Shown: piece by piece, positions 1 to 64,000 of the stretch
How the letters are laid out: the number at the start of each line of letters is the position of its first letter
Position numbering within the stretch: the first letter of the stretch is position 1
Assembly: GCF_001999965.1 (NCBI RefSeq)
Contig: NZ_CP019646.1
Coordinates: forward strand, 1,674,001-1,738,000
Length of the DNA stretch: 64,000 nt
Reading direction: 5' to 3'
Origin: Limihaloglobus sulfuriphilus
Lineage (GTDB): Bacteria; Planctomycetota; Phycisphaerae; Sedimentisphaerales; Sedimentisphaeraceae
Notes under the pieces: model-generated
What the model saw: the letters and a program-made list of their open reading frames with translations, nothing else
Told to the model about the DNA's origin: nothing
Database searches by the model: none
Program-made: the position numbers and the translations under genes

Positions 1-1106
1 TGCCGGGACATCTGCCACACTTCGAGAGGCTCAAAATTACGGTTCAGATTGACATTGTCGCCATTTGTATTGCCGAAAGGAGGCATTTTTGACGGATCTT
101 TAAAATACTTATCAAAGCTGCCTGCACAGAGCACGGGAACCCATTGTATCTCTAAGTTGTCAAGCACCGTCCTTGCCCATATATCTCCACTCTGATACTT
201 CCCGAGCAGCCAGTTCAAATACCCCAAAACACCGTAGCATCCGCCGGGTTCGATTGGATGTATGCCTGTTTGAACAAAAACCACAGGCTTGTCTGTTCCG
301 GCGGAAACAGTGGTCATGTACAGATCGTAACCGCCCTGGCCGGTATATGGCATCTTCCGCAATGAGACATTAGAATTCATTGCAAGTTTTCTCACGCCGG
401 TCATGAATTGACCATAATCCTGCCAACGCCCCTGATAAAACCCCATGTCAACATTTTCGCACCCCAAGGCCTCTAACAGCCATTGCAGAACAAGGTCATG
501 ATACCCCGGAAAATCCCAATCTCTGCCTGAAAGCATATCCAGATCCATAGCGATAATGCTGCCGGAACTGAAACCATCCTCCACAATCAACGCACCTTTA
601 TCGGCCATAACAACCGGCTTTGGGTGGTTTTTGTTTAGAAAAACGGCCTGATTGACCCAAGTCAATTCAATTTTATCATCCTTTTTGAAACCTCTTGTAA
701 AATAAGAATCATCAACAATCCGGCATGTGCCCTTCTGCTTAGCTGACATAATTCTTATATCTCTTTGGAAATCTGCATATAACGGAAGATGAACCACAAC
801 CTGTCTTCCCTCTGCAAGCAAATTTAACTGTTGCCGGCTGTTGATTCCCGAATACAGTATCAGAGCATCGCAATCCGGGTTATGAACGTCATCAATATCG
901 GATACAAAAAAAACATTCTGTGCGCCAAAACACCGTACTAATTCTGTTCTCAATCTCCACTGATCAGGCATTCCTGCAACCAGTATCCTGTCGGCATGAC
1001 GATGGACACTTGAGTTTCTGTTTATCTCGGGTAATGAAACTGAATCTGCACCGCAGAAACAGCCGGCAATAACAAGAACAATGGTTATTGTTTTTATCTG
1101 ATTCAT
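1..1106 (-). CDS. Secreted M14-type zinc carboxypeptidase-like lipoprotein, C-terminus beyond window
   Basis: I translated an open frame from an ATG at 1106 down to base 1 with no stop, about 368 codons. The N-terminus is a short hydrophobic signal ending in a lipobox (I-A-G-C), so a lipoprotein is likely. The first ~230 residues are unrecognised. Then comes an M14-like core: G-I-H-P-I-E-P-G-G supplies the His and Glu of the HxxE zinc site, and further on N-L-N-R-N-F matches the substrate-binding Asn-Arg of the family. The second zinc His and the catalytic Glu would lie outside the window. M14 enzymes trim C-terminal residues or peptidoglycan peptides. No clear ribosome-binding site precedes the start. 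Family assignment is fairly sure; substrate is unknown. Confidence 0.7.
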   Translation of the reverse strand, partial: MNQIKTITIVLVIAGCFCGADSVSLPEINRNSSVHRHADRILVAGMPDQWRLRTELVRCFGAQNVFFVSDIDDVHNPDCDALILYSGINSRQQLNLLAEGRQVVVHLPLYADFQRDIRIMSAKQKGTCRIVDDSYFTRGFKKDDKIELTWVNQAVFLNKNHPKPVVMADKGALIVEDGFSSGSIIAMDLDMLSGRDWDFPGYHDLVLQWLLEALGCENVDMGFYQGRWQDYGQFMTGVRKLAMNSNVSLRKMPYTGQGGYDLYMTTVSAGTDKPVVFVQTGIHPIEPGGCYGVLGYLNWLLGKYQSGDIWARTVLDNLEIQWVPVLCAGSFDKYFKDPSKMPPFGNTNGDNVNLNRNFEPLEVWQMSR

Positions 1107-1177
1107 ATTTGTTTATTTATTACAGTTGAACCTTGATTATCTTATTCTCATAGATTACATTATAGTTGTTTTGCCAA

Positions 1178-1945
1178 TCACCTTTTTCTGTATAGTACCA
1201 GAGCGCCTAATGCCAACATTGCAAAAGTTACAGGTTCGGGTACCAGTGACTGAACATCAGCAGCAGACAGAGCGGTGTCATAGAACCTGATGTCGTCGAT
1301 GGCACCGGACAAATAATTGGCCCCAACGCCATTTACTGCCGCATTAGCTCCAAAAGCAGCCCAGCCAAGTCTGCCGGTCGTATCTCTGTCAAGATCTGTT
1401 TTAGTTACATAAGATTCTCCGTCAACGAACACCTCAAAATCACAAAGGCCATCATCCGTATTTCTGGCAATAAAGGCAATATGATGCCAGGCATTAGAAT
1501 CAAACCAGCCGGTCGGGCCGGTCGCATCACCTTGTGCGGATTGAATCCTGATCTGCTCACCCCCAACAATTACCAGATTTGATTTGTAACCGCTGTAGGT
1601 GTTATCCCAGAGGTAACAAACAGAAGGTACAGTTGGAATCGAGTCGAACTTCACCCAGAGAGCTATAGTCATATCCTCAAAACCACCAAAATCGTAAACA
1701 CTTCCTGATTTTATCAGTAGATAATTCCCGTCAGAACCGTTTAGTTTAACAGCGTTACCGATTTTGCCCGGCACCCAGTTCGAATCGGATACCGTGCCGT
1801 AAAAATCGATCGGGGCCGCACCGGCCACAGAGTTACTCCCTGAAGTACCAGTTGTTTCATTCAGTTCCCAATGACTGACCAGTGAAGCAAAAGAAGGCAT
1901 ACACATGATCGAAAAAATCAAAATACCACTAACAAAATTTTTCAT
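1178..1945 (-). CDS. Secreted LamG-domain protein with PEP-CTERM anchor
   Basis: The 255-residue product has a signal peptide (about residues 1-20), one LamG/concanavalin-like jelly-roll (about 22-230) with the usual 'AIDDIRFYDTALS' closing strand, and a C-terminal V-P-E-P motif followed by a hydrophobic helix and R-K-R. This is the PEP-CTERM sorting signal recognised by exosortase. LamG domains of this kind bind glycans or act as surface modules. No exosortase gene is in the window. A good ribosome-binding site (AAGGAA) precedes the ATG. It lies just downstream of the AraC/oxidoreductase pair but is separated by 173 bp and probably transcribed on its own. Confidence 0.88.
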   Translation of the reverse strand: MKNFVSGILIFSIMCMPSFASLVSHWELNETTGTSGSNSVAGAAPIDFYGTVSDSNWVPGKIGNAVKLNGSDGNYLLIKSGSVYDFGGFEDMTIALWVKFDSIPTVPSVCYLWDNTYSGYKSNLVIVGGEQIRIQSAQGDATGPTGWFDSNAWHHIAFIARNTDDGLCDFEVFVDGESYVTKTDLDRDTTGRLGWAAFGANAAVNGVGANYLSGAIDDIRFYDTALSAADVQSLVPEPVTFAMLALGALVLYRKR

Positions 1946-2118
1946 ACTTCAATTCCTTAAACAATAGTTAATAAATCACTAACCAACTTAACACTATTGG
2001 TTTGTATATGAAATTATATACATCAAAGATTGTGAAACTTCCTAAAAAAAGAAATAAAATTTGTCATATATGAAATTCTCACATAAAAGACGTATTTAAA
2101 CATTTCTACAACCTCTGT

Positions 2119-3138
2119 TCAGCTCACTTCATTGTTTATTTTTAAAAACATGGATTTTTCACAGGATTTTTCGCACATAAGACATACCTTGGTAAACATG
2201 AAGGGGTCAGCCTCTGACAATGCCGACACTGCGCCATTTATAATTGTAGATTCGAAAAATTCCGTATAAATCTCACTGGCTGCAGGTAATTTTATGGCTC
2301 TTTGCCCTTTCTTTTGGGAAATTATGCTGCATGTTCTATCTGATGCCCTGGCTTCTATTATTCCTTTTGTACCTGCAATTCTAATCCAGTCATCACCATG
2401 AACTTCTGTGACGTCAGGACGCAGCAGGTCAACACTTACGCTGCCGTGCCCCCCGTTATCAAACTTAAAAATCACCACACAGTTATCCTCACAAGCGGGA
2501 CGATGCTGATGACAGAAGTTTCCCTTCATAGCCGCAACTTCCACTATTTTCTCACCAGTTATAAAGTCAATCATGTCAAAGGCATGTATACCGATCCAGC
2601 CAAGTGTTCCACCGTATTGTTTTATATCGCCAAACCATTCGGGGCGATCGCCGAAGCGGTATGACTTGCGGGCATTTACAAGAGCAGCCCGGCCTATCTC
2701 TCCAGTTTCAAAAGCATGTTTGGCCGCAATAAAACACGGTTCCGAACGCATCGTAAGCATTGCCGCCAGCTTAACATTATTATTTTTAACGGCCAGATTC
2801 ACCTTTTCTAACTTTTCAAGCGATAACGCCAGCGGTTTTTCAGTTATGATATGGCAGCCGTTTTCAGCCGCATAAATGATTAAATCCGCAATTCTGTCTA
2901 ACCTGGTGCTGATTATTACAACATCAGGCCTGACAATTCCAATCATTTCAGAATAATCTTCGAACTTTTTAACATTTTTACAGACCCTGTGATTTAAACA
3001 ATGACTAATATCCTCGTTTTCGAATGCCGGTGCGATTCCGCAAAGTTCGTATTGAGATTTATTAAGAATTTCATCGAATACGAACACGGCATGACCAAAG
3101 CCGCCAATAGATACAAATTTGAGGTGTTCATCTCTCAT
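2119..3138 (-). CDS. Gfo/Idh/MocA-family NAD(P)-dependent oxidoreductase
   Basis: The 339-residue protein has the family's Rossmann N-terminus (I-G-G-F-G-H-A), a 'TEKPLALSLEKL' segment carrying the E-K-P motif, and the C-terminal alpha/beta substrate domain with 'GGTLGWIGIHAFDMIDF' holding the catalytic His-Asp region. Members oxidise or reduce sugars, inositols or sugar acids. Its start codon overlaps the stop of the upstream AraC gene by 4 bases, so the two are co-transcribed and probably translationally coupled. The substrate cannot be told from sequence. Confidence 0.88.
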   Translation of the reverse strand: MRDEHLKFVSIGGFGHAVFVFDEILNKSQYELCGIAPAFENEDISHCLNHRVCKNVKKFEDYSEMIGIVRPDVVIISTRLDRIADLIIYAAENGCHIITEKPLALSLEKLEKVNLAVKNNNVKLAAMLTMRSEPCFIAAKHAFETGEIGRAALVNARKSYRFGDRPEWFGDIKQYGGTLGWIGIHAFDMIDFITGEKIVEVAAMKGNFCHQHRPACEDNCVVIFKFDNGGHGSVSVDLLRPDVTEVHGDDWIRIAGTKGIIEARASDRTCSIISQKKGQRAIKLPAASEIYTEFFESTIINGAVSALSEADPFMFTKVCLMCEKSCEKSMFLKINNEVS

Positions 3139-3965
3139 GTAGCGGACTTTCTGTTGTTCTTTCTGAAATGCATTGGATTAACAGAATATTTTTTCTTGAA
3201 TGATCTGTAAAAACTTGAAAGTTCCTGGAAACCGACAAAAAAGGCTATGGATGTAACAGGATCGTTTGTATTTTCAAGCAGATCTTTTGCCTTTTGAACC
3301 CGTATATCAGTAAGATACCCTATAAAACTCTTATTGGTTAATCTTCTGCACAGAGTTGAAAAATGCCTTATTGAAAGCTCCGACATTACAGCGGCCTGTT
3401 CCAGTTTCAAATCATCATAATAATGAAATTTCACGTAATTCAAAACTTTTTCCACTCTTTCAATGCCGGTTAATTTTATGTCTGATTTAAAAACACCCTT
3501 TTTTACTCGATATATCTGAATCAAAACAACGAAAGCGCCGTTTCTTATTATAAAATCTGAATAGGCCAATTCAGCCCCCTGTTCTCCAAGAAAACCTCTG
3601 CAAACACGAATAAGCTGGTGAAGGTATTCATTGGGTACCTTGACAGGGCAGGGATCTGCGAAGACCACATCTGCAAAATCATCTGTCAGTATTTGAAGTT
3701 TGTCGCTAAGAAGGAAACAGAACACAAAAAACTTCTCTCCCTTTAAAGTCTCAAAGAGGGTTTTCTGCCCTTTACTAAGAGCAACAATCTGCCCCTCAGA
3801 AACATGGTAAGATTTACCGTTAATACAATAAGATGCCTTGCCGGATTTCACAAAAAGCAACCTCATATATTTTGCAGCAGTATCTCCCATGGTAAAAGTA
3901 GATCCGCTTACAAATGTAGTTAAGTATACACCAACCTTGTCAATTACTTTTGTATAAGTTTTCAT
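3135..3965 (-). CDS. AraC-family transcriptional regulator
   Basis: The 276-residue protein has an N-terminal cupin-like sensor (about 20-110: 'FVSGSTFTMGDTAAKYMRLLFV') and a C-terminal double helix-turn-helix (about 180-270) with the AraC signature 'VTSIAFFVGFQELSSFYRSFKKKY'. It is the first gene of a two-gene unit with the Gfo/Idh/MocA oxidoreductase and so likely responds to a sugar handled by that enzyme. A near-consensus promoter lies only 9 bases upstream of its ATG, which leaves almost no 5' leader. Confidence 0.9.
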   Translation of the reverse strand: MKTYTKVIDKVGVYLTTFVSGSTFTMGDTAAKYMRLLFVKSGKASYCINGKSYHVSEGQIVALSKGQKTLFETLKGEKFFVFCFLLSDKLQILTDDFADVVFADPCPVKVPNEYLHQLIRVCRGFLGEQGAELAYSDFIIRNGAFVVLIQIYRVKKGVFKSDIKLTGIERVEKVLNYVKFHYYDDLKLEQAAVMSELSIRHFSTLCRRLTNKSFIGYLTDIRVQKAKDLLENTNDPVTSIAFFVGFQELSSFYRSFKKKYSVNPMHFRKNNRKSAT

Positions 3966-3974
3966 ATCAGAAAG

Positions 3975-4002
3975 ATTATAGCGGGTCTCCGCCGCATGTC
4001 AA
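3975..4002 (-). promoter_or_regulatory. Sigma-70-type promoter of the AraC gene, near-leaderless
   Basis: On the minus strand TTGACA (4002-3997) is followed after 16 bases by TATAAT (3980-3975). The AraC ATG at 3965 starts only 10 bases after the -10 box, so the transcript should begin a few bases before or at the start codon. No Shine-Dalgarno sequence is present. Confidence 0.7.
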
Positions 4003-4071
4003 ATTTCTTCAAATGCGGGAAAACCCACTATAACCAGTTTATAGTTAAATTTATAACATACAAACCATATG

Positions 4072-7000
4072 TCACTGTGTTATTCCAGGCATAGTATTCG
4101 ACACAAGCCAGTCTGCGGAAAACAGACTCATGTCAACAAGGTCAATTTGACAATCTCCATTTATATCCTCAGGATTATCTCCCGTACACTCAGGCAGAGA
4201 AACAATCTTAATGTCATCAATATCGATAACGCCAACGCCGTCTCCGTTGTCATCATCAGCAGGTGTCCATACGCCGAAAAGCAGCGCGCCGATATCATTG
4301 AGATCGCTGTAGGCATCACCAAAACGATACTGAAGGTCATGCAGATCAATAACCCACTGATCCCACCCAACAGGCTCTGCGCTGCTGCCGTTTGGACGTT
4401 TAATCAGCATCTGGCCCTTTATACGGTTAGACGCATCGGCAGCAAATTCTTGCGCGGTACCTGTTCCAGAGAGAAACTTTATATAAAGTGCCTTTTCAAG
4501 GCTGTTGCCCTCATGTCTGTTGATCATAGCTGTAACAAGATCGCTCGAGGTCAGATCGATCGGATTATCGAGTATATAGACAATCTCGGTGAAAGCAGAA
4601 AGGCCTGTATTAGAATCCATATCTCTGTAATTCCAGCGAAGTGCATTAGAACCGGTGTACGCATCGGCGGGGTTCGTGAGAAGTGTAACCGTCGATTCAG
4701 TCGCGAAATCCGCAAGTGCTAACGGGAATTCAAACCATTTGCCCTCAAGAGCCGTCTGGTCAGCATAGCTTTCAAAGTTCCCATCTTCGATAAGGGATTC
4801 CGTGCCGGCCACACTGAGACTGCTGTTAAGCCACATGCCTGCCATCTGACTGACATCAGCCGGACCACAAGCCGCATCGCCGTTAACATCACCAGCCAGA
4901 ACGGGGCCGTAACTGTAAAGGGCCTGTATCTCCGGAGCGGACATTGGCCTGTCATAAATCCTGACTTCATCGAGAGTACCGCTGAAACTGGCGTGAGCAA
5001 CGGCAACATCACCGGCATGTCCTCCTATAGTTAAACCATAAAAGACGTTTCCGGTTTCCACTTCCGCCCCAGGGGCCGAGTGTATCATCTCACCGTCAAG
5101 ATACAGGCTGAAGGTCCTGAAGTTATCTGATGTCTGGTTGATAGTCATTGCAACATGCGTCCATTGATCCGGTGCAATCGCATCAGCAGCAGAGAAAAAA
5201 CTTGTTGGATGCATGACATAATCATCAACGATAGTTCCATCAGGCAGCTCTTCCTGAATATGTTCACGCCAATAGTCATAGACCAGACCTACAGAACCGT
5301 TTGACTTGACTATAATATACACCTTGTACATCATTCCCCCGCCCGGACGGACACTGAAAAGGAATCTGTCACCGCTGGGGATGGCGTCGGGCCTTATCCA
5401 CATGGAAACAGTCTTGTTATTTGTTGAGTCCGAACCAAAAGAGTATGTGTCGTTGACATCATCGAGTATTAAACACGAAGCTCCGTCAAGCCAGATACCG
5501 CCGTTATAGGCGCCGGTCCACCATGACTGGTCACCGGACGGTGCATTCACGATGACGCCATTATTGATGTCGTTGCCGGCAGAGTCGCTGAGGATAATAC
5601 CGCTGGTCTCATCGCATTTCCAATATAAATCAAGGCTGCTGGTAATATCTATAACGGCTTCCTGGGGAATATAATCCTTGAGTGCAGCTACTTCAACCGG
5701 CTGCAGTGGCCTGCCGTAAATTCTGAAGTCATCTATCTTGCCGAGAAATCCCTGATAACTTTCAACAGGTATACTGGCATCTGCCGCGGTTGCGCCTATA
5801 GACGGACCGTTGATAGAACCGTCTGTATGCCTTGCATTACCGGCCGTGCTGCCTCCAAGATTTCCGTCGATGTACAAACTCATGCTGCACAGATCATCAG
5901 CAGTATTTTCGATAACAACCGCAATATGATGCCATGTCTGCCCGTCGGGTGTGGGTATATCAACCCTCACTTCGCCGGTTTCTGTAGCACAGCGAAGCTG
6001 ACTGGCCTTGTAATAGAGGTAAATCTTGAAAACATCAGCTCCTGAGTTTCTATTGCTCCAGATAAAATAGTTTCTGTCAACATTAAACACGTCCGTACTC
6101 GGACATACCCACATGGAAATTGTTTTATTCTGGAAATTACCCAGAACAGAAGCATTTGGAATCAGGAAGGCATTTGTTCCGTCTAATTCTGCGCAGAAAT
6201 CGAACAGGCCGTCAACACCATTGGCCCCCCACGGAGATGAACTGCCGCCGTCAAGATACCGCACCTGTGCATCCTGTGTCATCATGCTGTCATATGCGTA
6301 TTCACCTGAATCCTGATCAAAGGGATAATAAATATCCATATCCAGTTCAGGATTGAATTCTCCCGGGCCGCTTGACTCAGGAATATGTGCGTAAAGTCCT
6401 GCAATATCTGTATCTATCAGAGCCGCGGAATAAATCCTGAATTCATCTATTTTGCCTACAAAAGCCTGATGATTAGTAGGGGGATTCAAAGGAGCCGCAT
6501 CAACGGCGTTAGCCCCGATAGAAGGACCGTTAACAGAGCCGTCTGTATGCTGCACTCCGCCTGTAGTGGTTTCTACAAGGCTTCCGTCAAGATAATAATC
6601 GAAGTCTGTAGTCCCTGAAACTGCACCATCTTTCATAACCACTGCAACATGATGCCAGGTGCTGCCATCCGGAGGATCGATGGGAACAATCCTTGTCTGC
6701 GAACCGCCGCCGTCAAGGGCCGCTACAAACTGAATAGAGTTATTACGGTAGAGGACATATATCTTGAACTCATCGGCACCGGAGTTTCTGTTACTCCAGA
6801 GAAAATAGTTCTGATCCGACCCGGCTGTCGAAGCGTCAGGGCAAAACCACATTGAGAGGGTTTTGTTCTGGAAATTACCCAGTATATGCGCATTAGAGAG
6901 TAAAACACCGGTCATACCGTCAAGATTGATCCCGCCGCTAAATTTACCTGCCCCCCAGAAGGTGCCCAGAGCCTGCCCGTCAAGGGAAGTTACCGTTCCA

Positions 7001-7149
7001 GAGCAGGGGCCGACCGTGTCTGTGACAGATGTGCCCTGTGTCTGGTCAAAAGGATAATACACCTCCAGATTCTGCCCCGCGTCAAATGGGAATGCCGCAT
7101 TGGTTAGCAGTAAAAGACTCAAAGACAAACAAAAAATTAATCGTTTCAT
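4072..7149 (-). CDS. Large secreted protein: three LamG domains, CBM-like domain, dockerin-like repeats
   Basis: I place the start at the ATG at 7149, because AAAGGAAA lies just upstream and a signal peptide (M-K-R-L-I-F-C-L...) begins there; an in-frame ATG at 7164 overlaps the previous stop. Three tandem LamG jelly-rolls span about residues 25-255, 270-495 and 505-745. A D-V-N-G-D calcium-loop motif follows (about 750), then a ~190-residue galactose-binding-like beta domain, and a terminal D-I-N-G-D-C-Q-I-D motif ending A-D-W-L. It is last in operon A, after four lyase-like propellers, and probably binds or displays polysaccharide at the cell surface. No catalytic domain was recognised. Confidence 0.85.
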   Translation of the reverse strand: MKRLIFCLSLSLLLLTNAAFPFDAGQNLEVYYPFDQTQGTSVTDTVGPCSGTVTSLDGQALGTFWGAGKFSGGINLDGMTGVLLSNAHILGNFQNKTLSMWFCPDASTAGSDQNYFLWSNRNSGADEFKIYVLYRNNSIQFVAALDGGGSQTRIVPIDPPDGSTWHHVAVVMKDGAVSGTTDFDYYLDGSLVETTTGGVQHTDGSVNGPSIGANAVDAAPLNPPTNHQAFVGKIDEFRIYSAALIDTDIAGLYAHIPESSGPGEFNPELDMDIYYPFDQDSGEYAYDSMMTQDAQVRYLDGGSSSPWGANGVDGLFDFCAELDGTNAFLIPNASVLGNFQNKTISMWVCPSTDVFNVDRNYFIWSNRNSGADVFKIYLYYKASQLRCATETGEVRVDIPTPDGQTWHHIAVVIENTADDLCSMSLYIDGNLGGSTAGNARHTDGSINGPSIGATAADASIPVESYQGFLGKIDDFRIYGRPLQPVEVAALKDYIPQEAVIDITSSLDLYWKCDETSGIILSDSAGNDINNGVIVNAPSGDQSWWTGAYNGGIWLDGASCLILDDVNDTYSFGSDSTNNKTVSMWIRPDAIPSGDRFLFSVRPGGGMMYKVYIIVKSNGSVGLVYDYWREHIQEELPDGTIVDDYVMHPTSFFSAADAIAPDQWTHVAMTINQTSDNFRTFSLYLDGEMIHSAPGAEVETGNVFYGLTIGGHAGDVAVAHASFSGTLDEVRIYDRPMSAPEIQALYSYGPVLAGDVNGDAACGPADVSQMAGMWLNSSLSVAGTESLIEDGNFESYADQTALEGKWFEFPLALADFATESTVTLLTNPADAYTGSNALRWNYRDMDSNTGLSAFTEIVYILDNPIDLTSSDLVTAMINRHEGNSLEKALYIKFLSGTGTAQEFAADASNRIKGQMLIKRPNGSSAEPVGWDQWVIDLHDLQYRFGDAYSDLNDIGALLFGVWTPADDDNGDGVGVIDIDDIKIVSLPECTGDNPEDINGDCQIDLVDMSLFSADWLVSNTMPGITQ

Positions 7150-7160
7150 AAGATTTCCTT

Positions 7161-8432
7161 TCATTGAACATCTACCAAATATTGTTCTAACGGCATATAC
7201 ACTGCCGCAGTTTTATTATCTATTAAACTCGTAAACGATATGCCTCCACCGGAAAAACCCACACTGGATATCTCTGGCGAAGTGCTGAGTACGGCGCTGC
7301 CTGTACTTCTAAGCAGTTTCAACCTGCTCATATCCGAACTCTCAACATATAACATAGTCTCATTCTTATTATTATAGGTAATTTCAGTTATAACTGAAGC
7401 CGTTCCCGAAGCAGGAAGGCGGGAAGCAATTTTCCTCGGTTTGAGCAAGCGCCTCACCGCCGCAGGTGAGACTGTCCAGAACTGGGTATCTCTGCTCATA
7501 ACCCCTGTACGGGCTATTTTCGCTCCGGTCGTGTAATACAGCAGACGGCTTAAGCCGTCCCACTGAATCCGGGGAATAAAACTAAAATCAACCTCATCAG
7601 CCACTTCATAAAGCATGGAGCCGTAATCATCTGAAAAAAGGATTGAACGTACATATTGCAGATTTAAGTCTGAGTCAAATACACCACGGGCCAGAGCGGT
7701 TTTTTGGCCGGTTCTGTCAACCGAGGCTGCAATATCCAAAACTATACTACCATCGCTGTCTTTGAAAGCCGGACGTGCAAGAAGTATCTCTTTGCTTTGC
7801 ATCAAACCGTCCCGGTCAAGTTTGATCCGGTATACAACTGATGTCATACCGCCAAGCGCGTCCGTTTCTTCCGGACCGTAATGGACAACATTAACGATGA
7901 TAGACTCTGTTTCGCGATGATAAACGGGAGATCCGTAAATCGTTCCCTGGTCAAAGATCATATAATCACGTTTTACCGCAGTTTCGAGAAGTATCCCCTT
8001 GAGTAGATGTCCCCCCACGGTTTTATAAACGACAACCTTGTTCACGGTATCTACAGTATAGTTAGCATCCAGGGTGAAGTCATAGTGTCCCTTCAGGTAA
8101 TTCGCCGTTTCTTCGGAGGTTATCGGTTCTAACCAGAATGCTTTATTGTTGGATAAATTTACTGCGTAAAGTTGTCTTTCGCCTTCAACCGGACGGCCTG
8201 AAGCCCTGTATCCGTCTGTTTCTATTATAAAAAAGTCATCTTCGCCCAAAGTAACAACCGTGTTTCCGCCCGGCGAAGCGAAGCAGTTGTCGCTGCCAAT
8301 GCCAAATGCTACCGCGTTGTACTCCTGCCCAATTACAGTACAGGGTACTTCTATGAAGTTAGTCGAAATCTGACATAAGCAGGGTGTAAGAAACAGCGTA
8401 TTGATATATAATATTGTTTTGATCATCTTCAT
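7161..8432 (-). CDS. Degenerate PL22-like beta-propeller paralogue, probably non-catalytic
   Basis: This 423-residue secreted protein aligns by eye with its three upstream neighbours: G-E-R-Q-L-Y-A-V-N-L matches their E-R-Q-L-L-A-V-N-I, and D-Q-G-T-I-Y-G-S-P matches their E-G-T-I-G-D-P-P. It lacks both histidine motifs of the others (T-H-E-I-W-G-P and H-P-R-H-x-H-P). In PL22 oligogalacturonate lyases those positions coordinate the metal, so this copy is unlikely to be a lyase. It may bind ligand or be drifting. Only one base separates it from the preceding gene, and its stop overlaps an alternative start of the next. Confidence 0.7.
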   Translation of the reverse strand: MKMIKTILYINTLFLTPCLCQISTNFIEVPCTVIGQEYNAVAFGIGSDNCFASPGGNTVVTLGEDDFFIIETDGYRASGRPVEGERQLYAVNLSNNKAFWLEPITSEETANYLKGHYDFTLDANYTVDTVNKVVVYKTVGGHLLKGILLETAVKRDYMIFDQGTIYGSPVYHRETESIIVNVVHYGPEETDALGGMTSVVYRIKLDRDGLMQSKEILLARPAFKDSDGSIVLDIAASVDRTGQKTALARGVFDSDLNLQYVRSILFSDDYGSMLYEVADEVDFSFIPRIQWDGLSRLLYYTTGAKIARTGVMSRDTQFWTVSPAAVRRLLKPRKIASRLPASGTASVITEITYNNKNETMLYVESSDMSRLKLLRSTGSAVLSTSPEISSVGFSGGGISFTSLIDNKTAAVYMPLEQYLVDVQ

Positions 8433-8433
8433 T

Positions 8434-9726
8434 TTATTCGAGCTCTATCAAAGCTATTTTTGAACCACTTTCGTCTGATTCGGTATAAACGACCTTGTCA
8501 CCGGCCATGTTCAGCTGCGGATGAACATGCCGCGGATGGTTAAGTCCCTCAACAACATTTGCAAGTTTAACTGTATTGCCGGTAATCCGGTCATAAAGAT
8601 ACACACTTTCGGTGTGATTTGCGTATTCGTCAAGCGGTTTGATTGTGTGTGAAGTCTGTGTTTCGTACACAAAAAACCGTTCACTTCCACAGGTGCTTAC
8701 GTGCAGACATCTTGGATTGATTCCCTGGGTAAGGATTTCTTTCTTCTCGGTACGGGGGTCAAATTTCCATATAGCCCCAGTGCCTTCAATAGCCACAAGA
8801 TACATATATTTACCCTGCGGCCCCCATATCTCGTGAGTATGTATCATTCCGACAGGCGTTGGAAGTGCCACTTTTATCAGTGGGCTCTCCACCCTGCCGT
8901 ACCATACACGAGTTTTTTCGATACTGCCGTCTGAATAACCCCCATAACCTCTTGAGAATGAAAACTCATCCGGATTAGCCGGATTTACGATAATGTGTGC
9001 AAGACCCATAGTTGTGTCGGTCAGCCTTCTATCAATAGTGGCATAGACAAGATAAGGACCCTTTATGACTGTTGTATCATCAAGGTCAATTGCATAGACG
9101 CCTTTGGAGGTGCCTCGGAGCATATTGTCGCTTGCCGGCCCGGGATGCGTCACATAAACCATGATCCTGCTGCCGTCTTCAGAGATGCTCGGCGGATCAC
9201 CTATAGTGCCTTCGTTACAATGCCAGAGGAGCTTTTTATCCCCGGTATCGAAATCCATCAGGTATAGATTGTGGCCTGTCATATCGTAATATACAAGGTT
9301 GTTGGTGACCGGCGAATAGTCAGTGTGGTACTGTGAGGATGTGTAGAAATGAGAGTTTCCATATTGAGCAACGTCCTCAACGAGGAGAGAGTCAATATGG
9401 TAAATACCGCCTGTTGAGATATTTACCGCCAGCAACTGACGTTCTTTTGTGTATGAGGGGAAATCTCCCCCATTGTCTGTTCCGTCAGGCCGCGGCCGGG
9501 AGGATTCTACAATAACATACTGGTCATCCTCCGCGAAGGTCCGGCTGTGCGGGTAGGCATGGGTATTCATGTGGTCGGCACTGGTCAGATAATAAACACG
9601 CGTACCGGTCTCCGTGTCAACTGACGAAGTCTTTTCGTTTCCGATAAGCTGAAATTCAGAAGATATACCGGCAATCGAACAGCTGTATAAGACAAGTATA
9701 AAGAATATGATATAGTTCAGCTTCAA
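8434..9726 (-). CDS. Secreted oligogalacturonate-lyase-like (PL22-type) beta-propeller
   Basis: The 430-residue protein starts with TTG, preceded by AGAAGG seven bases upstream, and has a signal peptide that could be a lipoprotein signal (L-Y-S-C). The body resembles PL22 seven-bladed propellers: T-H-E-I-W-G-P-Q-G (about 298) and N-H-P-R-H-V-H-P (about 400) correspond to the family's metal-binding His residues. The site corresponding to the proposed catalytic His in PL22 reads S-R-G instead of C-H-E/G. Known PL22 enzymes are cytoplasmic, so an exported form is unusual. The substrate may not be oligogalacturonate. Confidence 0.75.
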   Translation of the reverse strand: MKLNYIIFFILVLYSCSIAGISSEFQLIGNEKTSSVDTETGTRVYYLTSADHMNTHAYPHSRTFAEDDQYVIVESSRPRPDGTDNGGDFPSYTKERQLLAVNISTGGIYHIDSLLVEDVAQYGNSHFYTSSQYHTDYSPVTNNLVYYDMTGHNLYLMDFDTGDKKLLWHCNEGTIGDPPSISEDGSRIMVYVTHPGPASDNMLRGTSKGVYAIDLDDTTVIKGPYLVYATIDRRLTDTTMGLAHIIVNPANPDEFSFSRGYGGYSDGSIEKTRVWYGRVESPLIKVALPTPVGMIHTHEIWGPQGKYMYLVAIEGTGAIWKFDPRTEKKEILTQGINPRCLHVSTCGSERFFVYETQTSHTIKPLDEYANHTESVYLYDRITGNTVKLANVVEGLNHPRHVHPQLNMAGDKVVYTESDESGSKIALIELE

Positions 9727-9741
9727 TTAAAACCTTCTCTG

Positions 9742-11046
9742 TTAATCAATGTTATCTATTTCCATATAAGCCACCCTGCTGTTATAGCCGTGGCCGGTTG
9801 TAAATACAACCTTTGTACCCTCAAGATTTATCCTCGGATGACAATGCCTCGGGTGGTGAAGTCCTTCGCGAAATCTTGCCAGCCGGGTATGTTTGCCTGT
9901 CTTGACATTGTAAACCGCAAGCCACTCATCGTGGTTACCGTATTTGTCAAGGGGATTACCCTTGGAATCGTAAGTCTGGGTTTCATATACAACAAGGTTC
10001 TCATCCCCGCTGAGTGATATATGCAGACAGCGGGGTGTGATGTCCCCAAAGACCTGTTCGACCTCGCCCGTTCTCGGCTCTACCCTGCGAACGCATCCTT
10101 TTTCAACAATATCAACATAATAAATATATTTGCCCTGAGGCCCCCATATCTCATGAGTAAAGATATGTCCATCAGGTGTTATATTTGCCAGTTTTACAAG
10201 CGAACCGTCAATCTTTGAATACCATATTCTGCTTTTAAGCACACTTCCGTCACTTCGATCCCTGAAACCATGGCAGTAAGAGACCTCATCGGGGTTCACC
10301 GGATTGATAACCGTATGGCAGGGAGCAATGCGCATTTCCTTATAAACCTGCTGTACAAAGGTATTTATGATATAAGGAGATTTTGTGAGTTCAATGCCGT
10401 TAAGATCAAAAGCATACATAACCGTAGTTCTGCCGAAAAACTGCTTGTTTTCAGCCGGGCCGGGATAGTCAATATATGCCACAGCTCTGGTGCCGTCTCT
10501 GCTGATTGTAGGCGGATCGCCTATTGTTCCATCCGGAACATGCATTATTCTTTTTCGTTTGCCGTTAGTCAGATCAAGCATGTAGAGATTGTGACCTGAC
10601 ATATCGTAATAGATCACAGTGTTGGAACCGGGGGCATAATCAGCGTGATACTGAGATGACATTGAGAGATGGCCGGCGTATTTTGATGTATCTTCCATCT
10701 CCAGTGTTGCAAGATGATATATCCTGCCATCATCAATATTTACGGCTAAGAGCTGGCGTTCCTGCCTGAAATAGGGGTCTTCCTCACCGCACGCGGCTTT
10801 CCAGGTTCCCTCAGGCCGCGGGCGGGAAGATTCTATCATTACATATTTATCATCCTCAAGCCAGCTGCGGTTGTGAGGGTAACTGTGGCAATTCATATAA
10901 TCACCGTTTGTGAGGAATCTGATTTCTCTGCCTGTTACCTTATCGGTTACGGTCTCTGTTTCACTTTCTGCGACACGGGGGAAAACATCACATATTTCGC
11001 CATAAACAGTGCCCATCGCGGCAAGAAGAAAAATAAGTTTTATCAT
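9742..11046 (-). CDS. Secreted oligogalacturonate-lyase-like (PL22-type) beta-propeller
   Basis: I chose the ATG at 11046 (M-I-K-L-I-F-L-L-A-A...), which begins a signal peptide and has AAAGGA upstream; an ATG at 11070 would overlap the previous gene. This is the most canonical of the four paralogues: S-Y-C-H-G keeps a His at the position of the proposed PL22 base, T-H-E-I-W-G-P-Q-G (about 298) and H-H-P-R-H-C-H-P (about 402) keep the metal-binding histidines, and the closing blade ends G-T-K-V-V-F-T. The Gln that helps bind the metal in characterised enzymes is His here. Probably a secreted beta-eliminating lyase on uronate oligomers; activity is inferred. Confidence 0.78.
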   Translation of the reverse strand: MIKLIFLLAAMGTVYGEICDVFPRVAESETETVTDKVTGREIRFLTNGDYMNCHSYPHNRSWLEDDKYVMIESSRPRPEGTWKAACGEEDPYFRQERQLLAVNIDDGRIYHLATLEMEDTSKYAGHLSMSSQYHADYAPGSNTVIYYDMSGHNLYMLDLTNGKRKRIMHVPDGTIGDPPTISRDGTRAVAYIDYPGPAENKQFFGRTTVMYAFDLNGIELTKSPYIINTFVQQVYKEMRIAPCHTVINPVNPDEVSYCHGFRDRSDGSVLKSRIWYSKIDGSLVKLANITPDGHIFTHEIWGPQGKYIYYVDIVEKGCVRRVEPRTGEVEQVFGDITPRCLHISLSGDENLVVYETQTYDSKGNPLDKYGNHDEWLAVYNVKTGKHTRLARFREGLHHPRHCHPRINLEGTKVVFTTGHGYNSRVAYMEIDNID

Positions 11047-11059
11047 AATATTTGTCCTT

Positions 11060-12382
11060 TTATTTATCAAGTTTTACGAAAGCAACCCTGCTGTTATATC
11101 CATCCGCTTCGGTAAATGCCACCTTCGTGCCCGCATAATTTATCTGTGGGTGTATATGTCTTGGATGATTAAGCCCTTCGTTGACTGTAGCAAGCAATGT
11201 GAACTTTTTTTTCTTAACGTCATACAGTACAAGGTCTTCGAGATGATTTTTATACTTGTCTATCGGTTTTATACCGTGAGAAACCTGGGTGTCAAATACG
11301 ATATAACGCTCGTCCATGCTCACGGAAACGTGGAGGCATCTGGGATTGGTGTCTTTAAAGATTACGGTTGTCTCTCCCGATCCGGGTTCCACTTTTGACA
11401 CGCCGCCGGTCCCGCAAATATCAACATAGTATATATACTTTCCATTAGGAGACCAGAGATCATGAGTATAAATATGCCCTTTTTCGGTTATGTTGGCAGG
11501 CTTTAAGAGTGAACCGTCCACTTTTACGTACCATACCCTGCTCATCTCTGCACTGCCATCAGCTATACCAAACCCTCGCGAGTAGGACATCTCGCTCCTG
11601 TCGGCGGGGTTTATAACCGCATGAGAGAGATTGAGCATACTGCGGCGGCTGCCGGTCTGTTTTTCAGGAGCAAGCCAGCGATCCGCAAGAACGGTGACAA
11701 CTTCTGGCCTTCCCTTCATGGTAAGCTCAACAGGATCGACATCAATATAAAATGCGTAGGAGGTTCTTCCTGTAAAATCATAATCCGAAGGTCCGGGCAT
11801 ATCCATGTACACAACGACACGATCACCGCTGTTGCATATCGTTGGCGGGTCGCCTATTGTCCCCTTATCAACGTGCCAGAGCAGTTTTTTTCTGCCCGTG
11901 TCAAGACTTAACAGATAAAGGTTATGCCCCGTCATATCATAATAAACGACAAGATTATGCTCAGGGGCGTAATCCGCATGGTATTGACTCGACATTGTGA
12001 AATGATATTTTCCGTACTTTTCGGATGCGTCAGATTCATGCTCAAGTGTGGCTAAATGGTAAAGATCGCCGGTGGAAACATCCGCTGCCAGAAGCTGCCT
12101 CTCGCCGGTAAAAAATTCCGGTTTACATTCATTACGGCTGCTTCCCGGCGCGGGACGGGATGATTCGATGAGAACATATCTGTCGTTCTCTGCCCAGGTC
12201 TTGTTATGAGGATAGAAGTGGCAGTTCATAAACTCACCGCTGGTGAGATAAGTTATTGTTCTGCCGGTAGTTTCGTCCTTAACTACCTCTTTTTCACAAC
12301 CAATCCTAGGGAAAACATCGGCTATTTCAGCATATACTGAGCAGAAAGAACAAAAAAACAGACAAAGCACTATTATTTTCAT
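11060..12382 (-). CDS. Secreted oligogalacturonate-lyase-like (PL22-type) beta-propeller
   Basis: The 440-residue paralogue has a signal peptide (M-K-I-I-V-L-C-L-F-F-C...) and the same propeller pattern. It reads T-H-D-L-W-S-P-N-G (about 306; Asp replaces Glu) and N-H-P-R-H-I-H-P (about 408), so the metal-binding histidines persist. The presumed base position is S-R-G. It is first of the tandem array of four and follows the pseudopilin by 49 bases. The three well-conserved copies may split different chain lengths or linkages. Confidence 0.76.
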   Translation of the reverse strand: MKIIVLCLFFCSFCSVYAEIADVFPRIGCEKEVVKDETTGRTITYLTSGEFMNCHFYPHNKTWAENDRYVLIESSRPAPGSSRNECKPEFFTGERQLLAADVSTGDLYHLATLEHESDASEKYGKYHFTMSSQYHADYAPEHNLVVYYDMTGHNLYLLSLDTGRKKLLWHVDKGTIGDPPTICNSGDRVVVYMDMPGPSDYDFTGRTSYAFYIDVDPVELTMKGRPEVVTVLADRWLAPEKQTGSRRSMLNLSHAVINPADRSEMSYSRGFGIADGSAEMSRVWYVKVDGSLLKPANITEKGHIYTHDLWSPNGKYIYYVDICGTGGVSKVEPGSGETTVIFKDTNPRCLHVSVSMDERYIVFDTQVSHGIKPIDKYKNHLEDLVLYDVKKKKFTLLATVNEGLNHPRHIHPQINYAGTKVAFTEADGYNSRVAFVKLDK

Positions 12383-12431
12383 AGGATATAACCTTTTATA
12401 TTATAATTAAGCGGGAGTTTTACTTGATAAT

Positions 12432-13334
12432 CTAAGGATATTTCTTTTGAGGCTGCCACCGCCAGTTGTTTGGATATTCAAGCCCTTTAAACGGCTGCCC
12501 ACTCAAGTAATCAGCTCCTTTTACCAGGCCGTGCCAGCTCACATGACCATCTACAAAAGCATAATTACCGCCATCTTTGTGCAAAGAATGCTGATTCTCA
12601 GTAAATGCCGGTTTACCGTTGTATGTTGCTGTATGAACTCTAGGTTTTTCGAATATCGCTCCATGATTGCTGCCCTGAACATTACCATAACCGGATGAGT
12701 CGCCGTAATCAGCCGTGTTGCCAAGGTGATTCTCGCCGACCAGTATTACCGAACCAGGCTGGGCAACCTGGGATTCCTTGGCAGGACGGCAGCTTCCGTC
12801 ACCTGAAAGCTCGGGGTTTGTCTTACGCCGGTAGCCTTGCACATACCACCATATACCATTATATAATGTTATATTAGGGCCGTATGACCGCGGCAGAGGC
12901 GTACCGTCAACATTCTGAAAAGAAGCTGCATAGGCATCGGATATGTCCTTGCTTCGCGGCTTTTTGTCTGAAGGACAATGCAGATATTTCTTCATTGCAT
13001 CCGTTTTACTCGTTGACCACTGCTGTGCCAGAGCCGCATCCCAGGGCTGCTGGGCGAGCTCCTGGTTTTTGTAATACGCCCAGGGGCTGCCCCTGTAAAA
13101 ACTCCGATCCGGAACCAGCATCCCGTCATTATCTGCAGCGTTTAAAAGAAGCGCTATAGCAACCTGCTTTGAATTGGATGCACAAAGAACTTTCTTGGCC
13201 TGCTCTCTGGCCTTGTTCAAAGAGGGCAAAAGGATAGCCATAAGAACCGCTATGACCGATATAACAACCAATAGCTCTATCAAGGTAAAACCTTTTCCAG
13301 GCACATCAAATTTATTCCCTGTTTTTTTAATCAT
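12432..13334 (-). CDS. Type II pseudopilin-like protein with H-X9-DG signature
   Basis: The 300-residue protein has a prepilin cleavage site [12 protein letters not shown] followed by a hydrophobic helix, then a variable soluble domain. Near the C-terminus [12 protein letters not shown] fits the H-X9-DG motif of the prepilin-associated family that is greatly expanded in Planctomycetota. It lies inside the operon between an oxidoreductase and the propeller lyases, so it may belong to the surface or secretion apparatus for that substrate. The function of this expanded family is not established. Confidence 0.88.
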
Positions 13335-13357
13335 AATAACTTTCCTTAAAACTATTA

Positions 13358-14440
13358 CTAAACTAAAGATAAATCATAATCTTCAACATTTTCACATACT
13401 TTATCTGTTCGAATATCATTAAGATTATAAGACCTGTTTACCGTTTCAAAAACCTTTATTGAACCCAGCAGTCTTTCTACATAATCGGGTGAAGGCACTT
13501 CACGATTTTTTATCATATCATAATAATTCCCCCACAGATATGCCCCGCTGAGTTTTTCAGAGCAGATAGTTTTCCTTTCGGTAACAATTTTGTCCGATAC
13601 AGTTTTAGCCTGGACTGTCATCTCAATTTCTTTGCGAGGCCAGATTGCTTGCGGTCCAACATTTCTGTAAATAACTCCATTTTCAAAACCTAAGACCATG
13701 CTGTCTGGATACGGACTGTCATCGCCTATGCAAAACGACGCCAACACATTCGCTATCAGCCCATTCGAAAACTTCAATGACATATTGGCGTTGTCTGGCG
13801 TGGGTCTCTCTGTAAATATTCTGGACTCCACAACACTTACGCTTTCTATGGCTCCAAAAAGCTGAATCAGGTCGTTGAGAGCGTAAATCCCTATGCGAAA
13901 CACCGGAGCAACAGGGCACAATTCTCGCTGATCATACCAGCTGCCGTCATGTTTTTCGCGATAATTAGCCCATGTAAAACACTGGGCCGAAATCGCACGC
14001 CCAAGATCATACTTTTCTATCCACGCATAAATCTGCTTTATATCATCAGGCATTATGGGGTAAGGTGAATTGGTACATAAGACCTTATTTAAATTTACAA
14101 GTTCTCTCAAAGCTTTTTTTGCAGAACTGGAAGATTCTTCGAATGGCTTGGTGGTGATTATGTCTTTGCCGGCTCTGACGATAGCTTTTATCTGGTCTGC
14201 TCTGCCGGCCGGACCTGTGAAAAGCCCGACACATTCAAAATCCCCTTCACGAAGCATTTCGTCAAGATCGGTAAATCCTCTTACACCATATCTGACGGCA
14301 ACCTCACTGACATCGTCCTTTTCAAGACTGCAAACCGCTGTTAATTCAAAAAAATCCGATGCTTTCCCGGAAAGAATCTGGGTTTCTATAATATGCTTGC
14401 CGTAATGCAGACCAACAATAGCTATTTTTATTCTTTTCAT
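13358..14440 (-). CDS. Gfo/Idh/MocA-family oxidoreductase, first gene of operon A
   Basis: The 360-residue protein begins [11 protein letters not shown] (Rossmann), has '[13 protein letters not shown]' where the family has the catalytic-type Lys-Pro, and an alpha/beta domain with '[16 protein letters not shown]'. It is distinct from the copy at 2119-3138 (low similarity outside the motifs). Leading the operon that encodes the PL22-like propellers, it may act on a released uronate or sugar. An inverted repeat overlaps its promoter. Confidence 0.87.
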
Positions 14441-14458
14441 GTTTTCTTTTGCTGAAAG

Positions 14459-14512
14459 TATATTATATGTTTTATTTATGCATATAATATAACAAATAAA
14501 AATATTGACAAA
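14459..14512 (-). promoter_or_regulatory. Promoter of operon A with 11-bp inverted-repeat operator
   Basis: On the minus strand TTGTCA (14512-14507) and TATTAT (about 14490-14485) are spaced 16 bases. An inverted repeat with 11-base arms, TATATTATATG (14459-14469) and CATATAATATA (14481-14491), covers the -10 region and the start site. That layout suits a repressor site. The regulator is not identified; the sequence is AT-rich, so chance is possible. Confidence 0.45.
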
Positions 14513-14630
14513 ATGTTTAAAATGTCACAGTTATTTGCAAATATGGAAGTGTTTATTTAGCTAGTAATTTACTCTGCATTCACAAGAGCACTGCTTCAAA
14601 AGATGCATGAGGATACAATATTTCCAACAA

Positions 14631-14651
14631 GAGATAATGAGACATTATCTC
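14631..14651. other. Perfect 9-bp hairpin downstream of kdgK
   Basis: GAGATAATG and CATTATCTC pair perfectly around an AGA loop, 46 bases after the kdgK stop. There is no strong U-tract on the minus-strand transcript (TTGTTGG follows), so it is a weak terminator or a 3'-end stabiliser for operon B rather than a classical intrinsic terminator. Confidence 0.4.
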
Positions 14652-14697
14652 AGTTATTTGAATGAAAGCTTGTGATTTTGTTTCAGAATCCGGCCGG

Positions 14698-15795
14698 CTA
14701 CCTGTCCACTCTTGCGGTTCCGCCTGCCATTACCTTTTCAACTTCTTCCAGGCTCGCAGTGGTTGTATCGCCGGGTGTTGTCATGGCCAGCGCCCCGTGG
14801 GCGGCACCATAATTTACGGCTTCATCGCCGGATCTGCCTTCCATCAGGCCGTAAATAAGCCCCGAAGCAAAGCTGTCTCCGCCGCCGACACGATCGTATA
14901 TCTCGAGATTTTCACGAAGCAGGGCCTCATGAAAATTTCCATCAACATAAAGTATTGCTCCCCAGTCGTTTATACCGGCAGTTTTGGCGTTTCTCAGGGT
15001 CGTTGCTACGGCCTGGAAGTTTGGAAACTGTTTTACAGCTTCGAGGATCATCTTCTTGAAGTTGCCCGGGTCTATCTTTGATATGTGCTTATCGAGGCCT
15101 GCCACATCGAGCCCCAGACATGCGGTGAAATCCTCTTCGTTGCCCATCATGACATCAATATAGGTTGCTATCGACCTGTTGACCTGCTGAGCTTTTACTT
15201 TGCCGCCGATGGACTTCCAGAGGCTCGGGCGGTAATTCAGGTCATACGAGACGATCGTGCCGTATTTTTTGGCCGTCTTTACCGCTTCGACGACGGCATC
15301 AGGGGTTGTCTCTGAGAGAGCCGCGAATATGCCGCCGGTATGAAACCATCGGACACCATCTTTACCGAAAATTGAATCCCAGTCGATATCGCCTTTCTTG
15401 AGCTGTGAAGCCGCAGAATGGCCGCGGTCACTGCAGCCCTTTGCCGCACGAACACCAAAGCCCTTCTCGGTGAAGTTAAGGCCGACGCGTACATCACGGC
15501 CTATTCCGTCAAACGGAAGCCATTTGACGTATTCAAGCGAAACCCCGCCCTGGTACATCAAATCCTCTAACAAGCGGCCCACAGGATTATCGGCAACAGC
15601 GGTTACAACCGCCGCACGTTTGCCAAAACACCGCTTGAGTCCCCTGGCAACATTATATTCGCCACCCCCTTCCCATACTTTGAAGTGCCTGGCAGTGTGT
15701 ATCCGATCATCACCGGGATCGAGACGTATCATAACCTCGCCGAGTGAAAGTATATCGTATCTGCATTCCTTTTCAGATTTGAGTTTTAAAGCCAT
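14698..15795 (-). CDS. kdgK: 2-dehydro-3-deoxygluconate (KDG) kinase, PfkB family
   Basis: The 365-residue sugar kinase has an N-terminal 'SLGEVMIRLDPG', the substrate-side G-G-G-E-Y-N-V-A motif and the C-terminal PfkB signature 'DRVGGGDSFASGLIYG', whose Asp is the catalytic base. It would phosphorylate KDG to KDPG in the cytoplasm. A one-base gap to the upstream KDPG aldolase makes the kinase/aldolase pairing strong evidence for this substrate over other PfkB sugars. It is the last gene of operon B. It is slightly longer than typical KDG kinases (~310-340 residues). Confidence 0.88.
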   Translation of the reverse strand: MALKLKSEKECRYDILSLGEVMIRLDPGDDRIHTARHFKVWEGGGEYNVARGLKRCFGKRAAVVTAVADNPVGRLLEDLMYQGGVSLEYVKWLPFDGIGRDVRVGLNFTEKGFGVRAAKGCSDRGHSAASQLKKGDIDWDSIFGKDGVRWFHTGGIFAALSETTPDAVVEAVKTAKKYGTIVSYDLNYRPSLWKSIGGKVKAQQVNRSIATYIDVMMGNEEDFTACLGLDVAGLDKHISKIDPGNFKKMILEAVKQFPNFQAVATTLRNAKTAGINDWGAILYVDGNFHEALLRENLEIYDRVGGGDSFASGLIYGLMEGRSGDEAVNYGAAHGALAMTTPGDTTTASLEEVEKVMAGGTARVDR

Positions 15796-15796
15796 A

Positions 15797-16471
15797 TTAT
15801 TCGCCTCTTACCTTGTTTATAAGTTCAATTGTTTCCCTGACATTTGCTGTAATTGCCGCCCAGTCACGGTTTTTTACAAGCTCTTCTGTAATGAGCTTCG
15901 ATCCCATCCCTGCACATACAATTCCCGCGTCAAACCATTCTTTGAGACTTTCTTCGGTCGGTGAGACACCCCCTGTGGGCATAATCTCAGTCCACGGGCA
16001 CGGGCCGGTAACGGCCTTAACGAATGCAGGGCCGCCCACCTGGGCCCCGGGAAAAACCTTGCATATCTCGACACCCAGTTCGTGGGCCTTGTGTATCTCG
16101 GTCACAGAACCGCAGCCGGGAGAATAGGGTATTTTGCGTTTGTTGCACAATTTAGCGGTTTCCTCATCAAGCAGCGGCCCAACAACAAAATCAGCGCCGG
16201 CAGAAATATACATAGCGGCGGTCGGTGCATCGCAGATACTGCCGACACCAAGTATCAGATCGGGCCTTTGCTGATCACGAAAGACGCATAACTGCCGGAA
16301 AACATCGACAGCTCTGTCGCCGCGGTTTGTAAATTCTACCGCTTTTGCGCCGCCGTCAGCACAGGCCAGAGCAATATTCTTGACTGTTTCAAAATCACTG
16401 TTGTAAAATACCGGGATCAGACCAGTTTTTTTCATTGTTGAAAGCACGTCCAATCTTTTGTGAAATGCCAT
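15797..16471 (-). CDS. eda: KDPG/KHG aldolase (2-dehydro-3-deoxy-6-phosphogluconate aldolase)
   Basis: The 224-residue class I aldolase keeps the Glu of the 'AVEFTNRG' strand, the Schiff-base Lys in 'EICKVFPG', and the phosphate-binding 'MPTGGVSP' loop. It splits KDPG to pyruvate and glyceraldehyde-3-phosphate, and may also accept 4-hydroxy-2-oxoglutarate. Directly upstream of the KDG kinase, it completes the lower branch of uronate or Entner-Doudoroff-type catabolism. Confidence 0.9.
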   Translation of the reverse strand: MAFHKRLDVLSTMKKTGLIPVFYNSDFETVKNIALACADGGAKAVEFTNRGDRAVDVFRQLCVFRDQQRPDLILGVGSICDAPTAAMYISAGADFVVGPLLDEETAKLCNKRKIPYSPGCGSVTEIHKAHELGVEICKVFPGAQVGGPAFVKAVTGPCPWTEIMPTGGVSPTEESLKEWFDAGIVCAGMGSKLITEELVKNRDWAAITANVRETIELINKVRGE

Positions 16472-16517
16472 AATGACATCCTTTCAGTAATTTATAATCG
16501 CAAATTCGGTTTAAGTT

Positions 16518-18536
16518 TCAGCTGTATATTCTGCCGTTTCGATAATCGGCCCAGGCCGGTTCAAACGCTTTTCGCTCTGAGGGGGCCATTCTAACCGGCA
16601 CTGTTTCTGATGTAAAGAAATTCTCATTGGCAGGATCAAATACAATACGCATAACAGAATCCCGCAGCTTGAGATTTTCGGGCTTGAATCGGAGTGTTTC
16701 ACCGGTATCAGGATCCTTAATATCAGGATGAACCTCGATTCCGTCACCAGCAAGAACCAGATGTGAGCCTCTCGAACCGGAACCTGCCTCTAACAGGTCC
16801 ATGACAGCCTTGAGCGAAGCTACGCAGGCAAGCGAAATGTGTCTTGCCTGAACCGCAGTTATCAGGCTTGACTCGTTGTTGACGGCAAGACCGCATAATT
16901 GAATGCTTTGGAACAGCTCAAGGGCTTCTTTGAAGGCTTTTCTGACATTTGCAAGCTTGCGTATATGCCCGCCGAAAGCTGTCATCCTCTGCTGTATCTG
17001 CTTTATTGCCTCAACCGGAGCCGGACCGCTGCCCCGCAGTATATCAAGCGATTTGATCGCCGCGGCAATTTCTTTATCCACATCATCCGGGACAGTTATA
17101 TCAGAGCCGTACGCGTTTACGATAAATTCTGCCGCACGCTGGGCGCCAACCTGACCGGCGTTCAGGGCGGAACCGCCGGGACGCTTCACGCCGTGAGACC
17201 CCGCCATCTCGCCTATGACGAACGTGTGCCTGATATTAGACTCCCACCATTTGTTGATCGCGAAGCCCCCATTGTTATGTTGTGCGCAGACAGCAATTTC
17301 AAGCGGCTCAGAATAGAGGTCAATATCATGCTCTTTGTAAATATCAATCGCCGGAGAATTCATATGCTCAAGCCGTTCAATGGGCAGGCTCTGCAACGCT
17401 GAGGCGGCCTTTAAATAATCAAGGGCCTCCGGCCCAAGATCCTCAAACCTGAATTCATCCATCCCCAGATTTCCGACAGGGTTACGCAGAAAATCCATAA
17501 AAACACGCCTGCCCTTTTGCGTCTCGTTAAATACGACAACATCTATAAGCGAAGACTGATAATTCTCAATCCGCTGAGGATCGAACGGCCACTGGTATCC
17601 TTTGAGAAAGATATCCGTTGCCATCCTGCTCATCGAAGGAAAGAAACCCGTGAGAAATTCACGCTCGTCATTGCCCTCGGCGTCGGTGCTGAATATCCTG
17701 GGTATTGCCTGCATGTAGGTACCGGAGACATTCCAGCGGAATTTTATGCTGGCCAGGCCAAACTGTGACTCTGTGAAGTTCTCCGCGGCAAGGCCCGCTT
17801 TGAAAGCTATGCCGTGCATTCCAGTCTGGCCCTTAGGATAGACACTTGTCTTATACAACGCACCTGGGCCGCCGGCAGCAAGCACGAAATTGTCGGCGAG
17901 GAACACGCTTAATCCCAGATTATCACCATGCAGCTGCTTTTTGTTTATCGTAATCAGCCCTAAGATTCTTTTATTATCGCCCTCGCCGCGGGTTATGAAT
18001 TCAACTGCTTCCTGGTGGTCGTAGATTGTTATTCCATAACGCGTTATAATCTTTTCAAGGCACTCGCTCATGAATTTGCTTGTCTTGGGACCTGCCGAAG
18101 TGGCGCGTTCGTACGGGTCGTGATCGGTCTTGTAGCCGACATAGATACCCATAGAGTCACTGGGGAAAGGTACTCCGGCTTCTACAAGGTTATAAAACCC
18201 CCGAAGCGAGCCGATCCCCTCTGCCAGAGCCAGATCTGCGTGGCAACATCCGCCGGCGGTAAGGCTTTTCGCAAAACTCTCAGCGCTGTCGGCGACATCC
18301 GGGCTGGTGCCCATCTTATAGTATGTCTGCTTATCAGATCCGCTCATGCGGGATGCGCCAAGGGCTTTGCCGGCAGTAACCACCGCTATTCTTTCCTGAG
18401 GATTATCTACACCATTCTGATCCATATATTCATACAGTTTCTTTGCGCAGTTCATGCCGGCTGCACCGGCGCCGACGACTACTGTATTGAACCTGTGTAT
18501 TTTGACATCCTGACCGTTTATTTTTCTTGTAGTCAT
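16518..18536 (-). CDS. Fumarate-reductase/SdhA-like FAD-dependent oxidoreductase
   Basis: About 672 residues. An N-terminal FAD fold (V-V-V-G-A-G-A-A-G) is followed by a long capping domain, then 'HNNGGFAINKWWESN' and 'GEMAGSHGVKRPGGSALNAGQVGA', which match the FAD-binding return of fumarate reductase, APS reductase and aspartate oxidase flavoproteins, and then a helical C-terminal domain. No iron-sulphur or membrane subunit lies nearby, so the electron partner is open. I chose the ATG at 18536; a GTG at 18545 is also possible. Its N-terminus (M-T-T-R-K) is shared with the OYE fusion in the same operon. Substrate unknown; a redox step on a sugar acid or enoate is the best guess. Confidence 0.78.
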   Translation of the reverse strand: MTTRKINGQDVKIHRFNTVVVGAGAAGMNCAKKLYEYMDQNGVDNPQERIAVVTAGKALGASRMSGSDKQTYYKMGTSPDVADSAESFAKSLTAGGCCHADLALAEGIGSLRGFYNLVEAGVPFPSDSMGIYVGYKTDHDPYERATSAGPKTSKFMSECLEKIITRYGITIYDHQEAVEFITRGEGDNKRILGLITINKKQLHGDNLGLSVFLADNFVLAAGGPGALYKTSVYPKGQTGMHGIAFKAGLAAENFTESQFGLASIKFRWNVSGTYMQAIPRIFSTDAEGNDEREFLTGFFPSMSRMATDIFLKGYQWPFDPQRIENYQSSLIDVVVFNETQKGRRVFMDFLRNPVGNLGMDEFRFEDLGPEALDYLKAASALQSLPIERLEHMNSPAIDIYKEHDIDLYSEPLEIAVCAQHNNGGFAINKWWESNIRHTFVIGEMAGSHGVKRPGGSALNAGQVGAQRAAEFIVNAYGSDITVPDDVDKEIAAAIKSLDILRGSGPAPVEAIKQIQQRMTAFGGHIRKLANVRKAFKEALELFQSIQLCGLAVNNESSLITAVQARHISLACVASLKAVMDLLEAGSGSRGSHLVLAGDGIEVHPDIKDPDTGETLRFKPENLKLRDSVMRIVFDPANENFFTSETVPVRMAPSERKAFEPAWADYRNGRIYS

Positions 18537-18576
18537 ATTACTCACTCAAATTCTCTGGTTTATCAAATTTATATTA

Positions 18577-19371
18577 TTAAAGCCGCCTGAGATGAAATCC
18601 GCCGTCAACATTTATCACCTGACCTGTGGAAAAATCGAGCCTGCCCTCGGCTATGGCACCAACCGCCTTTGCGATATCTTCAGGATATCCCCACCTTTTT
18701 ATGGGGGTTATTCCCTCTGCAATCAGCTTGTCGTATTTTTCTTTAACAATGCTTGTCATGTCAGTCATGATTATGCCGGGGCGAATCTCAAAGACACCAA
18801 TATTGTATTCGGCGAGCCTGTCGGCATAGAGCTTAGTCATCATGCTTAAACCCGCCTTGCTCAGGCAGTATTCACCTCTCGCCGGGCTTGATGTGTATGC
18901 CGAAACACTGCTGGTTGTGCATATCCGGAAGTTGCGGTCAGGGTTTGACTGCTTCTGCTCAATCATCCAGTTAGCGGCAAGCTGAGTAAGAAAGTAAGGC
19001 CCTTTAAGGTTTATATTCATTACCCTCTCATAACTTTCCTCTCCGGCTTCGAGTATATCCTGCCGCCGGGCAGGGGCGACTCCTGCGTTGTTAACGAGCA
19101 TGTCGCAGCGGCCGAAATGTTCTTTTGTAAAATCAATAAGCCGCTGCCTGTCTTCTGATCTGCTTATGTCGCCGCGAAGTGCATAAGCCTGTACCGTGAG
19201 TTTCTGCACTTCTTCAACAGCCGCCGCCGCTGCAGTGTCATCGGGCTGGGAATCTTTGAAATCAAAGTAGTTTATGATGATATTATACCCGAGTGAAGCA
19301 AGCTCAATCGCTATTGCCCTGCCGATGCCCCGGCTTGCCCCGGTAACTATTGCTGTAGGTTTATCTGACAT
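18577..19371 (-). CDS. Short-chain dehydrogenase/reductase (FabG/KduD-like)
   Basis: About 264 residues with the SDR cofactor motif T-G-A-S-R-G-I-G, the N-N-A-G strand, a catalytic Ser in 'TTSSVSAYTS', the Y-C-L-S-K catalytic Tyr-Lys and the C-terminal 'STGQVINVDGGFH'. The ATG at 19371 (M-S-D-K-P) has GAGGAAT just upstream and is preferred to 19383. Annotation by similarity would be '3-ketoacyl-ACP reductase', but beside KDG kinase and KDPG aldolase a sugar-acid dehydrogenase (a KduD-like step giving KDG) is more plausible. This is an inference from context. Confidence 0.85.
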   Translation of the reverse strand: MSDKPTAIVTGASRGIGRAIAIELASLGYNIIINYFDFKDSQPDDTAAAAAVEEVQKLTVQAYALRGDISRSEDRQRLIDFTKEHFGRCDMLVNNAGVAPARRQDILEAGEESYERVMNINLKGPYFLTQLAANWMIEQKQSNPDRNFRICTTSSVSAYTSSPARGEYCLSKAGLSMMTKLYADRLAEYNIGVFEIRPGIIMTDMTSIVKEKYDKLIAEGITPIKRWGYPEDIAKAVGAIAEGRLDFSTGQVINVDGGFHLRRL

Positions 19372-19372
19372 T

Positions 19373-20392
19373 TTATTCCTCATCTAATAATATTTTTCGT
19401 GTTTTTATTATGTTGTCCGGCGAAACGTTACATGAGAGCACGCCCGTTCCGGCAATTATGTTATTATTTTCAGACGCGGCAGTCTTGACCGCCCTGATCT
19501 CCTCATCGGCCGCATCTATACCCGCTTCAATCGAGATGGGAGATATGTTGCGGCGGATAAGAGTATTGTATCTTTGAGACTTTTTGATGAATACTCTCAT
19601 ATCCGAGCTGAAATCACTCAGGATTATATCAGCTCCCGTTTCGAAAAGTTCTCCCGATATGGCTGTTGTATCCCCGCCGGTGACATACTCTATAAGATCT
19701 GCTCCGGAGGCCTTGTAATCCCGGAATAATTTTTTAACATGCGGAAGAATCATCTTTCTGAACATATCCGGTGACAGCAGCGGCGGCACTGCCTGTGAAT
19801 CGAACAGGCATACTCCGCAGCCCGCCTCTATATACAGCCTACCGAACTCAAAAGCAAGCCCGCTGCAGTGGTCGAGAAGATCCGCCAGAGATTCAGGATC
19901 GGTAAAAGAGGCCATTATCAGCGGCTCGATTCCCATCAGAGAAGCGGCTATGGAATACGGCCCGCTCAAACCGCCCCGGACATGCACCTCTGAGCCGAAC
20001 ATTTTGCTGACCCTGCGGGCGGCCTCAACGAACATTCTTATTCGACCCTTTTCAAGTGCCTCATTAACCTTGGGCAGCTTTGAGAAATCAGGTTTTTCCA
20101 GAATTCTCTGCCTGAGATTAGGAACTTCATCCATCGAATCACTGAACACAACTTCAGCACCGAGAGACTGGGCCTCGACATTGTATATGTCAACCCCGAC
20201 AGTCAAAACATCCGGCCTGTAGGTTTCATATTCTGCGGCAAGAGCCTCTGCCAGCCTATCAACATCCTGTGCGATAATTGAAGGGCTCGAGTTTATGAGC
20301 CTGGCTTTGTGCTCATAAACTGCAGGGCAGAACAAAAGCCTTTCGACTTTTTCACCGGCCAGTTTCCTGTTTAACAGTTCTCTTGAATTCAT
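19373..20392 (-). CDS. Uroporphyrinogen-decarboxylase-fold (UroD/MtaA-like) protein
   Basis: About 340 residues starting at the ATG at 20392 (M-N-S-R-E-L-L), since the longer start overlaps the upstream gene. The pattern 'RELLNRKLAGEKVERLLFCP', the barrel segments 'VHVRGGLSGPYSIAASLMG' and 'DSQAVPPLLSPDMFRKMILP', and the C-terminal 'NIIAGTGVLSCNVSPDNI' fit the UroD-like superfamily. In this family many members are not haem enzymes but methyltransferases that work with corrinoid proteins. No corrinoid protein or haem gene lies nearby. Its role in a sugar-acid operon is unexplained. Confidence 0.75.
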   Translation of the reverse strand: MNSRELLNRKLAGEKVERLLFCPAVYEHKARLINSSPSIIAQDVDRLAEALAAEYETYRPDVLTVGVDIYNVEAQSLGAEVVFSDSMDEVPNLRQRILEKPDFSKLPKVNEALEKGRIRMFVEAARRVSKMFGSEVHVRGGLSGPYSIAASLMGIEPLIMASFTDPESLADLLDHCSGLAFEFGRLYIEAGCGVCLFDSQAVPPLLSPDMFRKMILPHVKKLFRDYKASGADLIEYVTGGDTTAISGELFETGADIILSDFSSDMRVFIKKSQRYNTLIRRNISPISIEAGIDAADEEIRAVKTAASENNNIIAGTGVLSCNVSPDNIIKTRKILLDEE

Positions 20393-20393
20393 C

Positions 20394-23042
20394 TTAAAAC
20401 CTGAGCTCAGCGTCAATAACTCCCGCTGCCTTCATGCCGTCGGCAACTGCCGCTACCACTGTAGCCGCCCCGTGAACAAGATCGCCTCCGGCGAAGACAC
20501 CCTCACGGGAAGTCTGGTAATTATCTGTTTTAATAAGACCGTGTTCAATTTCTATGCCCGGCAGAATCGCTGCGAGTTTATCCGGCGATTTCTGGCCGAT
20601 TGATTCTACAACTATATCGAAATCAAGGATATAGGCACTTTGTTCAACAGGCACAGGCCTGCGCCTTCCTGATTCATCCGGTTCTGCCAGCCGTGCGGGA
20701 CATACCTTTACGCCGGTAACTTTGTTATCAGCAGAGAGATATTCAAGCTGCTGAGTGAGTATCATAAAATGAACTCCGCAATCCATCGCCCGGTTTCTCT
20801 CTGCTTCCCAGGCGGGCATCTCCTCGAAAGAGCGGCGGTAAAGCAGGTAAACATCCGCTGCGCCCTGCTCTTTGGCGGTAACAGCAGCATCCATGGCCGT
20901 GTTGCCGCCGCCGATCACCGCAACCCGTTTACCTTTGACATCTATTGAATCGGCAGATTTTGCCTGCCGCAGAAAAGAGAGAGCGTCATACAGGCCCTCA
21001 AGAGACAGTCCCGAGGTACTGATTGCCTTTGGAAGGCCCAGACCGACAAATACCGCATCAAAACCCTCAGAAAGTATATCGTCCAGATTAAAGTTTTCAT
21101 CAAGCGGTTTGCCAAGGCGAAGCTCGAGCCTGTCCGGACTTACATTATCGAACACAGCCGCCATCTCACTCTTAAATGAATCAAGCTGTCTTTCTTCAGG
21201 TATAACCGTCTCGATCATGCCGCCGAGCCTTTCGTTTTTGTCTATTAGTGTAACCTTATGACCCGCCTCAATAAGCATCGCAACCGCGGCAATTCCCGCC
21301 GGGCCGGCACCTATTACCGCAACTGTTTTACCGGTACACTCCTGCGGCACCCGAAGCCTTGACCAGCCGTTTTTGTTGGCCTGATGCGATAGGTATTTCT
21401 GTATATCCGCGATCGGCAGCGAAGCGTCTCCGATAAACCGCTGCAGACAGCCGCCCTGGCACTGGCTCTCAACCGGGCACAGCCACGCGCAGACCTCTGG
21501 CAGTATATTTGCCCTGCGTATTATCTCATAAGCGCCCCTGTCGTCGCCGTCAAGGAACGCCTGTATAAAAGCGGGTATCTCAATACCAGCCGGGCAACCC
21601 CGTACGCAAGTGGCATCCTGGCACTGGAAACAGCTCTCTGCCAGACGTGCCAGATTCGCCCGGTCACTGTTTCTGCCGCGTTTGTAGACAGGGCCGTATA
21701 TCTTGTTATCGCGGACTACACAGCCGGCACTCTGGCCGTCACGCATCAACTGTGTGCAAGCGCTGCAGCCTACACAAACCTTATCCTGATCCATTTTGCC
21801 GGTATTTATTAAGTCTTTGGCAAAATCGGGATATGCAAAAGCCATACGTCCGGCACCGATAATTTTAATTTTACCCGAGGCTTTCGCTGCCGCACCTACA
21901 TTACCCATCAGATGGCGAAGCAAACTGTAACCGGTTCCTACAAGAACCATATCTGGGAATTTCTTCTGGATTTGTGCCGCTATTTCAATCAGCCTTTCAA
22001 CGCCCTTAAGCGGGTGTTCCGGTTCAGCATAGGCGCCTTTGATCGGCTGATTAAACGGCCTGCCAACGTGCGGGTTGTAGTAAGGATTGGCGATTGTAAA
22101 GTTTACAAGCCTGACACCCTTGTCTCTGAGTATCTCAAGAAGCCGCAGAGGCTCTTCTAAATCCGGCTTTGTGTAGTCATTCTTATCTACACCCCAGCCA
22201 TATGGATAGGGTATCGCGTCATAGAAACCAAGCCTTAAACATATCCCAATTTTATCACCAAGCTCCGCTTGTATCTTATCGACAGTCTCAAGAATGAAAC
22301 GCGCACGGTTCTCAAGGCAGCCGCCGTATTTGCCTTTACGATTACGTGAAGCCAGCAGCTCATTTACAAGGTATCCGTGGCAGGATTTGATATCAACCGC
22401 ATCAAAACCGGCCTTGTACGCGAGCCTTGCTGCCTGCACGTATTTGAGCTGAAGCCGGTCAAGGTAATCATCGCTCACGATGCAGCTGTCGTCAACCCTG
22501 CTGATTTTTTCGGTGCTCGGCTCCTGCTCCGGAACCAAAGAGTCACGATATGGATCCCGTTGCGGAATAAGAGGCCTTGCAGTGCCGTCCGGTTTACTGT
22601 ATCTGCCCGAATGGGTGAGCTGGGCAACTATAACCGGTTTGTGATTCTCTCCCATACCTGACGCGGCGGTATCACGCATCTGCCTGACCATATCGGCGAA
22701 GGCATCCTTTGTTCCTTCATGCAGCCAAAGCTGGCGGGGGTTTGCCCTGCCCTCGGGGGTTACTGCTATGGCTTCTGCCCAGAGAAGCCCCGCTCCGCCG
22801 GCGGCAAACCTGTTGTATCTGCGATATGTAAGCGGACCGGGTGAGCCGTCCTCCAGCCCGTCTGCGCCTTCCATCGGGTTTACGGCCAGTGAGTTGGGGA
22901 TTCTGAGATTTGCGGCCTGAACAGGCTCAGAGAGAATCGAAACATCTTCGATCGCCGCAATACCGGCACCCAGCCGGGCACAATCCTGCTCAAAGCTCTT
23001 GATATCTGATAATTTATATTTCCATACTTTTCTGGTAGTCAT
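20394..23042 (-). CDS. Old Yellow Enzyme / GltD-like fusion oxidoreductase
   Basis: About 882 residues. The N-terminal half (about 20-410) is an OYE-type FMN TIM barrel ('VIVAQLTHSGRYSKPDG', 'DIKSCHGYLVNELLASRNRKG' cut in the family style). A Cys cluster C-V-G-C-S-A-C-T follows, as in 2,4-dienoyl-CoA reductase. The C-terminal half has a GltD-type Cys-rich segment (C-F-Q-C-Q-D-A-T-C-V-R-G-C-P) and two nucleotide folds (V-A-V-I-G-A-G-P-A-G and V-A-V-I-G-G-G-N-T-A). This predicts NAD(P)H to FAD to Fe-S to FMN to an activated double bond. I chose the ATG at 23042 (M-T-T-R-K), preceded by CGGAAA; earlier ATGs overlap the upstream gene. Confidence 0.85.
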   Translation of the reverse strand: MTTRKVWKYKLSDIKSFEQDCARLGAGIAAIEDVSILSEPVQAANLRIPNSLAVNPMEGADGLEDGSPGPLTYRRYNRFAAGGAGLLWAEAIAVTPEGRANPRQLWLHEGTKDAFADMVRQMRDTAASGMGENHKPVIVAQLTHSGRYSKPDGTARPLIPQRDPYRDSLVPEQEPSTEKISRVDDSCIVSDDYLDRLQLKYVQAARLAYKAGFDAVDIKSCHGYLVNELLASRNRKGKYGGCLENRARFILETVDKIQAELGDKIGICLRLGFYDAIPYPYGWGVDKNDYTKPDLEEPLRLLEILRDKGVRLVNFTIANPYYNPHVGRPFNQPIKGAYAEPEHPLKGVERLIEIAAQIQKKFPDMVLVGTGYSLLRHLMGNVGAAAKASGKIKIIGAGRMAFAYPDFAKDLINTGKMDQDKVCVGCSACTQLMRDGQSAGCVVRDNKIYGPVYKRGRNSDRANLARLAESCFQCQDATCVRGCPAGIEIPAFIQAFLDGDDRGAYEIIRRANILPEVCAWLCPVESQCQGGCLQRFIGDASLPIADIQKYLSHQANKNGWSRLRVPQECTGKTVAVIGAGPAGIAAVAMLIEAGHKVTLIDKNERLGGMIETVIPEERQLDSFKSEMAAVFDNVSPDRLELRLGKPLDENFNLDDILSEGFDAVFVGLGLPKAISTSGLSLEGLYDALSFLRQAKSADSIDVKGKRVAVIGGGNTAMDAAVTAKEQGAADVYLLYRRSFEEMPAWEAERNRAMDCGVHFMILTQQLEYLSADNKVTGVKVCPARLAEPDESGRRRPVPVEQSAYILDFDIVVESIGQKSPDKLAAILPGIEIEHGLIKTDNYQTSREGVFAGGDLVHGAATVVAAVADGMKAAGVIDAELRF

Positions 23043-23058
23043 ATTTGTTTCCGTAGTA

Positions 23059-23517
23059 TTAGGCATTGAATAAAAGCATTTTCGCAAATGCCAGACTGTA
23101 TATCACAAAACCGGCACAGAGTATGTATCCGCCGATTATATAGGATCGTGTTTTTTTTTGGCGTTTTATGATTATCCCGGTCAGAACATCTTCCGGGCTC
23201 TCATCTAGCCTTGAGGTTGTCCAACTGATGCCGAGTACATTTTTCCAGACCCATACGGCACTGGTAAGCACTACAGCCAAACCTGTTATAACACAAATCT
23301 GAGCAAAAAGGCTTGTATCTGCTATACGCCTTCCGGAAAAACCTGTAATCGTAAGCACCACACCTGCCAGACTCATCAAAACCTGGGCTCTGGTCTGCAA
23401 GACATTGAGCTGCCTCTCCAGAACTCCTACCGATTTGTACAGGTCTCCGCCGCACAATTCAAGGAGGTTTTTTGCCTCACGGGCCGCACTCTTTAAAACT
23501 TCAGTATCATTTTTCAT
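23059..23517 (-). CDS. Small membrane protein with N-terminal helix, unknown function
   Basis: The 152-residue protein has a polar helical N-terminus (about 1-40, coiled-coil-like, 'VGVLERQLNVLQTRAQ') and three hydrophobic segments (about 44-60, 68-90 and 125-148). I do not recognise a family. It is the first gene of operon B, directly upstream of the OYE/GltD fusion. It could be a membrane anchor or sensor for the redox enzymes, but that is only a guess. Confidence 0.7.
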   Translation of the reverse strand: MKNDTEVLKSAAREAKNLLELCGGDLYKSVGVLERQLNVLQTRAQVLMSLAGVVLTITGFSGRRIADTSLFAQICVITGLAVVLTSAVWVWKNVLGISWTTSRLDESPEDVLTGIIIKRQKKTRSYIIGGYILCAGFVIYSLAFAKMLLFNA

Positions 23518-23614
23518 TCTAAGTCCTCGCTGATTAAAACATTATTATATACAAAGCATGCCCCTATGTCCTTGCATATACGGCAGATTTTAATTTGCGT
23601 TTTCGGCAATTTTG

Positions 23615-23643
23615 TTGACTTTTGACATAAAATTATTTATAAG
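23615..23643 (+). promoter_or_regulatory. Promoter of the divergent AraC gene, near-leaderless
   Basis: TTGACT (23615-23620), a 17-base spacer and TATAAG (23638-23643) lie just before the ATG at 23652, only 8 bases after the -10 box. No ribosome-binding site fits in that space. Transcription should start almost at the start codon. Confidence 0.6.
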
Positions 23644-23651
23644 AACAAATT

Positions 23652-24578
23652 ATGAAGTCAGATTATTTAAAAAACATAGCTTTCCCCGAATACGGAATAC
23701 TAATACAAAGCCGCATAAAAAGACCTGATTATGGCGACAAACCTCACGCCCATAAATATTTAAGCATAATATACATAGTATCCGGCCATGGAACTCTTGA
23801 GAGGGACGGCTGCAGCCGCAATCTCAACCCGGATAATATTGTCATGCTGAATAAAGGCAGTATGCACACACTTACAGACAAGGCCGGAAAACCGATGACT
23901 GTTTTCTCTATGTATTTTGCCCCCGAGACTGCCGGAGTCGACAAAAAAATCGTTGATTATGTGTTCAGTTCGGAAGAGCCTCTGAATCTGCCGGTATATT
24001 ATGCTGAGTTTGTTCGGAGAAACATAAGACAGATGCTACATGAACAGTCCAACCGGCCTCCCGGCTGCAAAATGGCAATCTGCCAGCTGTTCAACCTTAC
24101 ACTGTTGTGCATATACAGGGCTAAACTGATAATTTCCAAAAACGCCGACCTTCATTCCAACGCCGACAGCAACACACGGGTCATGGCTGCACTGGAACAT
24201 ACCTCAATAAACTCACACGAGCAGTTCTCGCTGAGCGACGCGGCAAGGCTGGCCAAAGTTTCACAGCGTCAGTTTACCAATATATGCCGCAAACTCACAG
24301 GCACCAGTTTTATTAAGTATTTAAACAGAAAACGATGCGAAAAAGCAAGGCAGCTTATCAGCACTACAGAAATGTCTGTTGCCTCTATTGCATTCGAAAC
24401 AGGTTATGAAGACCTTTCAACTTTCTACAGAGCCTTTAAAAGCATATACGGAACAAGTCCTACGAAAATAAAACGTGATTTAACCCTTCAACAATATGAT
24501 CTTAAGGTTACGGGGAACTGCACCCCTGCGAAAAAAAACAGCAGGGCCGAGCCGGCTGTTGTGTACAACATCTTTTGA
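23652..24578 (+). CDS. AraC-family regulator divergent from operon B
   Basis: The 308-residue protein has a cupin sensor domain with a metal-site-like 'KPHAHKYLSIIYIVSGHG' (about 28-45) and a C-terminal double helix-turn-helix (about 190-285) with 'VASIAFETGYEDLSTFYRAFKSIYG'. Divergent placement 134 bp from the first gene of operon B makes it the likely regulator of that operon. It resembles the AraC protein at 3135-3965 only over the DNA-binding half. Confidence 0.9.
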   Translation: MKSDYLKNIAFPEYGILIQSRIKRPDYGDKPHAHKYLSIIYIVSGHGTLERDGCSRNLNPDNIVMLNKGSMHTLTDKAGKPMTVFSMYFAPETAGVDKKIVDYVFSSEEPLNLPVYYAEFVRRNIRQMLHEQSNRPPGCKMAICQLFNLTLLCIYRAKLIISKNADLHSNADSNTRVMAALEHTSINSHEQFSLSDAARLAKVSQRQFTNICRKLTGTSFIKYLNRKRCEKARQLISTTEMSVASIAFETGYEDLSTFYRAFKSIYGTSPTKIKRDLTLQQYDLKVTGNCTPAKKNSRAEPAVVYNIF

Positions 24579-24644
24579 TTGTACTACGTAACCCATTGTG
24601 TATAATAGACTTATGTTTTGAGTTTTCAGTGATAATTATTGTAA

Positions 24645-24765
24645 TTGTCAACCACTCATGAGACCGCTGAAAAACTCCAGATTTAGCCACATTTGCTCTT
24701 TCAAAAGTTCATAGAATTGATAGTTTGACAAAATATGCGGGACAGATGTAAGCCAATCAGGAAAA
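24645..24765. repeat. Solo right end of the rve-type IS
   Basis: About 120 bases starting TTGTCAACCACTCATGAGAC match the right ends at 26229 and 42559 closely, then the similarity stops and no transposase follows. It is flanked on the left by GTAA, as is the copy at 26229. It represents a deleted element or a one-ended remnant between the AraC and Fic genes. Confidence 0.75.
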
Positions 24766-24796
24766 AACACCTACGCCATATTACCCAATTCGCTAC

Positions 24797-25870
24797 CTAA
24801 TTAATATAATCATTACCTAATTGCCATTTATCAGTTTTTTGCCATCTGGCCTGCTGGCCACGGCCAAGGCATTCTACCAAACCATTGACCTTAAACCGCT
24901 TCAAAACCTTTCGTATCATATCAATACTTACATCAGGGCAATCAAGCTGCAATTCGGAGACTGAAAATGGACCTATCTTATGTTCTATAGAGGATTTAAT
25001 AATCGATGTTTTAGCTCCTTTTTCAGAAACTGTATGACCAACACTTTTTTCAAATTCTTTGCAGGCTAAATTAAAAATCGATAAAACATAGTTGATATAC
25101 GGCCAGGGGTCATGCCGGCTCTCATGCCATCCCGCAGAACTTTGTTCAAGAGTTTCATAATAACGATCTTTATTCTGTTCGATCAATTTTTCAAGGCTTA
25201 TATATCTACCTACTTCATAACCAATATGATAGCTTTGCAGAAGCATTAAAAGCCTTGAAACTCTGCCATTACCATCTCTAAAAGGATGAATACACAAAAA
25301 ATCCAGATTAAATGCGGCAAGAGCGATCAGAGGAGGAACCCAGCGTTCTTTTAAGCAATCACCCCAAAGTTCTGTTAGATGACTTATATATTCAGGTGTT
25401 AGACCAGGTTCAACTGTTTTAAATCTGATACGCTCAGTTCCATCAGCGTATTTTTCAATAATATCACCTTGTTTCTCCTTGTACTTACCAGCATCCCAAA
25501 TATCCCCGCGGGCATATTTGTGCAAATCCAGAATAGTCTTCTCGGATACTGACAAATCACTGCCATGTTTATGAACTAATTCCAAAGCCTGACGGTATCC
25601 TCTGATTTCTTCTTCATTTCTATCTTGTAAAAGGGATTTGCCAAAAATTACGGTACCGACTCTGGCTTGATTAATTTCAACACCCTCTATTCGATTAGAA
25701 GAGACCGCACTTTCGATAATAGCATGTTCTCGTAATGTTTTTAATTTCTGCGGTAATTGGCGAGTAAACAATTTCTGCTTGCCCAGGGCTTCTCCCAGAT
25801 CCGTAAGATACCAGGAAGCTGACGTGGGTATTAATTCAATACCTTTAGCAAATATTCTTAGAGTATTCAT
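24797..25870 (-). CDS. Fic-domain protein with N-terminal inhibitory motif and winged-helix C-terminus
   Basis: The 357-residue protein carries the Fic catalytic motif H-P-F-R-D-G-N-G-R-V-S-R (about 202-213), which transfers AMP or a related group to target hydroxyls. S-N-R-I-E-G (about 58-63) fits the (S/T)xxxE(G/N) inhibitory motif placed N-terminally as in class II Fic proteins, so it should be self-inhibited. The last ~70 residues look like a winged helix. There is no separate antitoxin gene next to it. It is a single gene flanked by IS remnants, so probably acquired. Confidence 0.9.
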   Translation of the reverse strand: MNTLRIFAKGIELIPTSASWYLTDLGEALGKQKLFTRQLPQKLKTLREHAIIESAVSSNRIEGVEINQARVGTVIFGKSLLQDRNEEEIRGYRQALELVHKHGSDLSVSEKTILDLHKYARGDIWDAGKYKEKQGDIIEKYADGTERIRFKTVEPGLTPEYISHLTELWGDCLKERWVPPLIALAAFNLDFLCIHPFRDGNGRVSRLLMLLQSYHIGYEVGRYISLEKLIEQNKDRYYETLEQSSAGWHESRHDPWPYINYVLSIFNLACKEFEKSVGHTVSEKGAKTSIIKSSIEHKIGPFSVSELQLDCPDVSIDMIRKVLKRFKVNGLVECLGRGQQARWQKTDKWQLGNDYIN

Positions 25871-26228
25871 TGTACTTGATCTTTAAGTGAAAAAAATTTT
25901 AGAAACACTACTTACAGAGTTCAAAGCCATCTTGAGTATCACCTTAAAACCCGGCATATAGCCTCATTTCTTTTCAAAAGCCATTGTACAAAAAAACTGC
26001 TCAATATCAACTGGTAACTTCAGCTTGCAGGATTACTTTTTCTATAGGATCGCATGAGCCTTACACAATTTCTTGCGACAAGGGGCTCCATATTGCCCTC
26101 AGTGCGTTGACGGTTGCACCACGGCTAATGTCAAATGCCTTTGTTAAATAGCTGTTAATCTCTCACTCACATATACTTACAAACAGTCTTGTCAGACGGT
26201 CGATCCATTAGTTATGTACCATCTGTAA
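25871..26228. other. Non-coding stretch between Fic gene and IS
   Basis: About 360 bases with no credible open frame or RNA gene. The upstream side presumably holds the Fic promoter. No repeat convincing enough to name was seen. Confidence 0.5.
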
Positions 26229-26435
26229 TTGTCAACCACTCATGAGACCGCTGAAAAACTCCAGATTTAGCCTTATTTGATCTTTCACAAGTGCATAGAA
26301 TTGATGGTTTGGCGAAATTTGCGGGACAGGTGTAAGCCAATCGGGACAAAATTTGGGCGTAAAATCGCTCATTTTCTGTGTCAGGACGTACATTCCCCAC
26401 TGTTCATTGGCACTGGCTTATAAATTTGTAGAATA

Positions 26436-26548
26436 TCAGCCAGCTTTTTTCAGCCGGTAGCCGGTTATCCGGGCCTGGCGAAAATAGCGTGTTTCAATCT
26501 CGGTTGGCACAAACTTGGCATCACGTGCCGGTGCTTCAGGCAGGTTGC
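26436..26548 (-). pseudogene. C-terminal fragment of rve-type transposase, cut off by IS21
   Basis: The minus strand encodes N-L-P-E-A-P-A-R-D-A-K and then F-R-Q-A-R-I-T-G-Y-R-L-K-K-A-G and a stop. This is the same C-terminus as the copy ending at 42768. It continues the frame of the large fragment at 29223-30318 once the IS21 element is removed. Confidence 0.85.
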
Positions 26549-26669
26549 TGTTAAGCGGCGCTGAAAACAGGTCAGTAATGAGCGGGTCAAAATAGGTCAT
26601 TTTGAAAGGAAGTTTTTGCCTTAGAGTCGTTATATTATCGATATTATCGAAAATATAACGGAGGTCTTT

Positions 26670-28169
26670 ATGGCGAACTATCTAAAAATGACTAAAAGAA
26701 GTGTAATACAGACATTAAGAGAGCGTAACTGGTCTTGCAGGCGTATATCCAGAGAGCTTGGCATCCACCTGGATACGGTGCGTAAGTATGCAAAATCAGA
26801 CAATGATAATTCAAAACAGGTCACTAACGCGCCTCCCGGGTCGGTGGCCCAAAGCTCAACCGGTCCGGTAAGCAATTGTGAGCCTTACCGTGAAATAATT
26901 AAGAACAAGCTGGATATGGGGCTCAGCCGCCGGCGTATATGGCAGGATCTTCGTGACGACCACGGCTCTGATGTCAGCTACCACAGCGTTCGCAGGTTTG
27001 TCAACCGCCTCAGTAAAAATTCGCCTGTTCCGTTCAGGCGTCTTGAATGCAGGCCCGGTGAAGAGGCTCAGATAGATTTTGGTACGGGTGCACCGGTAAT
27101 AACGAAAGATGGCAGACGAAAAAGAACTCATGTAATACGGGTAGTGCTTAGCTTCTCCCGTAAATCCTACAGCGAGGCAGTTTTCAGGCAGACCGGCGAT
27201 AACTTTATAAATTGCCTGGAAAACGCTTTTCACCACTTTGGCGGTGTTCCGCAAACACTGATAATAGATAATCTTAAAGCTGCTGTAAACAAAGCTGACT
27301 GGTATGATCCTGAGATACACCCAAAAATAGTGTCATTCTGCCGTCATTACGGTACCGCCATTTTACCCTGTAAGCCGTATACCCCAAGACACAAGGGTAA
27401 GGTTGAAAAAGCAGTAGCATATGTCAAAAATAACGCCCTCAAGGGCCGCAGCTTTAAGAGCCTCTCAGAGCAGAATCAGTTTCTTCTCAGCTGGGAGAGC
27501 CGTATTGCCGATACCCGTATTCACGGCACTACCCGCAAGCAGGTAGGCAAATTGTTCACAGAACAGGAAAAGCCTGCTTTATTGAGGCTTCCGGTTGGAA
27601 GGTTTCCTTCATTTACAGAAGCTCAGCGGTCCGTTCACAGGGACGGCCATATAGAGGTAGAGAGGACCTATTACTCGGTGCCTCCGGAATATACCGGCCG
27701 CAAGGTATGGGCAAGATGGGACGGCCATATGGTAAGAGTATTTAACCGCAGCATGGAGCAGATTGTTGTTCACGCTAAAGTTGAGCCGGGCAGATTCCAG
27801 ACTCAGGACGGACATATTCATTCAGAGAAAAGAACAAAGATAGAAAACGGCGTTGTATGGATGCTTGAACGAGTCAGTCTGATAGGTGAGAATGCCCAGA
27901 GATGGGCCCGGCAGATGCTTGAGGCCAGAGGAATACCTGGTATCCGCGTACTTCTGGGCTTGCTGAATATGACCAATACCTATAACGGTAACAAAATCGA
28001 TAATGCATGTAAAATAGCGTTAAGCCACAATGCTTTTCGATTGAAGACCATCAGGAGTATTATTAAACACGGCGGTGACAGGCAGCTCCAGATGGAATTT
28101 ATAGATGAGCACCCTATTATCAGAGATATCTCCAGTTACGGAGAATTCGTAAGAGAGGTTCTGGGCTGA
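26670..28169 (+). CDS. istA: IS21 transposase IstA
   Basis: The 499-residue transposase has an N-terminal helix-turn-helix ('SCRRISRELGIHLDTVRKYA') and an rve catalytic core with D in 'AQIDFG', D in 'LIIDNLKAAV' and E in 'HKGKVEKAVAYVK'. The ATG has GGAGG upstream. It appears intact. It works with IstB for target selection and cut-and-paste. Confidence 0.95.
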   Translation: MANYLKMTKRSVIQTLRERNWSCRRISRELGIHLDTVRKYAKSDNDNSKQVTNAPPGSVAQSSTGPVSNCEPYREIIKNKLDMGLSRRRIWQDLRDDHGSDVSYHSVRRFVNRLSKNSPVPFRRLECRPGEEAQIDFGTGAPVITKDGRRKRTHVIRVVLSFSRKSYSEAVFRQTGDNFINCLENAFHHFGGVPQTLIIDNLKAAVNKADWYDPEIHPKIVSFCRHYGTAILPCKPYTPRHKGKVEKAVAYVKNNALKGRSFKSLSEQNQFLLSWESRIADTRIHGTTRKQVGKLFTEQEKPALLRLPVGRFPSFTEAQRSVHRDGHIEVERTYYSVPPEYTGRKVWARWDGHMVRVFNRSMEQIVVHAKVEPGRFQTQDGHIHSEKRTKIENGVVWMLERVSLIGENAQRWARQMLEARGIPGIRVLLGLLNMTNTYNGNKIDNACKIALSHNAFRLKTIRSIIKHGGDRQLQMEFIDEHPIIRDISSYGEFVREVLG

Positions 28170-28203
28170 ACAATAATCATAACTTATTCAGGAGCAGATT
28201 ATT

Positions 28204-28971
28204 ATGAACAATTCACTGCACAACACATTAAAATCACTAAGGTTGTCAGGTATGCTTGAGATACTTGAAGTTCGATTGCAGGAGGCAGCCGGCAACAGCC
28301 TCACTCATGCTGAGTTTTTAGAACTGATCCTGCAGGATGAGATGCTGGTCAGAAAGCATCGCCAGATCCAAAGGGGTATTAAGGCTGCCGGGTTTAGAGA
28401 ACTCAAGACACTGGAGGAGTTTGACTGGCAGTTCAACACTTCGATTAAAAGAAGCCGGATATTTGATATGGCCACATGCCGCTTTATCAGTGAGGGCATT
28501 GATGTTTTGCTGCTTGGCCCGCCGGGTGTGGGCAAGAGTCATTTGTGTCAGGCGATAGGCTATCAGGCAGTCAAGGCAGGCATGGCTGTGCGGTACCGCT
28601 CGATATTTGATGTTGCCAGGGATTTTCTGCACGAAGATGCCTTTGCCTGTCAGGATAAGGTAATGAACAGATATCTCAAGCCGGAGCTGCTGATAATCGA
28701 TGATATGGGCATCAAGCATCTGCCAAAACGCTGCGGCGAGTATCTGCTGGAGATCATTATGCGGCGATATGAAAACAAATCCACGATGATGACCTCCAAC
28801 AGGCCGCTGGAAGACTGGGGCAAGCTCATTGGTGATGTACCATCGGCAACCGCAATCCTGGACAGGTTTTTGCATCATGCTGAGATCATCAACATCACAG
28901 GCCGCAGCTACCGTCTCAAGGACCGTGCCGAGCATGGTGCCTGTGAGAAAAGAGCCGGCCATGAAGGCTGA
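28204..28971 (+). CDS. istB: IS21 ATP-binding helper IstB
   Basis: The 255-residue AAA+ ATPase has Walker A G-P-P-G-V-G-K-S-H (about 102) and Walker B L-L-I-I-D-D-M-G. It follows istA by 34 bases, with AGGAG before the ATG. It directs IstA to target DNA. It appears intact. Confidence 0.95.
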   Translation: MNNSLHNTLKSLRLSGMLEILEVRLQEAAGNSLTHAEFLELILQDEMLVRKHRQIQRGIKAAGFRELKTLEEFDWQFNTSIKRSRIFDMATCRFISEGIDVLLLGPPGVGKSHLCQAIGYQAVKAGMAVRYRSIFDVARDFLHEDAFACQDKVMNRYLKPELLIIDDMGIKHLPKRCGEYLLEIIMRRYENKSTMMTSNRPLEDWGKLIGDVPSATAILDRFLHHAEIINITGRSYRLKDRAEHGACEKRAGHEG

Positions 28972-28984
28972 CTCAGTCTTAACC

Positions 28985-29076
28985 GGCCTGTCCCGCCCGG
29001 CTTGCGGCGGCCAGGTTCCGACGAGCTTTTTGGGTGGCCCATTCTCACCCGGCCGCCGGTCCGGGCGAAACAGGCC
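28985..29076. other. Long hairpin with conserved apical loop (copy 1, inside IS21)
   Basis: Three paired blocks, GGCCTGT (28985-28991) with ACAGGCC (29070-29076), CGCCCGG (28994) with CCGGGCG (29061) and CGGCGGCC (29005) with GGCCGCCG (29051), make a 22-bp interrupted stem. The loop holds CGACGAGCTTT (29019-29029), three bases, then GGTGGCCCATTCTC (29033-29046). The same two blocks with the same spacing recur in the loop at 58464-58497 over a completely different stem. It may be a terminator, a recombination site or a structured RNA. Confidence 0.75.
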
Positions 29077-29222
29077 TGGCGTATCTGCCCAATAACGTCG
29101 AAAATAATCGTTTTATCCAAATCCAACTTGACAAATGAAACTAAAAATAGTAAATAACAACTGGTTTAACTGACCCATTTTGAACGCGCTCATAGTGACC
29201 TAATTTAAAGCGCCGATTGACA

Positions 29223-30318
29223 GGTTGCCGAAGAATACATCATCAGGACGGTTCCCGTCTAATGCCATATGCGGCCGCCAGGCGTTATACCAGAATACAA
29301 ATTCACTGCATAACTCATGCAGATGATCGATACCTCTGATGATTGGAACATGGTTGAGCCATTCTGATTTTAGGGTTAAATTTGCCCTTTCTGTTACAGC
29401 GATCGAACCTTTCTTCCCGATGGCTCCAAGTCGGTGTTTAATCCTGTTGTTATTCTTCAGGCACTCAGCGAAAGCCTCACTTATAAATACGCTGCCCTGA
29501 TCGGAAATGATGTGCTTTGGAGAACCATACCTTTCTATGGCTTCATCCATGGCATTGATTACCCAGCCGGCATTGGGTCCTTCCAGCGGCACTGCAGCCA
29601 TTATCTTGCGTGAAAAGTGATCGATAATAACGCAGACATGCACCTCTAATAAGCCCCATTTATAGACAATTGTAGTATCAATTGACCAAACATGGTTTGG
29701 GTACCAGGCAGGGATTGAACGGGACTCGGTTTCATCTTCTGTTTTCTTTGATTTGAGTGCTTTGCGTGGTGTTTTTCGCGGCTGCGGCCTGTTGAGTATA
29801 TTCCTGACAGTCGAGGCTGAGAGAAAGATGCCCAGTAGTTTGAGCTGGTTGGCAACTCTGAACCTACCCCAGCCTGCATTTGATTTTGCTATCCGCCAGA
29901 CCAGAGCAGCCAACTCGGCAGGTGTCTTATTAGCTGGGATAACTGCCTGTACCCTTTCTTCTATATTCTTGAGCCAGCGATAGAGTGTTGACCTGGCAAT
30001 TCCAAGATGCTCTTTCACCCTTCGTCTTGGTATCTGAAAGGTTTCCATATAGCAGAGAATAAACAGCTTCTCGCGGATAGTATATCGCTTGCTATTGTTC
30101 CGTTTCAGAACGGCCTTCTGCAAGATAGACACCTGTATTTGAAGTTGACTAATCATATCACGAAGAAAGAGTATCTCTTTATCCTTCTCGTCAATGTCCA
30201 TCCCGGCAAGTCGTTCGAGGCTACGTTTTCGAGCCCTTCCAGAAAACCCTGCAGCAAGTACTGCCGCCTTTATGATCAATCTCACAGCAATGTTGATAAT
30301 CTCGATGTTTTGAGACAT
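29223..30318 (-). pseudogene. rve-type transposase, C-terminus removed by IS21 insertion
   Basis: The frame from 30318 encodes about 365 residues: an N-terminal helical DNA-binding part ('IPRRRVKEHLGIARSTLYRWL') and an rve core with D in 'VWSIDTTIVY', D in 'IISDQGSVFIS' and E in 'VTERANLTLKSEW'. It then runs into IS21 sequence after F-F-G-N-L, adding a few foreign residues and a stop at 29200. The catalytic triad is intact, but about 35 C-terminal residues now lie at 26436-26548. Confidence 0.9.
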
Positions 30319-30531
30319 ATTTTTCTGCTCATAATGTTTAACAAAGGTACAATTCCCATAAAACGAGCAATGAATTATTGTAAAATTACCTGAAAATGCA
30401 AAATGATGCAGTTGGACACATAAGTGACTATTATTTAATGAGATAAACTTTCGTTCTCGGGTGGCCCGATTGCCCTTGACAACTGCACAATGGCACAGAG
30501 CTTAGTCAACGCACCCCACGAGGCCATGAAT

Positions 30532-33087
30532 TCAAATATTAGAAACAGATACTACGACATGATCATTTCTGTCTAATTCAAGGGTGATTTTTTTAGTCGA
30601 TTCTGCAATGATTAAACTTTCGTTAATGTATTGCTGTATTTTATTGCTTATATTTTTAGGAGTAACGATAGAACCTTCTTTTATTATAATCCGACTATTA
30701 TCAGAAGGTTTTATTAAGAGGTCACTTGTTTTTAAAATTCCACCATCAACTACTATGCTTGCATTTCTATGGGCAGGGGCGGCTAGGGTGAGATTTTCAG
30801 CTACTTCCAATATTTGGTTTGTGCTAATTAGTAACGAAGAATTGTTTTTAATTGAAAGATTTTTACAGTAAGCCTTATCTTTAGTCAAAACTACTGAACA
30901 ATTCTCCCCAAGAGTAGCATTAGAGCTGCTGTCGGGCGTATTTCGCCACCAGTTTTTATTATTGTGCCATGAATTGTCGACAGAAGTCTTTTGCCACTCG
31001 CAATGCGGTGTAATGTTGCTGAGAATCTCTCCAGAAAGAGTTATGTCATTATGGGCATAAAACATTACACGCCCTGTCTCTTCACCAACCAGCAAGTCAA
31101 GTTTGCCATCGCCGTTAATATCAGAAGCAACTGGAGAACAGCTGTGTATTAACAGCCTGATTTGCTCGCCTTTGAAGAGAAAGACCTGGGGTTTTTCAAA
31201 GATCGGCAGGCCTCTCAGGTCCAGCTTACCACTGTTTTTCAAAAATAGTGGCATAGCCCCCACATTACCAAGAGAGCTTGGGAAGCCCCGTTTTTTGCTT
31301 GGTACAGAGCTTTCAAGCATTGTTCCAATTAAAAGGTCTTTATGGCCATCTCCATCCCAGTCGTCAAGCTGGAGCTTGAGCCTGCCGGTGCCGCCGGCGT
31401 AGCGATAGTTTGCGTCTATATAATTCTGATCTGTCAGGCGAAGTTTGCCGCCATCCTCAAGGTTATAGTTGTCAATTTTCCAGTACAGATGAACCTGGTC
31501 CTGGTCATCGAGCATGATATATGCCATTTTTTCGTTAATTTCACCAACTGCGGGTCTAACCCGCCAAGTACCAAATAATGGCATGCCTTTACAGTAAAGC
31601 GGTTGCCCGGAGCTAAGCAAAGGTTCTTTAGCTGTGCCCATGTTAACGTATAGCAGGTGTTCTGCAACGGAGCTTGACAGCAGTATATCTGGCAGGCCAT
31701 TACCTGTCCAGTCTGCGACTTGCGGGCATGTGTAGCCCCATCTTGCCTCCAATGGTCCTTGTATTGAACCTCGGTAGCCTGGTTGAATTGATATTGCTTT
31801 TCCATCCGTCTTAATTTCAACGGGATTTGCAAAGCGGGGAGTTGTTTCTGTCCCGATATTCTTTGAGAATAGGACTTTACCGGGTGAGTTGCCTGCTATT
31901 ATATCATCTTTGCCATCTCCGTCCCAGTCAACAACATTAATAACAGGTAAAGTTCCAAAGGTTAGATCTGCATTATGCTGTAAAGCAGGGCCCAGCAGCT
32001 TATAAACCGGGGTGTCATTCTTGTCAAACTGGCCGGTAAACTGGTAGTAGTAGAACCATCCTTCACAAGATACCAGCAAATCAGAAAGCCCCGTCTTATG
32101 GTTTGGGTAGGCTATTGGCGAGGGATTAACCGTTGGGTGGCGAATTGCAATTCCATCAGGGCCCGGTATAAGTGTCATTGGTTCAGGTATAAAGCTGTCT
32201 TTGCTGGTATTTCTATAATAACAAAGATTGCCCAATACACTGCCGCTAACGAAGTCTTTTTCCCTGCCGGAACCAAGATTAACAGCAGTGTTGGACCAGC
32301 CGTGATTAAGATAGCTTGGCTGTGAGTCCAGTGATATTTTTCTGAAGTTTGTAAAAGGTCCTTTGAGTATGTCATCGGTCGAAACCGCGTAGAGGTAAGC
32401 TTTGGGTAGTTCGCCTCGCCATATACCAGCTCCATCATAAGGGTCAAAAACGTTACCGCGGGTGTGCATCCGCACTGCCTGCTCTCCCATATAGTTTCCC
32501 GTCGATACTGAAAAGATTAGTTCTGCGGCCTTTTCATTGTGTCTTATGGCAGCAAGGGCTCCGTCCAGTTTGACAGGACTGGTTTGCTTTCCAGTTTTAT
32601 TAGCAAACTTAATAATTTCCGTTTTTTCAAAAGCCAGGGTATCTCTGTTGAATGTTGTGTAAAGCAGCTCTCCTGGAGCAGTCCAGATGCAATAGACTTT
32701 GTTGTTATTATTCTGGAAGAGGTATTTTGGGGTATACTTCTTAGGTATATCATGTTGGACATATATGGGTTGCCCAAAAATAGCTCTGCCGTCGCTGTGG
32801 TTTCCCTCAAAGCTGTAATATACAATTTTAATTTTCCAACTGAAGTGTTCGGTGTATTGTATAAAGATGTCAGGTCTGTCAGATTCAGGGTTGGAGTTGA
32901 CATAGGCTGTGCCGAGCAGTTTATTGCCAAGTCCCGGCCCGCTAAAAGGAGCCGCTTTTCCCCCGGCGGGTAGTGGTTTGCCGCTTTCAAGAGTCAAATT
33001 CCTTTTAGAGTCTGCTGCAAAAACTGTAGCAAAAACGGCTGAGATCAATGCCATAAAGACAAAAACTTTGGTAAGTAACCTTCTCAT
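30532..33087 (-). CDS. Secreted VCBS/FG-GAP-repeat propeller protein
   Basis: The 851-residue protein has a signal peptide (about 1-25) and repeats of the FG-GAP/VCBS type with calcium loops: D-W-D-G-D-G-K-D-D, D-W-T-G-N-G-L-P-D, D-W-D-G-D-G-H-K-D and D-I-N-G-D-G-K-L-D. The N-terminal third is another propeller-like region. The last ~170 residues look like a short beta-helix/autotransporter-type repeat. No catalytic residues were recognised. It is probably a surface polysaccharide-binding or lyase-associated protein. It lies downstream of the pseudopilin at 33199-34128 and is likely co-transcribed with it. Confidence 0.8.
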   Translation of the reverse strand: MRRLLTKVFVFMALISAVFATVFAADSKRNLTLESGKPLPAGGKAAPFSGPGLGNKLLGTAYVNSNPESDRPDIFIQYTEHFSWKIKIVYYSFEGNHSDGRAIFGQPIYVQHDIPKKYTPKYLFQNNNNKVYCIWTAPGELLYTTFNRDTLAFEKTEIIKFANKTGKQTSPVKLDGALAAIRHNEKAAELIFSVSTGNYMGEQAVRMHTRGNVFDPYDGAGIWRGELPKAYLYAVSTDDILKGPFTNFRKISLDSQPSYLNHGWSNTAVNLGSGREKDFVSGSVLGNLCYYRNTSKDSFIPEPMTLIPGPDGIAIRHPTVNPSPIAYPNHKTGLSDLLVSCEGWFYYYQFTGQFDKNDTPVYKLLGPALQHNADLTFGTLPVINVVDWDGDGKDDIIAGNSPGKVLFSKNIGTETTPRFANPVEIKTDGKAISIQPGYRGSIQGPLEARWGYTCPQVADWTGNGLPDILLSSSVAEHLLYVNMGTAKEPLLSSGQPLYCKGMPLFGTWRVRPAVGEINEKMAYIMLDDQDQVHLYWKIDNYNLEDGGKLRLTDQNYIDANYRYAGGTGRLKLQLDDWDGDGHKDLLIGTMLESSVPSKKRGFPSSLGNVGAMPLFLKNSGKLDLRGLPIFEKPQVFLFKGEQIRLLIHSCSPVASDINGDGKLDLLVGEETGRVMFYAHNDITLSGEILSNITPHCEWQKTSVDNSWHNNKNWWRNTPDSSSNATLGENCSVVLTKDKAYCKNLSIKNNSSLLISTNQILEVAENLTLAAPAHRNASIVVDGGILKTSDLLIKPSDNSRIIIKEGSIVTPKNISNKIQQYINESLIIAESTKKITLELDRNDHVVVSVSNI

Positions 33088-33198
33088 ACAATCTTCCTGT
33101 CTTGAGTTTGATTTGAATGTGTCTTCGGAGTTCCCAATTTTGGTCGCGTTTAATTTATTAAGTTTTGGCTTGAGTTAGAAAGCGATAGTCATAGCGGT

Positions 33199-34128
33199 TT
33201 ACTTATCGCCGATTTGAGTACCTTTGACCCATTCTATGTGCATATCACCCATAGCAGCATTAGTGCCACCACTTTTCCCTTGAGAATGGCTTTTGTAGTT
33301 CATAAATGCAACACCAGTGGTAGTTCCATTGACGATAACACCATCAGAGCCCATGAATTCGCCGGCTCCGCAGTAGAAAATCGTAGCATCTGCCATAGAG
33401 TTTGCTCTTGACCTGTGAAGGTCTATTTTGGACCAGTTTGCAGGTTTAAGTTTAGTGTAATTTTGTAGTGGACTTGGAATGCCTGCAGAATTTTTAGGTG
33501 CTGAGCTGTAGTCCCACCAGTTCAAAACGCCGAATTTCCTTATGCCGTCCGGCGGTGATGAGGTTGTAAGGCCAATTTCATCATTTTTTTTCTTGGGCCA
33601 GAGATGGGTAAGATAGGTCTCTGCATAGGTTTCCAATATGTAATTCTTGTAATTTCTGCCGTCGTATTCAATTAAGCCGGATTCTTTCCAGAGTTTGGTG
33701 TTATCGAGGTTTTTACCTCTATTGAAGGGGCAAACAAAGAATTTTGGCAGGTATTTCTGGTAATATTGTGAGACTCTTCCTGGGCCCCCAAAGAAAAAAG
33801 ATCTTTCGTTCCACCCTTCTGGCAGGCCGATGCCAGCATAGTCTTTTAAAGCCATTGACATCATGTAACCCTTTGGAGGGGCATAGTTTGCGGCCCATAT
33901 ATTCAAGACAACGGGAACCTTGGCTTCGTTATCTGTTCTGTAAAGAGTAACAAGTGTTGCAATCTGTTTGCTATTAGCTTTGCAGGTTAGTACTTTGGCA
34001 GAGTTCCTGACTTTTGACAATGCGGGCATTAGAATAGCCATAAGAAGTGCTATAATCGATATTACAACTAATAACTCAATAAGAGTGAAACCATACTTTA
34101 ATTGCGGAAATCTGTTTTTACCGTACAT
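33199..34128 (-). CDS. Type II pseudopilin-like protein
   Basis: The 309-residue protein has [21 protein letters not shown] after a short leader, the prepilin cleavage/methylation site, and a C-terminal His...'AAMGDMHIEWVKG' that is a looser version of the H-X9-DG motif. It is divergent from the LacI gene, and the operator cluster lies between them, so it is a likely target of that repressor together with the VCBS protein downstream. Confidence 0.88.
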   Translation of the reverse strand: MYGKNRFPQLKYGFTLIELLVVISIIALLMAILMPALSKVRNSAKVLTCKANSKQIATLVTLYRTDNEAKVPVVLNIWAANYAPPKGYMMSMALKDYAGIGLPEGWNERSFFFGGPGRVSQYYQKYLPKFFVCPFNRGKNLDNTKLWKESGLIEYDGRNYKNYILETYAETYLTHLWPKKKNDEIGLTTSSPPDGIRKFGVLNWWDYSSAPKNSAGIPSPLQNYTKLKPANWSKIDLHRSRANSMADATIFYCGAGEFMGSDGVIVNGTTTGVAFMNYKSHSQGKSGGTNAAMGDMHIEWVKGTQIGDK

Positions 34129-34200
34129 GAAAAACTCCTGAAACCTAATATTTGAATTATTATATTTTTATTTAAAGTTTAATACTGACAGGCGAAATAG

Positions 34201-34271
34201 TCAAGAATATTCTTGAAATATTTAGGTTTTTTCAAGAATATTTTTCGTTTATCCGTGAATTATTCTTGACA
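34201..34271. promoter_or_regulatory. LacI-type operator cluster in divergent intergenic region
   Basis: TCAAGAATATTCTTGA (34201-34216) is a perfect 16-bp palindrome. Half-sites recur as TCAAGAATAT (34232-34241) and TATTCTTGA (34261-34269), the last overlapping the -35 box of the LacI gene. Palindromes of this size and placement are typical of LacI-family operators, so autoregulation and control of the divergent pseudopilin/VCBS unit are likely. Confidence 0.65.
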
Positions 34272-34293
34272 CCATGGCAGTTTCTGATAGAAT
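34266..34293 (+). promoter_or_regulatory. Promoter of LacI-family gene, leaderless
   Basis: TTGACA (34266-34271), 16 bases, then TAGAAT (34288-34293). The ATG at 34300 sits at the expected transcription start, and there is no ribosome-binding site. The mRNA should therefore be leaderless. Confidence 0.65.
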
Positions 34294-34299
34294 TAGTCT

Positions 34300-35298
34300 A
34301 TGTCAATGGTCAAAGTAGCAAAAATGGCAAAAGTTTCTCAGGCAACTGTTTCGCGTGTATTCAACGGCAATCCAACAGTTAGCCGGGAATCTGTCGAAAA
34401 TGTCAAGAGGGCTGCGGCTCTTCTGGGCTATAAAGCAAAACGCAAGCCTCGTACCAGTACTTCTGGTGTATTAAAGGTTGCAGCTATAAGTCTTGGTAGC
34501 GAGGAAATGGCTGCTTTTTTTGGCGGTCACAGCATTTGTATCGAAAAGATTGAACGCGAACTTGCAAAAAACAACGTCGAACTCTTACGATTTAACGTTA
34601 CCGATGTAGCTTCAATACCTGCAGTGATATTATCTGGGGAAGTTTCAGGTTTGATACTAACCGGCTACACTCTTGACTTTGAAGTTCTTGAAAAGCTTGA
34701 AAGCTTTCCCAAAGTCTGGCTAAATTCTCATACCACCAAAGATGGTGATGTGATATTACCAGGTAATGTTGAGATTGGAAAGCTGGCACTTGATTATTTC
34801 TTAAAAAGAGGACATAGCAAACTTGGTGTTCTTAATGCGTACCTGGCAAACCCGGCTGTAGTGAGTCGTTGTGAGTACTTCAAACATGCTGCGAGTCTTG
34901 CCGGGGTGAAAGTTACAGATTTTATCTATAAAGGGCTAAAATCGCAGAATTGGCAGGAATTTGAGCAAAATGTAGAGGTGCTTGTAAAGGAATTTATTAA
35001 ATCTGACAACAGACCTACTGCTGTCTTTGTGCCGGTTGATACAGAGGTTGCACTTGTGTATCGTTTTTTTACCAAGTATGGTATTAAAATTGGTAAGGGT
35101 GGGGTAGAAATTCTCGGGTGTGATAATGATACTGCAACCCGCGTAGCTCTGTACCCCAGACCTTCTACCATTGATATTGGGACCGAAATACTTATCCGTC
35201 AGGCAGTACAATTGCTGCTCTGGCGTATTGAGTCTCCTAATGTTGACAGGAATATTAGTATTGTCGTAGAGCCAAAATTGATTTTAGGTGAAGTTTAA
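34300..35298 (+). CDS. LacI-family transcriptional regulator
   Basis: The 332-residue protein has the LacI headpiece 'VAKMAKVSQATVSRVFNGNPTVS' (about 5-28) with a hinge-like region near residue 45-60, and a periplasmic-binding-protein-type sensor (about 65-330). Sugar-responsive repression is the family norm. It sits between the pseudopilin/VCBS unit and the LamG array and probably controls both. A second in-frame ATG (34306) is possible. Confidence 0.92.
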   Translation: MSMVKVAKMAKVSQATVSRVFNGNPTVSRESVENVKRAAALLGYKAKRKPRTSTSGVLKVAAISLGSEEMAAFFGGHSICIEKIERELAKNNVELLRFNVTDVASIPAVILSGEVSGLILTGYTLDFEVLEKLESFPKVWLNSHTTKDGDVILPGNVEIGKLALDYFLKRGHSKLGVLNAYLANPAVVSRCEYFKHAASLAGVKVTDFIYKGLKSQNWQEFEQNVEVLVKEFIKSDNRPTAVFVPVDTEVALVYRFFTKYGIKIGKGGVEILGCDNDTATRVALYPRPSTIDIGTEILIRQAVQLLLWRIESPNVDRNISIVVEPKLILGEV

Positions 35299-35364
35299 AT
35301 ATAATTTGGATCCATATCCATAATTCTTTAAAATGTTGTTGTTTATTTTAACAAGGATGTTCTC

Positions 35365-37029
35365 ATGAATAAAAAATTTTTGTTGGTAATTGTAATGACG
35401 TCTCTGGGATTTGCTCTCACAACTGACGCTACGACACTTGCTTATTGGAAATTTGAGGAAGGCCAGGGGCAAACTATTGCAAATGAGATTGCCGGCGGCA
35501 ACAGTCTCGTGAGAGGTATAGATATCAATGATACTAACGACCCGGCGTGGGCCGATGGTATTGTTGATGATTATGCCTTGAACTATGCTGACGGTCAGTG
35601 GTGCAGCTTTGCCGAAGCTGATGGTGCTGAAACTCTCAGTAGTCAAATGCTCGCTTCGAGTTTTACGGTCGAGGCATACTTTAACATGGACTCATTGCCT
35701 GAGAACGGTTATGCAGAAGGTTATCATGTGGTCGGCCTTTTCAATAGACAAGCTAATTCCGATGGCTACTGTGGTGGTTGGGCCAACTATGCTATACGTT
35801 TAAGAACTGCAGATGATGGTGCTACATATGCTGAGGGTTACTTTACCAACGTTGGCGGTTCATACCCAACCGTTACTTCGGTTGTGCCCCTTAGAGCCGG
35901 AAAGGATTATTATGTTGCTTTCTCATTTGATTCTTCTACAGGTACTGTTGCGATACAAGTTGATTCTCGTGTAACATCAAGTACCTGGACTATGGGACCC
36001 TATAACGTGTTCGAACATCCATATTTCACCGTTGGAGCGAAATCTCCGGGTAGTATACCAAGTGGTTTTATGAGAGGTACTGTTGATGAGGTAAGGATCA
36101 GCGATACAGCCCTAACCAGCGAAGAACTGCTTTATCAAGGGTCTGCATATACCGATACTAATGTGATTGCTTTCTGGCAGTTCGAAGAAGGTGTTGGTCA
36201 GTACCCAATAGATGAAACCGGAAAAACAAGTTCAAACTTTATCAGAGGTACAAGTGCCACCGGTTGGATGGACCCTGAATGGGTTGCCGGGATTAACGGA
36301 AATCATGCCCTGAGATTTATGAAGCTCGCTGCTCCTGCTAATGGTACGACGCTTTCTTTTATCAACGGCTATACAACTGAACAAGACAGTGCAGCATTGA
36401 TAGCTTCGAGTTTTACAATTGAGGCTTTTTTTAATATGTCTGCAGTGCCGGCTGCAGGTTACTCAGATGTAAGATATATAGTCTCGTTGTGCGGCAGAGA
36501 CGGAACGTATGCAAACTACTGGAACTATTCAGTACGTATAAGGACAGTAGAAGGTGTCGGTGATGAGCCGGATCAGACTTTTGTCGAAGGTGTTTCGAGA
36601 TCTGCTGATGGCAACTGGCCGACCGTTACTTCAAGTGTGCCGCTTGAGATAGGGACTGACTACTACGTTGCTTATAGCTATGACGAAATAACAAATGAGG
36701 CAGCGATATGGGTTGATGGCAATAAAGAAACAGTTATTTTCAGCCAGACTCCAATCAGTACTCAATTGACAAATCCAATGTTTACAATCGGCTCGCGAGC
36801 TCCTTCAGTGAGTTATTCCGGATTCTTCGAAGGTGTTATTGATGACGTTAGAATCAGTAATATTGTCCAACCTGACAACAATCTGCTTATTCGCAATTGC
36901 GGCGGATGGGGCTACAGTCCAATGGATTTCAACAAGGACTGTGTTGTAGATGCGGCCGACCTCTCAACGTTCGCCAGCAGTTGGCTAAATTGTACCGACC
37001 CAACAGATCCGTTATTTAATGCTGAGTAA
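35365..37029 (+). CDS. Secreted protein: two LamG domains and dockerin-like tail
   Basis: The 554-residue protein has a signal peptide (about 1-21) and two LamG-like domains (about 25-255 and 265-505), both beginning with A-Y/F-W-x-F-E-E-G and closing with the D-D/E-V-R-I-S strand. The tail has C-G-G-W-G-Y-S-P-M-D-F-N-K-D-C-V-V-D and A-S-S-W-L. The second LamG is very like those of the next genes. A cohesin partner is not in the window, so attachment to a scaffold is only inferred. Confidence 0.85.
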   Translation: MNKKFLLVIVMTSLGFALTTDATTLAYWKFEEGQGQTIANEIAGGNSLVRGIDINDTNDPAWADGIVDDYALNYADGQWCSFAEADGAETLSSQMLASSFTVEAYFNMDSLPENGYAEGYHVVGLFNRQANSDGYCGGWANYAIRLRTADDGATYAEGYFTNVGGSYPTVTSVVPLRAGKDYYVAFSFDSSTGTVAIQVDSRVTSSTWTMGPYNVFEHPYFTVGAKSPGSIPSGFMRGTVDEVRISDTALTSEELLYQGSAYTDTNVIAFWQFEEGVGQYPIDETGKTSSNFIRGTSATGWMDPEWVAGINGNHALRFMKLAAPANGTTLSFINGYTTEQDSAALIASSFTIEAFFNMSAVPAAGYSDVRYIVSLCGRDGTYANYWNYSVRIRTVEGVGDEPDQTFVEGVSRSADGNWPTVTSSVPLEIGTDYYVAYSYDEITNEAAIWVDGNKETVIFSQTPISTQLTNPMFTIGSRAPSVSYSGFFEGVIDDVRISNIVQPDNNLLIRNCGGWGYSPMDFNKDCVVDAADLSTFASSWLNCTDPTDPLFNAE

Positions 37030-37085
37030 TTGGATTTTTGGCTTTAACTGATTTTCGTTAACTTTAATAACTGGAGCAATAAATC

Positions 37086-38009
37086 ATGATTAATAAAATA
37101 AAATCAATATTAATTTTCTGTCTTATAGCCTGCAGTGCAGTTACAGTTCAGGCAGCGACACTGGCTTACTGGAACTTCGAAGAAGGCAGCGGTCAGAATC
37201 TTACCGATATCAGTGGTAATACCATTCAAGAATTCATTAGAGGAACAAGCGCCTCAGATTGGATGGATCCTGAGTGGACCGAAGGTATCAAAGGCGATCA
37301 TGCACTGAAGTTTATGAAGCTCGCTGCTCCTGCCAACGGAGGGGTTTGCTCTTTCATTAATGGCTATGACCCTGTATTGTGCAGCAGAGCTCTTGTTGCT
37401 ACGGGCAGTTTTACAGTAGAAGCTTTCATTAAAATTGATGTAATGCCTGCAGATGGTTATACAGATGCCCGTTATATCGTTTCCCTGTGCGACAACAGTG
37501 GTACGTATGCAAGCTACTGGAACTACGCAATAAGGCTCAGAACTGCAGGTACTGACACATTCGTAGAAGGTCTTTCCAGGGCTAAAGACGGCTCATGGCC
37601 GACTGTTACTTCAACTGTTGCTCTTTCGACAGGTGTCGAGTATTATGTCGCCTTTTCGTACAATGCCGATACAATGGAAGCTAAGATATGGGTTGATAAC
37701 AATACTGACACTTCGACCTTTGCTCAGCAACCTATCAGTACTGATCTGACAAGCCCAATGTTTACGATCGGTGCCAGAAGACCTTCTTCAAGCTATTCCG
37801 CTTTCTTCGAAGGTGTTATTGATGATGTTAGAGTCAGCGATACTGTTCTTACAACTCAAGAGATGCTTTCCTATGGCTGCGGATCAATAGGATATGATCC
37901 AATGGACTTCAATCAAGACTGTAGAGTGGATATGGCAGATTTGGCTGAGTTTGCAAAAATGTGGGGCAATTGTTCGATTCCTTATCTTGAGGGTTGCGAT
38001 CAGTACTGA
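37086..38009 (+). CDS. Secreted LamG protein with dockerin-like tail
   Basis: The 307-residue protein has a signal peptide (about 1-24), one LamG domain (about 25-262) and the tail C-G-S-I-G-Y-D-P-M-D-F-N-Q-D-C-R-V-D. The domain is a close paralogue of the second domain in the upstream gene and of the protein at 40427-41293 ('FIRGTSAS', 'SYWNY', 'FTIGAR'). The gap to the upstream gene is 56 bp, so the two are probably one transcript. Confidence 0.86.
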   Translation: MINKIKSILIFCLIACSAVTVQAATLAYWNFEEGSGQNLTDISGNTIQEFIRGTSASDWMDPEWTEGIKGDHALKFMKLAAPANGGVCSFINGYDPVLCSRALVATGSFTVEAFIKIDVMPADGYTDARYIVSLCDNSGTYASYWNYAIRLRTAGTDTFVEGLSRAKDGSWPTVTSTVALSTGVEYYVAFSYNADTMEAKIWVDNNTDTSTFAQQPISTDLTSPMFTIGARRPSSSYSAFFEGVIDDVRVSDTVLTTQEMLSYGCGSIGYDPMDFNQDCRVDMADLAEFAKMWGNCSIPYLEGCDQY

Positions 38010-38089
38010 TATTTAAGAAAGTTTTTAATATAAGCAATTAAGACCGAATGACCAAAATTACTGTCGTTTGCAGTCTTTTGTTGATGGCA

Positions 38090-38173
38090 CCGCCAAAAGT
38101 CAGAAAGCACCGAAAACATCTTCGTTTTCAACTGATTAACGTTGTTTATGTTGTCAACTCAGGCTTTTGGCGG
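38090..38173 (+). other. Structured intergenic region (long-range stem with inner hairpin)
   Basis: CCGCCAAAAG (38090-38099) pairs perfectly with CTTTTGGCGG (38164-38173). Inside lies a small GAAAAC/GTTTTC hairpin. It sits 75 bases before the start of the sialidase-like gene and could be a leader/attenuator, a terminator of the preceding gene or a small mobile repeat. There is no long T-run. Confidence 0.4.
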
Positions 38174-38247
38174 TAGCGTCTTTGTTGGATTGCTCTAATG
38201 CGTATTAAGGTTCATATTTCTACAGGTCTATAGCTTTCGAGGTGATA

Positions 38248-40269
38248 ATGTTAGAAAGAATTGGTGTGATTTTTTTGCTCCAACTCTGTTTTGCGGGCAG
38301 TTCATCGGCTGGAGTTTCTTATGAGTCCCTGATTCTAAGAGATGACCCAGTTTTATGGTGGCGTTTTGATTATCAACGATCGGTTGATGGTTCAGTTGCT
38401 TATGATGAAATCAGTAATTACAATAGTTATTATGATGGTAATACTTCTATTGTAACTGGCGGCATTGATGGCGGATGCGGATGGTTTAACGGCAACCTTG
38501 CCGGCGTTGAGCTTGGAAGTGAGCTCAGGAGCAGGCTTGATGCTTCTAAAGCAATTACGGTTGAAGCCTGGCTCAGGTGTGCAGACCTTCCGGCAAGTGG
38601 GGCAAGGCCAATCTTTGCTACCCGAATTAATGCCGCCTATGCGGGTATGGAAGTTATAATTGTCAATGCAGGCGGTTCCTGTAGAATTCAAGTTGGTGCA
38701 AGAAGTACACTTTCGGATTCCTATCAGACGGCCTATGCACCTTTTGACAGTCTGGGGCAGTGGAATCATCTGGTTTGTGTTAGCGACTTTGCCAATGGAA
38801 AGGTCATTATATACCTCAATGGCCAAGAGGTAACAGAAACCTCTGTACAATTCGGAAGCAGACTTTATGAAGTTGGCGCTGCGGTAACACAAACCGATCA
38901 AATCGCCAGAGACTGTTCTCTGAATAACTTTTATAGGGGATGGCTTGATGAGGTTGCTGTTTATAACAGAGCTCTTAACAGCTTTGAAGTATTAGAACAT
39001 TACCGTGCTGCAATTGCTGAAGAACCTGCATGTCTTTGGGTTTCTCAAGCTTTTTCAGCTAGCACATATAAAGATGTTTTCTATGGTTCGCCGAGCCTGG
39101 CTATATTGCCAGATGGTACCATGATTGCAAGCCATGATTACTTTGGTGACGGTGTTGCCCTGTGGGATCCGACTGAACGCTGGCGGACAGCTATCAGCAA
39201 ATCCGTAGATGGTGGAAATAACTGGGTGGAGCTTGCTGTCGTTAACCGTATTTACTGGGCAAGTTTGTTTGAGCATAATGGGGATATTTACCTTTTAGGC
39301 GTTAATAAACCCTCGGGCAGTATTGTAATATCAAAAAGTTCCGATGAAGGGCTAACGTGGTCGTTGGCTTATAATAACAACACGGGTCTGCTTTTCTCGG
39401 GTGGTTTTGACCAAACACCGCCAAACTACACTACAGGCTCCGCAACTATATTAAAGCATAACGGCAGAGTGTATCGTTCGTTTGAAGACAGGGTTTACAA
39501 TAGCCAGACTATAGGCCAATTTAAGGCTCTTGTTGTTTCTGCAGACCTTAATAGTGATTTGCTAAACTCAAGTAATTGGACGATGAGCAACAAGGTAGAA
39601 TACAACCTTGCTGATACTCCGCCGGAGTGGGGGGCGACCCTGCCTTGCTGGCTTGAGGGGAGTATGACAGTTGATACCGATGGCCAGTTGTGGCTTGTTG
39701 AGCGTTTCAACTCGTATCCTACGACCGATAAAGCAGCACTTTTAAAACTTAGCAGTGATGGCACTGTGTTAGAGTGGGACGTTAATGCCCCTGATGCTGG
39801 TTTTATTGATATGCCCGGCGGGATGCACATGTTTACAACCCGCTACGACAGTCAAATAGGCCTGCACCTGGCACTTGTCAACAATAATACTGACTCGTCT
39901 GGCGATAAGCCTCAACAGCGAAATACGCTTTCTTTGGTTTCTTCGGAAAATCTCATCCACTGGCGGCACATTGCCACAATACTTCAAGACGACTCGCTCC
40001 TTAGTTGGGAAGATTCCGTGGCTCTTGCAGGCTTTCAATATGTTGAATGGCTTTTTGATGGTGATGATATTGTTTTTGTTTCTCGCACAGCTTATGATGG
40101 TGCAATGAGTTATCATGATAGCAATCGTATTACATTCCACAGAATTGAAAACTACCAGCGTCTATTCACGAACTGCGGAAACTGGGGTTATGATCCCATG
40201 GATTTTAATTTTGATTGTATCGTTAATTTGAAAGATTTTTTTGAGTTCGATTCTCACTGGTTAAATTAA
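38248..40269 (+). CDS. Sialidase-like propeller with LamG domain and dockerin-like tail
   Basis: I chose the ATG at 38248, preceded by GAGGTGA. The 673-residue protein has a signal peptide, a LamG domain (about 25-250) and a sialidase-like six-bladed propeller (about 260-630) with Asp-box-type repeats S-V-D-G-G-N-N-W (about 319) and S-S-D-E-G-L-T-W (about 363). The tail is C-G-N-W-G-Y-D-P-M-D-F-N-F-D-C-I-V-N. The catalytic Arg triad and Tyr/Glu pair of true sialidases could not be assigned with confidence, so the substrate is open. An aldolase of the N-acetylneuraminate-lyase/DHDPS family lies two genes on. Confidence 0.8.
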   Translation: MLERIGVIFLLQLCFAGSSSAGVSYESLILRDDPVLWWRFDYQRSVDGSVAYDEISNYNSYYDGNTSIVTGGIDGGCGWFNGNLAGVELGSELRSRLDASKAITVEAWLRCADLPASGARPIFATRINAAYAGMEVIIVNAGGSCRIQVGARSTLSDSYQTAYAPFDSLGQWNHLVCVSDFANGKVIIYLNGQEVTETSVQFGSRLYEVGAAVTQTDQIARDCSLNNFYRGWLDEVAVYNRALNSFEVLEHYRAAIAEEPACLWVSQAFSASTYKDVFYGSPSLAILPDGTMIASHDYFGDGVALWDPTERWRTAISKSVDGGNNWVELAVVNRIYWASLFEHNGDIYLLGVNKPSGSIVISKSSDEGLTWSLAYNNNTGLLFSGGFDQTPPNYTTGSATILKHNGRVYRSFEDRVYNSQTIGQFKALVVSADLNSDLLNSSNWTMSNKVEYNLADTPPEWGATLPCWLEGSMTVDTDGQLWLVERFNSYPTTDKAALLKLSSDGTVLEWDVNAPDAGFIDMPGGMHMFTTRYDSQIGLHLALVNNNTDSSGDKPQQRNTLSLVSSENLIHWRHIATILQDDSLLSWEDSVALAGFQYVEWLFDGDDIVFVSRTAYDGAMSYHDSNRITFHRIENYQRLFTNCGNWGYDPMDFNFDCIVNLKDFFEFDSHWLN

Positions 40270-40426
40270 TCAGAATAATCAATCGGGATTATTTTAAATA
40301 TAGCGATTATTCGCAAAAATTTGTTTATGTTTTAGTGTTTTATAATCAAGTGTTTAAGATTGGGTGTGTTACCCAAAATTAATACCGTAAGTTTTTTTAA
40401 ATTAATTTTTTTGAAAGGAAATTGAA

Positions 40427-41293
40427 ATGAGAAAAGAAACAAAGTTGCTAGTGGTTAGTTGTTTGTTGGTTATTGTATTAAGCAGTGCTGCTTCTTACGC
40501 TGCCACACTTGCTTATTGGAAATTTGATGAAGGTGCCGCTGATAGTCAGCTCTTAGCTGATTCAACAGGCAATACCACGAATGAGTTTATACGAGGTACC
40601 AGTGCTTCAGGCTTTATGGACCCAACCTGGACAGCAGGGATTAAGGGCGATTCAGCTCTGCATTTTGAGCGTTTATCTGCTTTTCCCAATGGTCAGGTTG
40701 CTTCATTTATTAATGGTTATGACCCAGAACTAAACAGTTCAGCGTTAATTTCCTCAAGTTTTACAGTTGAAGCTTTTATTAATATGGACACTCTTCCTGA
40801 CGAAGGTTATAGTGCTGTTCGGTATGTCGTTTCATTATGTGATCGTTCCGGAACTTATGCCAGTTATTGGAACTATTCCATTCGCATGCGTACTGCAGAT
40901 GGCAAAACCTATGCCGAGGGCAATTCCAGAGCAGCCGATGGCTCATGGCCTACCGTAACATCAAGCGTTGCCTTAGACGCAGGAGTTAACTATTATCTCG
41001 CGTATTCGTATGATGATACCACGGGTGAGGCGACTATTTGGGTTGATGAGCATTCAGATAGTGTCACTTTCACTAGTGCTCCAATAAGTAACGCCTTAGA
41101 GCATCCAATGTTTACAATAGGTGCCAGGGCTCCTTCAACAAGTTACTCAGCCTTCTTTGACGGAGTCATTGATGATGTAAGAATAAGTGACACAGCTTTA
41201 ACTCAGAGTGAGCTCTTAGTACCTGAACCAACTACAGCGGCAATTCTTCTGTTTGGAGGAATTTCATTGTTGCGTAAAAAGAAACAGATTTAA
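40427..41293 (+). CDS. Secreted LamG protein with PEP-CTERM tail
   Basis: The 288-residue protein has a signal peptide (about 1-25), one LamG domain (about 26-262) and L-V-P-E-P-T followed by a hydrophobic helix and K-K-K, the PEP-CTERM signal. The LamG domain is a close paralogue of those at 35365-38009, but the tail is different, so the same binding module is directed to two surface-attachment routes. GAAAGGAAA lies before the ATG. Confidence 0.88.
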   Translation: MRKETKLLVVSCLLVIVLSSAASYAATLAYWKFDEGAADSQLLADSTGNTTNEFIRGTSASGFMDPTWTAGIKGDSALHFERLSAFPNGQVASFINGYDPELNSSALISSSFTVEAFINMDTLPDEGYSAVRYVVSLCDRSGTYASYWNYSIRMRTADGKTYAEGNSRAADGSWPTVTSSVALDAGVNYYLAYSYDDTTGEATIWVDEHSDSVTFTSAPISNALEHPMFTIGARAPSTSYSAFFDGVIDDVRISDTALTQSELLVPEPTTAAILLFGGISLLRKKKQI

Positions 41294-41304
41294 CGTTAAA
41301 TTTT

Positions 41305-41346
41305 ATAGATGCCCTGAAGAAATGATAAATACTTTGGGGCATCTAT
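41305..41346 (+). terminator. Hairpin downstream of LamG/PEP-CTERM gene
   Basis: ATAGATGCCC (41305-41314) pairs perfectly with GGGCATCTAT (41337-41346). Only a weak U-rich tail follows (TGAAAATCAT), so termination is possible but not certain. Confidence 0.4.
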
Positions 41347-41398
41347 TGAAAATCATAATGAAACAACCATAAAATATTTATCTGAACTGAACCTCAAA

Positions 41399-42409
41399 AT
41401 GATTTATCAAACGCTTAGTGACGGTCTGTATCCTGTAGCACTTACCCCTCTTGACGAAACAAAATCCATTGACTGGAAAGGTCTTGAGCATTTAATTGAG
41501 TTTTATTTAAATTCAGGTGCATCGGGTTTGTTTGTCAATTGTGCGTCTAGTGAAGTACAATTTTTTAACAACAGACAAATGTTGGAAATTTCTGCGTTTG
41601 TGGTGAGACAAGTAAATTTCAGAAAGCCTGTTTTATCCGGTGCAATATTGCAAGATAAAATTCCAAACCAGGCAAATTTTATCAAAGAGATTATGGACAC
41701 AGGTGTTGACGTTGCTGTCATTTCCGCCAATCAAATAGCTGCTCTGCATGAGGATGATTCTCTCTGGCAATCAAAAGCGGAAAAGTTGTTACATTTAACA
41801 GATGGCGTACCTCTTGGTATATACGAGTGCCCGATACCCTATCATCGTCTTGTATCTACTAAGTTATATGGCTGGCTGGCCAAAACAGGTCGGTTCTCGT
41901 TTCACAAGGATACAAGTTGTGATATTTTAAAAATCAAAGAGAAACTGAATATTTCAAGAGATAGTAAACTAAAGTTCTTCAATGCACATATTGATACATT
42001 GTTAGATTCGCTTCAAGCAGGCGGAAATGGCTATAGTGGGATAATGTCCAATTTTTGTCCTAAGTTGTGCGCGATTTTGTGTGAGAAATTTAATAGTAAC
42101 CCAACAATTTCTTTTAGATTACAAAAATATTTATCAAATACAGAAAATCATATCTTAAGTATAAGTAACGCCTATCCTGCCGTCGGAAAACACTTTCTTA
42201 GGTGCAGGCAAGTTCCTATTAAACCTTTATGTAAAACCGATCAGCCTGAGTTGAGCAATTATCAGCTGCGTCAATTGTATGAGTTATCTAATGATATAAT
42301 TTTTCTGGAAAATTTAGATATACTAAATGAGGGACTGCCGTACTTGTCAACCAGCCATGAGACCAGGGTAAAATGGCAAATTTACTCTCATTTACCCTTT
42401 CGCAAGTGA
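41399..42409 (+). CDS. DHDPS/N-acetylneuraminate-lyase-family aldolase, C-terminus overwritten by IS end
   Basis: The first ~315 residues form a class I aldolase barrel: Y-E-C-P-I-P-Y holds the family Tyr and F-S-F-H-K-D-T-S the Schiff-base Lys. The usual G-T-T-G-E pyruvate-carboxylate loop reads C-A-S-S-E. The family includes DHDPS, sialic acid aldolase and KDG aldolase. From base 42344 the frame runs into an IS end and adds about 20 foreign residues before a stop. The core may still fold. It lies near the sialidase-like gene. Confidence 0.75.
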   Translation: MIYQTLSDGLYPVALTPLDETKSIDWKGLEHLIEFYLNSGASGLFVNCASSEVQFFNNRQMLEISAFVVRQVNFRKPVLSGAILQDKIPNQANFIKEIMDTGVDVAVISANQIAALHEDDSLWQSKAEKLLHLTDGVPLGIYECPIPYHRLVSTKLYGWLAKTGRFSFHKDTSCDILKIKEKLNISRDSKLKFFNAHIDTLLDSLQAGGNGYSGIMSNFCPKLCAILCEKFNSNPTISFRLQKYLSNTENHILSISNAYPAVGKHFLRCRQVPIKPLCKTDQPELSNYQLRQLYELSNDIIFLENLDILNEGLPYLSTSHETRVKWQIYSHLPFRK

Positions 42410-42558
42410 ATAGAATTCTTGGGTACCTCAGTTTTATGAGACCTGTTGTAGTGTCAAGCAACCGTGGGACCGCCGCAAAACGTCGTAATTAGCTTCATTT
42501 AACCTTTCGCAAGTGAATCGAATAACAGATTAGCTCGGTTTAGTGAGACCTGTTGTAC
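42344..42558. repeat. Stack of two solo right ends of rve-type IS
   Basis: Right ends related to that at 42559 begin at 42344 (TTGTCAACC after GTAC) and about 42451 (TGTCAAGCAACCGTGGGACC). Each keeps the first ~90 bases, with CATTTAACCTTTCGCAAGTG-like blocks. The second and third ends are both preceded by a GAGACCTGTTGTA sequence. The array points to repeated insertion at or beside existing ends. Confidence 0.7.
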
Positions 42559-42767
42559 TTGTCAACCACTCATGAGACCGCTGAAAAACTCCAGATTTAG
42601 CCCTATTTGCTCTTTCACAAGTTTATATAATTTGATAGTTTGACAAAATTTGCAGGACAATTGTAAGCCAATCGGGACAAAATTTAGGCTTAAAAATCGC
42701 TCATTTTCTGTGTCAGGACGTACATTACCCACTGTTCATTGGTACTGACCTATGAATTTGAAGAATA

Positions 42768-43451
42768 TCAACCAGCTTTTTTCAGCCGGTAGCCGGTGAT
42801 TCTGGCCTGGCGGAAATAGCGTATTTCAATCTCGGTTGGCACAGACTTGGCGTCGCGTGGAGGTGCCTCTGGCAAGTTACTGAAAAAGACATCATCAGGG
42901 CGATTTCCGTCTAAAGCCATATGCGGCCTCCAGGAATTGTACCAAACCTGGAATTCATTGCATAAACCATGCAGATGGTCGATGCCTCTGATGATAGGAA
43001 CATGATTGAGCCATTCTGATTTTAGGGTTAAATTTGCTCTTTCAGTTACAGAAATCGAACCTTTCTTTCCGATAGCTCCAAGCCTGTGTTTTATATGGTT
43101 GTTATTCTTCAGGCACTCTTCGAAAGCTTCACTTATAAAAGCACTTCCCTGGTCAGATATGATGTGCTTTGGTGAACCATACTTTTCTATGGCTTCTTCA
43201 ATCGCATTGATTACCCAGCCGGCATTGGGCCCTTCCAGCGGCACTGCAGCCATGATTTTGCGTGAAAAATGATCGATTACAACTACTACATGCACCTCTA
43301 ATAAGCCCCATTTATAGACAATTGTAGTATCAATTGACCAGACATGGTTTGGGTACCAGGCAGGGATTGAACGGGCTTCGGTTTCATCTTCTGTTTTCTT
43401 TGGTTTGGATGCTTTACGTGGCTTTTTTCTCGGTTCCGGCCTGTTAAGAAT
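42768..43451 (-). pseudogene. rve-type transposase, C-terminal part (split by IS30)
   Basis: This frame encodes I-L-N-R-P-E-P-R-K-K, 'HVWSIDTTIVYKWG', D in 'ISDQGSAFIS', E in 'VTERANLTLKSEW' and the C-terminus ending G-Y-R-L-K-K-A-G. It continues the N-terminal part at 44571-45093 once the IS30 and its duplication are removed. No other stop or frameshift was seen, so the disruption is recent. Confidence 0.88.
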
Positions 43452-44570
43452 AGCGGATTCAACTCATAAGTGCAATTAAGTCGCCAAAATTGTGGTGAGC
43501 TGGTATACTCTCTCACTGAATTATGGTGACCTCAACGAAAGGAACACTTATGAGAGCGTACAAGCAGCTCACCGAAGACGATCGTATCGAAATATATGCC
43601 ATGAAGCAAGCAGGAAATCAACAAAAACAAATAGCTGCGGCGTTGGGCGTTTCTCCCAGCACGATCAGCAGGGAACTGGCCCGCAATACAGGTCTGCGGG
43701 GCTATCGCCCTAAGCAGGCCCAGCAAAAGGCTTTATATCGACGGATGGCCGCCCGTAAAGCAGTCAAAATGAAGCCGGAGACGATAGAATACATTGAATC
43801 CCGCCTCCGGCAGCAACATTCGCCGGAGCAGATCGCAAAACGCATGAAAACCGATCCCCACTGGCAGGGGCCGGCCGTCAGTCATGAGCGGATTTACCAG
43901 CACATTTGGCAGGATAAAGCCCGGGGAGAAACCCTGTATACCCATCTGCGGATTGCCGGGACCAAACAAAGAAGAAAACGAAGAAACAGCCGGGACCGGC
44001 GTGGAACGATCAAAAACAGGGTTGGTATCGAAAAACGCCCACCGGTTGTAGAGAGAAAAAACCGCATCGGGGACTGGGAAGGCGACACCGTCGTGGGGAA
44101 AAACCATCAGGGAGCCCTGGTAACCCTGGTTGACCGCAAAAGCAAGCTGACGCTGATCGGTAAGGTAGATCGTTATACCGCCGAAGCGGTTGAACGGACC
44201 ATTATCGCCCTGATCGGCACGCTGCCCCGACGAACCTATACACTGACAGTGGACAATGGCAAAGAATTTTCAAACCATGAATCTATTGCCCATAACCTTA
44301 AAATTAAGGTCTTCTTTGCCGATCCCTACAGTGCATGGCAGCGGGGCTTGAATGAGAATACCAATGGCTTGATCCGTCAGTATGTACCAAAAGGAAGTGA
44401 CATCCGAATGCTGACCAATCAGAAGATTGAGCACATAATGAATCGACTGAATAATCGACCCAGAAAATCTCTTGGATTTTTAACCCCAAATGAAGTATTC
44501 TATAAGAGGAAAAAACTAACAGGATAACAAAACAGGATTTAACTTAATTGCACTTGGGAGTTGAATCCGC
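43452..44570 (+). mobile_element. IS30-family insertion sequence, copy 1 (1119 bp)
   Basis: The ends AGCGGATTCAACTCATAAG and the complement of GGGAGTTGAATCCGC are inverted repeats, and GAAT is duplicated at 43448-43451 and 44571-44574. The same 1119-bp length and end sequences occur in copy 2 at 55508-56626, and the two encoded transposases are identical. Confidence 0.92.
43550..44527 (+). CDS. IS30-family transposase, copy 1
   Basis: The 325-residue transposase starts at M-R-A-Y-K-Q with AAAGGAA upstream. It has the IS30 N-terminal helix-turn-helix ('QKQIAAALGVSPSTISREL') and a DDE core with D in 'IGDWEGDTVVG', D in 'TLTVDNGKEFSNHE' and E in 'GLNENTNGLIRQY'. It looks intact and active. Confidence 0.96.
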   Translation: MRAYKQLTEDDRIEIYAMKQAGNQQKQIAAALGVSPSTISRELARNTGLRGYRPKQAQQKALYRRMAARKAVKMKPETIEYIESRLRQQHSPEQIAKRMKTDPHWQGPAVSHERIYQHIWQDKARGETLYTHLRIAGTKQRRKRRNSRDRRGTIKNRVGIEKRPPVVERKNRIGDWEGDTVVGKNHQGALVTLVDRKSKLTLIGKVDRYTAEAVERTIIALIGTLPRRTYTLTVDNGKEFSNHESIAHNLKIKVFFADPYSAWQRGLNENTNGLIRQYVPKGSDIRMLTNQKIEHIMNRLNNRPRKSLGFLTPNEVFYKRKKLTG

Positions 44571-45093
44571 GAATGTTTCTGACAGTCGAGGCTGAGAGAA
44601 AAATACCCAGGAGTTTGAGCTGATTGGCAACTCTGAACCTGCCCCACCCTGCATTGGCTTTCGTTATCTGCCAGACCAGAGCAGCCAACTCGGCAGGTGT
44701 CATGTTTGCAGGGACAACTGCCTGAGCTTTTTCTTCTATATTCTTGAGCCAGCGATAGAGTGTTGACCTGGCAATTCCAAGATGCTCTTTCACCCTTCGT
44801 CTTGGTATCTGAAAGGTTTCCATATAGCAGAGAATAAACAGCTTCTCGCGAATAATATAGCGTTTTTTATTGTTCTGCTTTTTTAGGGCCTTCTGCAATA
44901 TGGATACCTGCGTCTCCAGCTGAGTAACCTTATCGCGTAGAAAGATGAGTTCTTTATCTTTTTCAGTAATATCCATCCCGGCAAGTCTTTTGAGGCTTCG
45001 TTCTCGAACCGTTCCAGAAAACCCTGCAGCAAGAACCGCGGCCTTCACAATCAACCTCACAGCAATGTTGATAATCTCTATTTTTTGGGACAT
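44571..45093 (-). pseudogene. rve-type transposase, N-terminal part (split by IS30)
   Basis: Residues from M-S-Q-K-I-E-I through 'FLSASTVRNI' match the N-terminal half of the transposase at 29223-30318, including the coiled-coil-like 'LRDKVTQLETQVSILQKAL' and the helix-turn-helix 'RRVKEHLGIARSTLYRWL'. After that the frame enters the IS30 end. Confidence 0.88.
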
Positions 45094-45246
45094 ATTGTTT
45101 TGCTCATAATGTTAATAATATTGCTAATTCGAAGTCTAATTATAGCATTTTGAGCCAAAACTTCAAACTCGTTTACTTTGTTCATAAGTTATTATGAATA
45201 AATGAGATAACATAGTTCCATAGGTGGCCCCATTAGTCATTGACAA

Positions 45247-45791
45247 GTACAGGTGGTCTCATTCGGCCTTGACAACTACAGCGGGTCCTACACCGGCTTA
45301 ATAAATAGAAAATCTCCAATAACCTTACAAACGGAATTGCTTAAATACATATTTATAAAGATTATCTTTGACAAAATCATTATATTAAGATAGTATACAT
45401 TATGATTTATGTTTTGATTTGGAAATGACTTCTATAAATTACAGAAGATGCCCTTTACTTAATATCAATATTCTCATCGCTATATTAAGGCCACAGCGAT
45501 GGGAAAAAGATGATGGAAAAATGTGTCAAAAAAGTTAGAAATCAGCATACATCATGTGTAGAGTATGCATTTTATTTTGTGATCACGAAAAGTTAAATTT
45601 ATGTAAAATACTGTTAAAAACACATAGCAAAAACTAATTTAGGTTTTGATTTCTTGCTTTAAACTTGTTTTAGAGTTTCTCTAAAAACGAACAGTAACTA
45701 TTGTAAACGTTAGTGCTATGATTATAATACGCTCTTTAATAATTGAATCACAGTAGAATCTAATTATACGGATTATACGGAATTTGTAAAT
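45247..45791. other. Non-coding stretch with solo IS ends
   Basis: A second left end of the rve-type IS (GGTGGTCTCATTCGGCC then TTGACAA, to 45275) follows directly after the GTAC of the first. CTTACAAACGGAATTGCT (45324-45341) is a solo end of the IS1182-like element found at 58843. The rest, AT-rich, shows no gene. Confidence 0.6.
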
Positions 45792-46393
45792 ATGAACGAA
45801 GCAGGACTTTTTTGACTGGCACGAACGTTTTGATGATCTTAATAATCCAGTTCGTGAAGAAACGATTTTTTCTACGTTCTGATAGATTTATCTGCAAAAA
45901 CGGCTTTTCTGCATAAAAGTTAACAAAAGCATTGTAAGGGCCTCAAAGCTGCGTAACATTTGTGATGATAATAAACAGATCAAAGAAGGTTATACTCCCG
46001 AAACCTGAAGGAGAACAGAAACTACAGAACGATACCGATACCAGGCAGTAAAAAACAGTTAGAAGAATTATGTTTACAAGAATCATATTCAGATAGATGT
46101 TTAGACCAAACTCATCCGTACCTATGATTTAACGATGCGGCAACTCATAAAAATCAGGTTTTGAGAAAGTTATCAAACGTAAGAATCAAGGTATCCATCC
46201 TAGTTCTAAAAACTCGCAGCCGGATTGAACACATCTTTCATGCCCAGGCCTAACGAGCGGGTAATCTGATCTTGCGACCTATTGGAACGGACAGAGAAGA
46301 AACGAAGTCGGGTTTCGAAGCCTGGCCTTTAATATAGACAGGTACAGCACGTTTATGCCAACATTACAGCCGGAAATGCTTCTGCAGGGCTAA
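45792..46393 (+). pseudogene. Decayed IS5-family transposase
   Basis: In shifting frames I read D-F-F-D-W-H-E-R-F-D-D-L-N-N-P, then a K-L-Q-N-D-T-D-T-R block, and near the end E-V-G-F-R-S-L-A-F-N-I-D-R-Y, which fit the start, middle and C-terminus of IS5-type transposases (compare the usual K-I-G-L-R-N-L-A-Y-N-M-D-R-Y). Several stops and frameshifts make it dead. Confidence 0.55.
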
Positions 46394-46505
46394 AAGCCTG
46401 TCCAGCACCGGCATTCAGGTACGAAATGTGCTTCGATAATAAGCTGAATAATAAGTTTTTTTACTGTGTGCAAGATTTTACAAAATAACGTTAACTTAAA
46501 TATTT

Positions 46506-46531
46506 GCCTCTGAAAGCATATTTTTAGAGGC
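46506..46531. promoter_or_regulatory. Inverted repeat before the GntR gene
   Basis: GCCTCT (46506-46511) pairs with AGAGGC (46526-46531), 8 bases before the ATG. It could be the regulator's own operator or a hairpin affecting translation. Confidence 0.35.
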
Positions 46532-46539
46532 TCCCTTTA

Positions 46540-47706
46540 ATGAGATTAAAAATGAGTATTCAATCCAAAAATAATTTGGCCTATGTTATGACTTACAAAA
46601 ATGTCTTAGCTGACATTAAGCGTAATCGTCTTACCCCGGGGGCAAGGTTAATTCCTATTACTGAGCTGGCTAAAAAATATGACGTATCTTATATGACAGC
46701 ACAACGTGCTATAAAAATGCTGCAAGACGAAGGTGTTCTTGAAGCTAAAAAAGGCAGTGGAATTTTTATCAAAAATTTAGATAACAAGAATGAAAATGGT
46801 AGCAAAGGCAACGGTTTTTCATATTCACCGAATAATATAACGAGTAATATTCAAGACAAGTCTGCCGTCAAGAGCATTAGTATAGTTCTACCTTTTTGGC
46901 TTTCATGGCATGGAAAAGCCGCCGTTTACTCAACAGTAAGAGGATTCATGGAAATCAGCCAAAAACAGGGCTGGAAAACTGACTTAATTACCAAGGACGG
47001 AAATTTTGTTGATCTGAAATTTTCTCAGAAAATAATAGACAGGGATGTTGATGGATTGTTGTGGATTGCTCCTAATCCTTGGGACATAACAAATATTGTA
47101 AGACTGATTGACAAAGGCATTGAGGTGATACCTACAGGCAGAGGTTTCCCGGACATTCCTCTGGACGCTGTAGAAATTGATTTATTGGATCTGGGGTCTC
47201 AAATTGTTAACTTTTGTATTTCTAAAGAACACGATAAAATTCTAATATTGTCAGGAAATATCGAAGAACCATTTTTAGACACAATATCTGCAACAATAGT
47301 CAAAGGAATAAAAAATGAATTGCAAACCAGAAATATAAACCTGTCAGATAATGTAGTGTGCCAGGCCTGCATGCCTCCTGAAGATCTGAAACATGCCAAA
47401 CTGGCTATAGAAGAGCACGCAGATGCTAATGCCATAATTTGTATGAGCGAAACGATTTTTCCTGCTATTGAAGATTTAGATAAAAGGAATTTTTACAAAG
47501 ACCCTTCCTCTATTGTGATAATAAATTGTACCGGCGAACACGGCCATAATCCAGATTATGTGGGCAGAATCCCAGTTGTTAAAATTAGTCGACCATATGA
47601 AGACATTGGCCGTGCTGCGGGGCTAAGGCTCTTAAATAAGTGGCAGGGGGAAAAACCCAATGGTTTAGATTTAAAGGCTAAAATGATTATACCAGATTCT
47701 CTATAG
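46540..47706 (+). CDS. GntR/LacI hybrid (AraR-like) transcriptional regulator
   Basis: The 388-residue protein has a GntR-type winged helix at the N-terminus ('RLIPITELAKKYDVSYMTAQRAIKMLQDEGVLEAKKGSGIFI', about 30-75 in pieces) and a LacI-type sugar-sensing domain (about 105-388). This is the AraR architecture. It is flanked by IS debris and next to broken glycoside-hydrolase genes, so it is probably the surviving regulator of a decaying sugar locus. An alternative start lies at 46552. Confidence 0.88.
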   Translation: MRLKMSIQSKNNLAYVMTYKNVLADIKRNRLTPGARLIPITELAKKYDVSYMTAQRAIKMLQDEGVLEAKKGSGIFIKNLDNKNENGSKGNGFSYSPNNITSNIQDKSAVKSISIVLPFWLSWHGKAAVYSTVRGFMEISQKQGWKTDLITKDGNFVDLKFSQKIIDRDVDGLLWIAPNPWDITNIVRLIDKGIEVIPTGRGFPDIPLDAVEIDLLDLGSQIVNFCISKEHDKILILSGNIEEPFLDTISATIVKGIKNELQTRNINLSDNVVCQACMPPEDLKHAKLAIEEHADANAIICMSETIFPAIEDLDKRNFYKDPSSIVIINCTGEHGHNPDYVGRIPVVKISRPYEDIGRAAGLRLLNKWQGEKPNGLDLKAKMIIPDSL

Positions 47707-47796
47707 AATCTTCCGGAACGAACTGCTTCTTTTTCTTCTGAGCCTAACCCATTTTCGCTAATCTTCCGATAACTTATATAAATAATCACGGCTGTA

Positions 47797-48255
47797 TTAA
47801 AAACTTATTTCTATCATTTCCATTGTTTCTAAACAAGGAATTTCAAACTCCATTTCTGGACCAACCATTACATAATGGATTTCTTTTGAATCGGAGACCT
47901 TTCTGCAGATTTTTGGGGTTTTGCCTTGGGAAAGATTTATTGAAATCTTTAAATCAAAAACAGGTATATTAGGTAAATCATGCTGATAGTTGACTAAACA
48001 CAGAAGAAATGTTTTTTCTTCCATACTTTCTAACAAGGTAATCTCAACATTTGCCGGCGCGTTTGTTTTGATTGAAGAATTAATATACTTTTTGAATAAT
48101 GCTTCGCCGAAGAACTGCTGTGTATTATTTTGCAGAGCAAGTAAAGCAGAATATATATATATACATTTTCCCTTACCATAATCATTTATTGTCATTCCTG
48201 GATGTTTTTTCAAAGGGCCAGGGGGATTGCTGTGAATCGAAGCATAATTATCTGA
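47797..48255 (-). pseudogene. C-terminal fragment of a glycoside hydrolase (GH42/beta-galactosidase-like)
   Basis: About 150 residues: H-P-G-M-T-I-N-D-Y-G-K-G-K-C-I-Y-I and later 'LLCLVNYQHDLP' with a terminal beta-sandwich. This pattern is typical of the trimerisation and C-terminal domains of large Planctomycete beta-galactosidase/alpha-fucosidase-like proteins. The upstream catalytic part is missing: the frame enters IS-derived repeats at about 48260, which add the apparent N-terminus. The family is inferred from pattern only. Confidence 0.5.
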
Positions 48256-48259
48256 ATCA

Positions 48260-48325
48260 CGTGCTATCCAAAAACTCATATCTCCGCGTGCTGTCCAAAA
48301 ACTCATAGCTCCGCCCATTATTACC
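48260..48325. repeat. Short IS-end repeat, duplicated in tandem
   Basis: The unit GTGCTATCCAAAAACTCAT plus ATCTCCG occurs twice in tandem (the second with TGTCC) and once more at 58796-58822, each time followed by ATTATTACCTGTCA. Both sites truncate a gene (the GH fragment here, an integrase there), so this is a solo end of an otherwise lost element. Confidence 0.6.
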
Positions 48326-49546
48326 TGTCAAGGCCGCAAAAAAATCAAGCAGCCCTTCTGTAACTTTTTAAAAGCCCACCGAGGAAATCTTTTCTTGCTA
48401 CCATAGCGTGCTTAAAACTTATCTTACTGCCGCCCTTCGACTTTTTATTATACTCATCTGGAATTTTGTTATTGATCCCCTGGTGCGGACGGTGACTGTT
48501 GAAATATGCTGTATAACAATTCAATACGTGTTGAAGATGACTCAAACCAAATATAAGCAGATGATCCAAACAACCTCTTTTGCAACTGAGCACATACCTT
48601 TCCGAATGAGAATTTGCGTTAGGTGCCTGGTAAGGCGTCTTAACCGTATCTACGCCGGATGACTTTAATATCATATCCATATCATCAGGATACAAAACAT
48701 CATTATCTCGAAGAAAGAAACGCGGTTCAATCCCCAAATCTTCGCACTCCCAGAGCACGTGGCGCGTTTGCTGTTTGAGCCAGTCGTTTGTTGGAGAAAA
48801 AGTCGCATTTGTGAACACAACTCTCCTGGTTTGAAGATGAAGCACAAAGAAAACATAAGCCGTTCTCAAACCTCGAAATGTCCACACTTCCTTTTGAAAC
48901 ATATCAGCACACAAAAAGACTCCTTCATGCCTGGATAGAAACTCACGCCATGGCAAACCTTTCCGCTCTGGTGACGGCGGCAGTCCATTACGTATCAGGA
49001 TGTTCGCTACACTCGTTTTCGATATTTCTATTTCCAGTTTTTTGAGCTCTCCCTGAATACGTTTATAGCCCCACTCGTTTTCACGGGCCATCCTGCAGAC
49101 TATCTGTTCGATATCAACATCGATACGAGGCCTTCCGGGCTTTCTTTTCCTTCGATCTGAATAATCCCACTTCTGCTTCTCAAGTCTCCTCTACCAGGCA
49201 AGAATCGTTTTGGGCTTGACAATACTTACCACCTGCTCCATCAGGTCCCTGCCCAATGCCAAAGCCGCCTCAACCAAGCTTCGCCGTTCATCATCATTAA
49301 AAATAATCCGTTTCTTGATTTTAGATTTGAGAATCTTGTTTTCCAAGCGAAGATACTCGTTCTGAAGTGTCAATTCCCTGCACAATAAACGCGTGATCGT
49401 AGCTATTACCGGAATTGTAAGCCATTTCTTAGATATAGTTGTGTTATTAAAATCTTCCATGAAAAAATAATAACATAAAACGTTGACTGTTCAATAATTA
49501 AATGATATAATATCAGCATAATTCAAGAGAGCTATGAATATTTTTA
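48326..49546 (-). mobile_element. Integrase-core IS (IS481/IS3-like), copy 1
   Basis: The ends are estimated by comparison with copy 2 (60583-61409): both begin TGTCAAGGCCGC and end with the block AGCTATGAATATTT. No target duplication could be fixed. About 1.2 kb. Confidence 0.65.
48345..49460 (-). pseudogene. Integrase-core transposase, copy 1, broken by an amber codon
   Basis: The reading frame from M-E-D-F-N-N (49460) stops after 'KPKTILAW' at a TAG, where copy 2 has CAG (Gln), then continues in the same frame to the C-terminus L-K-S-Y-R-R-A-A. The catalytic region is complete: D in 'FLCADMF', D in 'FFLRDNDVLYPDD' and E in 'NANSHSERYV'. A restart at 49091 would give a 248-residue protein without the DNA-binding part. 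Confidence 0.85.
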
Positions 49547-49572
49547 CCACACGCCATAAAATCTCAAAAACC

Positions 49573-49590
49573 CTTACAAACGGAATTGCT
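49573..49590. repeat. Solo end of the IS1182-like element
   Basis: CTTACAAACGGAATTGCT is the inverted terminal sequence of the element at 58843-60576. It lies 8 bases beyond the GH32 stop, so an element or its remnant abuts the 3' end of that gene. Confidence 0.65.
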
Positions 49591-49598
49591 CCGCATCG

Positions 49599-51807
49599 TT
49601 ATTTATCATCCCGAGCAATCATTTTTTTCCAAATTGATTTCAACTCAACAATTTCCAAATATTTCAGCCGTGTATTTCCTCCACGGCTGATAACCTTGAA
49701 TACCGGCTCTTTATCAACAAGATAAGTGCCCATCGGGAAATAGTAGCGGCCGCCATTGACAAAAACTTCAACCATTGTTCTGTCGACGAGGATTTCAAAA
49801 GACACATTTCCATCTGTTGAATTTAGAGGAGCAGTATATGGATTGGAAAAATGTCCTGGCCCGATATCGTTTTCAGGTCCTGTGCAAATAACCTGCCGGG
49901 TCTTAGCATCGTATTTAATCTCGTATTCCCTGCAAATCAAAGCGAATGATTCGGCATTATCCACCTTAAAATGAGCATTTATACGAAACAATTCACCTTT
50001 AATTCCGGATAATGACTTAACACCGTTAATTGTTTCATTTTTCCAGGAATGTTTTTTCTGATGGAGGTTGTGAATTTCTTCAACCGGCACTGCAAACATC
50101 CGAATACCATCTGTCGTGGTTTTCAAACTCAGTTCTATCGGAAATGTAACCATCTGATTATAAGGCATTCCCGGCATAGGAACCCGGCCCCAGCCCATCA
50201 TTATGCGCCGGCCGTCTTCTGAGGGAATATTGTTAAAGGCCTGAGACGCGTAGAAGGCATTGCCATAGTTAAATTTAAGGCTTTTTGTTTCAGGCTTAAA
50301 CTCCTTACCGTCGAACGAACCTATCAGGTAATCTGCAGCTGCTCCATAGATCACCCATTTCTTATTGTCTTCGTCACCGTCAACAGGAAGTTCAAATAAC
50401 TCGGGACATTCGTGGAAACATTTAAAGCGGCTGGTATGGGTCCATTTTTTCAGATCAGTAGATGTAAAGAAATCCATGTCGTTTTCTTCAACATAAAGGA
50501 CCATGACCCACTTTTTCGTTGGTTCGTGCCAGATGACCCTCGGGTCGCGGTTACTACCCCGAATATGACCGATTACGGGATTGCCTTCATATTTTAGTAA
50601 AGGTTCTGCCTCTGTCATTACTGTAAGCAATGGCTTGCGTAAAAGGCTTTCCTTTAGACCAGAGATTACGTCCGCCTGCATAGGTATAGAAGCATACGAT
50701 CACATCTTCATCACCTGTTTTAAACCCTGCTGAATTGTGCTTATCAACAACAGCACTTCCCGAGAATATGGTCCCAAGACCATCCGGAGGTATCGCATCA
50801 GCAAGCTCTTGCCAGTGGATCATGTCTTTGCTGACAGCATGACCCCAAGTCATATTGCCCCACGGCCAGCCATAGGGATTGTGCTGATAAAACAGATGAT
50901 ATTCACCGTCATAGTAAACCATACCGTTCGTATCGTTATTCCAGCCCCTGCGTGAGGTAAAATGAACCTGCGGACGAAGCTTCTCTTTATAAAGGTTATC
51001 TTCACCGGGAAATGTATCAGCCTGAAAAATCTTATCAAAACCGGTTTTTCCTACTGGATCATCCATGTCGATTTTAATTGTCGCGTTTTTGCCGTGAAAC
51101 TCGCTGATATCCAGAAAAACCCAATAATCGATTGTTTTATTTGATATTGAAATATCGAATTGACGAACTCTTTTACCGTCGATAATTATATCGATGTATC
51201 TTTTAGGGGCTGAGTTATCAACAGGTAGGTTCAAATATTTCTTTGTCAGATTGAACTCTCTTGTCTTTTCTACATACTGCCTCTTTTTATTGCTTTGATA
51301 AATATGATCGACATTAATGTGCCCCCAACCGCTGGTGTGCTGGTCAACAATCTCTATTTGAGCAGCCTTGCCAATAAAATTCTTCACGTCCCAATTTTCC
51401 CAATCCAGCCCCTCAGAACCGCCGGGGCTATCGTTGGGGCCTGTAGCAGTCCTTACAACCTGACCATCAACTTTCAGATTGATACAGGTTTTGCCGGGAT
51501 GTTTGCCGCCACCGATTAGAAAATTTATATAATCTCGCTTGATTTCAAAAGACGGGGAAACAAGCCTGCCGATGGTTCCATCGCCGTGATAGAACGAATT
51601 GACAAGCCCCTGGCCTTCATATCCAAAAACCTCAAGTTGGTTGGGCAAAGTCCCTTTAGCCGGGCCTTTTCCAAAGGCCTGTCCCTCAACTTTCCATCTA
51701 TCATAATCCTCACCTTCAAAATCGGCAATTAAAATGTCATTTTCAGCCTTTGCATAATTGGCAAAAACAGTACATATAGTACACAATACAAAAATTTGCT
51801 TTTTCAT
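49599..51807 (-). pseudogene. GH32 fructan hydrolase (levanase/invertase-like) with a single frameshift
   Basis: The first frame (51807-50587) has a signal peptide, a ~170-residue N-terminal beta domain and the GH32 nucleophile motif W-N-N-D-T-N-G (about 287). It ends F-T-K-I and a stop. The second frame resumes at K-Y-E-G-N-P-V-I-G and holds R-D-P (transition-state stabiliser), H-E-C-P (acid/base Glu) and the C-terminal beta-sandwich to 'ELKSIWKK'. One extra A in an AAAA run (near 50596-50600) separates them. All three catalytic acids survive, so it is a recent mutation, a sequencing error or slippage. Confidence 0.85.
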
Positions 51808-51940
51808 GATTAACTCATTATCTATACAATCTTAAAAATACTCAAATCAATAGCTGATAATATGATTCTAATTTTAATGCTCAACCGGTTTATATCGCAA
51901 TCTCTATATGAAACCAGGCGCGCTGGCTTAACAAGTACAT

Positions 51941-52048
51941 GTGTTATTAAAATCTTTCATGACAAAATAATAACATAAAAGCTTGTCTGCCCAAAAATTA
52001 AATGATATAATATCAGCATGATTCGAGAGAGCTATGAATATTTGTACA
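51941..52048. repeat. Solo end of the integrase-core IS
   Basis: The 108 bases from GTGTTATTAAAATCTTTCAT to AATATTTGTACAC match the upstream ends of copies 1 and 2 (49436-49546 and 61301-61409). No transposase follows. ACAAGTAC occurs on both sides (51931 and 52057 areas), as beside left ends of the rve-type IS. Confidence 0.65.
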
Positions 52049-52093
52049 CTAAGCGATTGACAAGTACAACAGTTCTCCGGACTACAGTTTCAT

Positions 52094-55072
52094 CTAATTT
52101 TGATTAAGCCAATATTCTGCTAAAACAGAAAAATCATTTAAATTAACTATGTCCGGATTATTCGGATTGAACACGTCTGCATCACCCATTTTAGGAGATA
52201 TATTGGCAGGTGAACACAGCGGAAAGTAAAATACCGGTCCTTCACGGCAGCCCATAATCTCCTCGATCTGGACCTCTGTCAAAACACGATCATAAATGCG
52301 AATATCATCAACCACAGCGTACTGTAATGCTTCGGTAATATCATTCCATTGGCTATCTGTTCGAGCTCCGATGCGAATGCTATGAGCACCGTTAAAACCA
52401 AATTGAATTCCTCCGCCAGTAGCATAGAGATCACCATTGATATAGACGGCAGTTGCATCCTTATCACCTGTAAACACAAAATGTGTCCATACATTCTTGT
52501 AATTGTCCTGATTAAAAGATGCACTAAGCACTCTTCTGGTGTCACCAAACCAGAGATAGCCGTTCTTCCACGTAGCCTGGAATTTCATGGTGCCTCCAAG
52601 TGAATCCGATCCATGAAAAAAGACCCCCCGATTCTTAACAGCACTATCTGCATAGTTATATAACCAGCAGCTAAAGGTTGCTTCATTACCAAGATAACGC
52701 TTGCCCAGATTTTGTAATGCAAAACTTGGGGAGATGCCAATACAGTTTGTCGTATCACTCAAATCCAGTGCCCCGAAACCATCGACAGGATCATCCGGAC
52801 AAGGACTGTCAGACCAGGAGACAGACGATGGTACTTGACCATCTACCCTGGATACGTTACAACTGTTGCCTTCGCCGGAAGAATCCGAAAGTGTAACGTA
52901 GCCAGCATAACCTGTTTCTTCCAGCTTAAGATGCAGCACAGGAGTTATAGTCAGACCATCACTTCTAAGCCAATCTCCTGCAAAAGTCAGAAGATCATCG
53001 AAGTTATAGCTGGGAACTGTACCGATTTTAAACGCAAACAGCTTGGCATCGGTAAGATAAAACTTAAGGCGTATTGCCTGACCTACAAGAGTAGAAAGAT
53101 CGGATATACTTCCCCACTGCGGCACCAGATTCAGCTCATCAACATTGTTATATACATTTGCATCAGCCGCAGCAAAACCGGACACCGGTACACTGTTTTC
53201 GTCCAGCACTTCGACATAGAAACTGCCGCCGGTGGCATCAACGTTCACCTTAAGTGTCTCGCCTTCCAATATAAACGGCTTGGTTACAACTGTACCGGAT
53301 CCGCTTTCTGCCTCAAGGGCAACTAATCTGTCCCGAGACCAGGTAGCACGGCCGGCGGTGATTTCTCCCTGAAGTCCATGCTCGTACTGGGTTCCTGTAT
53401 AATACGCAATTAGTTCATCATTTTGGAGGAAAGCACCATTGGCTGTCATCATGATCATCCCGCCATCATAAGAGCCATTTGGGCCCAGTGAAATAACCGG
53501 CTGGCGATCTTCCAGGCGATGCCACACAAGGCCGTCACGACTATAAACTAATTGCGCCTCTATTGGGCCATCATGGAAGCAAGCTTGAGGGTCGATGACA
53601 TCGAATACATGAAGAAACCCGAAAATCAAACAATTATCTCCATAGACAAATGGTGTCATACCATAGAATTGTGTATCCGGGTCATCCTGAGCATCCGGGT
53701 TGATATATGTTTTGTCAACCCAATTTGTAAGATCTTTACCACCAGTGCGCAATGCCACAGCAACCCTCTTACCTTGTGGGTCTCCTTCGCAATCTATGTA
53801 CTGATGATCAGGATCCGTAGAAGGTTCTATGCTGCCTGCAACGTAATAGTCAAGCCACGGAACATAACAGGCGTTAAAAGCACCTTCATTGTAACGATCA
53901 GATGCCTGCTTGGGCTCAGACCAGTGTATGCCGTCAGGCGAATAGCAAACCCTGATATCGTGGAAACGCCGCATGAAACCAATGGCCTTGTATCGTTTTT
54001 GCGGGTCGGATTCTTCCGGGTCAAGGAATACACTGGCGCCGTGAAAATCAAGCATGATATTGTTCTCGGGATCCCCGGCAAAGTGAACAAGACCCAGATT
54101 CGGTCGGTCCCAATGTATGCCATCTCTGCTAACAGCATACGATGTCAAATCATAGTGGATATTTTCACCCGGTAAATTCAGTTCAGGAATTTCTACAGAA
54201 GTTGACTCACCGATGCGACCCATGTACCACATTCGATACTGTTCCACAAGCGAGTCGTACAACACCGTTCCATAGAGGAGAATTCGCTTATCACCACCAC
54301 TTTCCTCCCAGGGGTATTCACCAACCATGACGGGGTCATCCATTCTCGATGCCTGCTGTGCTTTCCGTACTACATTTTGCCGCTGATCAATAACGAAATC
54401 GTCAACAAAGAGTTGAGTTTGAAACCCAATGTCGATGTTGCCTGCATTGACTTCAAACTCTACCATGTTGTAATAACCAATCCCGGAACCTCCACCAGAG
54501 CCCGATCCAAAGGCAACTGTGCCAGCTAAGAAGGTGCCATTCCATCCAGCAAAGTTACTAATCTGCTCTGTGCCATCAACAAACAAATCTGCTGAGCCGG
54601 TTGCAGAGTCGTAAATTACTTCATACAAATGCCATCCATCATCCAGACCGGTTAGTGTTGCAGATGGACCGCCTATAAAAGCAACAACCGGTGTTCCAGC
54701 AGTGGCTCCAAACTGTAGGATAAAACCCAATGATCCAAAGTTTACACCGGTAAGGATAGCATCATTGAGAGATTGATCTGCGGCAGGTGTTCTGACACGA
54801 GCACTGAGAGTCCAACCATTAGTTTGAGCATCATTTATTTGTGCAGTTGTCAACGCCACGTCGTATCCACCTTCCTGGCTTCCACCGGTGTCTTCAACCT
54901 TCCAGGCATCAAGGCCCATACTATTAATGGAACCAGAATCAAAAGGACCACGAAAAACACTCCATCCCTCTGTTTCCGGATCAATCGCTCCCTGATGCAT
55001 CGCAGCAATCTCTGCATATGCCGGACCGGCTAATAATACACAACATAAAACTGTTAATGTTATAATTCTCAT
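52094..55072 (-). CDS. Secreted five-bladed-propeller glycosidase-like protein with LamG domains and dockerin-like tail
   Basis: The 992-residue protein has a signal peptide (1-20), an N-terminal LamG-like domain (about 25-210), a GH32/GH43-like propeller (about 215-600: 'YAVSRDGIHWDRPNLGL', 'VCYSPDGIHWSEPKQA', 'LVYSRDGLVWHRLED'), a beta domain (about 605-715), a second LamG (about 730-940) and a tail with D-A-D-V-F-N-P-N-N-P-D-I-V-N and E-Y-W-L. The repeated S-x-D-G-x-x-W units mark the blades. Catalytic acids are not certain. It may act on or bind the same glycan as the adjacent GH32. Confidence 0.8.
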   Translation of the reverse strand: MRIITLTVLCCVLLAGPAYAEIAAMHQGAIDPETEGWSVFRGPFDSGSINSMGLDAWKVEDTGGSQEGGYDVALTTAQINDAQTNGWTLSARVRTPAADQSLNDAILTGVNFGSLGFILQFGATAGTPVVAFIGGPSATLTGLDDGWHLYEVIYDSATGSADLFVDGTEQISNFAGWNGTFLAGTVAFGSGSGGGSGIGYYNMVEFEVNAGNIDIGFQTQLFVDDFVIDQRQNVVRKAQQASRMDDPVMVGEYPWEESGGDKRILLYGTVLYDSLVEQYRMWYMGRIGESTSVEIPELNLPGENIHYDLTSYAVSRDGIHWDRPNLGLVHFAGDPENNIMLDFHGASVFLDPEESDPQKRYKAIGFMRRFHDIRVCYSPDGIHWSEPKQASDRYNEGAFNACYVPWLDYYVAGSIEPSTDPDHQYIDCEGDPQGKRVAVALRTGGKDLTNWVDKTYINPDAQDDPDTQFYGMTPFVYGDNCLIFGFLHVFDVIDPQACFHDGPIEAQLVYSRDGLVWHRLEDRQPVISLGPNGSYDGGMIMMTANGAFLQNDELIAYYTGTQYEHGLQGEITAGRATWSRDRLVALEAESGSGTVVTKPFILEGETLKVNVDATGGSFYVEVLDENSVPVSGFAAADANVYNNVDELNLVPQWGSISDLSTLVGQAIRLKFYLTDAKLFAFKIGTVPSYNFDDLLTFAGDWLRSDGLTITPVLHLKLEETGYAGYVTLSDSSGEGNSCNVSRVDGQVPSSVSWSDSPCPDDPVDGFGALDLSDTTNCIGISPSFALQNLGKRYLGNEATFSCWLYNYADSAVKNRGVFFHGSDSLGGTMKFQATWKNGYLWFGDTRRVLSASFNQDNYKNVWTHFVFTGDKDATAVYINGDLYATGGGIQFGFNGAHSIRIGARTDSQWNDITEALQYAVVDDIRIYDRVLTEVQIEEIMGCREGPVFYFPLCSPANISPKMGDADVFNPNNPDIVNLNDFSVLAEYWLNQN

Positions 55073-55140
55073 ATTAATCCTACTATATTTAAATAGAAAA
55101 AAGTTCTTTATTTATCAATCTTTATAAACACTCTCAGGTT

Positions 55141-55205
55141 CATAAGTGACTGTTTTTCAATAAGATAGGCATAGTTCGATTAGTGGCCCTACGACAGCTT
55201 GACAA
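55141..55205. repeat. Solo left end of the rve-type IS
   Basis: CATAAGTGACTGTTTTTCAA through AGTGGCCC to CTTGACAA, then GTAC, resembles the left ends at 30417-30482 and 45183-45246. No right end or transposase lies next to it. Confidence 0.6.
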
Positions 55206-55268
55206 GTACATATTGTCTCGGAGTTTGTTGATTTTTATAATCATTCGCGGCCGCATCAATCTTTAGAC

Positions 55269-55364
55269 CACAATATGATTGAACCCTTGCCTCAGGGTCA
55301 AGGTGAGATTGAATGCATCGAGCATCTTGGCGGACTGTTAAAATCCTACAGGAGAGCCTCGTAA
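55269..55364 (+). pseudogene. C-terminal remnant of an integrase-core transposase
   Basis: The plus strand ends L-G-G-L-L-K-S-Y-R-R-A-S and a stop, matching the C-terminus of the transposase at 48345 (L-G-G-L-L-K-S-Y-R-R-A-A). The preceding ~20 residues differ, so it is from a related element. Everything upstream is lost. Confidence 0.6.
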
Positions 55365-55453
55365 TTATATGAGTTAAAATTGAATATTGTTATTTCAGGA
55401 GTGTATATATTCACTGAGCAGAAAGTCCGTTTAAACATAGACAACTCTAAAAA

Positions 55454-55493
55454 GAGCCGCCCTTTTCGAGAATATTTATTCTTGAAGAGGCTC
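55454..55493 (+). terminator. Possible intrinsic terminator
   Basis: GAGCC (55454) pairs with GGCTC (55489) around an inner AGAATA/TATTCT hairpin, and ATTTTG follows. It lies just before the second IS30 copy. The inner part resembles the LacI operator half-sites, but the hairpin explanation is simpler. Confidence 0.4.
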
Positions 55494-55507
55494 ATTTTGT
55501 CATGTTC

Positions 55508-56626
55508 AGCGGATTCAACTCATAAGTGCAATTAAGTCGCCAAAATTGTGGTGAGCTGGTATACTCTCTCACTGAATTATGGTGACCTCAACGAAAGGAA
55601 CACTTATGAGAGCGTACAAGCAGCTCACCGAAGACGATCGTATCGAAATATATGCCATGAAGCAAGCAGGAAATCAACAAAAACAAATAGCTGCGGCGTT
55701 GGGCGTTTCTCCCAGCACGATCAGCAGGGAACTGGCCCGCAATACAGGTCTGCGGGGCTATCGCCCTAAGCAGGCCCAGCAAAAGGCTTTATATCGACGG
55801 ATGGCCGCCCGTAAAGCAGTCAAAATGAAGCCGGAGACGATAGAATACATTGAATCCCGCCTCCGGCAGCAACATTCGCCGGAGCAGATCGCAAAACGCA
55901 TGAAAACCGATCCCCACTGGCAGGGGCCGGCCGTCAGTCATGAGCGGATTTACCAGCACATTTGGCAGGATAAAGCCCGGGGAGAAACCCTGTATACCCA
56001 TCTGCGGATTGCCGGGACCAAACAAAGAAGAAAACGAAGAAACAGCCGGGACCGGCGTGGAACGATCAAAAACAGGGTTGGTATCGAAAAACGCCCACCG
56101 GTTGTAGAGAGAAAAAACCGCATCGGGGACTGGGAAGGCGACACCGTCGTGGGGAAAAACCATCAGGGAGCCCTGGTAACCCTGGTTGACCGCAAAAGCA
56201 AGCTGACGCTGATCGGTAAGGTAGATCGTTATACCGCCGAAGCGGTTGAACGGACCATTATCGCCCTGATCGGCACGCTGCCCCGACGAACCTATACACT
56301 GACAGTGGACAATGGCAAAGAATTTTCAAACCATGAATCTATTGCCCATAACCTTAAAATTAAGGTCTTCTTTGCCGATCCCTACAGTGCATGGCAGCGG
56401 GGCTTGAATGAGAATACCAATGGCTTGATCCGTCAGTATGTACCAAAAGGAAGTGACATCCGAATGCTGACCAATCAGAAGATTGAGCACATAATGAATC
56501 GACTGAATAATCGACCCAGAAAATCTCTTGGATTTTTAACCCCAAATGAAGTATTCTATAAGAGGAAAAAACTAACAGGATAACAAAACAGGATTTAACT
56601 TAATTGCACTTGGGAGTTGAATCCGC
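55508..56626 (+). mobile_element. IS30-family insertion sequence, copy 2 (1119 bp)
   Basis: It has the same ends and length as copy 1, with GTTC duplicated at 55504-55507 and 56627-56630. The encoded transposase is identical to that of copy 1, so both insertions are recent. Confidence 0.92.
55606..56583 (+). CDS. IS30-family transposase, copy 2
   Basis: Its 325 residues are identical to copy 1 at 43550-44527, with the same ribosome-binding site and DDE residues. It appears functional. Confidence 0.96.
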   Translation: MRAYKQLTEDDRIEIYAMKQAGNQQKQIAAALGVSPSTISRELARNTGLRGYRPKQAQQKALYRRMAARKAVKMKPETIEYIESRLRQQHSPEQIAKRMKTDPHWQGPAVSHERIYQHIWQDKARGETLYTHLRIAGTKQRRKRRNSRDRRGTIKNRVGIEKRPPVVERKNRIGDWEGDTVVGKNHQGALVTLVDRKSKLTLIGKVDRYTAEAVERTIIALIGTLPRRTYTLTVDNGKEFSNHESIAHNLKIKVFFADPYSAWQRGLNENTNGLIRQYVPKGSDIRMLTNQKIEHIMNRLNNRPRKSLGFLTPNEVFYKRKKLTG

Positions 56627-57044
56627 GTTCTGAGATTAAGATGACTTTTGAGACACTACTGAAACAGCATTTTAAAGCCACTGAGATGGCACTGGAGTAT
56701 CCGTTGAAAAGAAAGTGTCTTAGAAGCGAAATATGGAGCGGTAAACAGGCTCAAGTTAATAGAGACTTTCCAAGTATATATGCTAAAGGAACATTTTGAT
56801 TGACACTGCGTCATTATTGCGTCAGTCGCCAGTTGTCAACCACTTGTAGTTCTTGTTATAGTTCACTTGTTAATCACTTGTAACCCTCATTTTTGGCCTA
56901 AAAAACGCATATAAATCATTGTTTTACATGTATTTACAAACTTGAGTTTCGCACTGTCGATCCGAAGATAATATGTAGGCCATATCTCCTCGACATTTGT
57001 TATAATGTCTAAAAAATAAAATTATTAACCTTTTTTCAGGAGAC
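56627..57044. other. Stretch between IS30 and IS110-type gene
   Basis: About 420 bases. The first 170 could be a relic of a coding sequence interrupted by the IS30, but no family is recognised. CACTTGT recurs near 56841-56880. The rest probably belongs to the left end of the IS110-type element, with its promoter and an AGGAG ribosome-binding site before 57045. Confidence 0.4.
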
Positions 57045-58130
57045 ATGACCATGACTAAAAGAATAACAAAAACGACAGACATTCTCAAGAACAAAAAATT
57101 AACAAAACGCGACCGGCTTTACATCGGTATCGATGTTCACAAGGTAAAACATCACTTCGCATTCTGGCTAAATGGCCGAATCGTAAAGACTTCCGTCATG
57201 CCGGCAGACGATCTGGCTGTAGTAGAAAAGCTTCATCCATATAAGGTCGCAATCAAAGAGATTGTTTATGAAGCCGGCCCAACAGGCTTTCACCTGGCTC
57301 GCTTTCTAAGAGAATGCGGTTTTCCGGTAGAGGTCATCGCCCCTTCTGAGGTACCTGAGAGCCGCAGCAGTAAAGCCAAATCCGACAGACTTGACTGTCG
57401 AAAGCTGGCTACATATTCTGCCAAAGGCTTACTTAAACCTGTCTCGATCCCCACTCCGCAGCAGGAGGCGTCCCGCCAGCTCAGCAGGCATCGTGACCAG
57501 CTCGTCTCAAAGCGTAAACGGGTAAAACAACAGATCAAGAGCCTGTTATTGCAGAATGGGATATCCGAACCCGGTGGTCTGGACACGTTCAGCAAAGCAG
57601 CGATCGCTGAACTGAGAAACATACGTATGTTCGATCAATTGAAGTACTGTTTTGAGTCATTCATTGATGAGCTTGAATTTTTCAATGCTAAAATAAAGGA
57701 TCTGGAAAAAAGGCTTAAACAACAATTCAAACAGCCGGAGTACTCCAAAGAACTCAAACTGCTTTTAAGCCATCCCGGGGTAGGTGTCATTACCGCCAGG
57801 CAGTTCATACTTGAAGTACACGATCCGGAACGTTTTAACACCGGCACTGAGATTGCCGGTTACCTGGGGCTCTGTCCAAAGGTAAACCAGAGTGGCCAGC
57901 GAAGAAAGGATGGTAATGTCGTAATGACCAGCAAGGGAACATTAAGAGCAAACCTGGTCGAGGCGAGTTGGGCCTGGATACGCAAGGATAACTGCGCCCG
58001 TGAGGTGTTCATACGAATCCTGCACAATACAGGAAACGACAAGAAGGCTATAGTGGCTATGGCAAGGAGGCTGGCTATCCATTTATGGAAAATGCTTTGC
58101 AGTCAGCAGTATTATAAAAAAGCGGCATAA
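57045..58130 (+). CDS. IS110/IS1111-family recombinase (DEDD transposase)
   Basis: The 361-residue protein has the N-terminal RuvC-like DEDD domain starting Y-I-G-I-D-V-H-K (first Asp), E in 'IVYEAGPTG', and D-R-L-D-C in 'KSDRLDCRKLA', and the C-terminal helix-hairpin-helix/Ser domain 'LLSHPGVGVITA' and 'LGLCPKVNQSG'. The ATG follows AGGAGAC. These enzymes recombine circular intermediates using a structured RNA from the element's non-coding end. The long 3' non-coding stretch fits the IS1111 group. Confidence 0.94.
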   Translation: MTMTKRITKTTDILKNKKLTKRDRLYIGIDVHKVKHHFAFWLNGRIVKTSVMPADDLAVVEKLHPYKVAIKEIVYEAGPTGFHLARFLRECGFPVEVIAPSEVPESRSSKAKSDRLDCRKLATYSAKGLLKPVSIPTPQQEASRQLSRHRDQLVSKRKRVKQQIKSLLLQNGISEPGGLDTFSKAAIAELRNIRMFDQLKYCFESFIDELEFFNAKIKDLEKRLKQQFKQPEYSKELKLLLSHPGVGVITARQFILEVHDPERFNTGTEIAGYLGLCPKVNQSGQRRKDGNVVMTSKGTLRANLVEASWAWIRKDNCAREVFIRILHNTGNDKKAIVAMARRLAIHLWKMLCSQQYYKKAA

Positions 58131-58440
58131 ATCAAAATACAAACTAAAGATTGAACCTGTGCAAACTCGACCAATTGGGATGACTACGACTCAGCCGTGT
58201 GCTTATGAAGGATGGATAGTTGCTTGAGGCAGAATCCGGACATTGCCTCAGATTAGAGCACCCATCAAAAAGGTACGTCCGAAGATGGTAGCTCCCAGTT
58301 TAGGATTAATCGAATATTAAAATGTGCTTCGAGCACGAATAGCAGGAGGAGTAATGCCTGCAGGTTTGATGTTTGAGAAAGGTGTATCATGAGGATAATA
58401 ATAGAACCGGGATAAGTTGAGGCTGTGACAGGCTAACCTT
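58131..58440 (+). ncRNA. Candidate bridge RNA region of the IS110/IS1111 element
   Basis: About 310 bases without an open frame directly after the recombinase. Three hairpins are visible: TGAGGCA (58225) with TGCCTCA (58244), GTGCT (58324) with AGCAC (58332), and GCAGG (58342) with CCTGC (58357). IS1111-group elements carry their bridge RNA downstream of the recombinase gene. The exact ends and the guide loops could not be assigned. Confidence 0.4.
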
Positions 58441-58447
58441 AGCCCAC

Positions 58448-58513
58448 GGTTTTGGTGTCTGTGCCTGCGACGAGCTTTAGTGGTGGCCCATTCTCGTCAC
58501 AGACACCAAAACC
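58448..58513. other. Long hairpin with conserved apical loop (copy 2)
   Basis: GGTTTTGGTGTCTGTG (58448-58463) pairs perfectly over 16 bp with its complement at 58498-58513, and ACGAG/CTCGT extend it inside. The 34-base loop holds CGACGAGCTTT (58468-58478), three bases, then GGTGGCCCATTCTC (58482-58495), the same as in the IS21 hairpin at 28985-29076. The stem sequences are unrelated. It lies between the IS110-type element and the tRNA-like fragment. Confidence 0.75.
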
Positions 58514-58553
58514 TGACATATCCGCAAAGAAAAATAAATTAACACTTGACATG

Positions 58554-58595
58554 TAGCCTCATAGAGGCTGAGGGTTCGAGTCCCTTCGGCCTCGC
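58554..58595 (+). pseudogene. 3' fragment of a tRNA-like gene (attachment-site remnant)
   Basis: TAGCCTC/GAGGCT resembles the long variable arm of a class II tRNA, followed by a T-arm G-A-G-G-G with loop TTCGAGT and C-C-C-T-T, and a 3' acceptor strand CGGCCTCG. The 5' half is missing and CT stands in place of CCA. Such 3' ends are the usual target of integrases, and an integrase fragment lies 57 bases on. It could instead be a tmRNA end. Confidence 0.55.
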
Positions 58596-58600
58596 TTTTT

Positions 58601-58642
58601 AAAGCCTTGTAAGTCAGTGGCTTACGAGGCTTTTTCTTTTTT
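58601..58642 (+). terminator. Intrinsic terminator after the tRNA-like fragment
   Basis: AAAGCCTTGTAAG pairs with CTTACGAGGCTTT (one G-U) around TCAGTGG, followed by TTTTTCTTTTTT. This is a strong classical terminator, suggesting the former tRNA transcript ended here. Confidence 0.8.
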
Positions 58643-58651
58643 AGGCATGCC

Positions 58652-58799
58652 TTAAAAATCACCTGCGTGCCAAGTGCGTGCCAAAATATCACCGAAGCCT
58701 TCTGCGACTGCGTCTCGTGCCCTGCCAACCAAATTATCTTCAACCGCCAGGTAAAACTGTTGCGTTGTTTCAAATTTAGCATGGCCGGCAATGGCGTGC
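58652..58799 (-). pseudogene. C-terminal fragment of a tyrosine recombinase (integrase)
   Basis: The minus strand reads A-G-H-A-K-F-E-T-T-Q-Q-F-Y-L-A-V, the conserved G-H...T-T-Q-x-Y segment with the catalytic His and Tyr, then ~30 residues and a stop. The frame is cut upstream by the IS-end repeat at 58796. With the tRNA-like 3' fragment adjacent, it marks the end of a former integrated island. Confidence 0.75.
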
Positions 58800-58838
58800 T
58801 ATCCAAAAACTCATATCTCCGTCTATTATTACCTGTCA
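58796..58838. repeat. IS-end repeat, second location
   Basis: GTGCTATCCAAAAACTCAT plus ATCTCCG and, after a short gap, ATTATTACCTGTCA match 48273-48328. It truncates the integrase fragment. Confidence 0.6.
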
Positions 58839-58842
58839 GAGC

Positions 58843-60576
58843 AATTCCGTTTGTAAGGCTTTTCAGAAAATTTGCCACAAAATACTATTGATACCCAGTA
58901 GGTTAATGCGGATTAATCGGCGTTTCCTCGGCTTGCGGGCGTGCTTTGGGGGAGCAGTCGGGGCGAGCCTGGTGTGTGTTTCTTCTGGTCGTGTGATTTT
59001 AGGCGCACCGATAGTGTGGCAGGTAGTTTGTTGGTTTGTATTTGCGTTGTTATGCGGCTGATATTTTGATCGACTCTGATTTAACCAGTGAGCGTATGTA
59101 GTGCGGCTGCTTGGTTTTCACGTACCCCAATGCCGTGCCTAACATCGTGATCAGTGCCAGGTCTACTCGCATCTGCATTTTTTTAAGGCCTCGAATATAG
59201 TGAGTTTCAAAACCAAAGGAGACATCGAGCCGACTGTTGACCCTCTCGACAGAAGTCCGTTTTTTGTATTCGTCTTTCCATTTATAGCTGTCCCGCGGCA
59301 AAGCCATAAAGATACGCGGGTCTTTTTCCAACCCGATCCTGATACTCTTGCCAATTGGACAACTCCCTGATGCGGGGCATGTCAGCCCTTGATGGTGTGC
59401 CGGGCAACCGAACTTGATACTGTCTCTATCCTTCTCAAAACCCCTGTTGCACATCTTGTTGAGTTCTCCCCCCTTGCAGCACTTGCAGAACACCTCACCC
59501 TGCTGGTTGTAATATATCCTGTCAAGGCCTTCAACCGGGCTATGTTCCAACTGCGTCATATTGCGAGTATCAACAACAGCACGTATATCGTGCTCCTTCC
59601 ATAACCATAGCTTGAAATCGCCGCAATCATAGCCTTTGTCTGCCGAGAGATATTCGCACTTCTCAAGAGCCTTTGAGGGACAGGCGTCAACCAGATTGTA
59701 CGCCTCTAACATATCATTGTCATTACCCGGCGTTACGATACGTGCTATCGGCAGTTCATAATTGGCATCCACTGCCAGATGAACCTTGTAACCAAATATC
59801 GTTGTTTTTTTGATAATCTTACCGTTTTTATCTGTGTAAGTTTTTGTTGCCCAGCCGCCGTCAGTATCCCTTCTGCCGTCAGGCTTATTTTCTGAACCGG
59901 AGTTTGCCGCACTCTGGATGACTTTGCTGTCAATCGCTATACGCTGACCAAAGCCGGGCAGTTCCCGGGCAAGACACTCCAGAAGATTCTGGAAAATACC
60001 GGCTACTTCTGCCGGATACTCCATAAGCGACTTGAGCAGGTTGGTATAGGCGTTTGATGATGGTACCGGGTGCTCTTTGAGAGGATCAAAACCGCAGATA
60101 TCCCTGAGCTGACCGTTGCGAGAAAGCTCCCGGCGAAGAGCTTCGATGGTGTTGTGCCCAAATACGATGCCGGCAAGCATTGAGTTCCAACTGGCCCGTA
60201 TCGGGTAGTCATCACGTCCATTGCCGCGGCGTTTTTCGAGTGTTTGCATTAGTTGTTCATCGTCGAGCGTCTTGAGTAACAGGTCGAGCCGCTCTAAATC
60301 TCCGAGATTTTCAACATTTTGGTAGCAAAACAAGCTGGGTTGTGGTATATTAGCCATTGGTAAATCCTTTTGTAGAATATAATATAAGTTCTTTTGGTTT
60401 AATGTCTTATATTATATCACATGCAAAATGATTTACCATTTTTCTATGGGGGCAATTTGAGGTTTTTTAATGTTTTTTTCGCTCGAATCAGGCCTGAAGC
60501 CAGAGAAAAAGGGGGAAAATCGGTTTCACTGCCGTTGCTAAATCCACCCGCTCAACAACTTACAAACAAACGGAAT
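58843..60576 (-). mobile_element. IS1182-like insertion sequence, copy 1 (~1.73 kb)
   Basis: The left end AATTCCGTTTGTAAGG is shared with copy 2 at 62976. The right end CTTACAAACAAACGGAAT is its inverted counterpart with a four-base insertion. Exact ends and target duplication could not be fixed. Confidence 0.75.
59050..60357 (-). CDS. IS1182-like (IS4-superfamily) transposase, copy 1
   Basis: The 435-residue transposase has an N-terminal DUF772-like domain ('YPIRASWNSMLAGIVFGHNTIEALRREL'), then a DDE core with D in 'RIAIDSKVIQ', D in 'YLSADKGYDCGD' and E in 'KKRTSVERVNSRLD', and a Cys-rich insert (C-K-C-C...C, C-P, C-P) that may bind metal. It appears intact. A second copy is cut by the window end. 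Confidence 0.93.
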   Translation of the reverse strand: MANIPQPSLFCYQNVENLGDLERLDLLLKTLDDEQLMQTLEKRRGNGRDDYPIRASWNSMLAGIVFGHNTIEALRRELSRNGQLRDICGFDPLKEHPVPSSNAYTNLLKSLMEYPAEVAGIFQNLLECLARELPGFGQRIAIDSKVIQSAANSGSENKPDGRRDTDGGWATKTYTDKNGKIIKKTTIFGYKVHLAVDANYELPIARIVTPGNDNDMLEAYNLVDACPSKALEKCEYLSADKGYDCGDFKLWLWKEHDIRAVVDTRNMTQLEHSPVEGLDRIYYNQQGEVFCKCCKGGELNKMCNRGFEKDRDSIKFGCPAHHQGLTCPASGSCPIGKSIRIGLEKDPRIFMALPRDSYKWKDEYKKRTSVERVNSRLDVSFGFETHYIRGLKKMQMRVDLALITMLGTALGYVKTKQPHYIRSLVKSESIKISAA

Positions 60577-60582
60577 AGCTCC

Positions 60583-61409
60583 TGTCAAGGCCGCAAAAAA
60601 AATCAAGCAGCCCTTCTGTAACTTTTTAAAAGTCCGCCAAGGAAATCTTTTCTTGATACCATAGCGGGCTTAAAACTTATCTTACTGCCGCCCTTCGACT
60701 TTTATTATACTCATCTGGAATCTTGTTATTGATCCCCTGAAATGTCCACACTTCCTTTTGAAACATATCCGCGAACAAAAAGACTCCTTCGTACCTGGAT
60801 AGAAACTCACACCATGACAAACCTTTCCGCTCTGGTGACGACGGCAGTCCATTACGTATCAGGATGTTCGCTACACTCGTTTTCGATATTTCTATTTCCA
60901 GTTTTTTGAGTTCCCCCTGAATACGTTTATAGCCCCATTCATTTTCACGAGCCATCCTGCAGACTATCTGTTCGATACCAACATCGATACGAGGCCTTCC
61001 GGGTTTTCTTTTTCTTCGATCTGAATAATCCCACTTCTGCTTCTCAAGTCTTCTCTGCCAGGCAAGGATAGTCTTGGGCTTTACAATACTTACCACCTGC
61101 TCCATCAGGTCCCTGCCCAATGTCAAGGCTGCTTCAACCAGACTTCGCCGTTCATCATCATTAAAAATGATCCGTTTCTTGATCCTGGATTTAAGAATCT
61201 TGTTTTCCAAGCGAAGATACTCGTTCTGAAGTGTGAATTCCCGGCACAATAAACGCGTGATCGTAGCTATTACCGGAATTGTAAGCCATTTCTTAGATAT
61301 AGTTGTGTTATTAAAATCTTCCATGACAATAATAACATAAAACGTTGACTGTTCAATAATTAAATGATATAATATCAGCATAATTCAAGATAGCTATGAA
61401 TATTTGTAC
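60583..61409 (-). mobile_element. Integrase-core IS, copy 2: internal-deletion derivative
   Basis: It has the same ends as copy 1 (48326-49546) but is about 390 bases shorter, because the catalytic part of the transposase is missing. It lies directly against the right end of the IS1182-like element. Confidence 0.7.
60677..61324 (-). pseudogene. Integrase-core transposase, copy 2, with internal deletion
   Basis: The start is the ATG at 61324 (M-E-D-F-N-N). The frame keeps Gln (CAG) where copy 1 has the amber codon. After 'QKEVWTF' it jumps to Q-G-I-N-N-K-I-P-D-E-Y-N-K, losing about 115 residues with the second Asp and the Glu of the DDE triad. A one-base loss then shifts the last residues (S-R-R-A-A-V-R). 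Not active. Confidence 0.88.
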
Positions 61410-61620
61410 ACCACGCCCCCAGAGGAACTTAACCATGAGAAACAATCCCACACTTAAAGGGAATTTTAATTGTCGCTGAAGGAATTTTTACTTGACGTCG
61501 GACAAGTGTAAAACAGTCTGGAATACTATCGTTTACCAGAAAATCAGGCTAAGACCTCAAATTTTGCCAAAATTTGAAACCCCGCTTTTTGCTGAACTCG
61601 TCTGACCATTTTGATGAATT

Positions 61621-62975
61621 TTACTCTCCACTTTTCAGATTAAATTTTTCTTCTTTTTTTACTGTCTTTTGATACCAGCTGAAATAAAGAATCACTGTAG
61701 TAACAACTGCAATTAAAAACGAAATCAATGTTTGCCTGTAAAAATGCCCTACGATGTATATAGATCCCATATAATATGCATGAATAGCAATGCCGGCCAC
61801 TATTGCGTTAAAGAAAACAAGATAAGGATTGTCGGTACTTGCTCTATGTTCATCTTTTGTGAGCCCCATTCTTCTGTAAACCCCCGCCCATAAACCGAAG
61901 GGCTTTATACGTTTATAAAACTCATCTATATACTCTTGATTCACTTCTCTTGTCATAAGTGAACCAATGACACAGCCAATTCCTGATACCAAAATACAGA
62001 TTATAGACATTATGTGCCATGGAACGGGAAAACCAGGAATCAGCATTAGTATTGAAACCAGAAGACCGCCAAAAAAACCTATCATAAAGCCCCAGCCGTT
62101 TACCCTCCACCAATACCAGCGCAGAACATTTGGACAGATTACCGATGCACCGAGACCGGCCATAATCCAGCTCCAAAGACTGTTGAGAGTAGCGTATTTG
62201 AGGCTTATAAGACCGATTGTCATGCCTGATGCAATAACAAAAGCCGTGCACCCGTAACTGTACCATACCAGATTCCTGCTATTGTCATCTATCTTCATCA
62301 AAGGCTGGACAATATCACGAACCATCAAAGAAGCACCCGTGTTAATAAGCGAACTTATTGTTGACATGAATGCCGCTACAAGACTTACTACCAATAAACC
62401 TCTTACACCGTACGTCATGTACTCATTTATAACTAAAGGAAGAAGCTGATCAACCTTGCTGCTTTCGATATCAGCAAAAGAGTATAATCCCAGAAAGGCT
62501 ACGGCAGCCGTAAAAAGCCATCGCGGTATGAGTACAATATTCCAGAACGCACTTAATTTAGCTGCGTCTGCGGGTGTTTTAGCGGCAAGAAATCGCTGTT
62601 CACCGAATCCGCCGGCAGAAACAGTAAAACACAGCATTGTGCCTATTACCATCCGTGAAAGTGTTTCTGATCTGAAATTTTCGTATTCGGGAAAATTAGT
62701 AGTTTCTGGAATACTCAGTGGCAACCATTCTTTTACGTTACCAATATTTGAATTAAGAATTTCAGGGTCAATCGTCTTATAAGCGATAACTGCCAATACG
62801 ATTCCGCTGGTTGTAATCAAAATACTTTGCAGGAAATCTGTGACTATCACCCCTTTGAAGCCGCCAAAAAGTACATACAGAGACGTCAAAACCGTTATTA
62901 TAACTGCAGTCCGGGTTGGAGGCAAGTTATAAACTTTTGCAAACTCAGCAAGAACTACAAAAGCCATTCCGGAGA
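61621..62975 (-). pseudogene. Sodium/solute symporter (SSS family), N-terminus removed by IS insertion
   Basis: About 450 residues with roughly ten membrane helices and SSS features ('VLFGGFKGVIVTDFLQS', 'SAGGFGEQRFLAAKTPADAA', 'VAAFMSTISSLINTGASLMVRDIV'). The reading frame continues upstream of the ATG at 62967 (F-S-G-M) into the IS1182-like end at 62976, so the first ~100-150 residues (first helices) are lost. SSS proteins in such loci import monosaccharides or sugar acids with sodium. It is probably non-functional. Confidence 0.88.
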
Positions 62976-64000
62976 AATTCCGTTTGTAAGGCTTTTCAGA
63001 AAATTTGCCACAAAATACTATTGATACCCAGTAGGTTAATGCGGATTAATCGGCGTTTCCTCGGCTTGCGGGCGTGCTTTGGGGGAGCAGTCGGGGCGAG
63101 CCTGGTGTGTGTTTCTTCTGGTCGTGTGATTTTAGGCGCACCGATAGTGTGGCAGGTAGTTTGTTGGTTTGTATTTGCGTTGTTATGCGGCTGATATTTT
63201 GATCGACTCTGATTTAACCAGTGAGCGTATGTAGTGCGGCTGCTTGGTTTTCACGTACCCCAATGCCGTGCCTAACATCGTGATCAGTGCCAGGTCTACT
63301 CGCATCTGCATTTTTTTAAGGCCTCGAATATAGTGAGTTTCAAAACCAAAGGAGACATCGAGCCGACTGTTGACCCTCTCGACAGAAGTCCGTTTTTTGT
63401 ATTCGTCTTTCCATTTATAGCTGTCCCGCGGCAAAGCCATAAAGATACGCGGGTCTTTTTCCAACCCGATCCTGATACTCTTGCCAATTGGACAACTCCC
63501 TGATGCGGGGCATGTCAGCCCTTGATGGTGTGCCGGGCAACCGAACTTGATACTGTCTCTATCCTTCTCAAAACCCCTGTTGCACATCTTGTTGAGTTCT
63601 CCCCCCTTGCAGCACTTGCAGAACACCTCACCCTGCTGGTTGTAATATATCCTGTCAAGGCCTTCAACCGGGCTATGTTCCAACTGCGTCATATTGCGAG
63701 TATCAACAACAGCACGTATATCGTGCTCCTTCCATAACCATAGCTTGAAATCGCCGCAATCATAGCCTTTGTCTGCCGAGAGATATTCGCACTTCTCAAG
63801 AGCCTTTGAGGGACAGGCGTCAACCAGATTGTACGCCTCTAACATATCATTGTCATTACCCGGCGTTACGATACGTGCTATCGGCAGTTCATAATTGGCA
63901 TCCACTGCCAGATGAACCTTGTAACCAAATATCGTTGTTTTTTTGATAATCTTACCGTTTTTATCTGTGTAAGTTTTTGTTGCCCAGCCGCCGTCAGTAT
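62976..64000 (-). mobile_element. IS1182-like insertion sequence, copy 2, cut by window end
   Basis: From AATTCCGTTTGTAAGG onward it appears the same as copy 1 (58843 onward) wherever compared, to the last base of the window. It is inserted in the SSS symporter gene. Confidence 0.88.
63183..64000 (-). CDS. IS1182-like transposase, copy 2, N-terminus beyond window
   Basis: The frame is open to the window edge and its protein matches copy 1 (59050-60357) without visible difference, including D in 'YLSADKGYD' and E in 'SVERVNSRLD'. The N-terminal DUF772 part and the first catalytic Asp lie outside the window. Confidence 0.92.
   Translation of the reverse strand, partial: TDGGWATKTYTDKNGKIIKKTTIFGYKVHLAVDANYELPIARIVTPGNDNDMLEAYNLVDACPSKALEKCEYLSADKGYDCGDFKLWLWKEHDIRAVVDTRNMTQLEHSPVEGLDRIYYNQQGEVFCKCCKGGELNKMCNRGFEKDRDSIKFGCPAHHQGLTCPASGSCPIGKSIRIGLEKDPRIFMALPRDSYKWKDEYKKRTSVERVNSRLDVSFGFETHYIRGLKKMQMRVDLALITMLGTALGYVKTKQPHYIRSLVKSESIKISAA

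Follow-up and report, generated by a model that had tools for sequence, protein, structure and literature searches.

The locus analyzed here raises the question of why a bacterium, the planctomycete Limihaloglobus sulfuriphilus, should encode in a single run of genes four related propeller proteins that resemble a cytoplasmic lyase but carry export-type N-termini, and of what has become of the one member that lacks the active site. The PL22 oligogalacturonate lyase (OGL) is a cytoplasmic enzyme of the final stage of pectin degradation (PMC12838403), whereas the members of the array form a tandem set with signal-type N-terminal sequences. The answer that we favor, with a probability of about two in three, is that three of the proteins (A, B and C) are secreted and cleave uronides as metal-dependent lyases, the fourth (D) being a non-catalytic propeller.

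The gene array and the PL22-like propellers A-C

The four genes lie on the minus strand of the window, the stretch of 64,000 nucleotides that was analyzed from the host genome (3.87 Mb, a single contig): A at 11060..12382 (440 aa), B at 9742..11046 (434 aa), C at 8434..9726 (430 aa) and D at 7161..8432 (423 aa, with an intact frame). For B, the ATG at 11046, with AAAGGA upstream, is preferred over a TTG at 11070; C starts with a TTG preceded by AGAAGG. The genes are tightly packed, with 49 bp upstream of A, 13 bp between A and B, 15 bp between B and C, and a single base pair between C and D, and the stop codon of D shares a 4-bp overlap with the ATG of the following gene (4072..7164, minus strand), whose product, predicted to be exported, carries three LamG (Laminin_G_3) domains and, at its C-terminus, a stretch that, by eye only, looks dockerin-like. 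With this spacing and overlap, D is translationally coupled to its neighbors. Directly upstream of A, on the same strand, are genes for a type II pseudopilin-like protein (N_methyl; 12432..13334) and, beyond it, a GFO/IDH/MocA oxidoreductase (13358..14440); many LamG and pseudopilin proteins are encoded in this genome. The products of the array are related in sequence (identity to A is 52% for B, 48% for C and 20% for D), and each begins with a hydrophobic stretch, from which export was predicted by Kyte-Doolittle hydropathy (best 10-residue mean 3.1 in A, 2.5 in B, 2.9 in C and 1.8 in D). The original prediction of an array of four related propellers with signal-type N-termini is thus borne out.

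The AlphaFold2 model of A (pLDDT 74, pTM 0.80) has its best fold match in the PL22 structure 3pe7, the Mn-bound oligogalacturonate lyase of Yersinia, the Vibrio counterpart of which is 3c5m. In Foldseek, 3pe7 was matched with an E-value of 1e-19, compared to 2.5e-10 for the next unrelated fold, and VIA-align superposed the model on 3pe7 with a Z-score of 33.3 and an rmsd of 2.8 over 342 residues, 9 units of Z above the next propeller family (24.4). The PL22 fold was accordingly assigned to A on the basis of its model; a failure to superpose, named beforehand as the outcome that would speak against the prediction, did not occur. B and C are ~48-52% identical to A, and sequence searches connect the same proteins to the same structures: phmmer aligned B with 3pe7 (E 1.4e-10), and a profile of A-C matched 3c5m (E 1.9e-10) with the same residue alignment, although overall identity to the PL22 enzymes is only 16-17%. 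Only B (51.2 bits) exceeds the 30-bit cut-off of the Pfam family PF14583; the score of A below this cut-off (22.1 bits), the lack of any Pfam match for C, and a histidine in place of Q350 all count against reading these proteins as PL22 lyases.

The case for the assignment rests equally on individual residues. For the PL22 enzyme, Abbott et al. 2010 reportedly proposed H242 as the base, with R217 in contact with the substrate and Mn2+ bound by H287, Q350, H353 and H355. Alignment to 3pe7, by which the histidines of A-C were located, shows B to be identical at R217, H242, H287, H353 and H355; the equivalents of R217 and H242 are aligned in both B and the A-C profile and are invariant across A-C, and the metal-ligand positions H287, H353 and H355 are kept as histidine in this sequence alignment, with Q350 replaced by histidine in all three proteins. 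In A, the residues R282, H307, H351, H406, H409 and H411 are all present. Two motifs, T-H-(E/D) and H-P-R-H-x-H-P, had been noted as retained in A-C and missing from D, as is indeed the case, and had been interpreted as the metal site. This interpretation holds for H-P-R-H-x-H-P, which covers the ligands H353 and H355 and the first histidine of which stands in place of Q350, but not for T-H-(E/D), which corresponds to H242, the proposed base rather than a ligand; a third invariant motif, R-C-L-H, which aligns with the ligand H287, had been overlooked. Equivalents of H192, R217 and H242 are found in nearly every one of ~45 rows of the superfamily alignment and, apart from a doubtful arginine, not in D. 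Taken together, the modeled fold and the active-site residues support the classification of A-C as PL22-like, and the retention of R217, H242, H287, H353 and H355 argues for the same beta-elimination chemistry.

The divergent fourth paralogue

D is 23-26% identical to A-C in its N-terminal half, and identity falls to 13-17%, close to noise, in its C-terminal half; hhalign detects similarity to A-C over residues 48-217 only (E 3.4e-11). When compared to the 46 other rows of the superfamily set, the N-terminal half of D matches A-C alone and the C-terminal half matches none. D contains four histidines, none of them in the C-terminal half, compared to 18-19 in each of A-C, and has no histidine at any catalytic or metal position. 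The proposed loss of the metal site is therefore correct but understated, given that the entire C-terminal half is unrecognizable. The model of D shows a strand-rich blade pattern but is weak (mean pLDDT 51, with residues 236-377 below 50); its best matches are 3c5m and 3pe7 (Z 20.1 and 19.6, against 16.3), a result biased by the inclusion of A-C in the alignment used, and BT3686 (GH145) was seen only as a match to this weak model (Z 14.9). These observations suggest that D is probably a non-catalytic propeller.

The reading frame of D is intact at ~80% protein divergence, although ~4.3% of single substitutions would create a stop codon, and no frameshifted remnant of the missing half was detected in the other frames. 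A frameshift origin of D was considered and set aside: the other frames have no homology to the lost half, and the single weak match is to the 3' end of C itself. The intact frame, the lack of such a remnant, and the coupling to the neighboring genes together favor a maintained gene over a pseudogene, so that D is probably a maintained paralogue; its codon bias (0.009, the weakest of the genes compared, the others ranging from 0.029 to 0.100) calls for caution. This weak bias, the loss of all catalytic positions, the very long branch (2.9 to 3.3) and the lack of a D orthologue among 392 genomes of the phylum, where a search with D retrieved only the paralogues from its own genome, could all be accommodated by a functionless pseudogene in the making. 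We nevertheless consider decay quite improbable because neutral drift over such a distance should leave many stops and indels, whereas D retains 423 codons without a stop at ~20% identity, a signal-like N-terminus, the blade pattern of the model, and tight links to both neighbors. Alternatively, recombination could have joined an N-terminal half from a gene of the A-C type to a C-terminal half from another propeller gene, which would account for the abrupt end of similarity near residue 217 and for a second half that matches nothing in the superfamily set. Such a chimera also appears unlikely: D is as long as A-C, the aligner spans it end to end despite the low identity of its second half, and relaxed selection on one half would give the same picture. 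Under the reading of D as a maintained paralogue, its catalytic half would have been rebuilt without catalytic or metal residues while the gene was kept, and the protein might bind substrate or associate with A-C or with the LamG protein to which it is coupled. The role of a binding-only subunit, as originally suggested, is compatible with the data and possible; the more specific proposal, that D is maintained as a secreted pseudoenzyme of the PL22 superfamily and serves the active lyases A-C and the LamG protein as a subunit for binding or assembly, is tentative, and we would sooner bet against it than for it.

Distribution, phylogeny and exported relatives

In two overlapping draws, one of ~400 genomes from the phylum and one of ~400 from the class, the A-C profile detected no full-length relative, and the array was seen in the host genome only. 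When A was compared to the genomes of 40 close relatives, matches came from its own genome alone, and scans of genome contigs and viral contigs with four-row and three-row alignments retrieved no relatives. The family at large is more common: PF14583 matches were detected in 36 of 392 phylum genomes, the host included, and a broader profile (A5) had matches, the weak ones among which may be other propellers, in 43 of the 118 genomes that the analysis tool assigns to the order, 18 of them besides the host genome at E <= 1e-10. Several weak A2 matches (L008, L011 and L083) were left out of account, given their resemblance to other propellers or to peptidases. In a tree of 36 rows, A-C form a clade of their own (100/100), the stem of which is long (1.44 changes per column) and leads away from canonical PL22, with exported rows as the nearest neighbors at weak support; a smaller tree unites A-D (99/94), and the position of D in the larger tree is uncertain owing to its long branch. 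Given this well-supported clade, to call A-C a new subfamily, as originally proposed, is fair.

By hydropathy and visual inspection, many PL22-superfamily proteins of the order have Sec-type (L085, L087, L089, L084, L090, L091-L096 and L098) or twin-arginine (L099, L101, L102, L104-106 and L110) N-termini. Like A-C, the exported groups (L085/L087/L089, L084/L090, L091-L095, and the Tat group L101-L110) combine signal-type N-termini with the H192/R217/H242/H287/H355 framework; unlike A-C, they form separate clades, have other residues at positions 350 and 353, and are mostly encoded by single genes. The canonical rows have QxxHxH at the metal-site positions; HxxHxH is shared by A-C with L024, L027 and L028, three rows placed among the canonical ones in the tree; L091-L095 have AxxHxH, the Tat group has WRCDxH, and L082, L096, L031 and L032 have ExN. 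In the twin-arginine clade of L101, L102, L104-L106 and L110, W-R-C-D-T-H-P takes the place of the canonical Q-x-x-H-x-H-P. One of the exported relatives (L087/L114) adjoins genes for a PL11 rhamnogalacturonan lyase and GH2/GH42 proteins. The exception to single genes is an adjacent exported PL22-like pair (L118:7217-8401 and 8410-9579), of which the first has partial changes in the site (GHVNP); this pair (L118:7217-9579), from another genome of the order, has genes for a sodium symporter and a URO-D-like protein in its vicinity.

Judging from these sequences, exported PL22-superfamily proteins with varied metal sites are widespread in the order. The original prediction of an exported, amplified set thus stands insofar as A-D are of export type and the array is confined to its host in this survey, but export alone is not new and the L118 pair is also an amplification. 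The array is a distinctive local variant of a diverse, often exported family in this order.

Genomic context and proposed function

Upstream of the array, at 14698..23087 on the minus strand, is a cassette encoding an OYE/GltD-like fusion, a URO-D-like protein, an SDR, a flavoprotein, a KDPG aldolase and a KDG-kinase-like PfkB protein. Its OYE-SDR-flavoprotein core is conserved across the order (the flavoprotein is present in 50 of 118 genomes), and many genomes without the array also carry the cassette; among the numerous members of the order that have it, genes for the KDPG aldolase, the KDG-kinase-like protein and a divergent AraC regulator are often part of it. A promoter-like site (14511-14484) with an inverted repeat lies between the KDG-kinase-like gene and the oxidoreductase, suggesting that transcription of the array may be independent of the cassette, in a unit of which the GFO/IDH/MocA oxidoreductase is possibly the first gene. 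The presence of the cassette in genomes without the array and the promoter-like site make any pathway link between the two circumstantial.

Elsewhere in the window, two identical 334-aa translations (43523-44527 and 55579-56583) resemble IS30-type transposases, and many other transposase-like ORFs are scattered over 26-64 kb. A GH32-like (levanase/invertase-like) gene at 49599-51807 appears to be split into two overlapping frames, possibly by a frameshift, and a sodium:solute symporter ORF (61621-62967), near transposase-like ORFs, matches its family profile only from position 123, so that its N-terminal part may be missing.

We propose that A-C are metal-dependent beta-eliminating lyases, each of which would act outside the cytoplasm, releasing an unsaturated uronate from uronide oligosaccharides. 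In this scheme (numbering of A), R282 and the histidine-bound metal would neutralize the carboxylate and H307 would take the C5 proton; the released 4-deoxy-hexuronate could then be taken up, reduced to 2-keto-3-deoxygluconate, and phosphorylated and split by the kinase and the aldolase encoded just upstream. The lack of a pectinase gene in the neighborhood of the array and of any KduI or PL10 match in the genome counts against this proposal; DhuI is an alternative isomerase (PMC12838403). In its favor are the kinase and aldolase genes just upstream, the exported relative next to the PL11 gene, and one gene of the GH28 polygalacturonase family in the genome, which has no GH88/105 match.

A serious contender, if short of an even chance, is that A-C combine the PL22 fold and metal site with a different reaction or with a non-pectic uronide substrate, such as rhamnogalacturonan, ulvan, or some other polysaccharide of algae or halophiles. 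The long stem of A-C and the metal-site variants AxxHxH, WRCDxH and QxxExN in the superfamily point in this direction, as do propeller lyases and hydrolases with other substrates, including PL24, PL25, GH145 and the FoRham1 family (PMC8377490). The PL24/PL25 ulvan lyases and GH145-like propellers resemble A-C in being seven-bladed and acting on uronides (PMC8377490), but have other catalytic residues and are not the best fold match. The replacement of Q350 by histidine could likewise indicate different chemistry; however, the same replacement occurs in the three rows that group with canonical PL22, and the remaining five active-site residues of A-C are retained.

The survey indicates that planctomycetes often export the PL22 fold and vary its metal site. 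The array described here displays such variation within one run of genes, down to complete loss, and offers a compact set for asking which of the residues are required for the chemistry and whether a lyase that has lost its activity can be kept as a binding protein.
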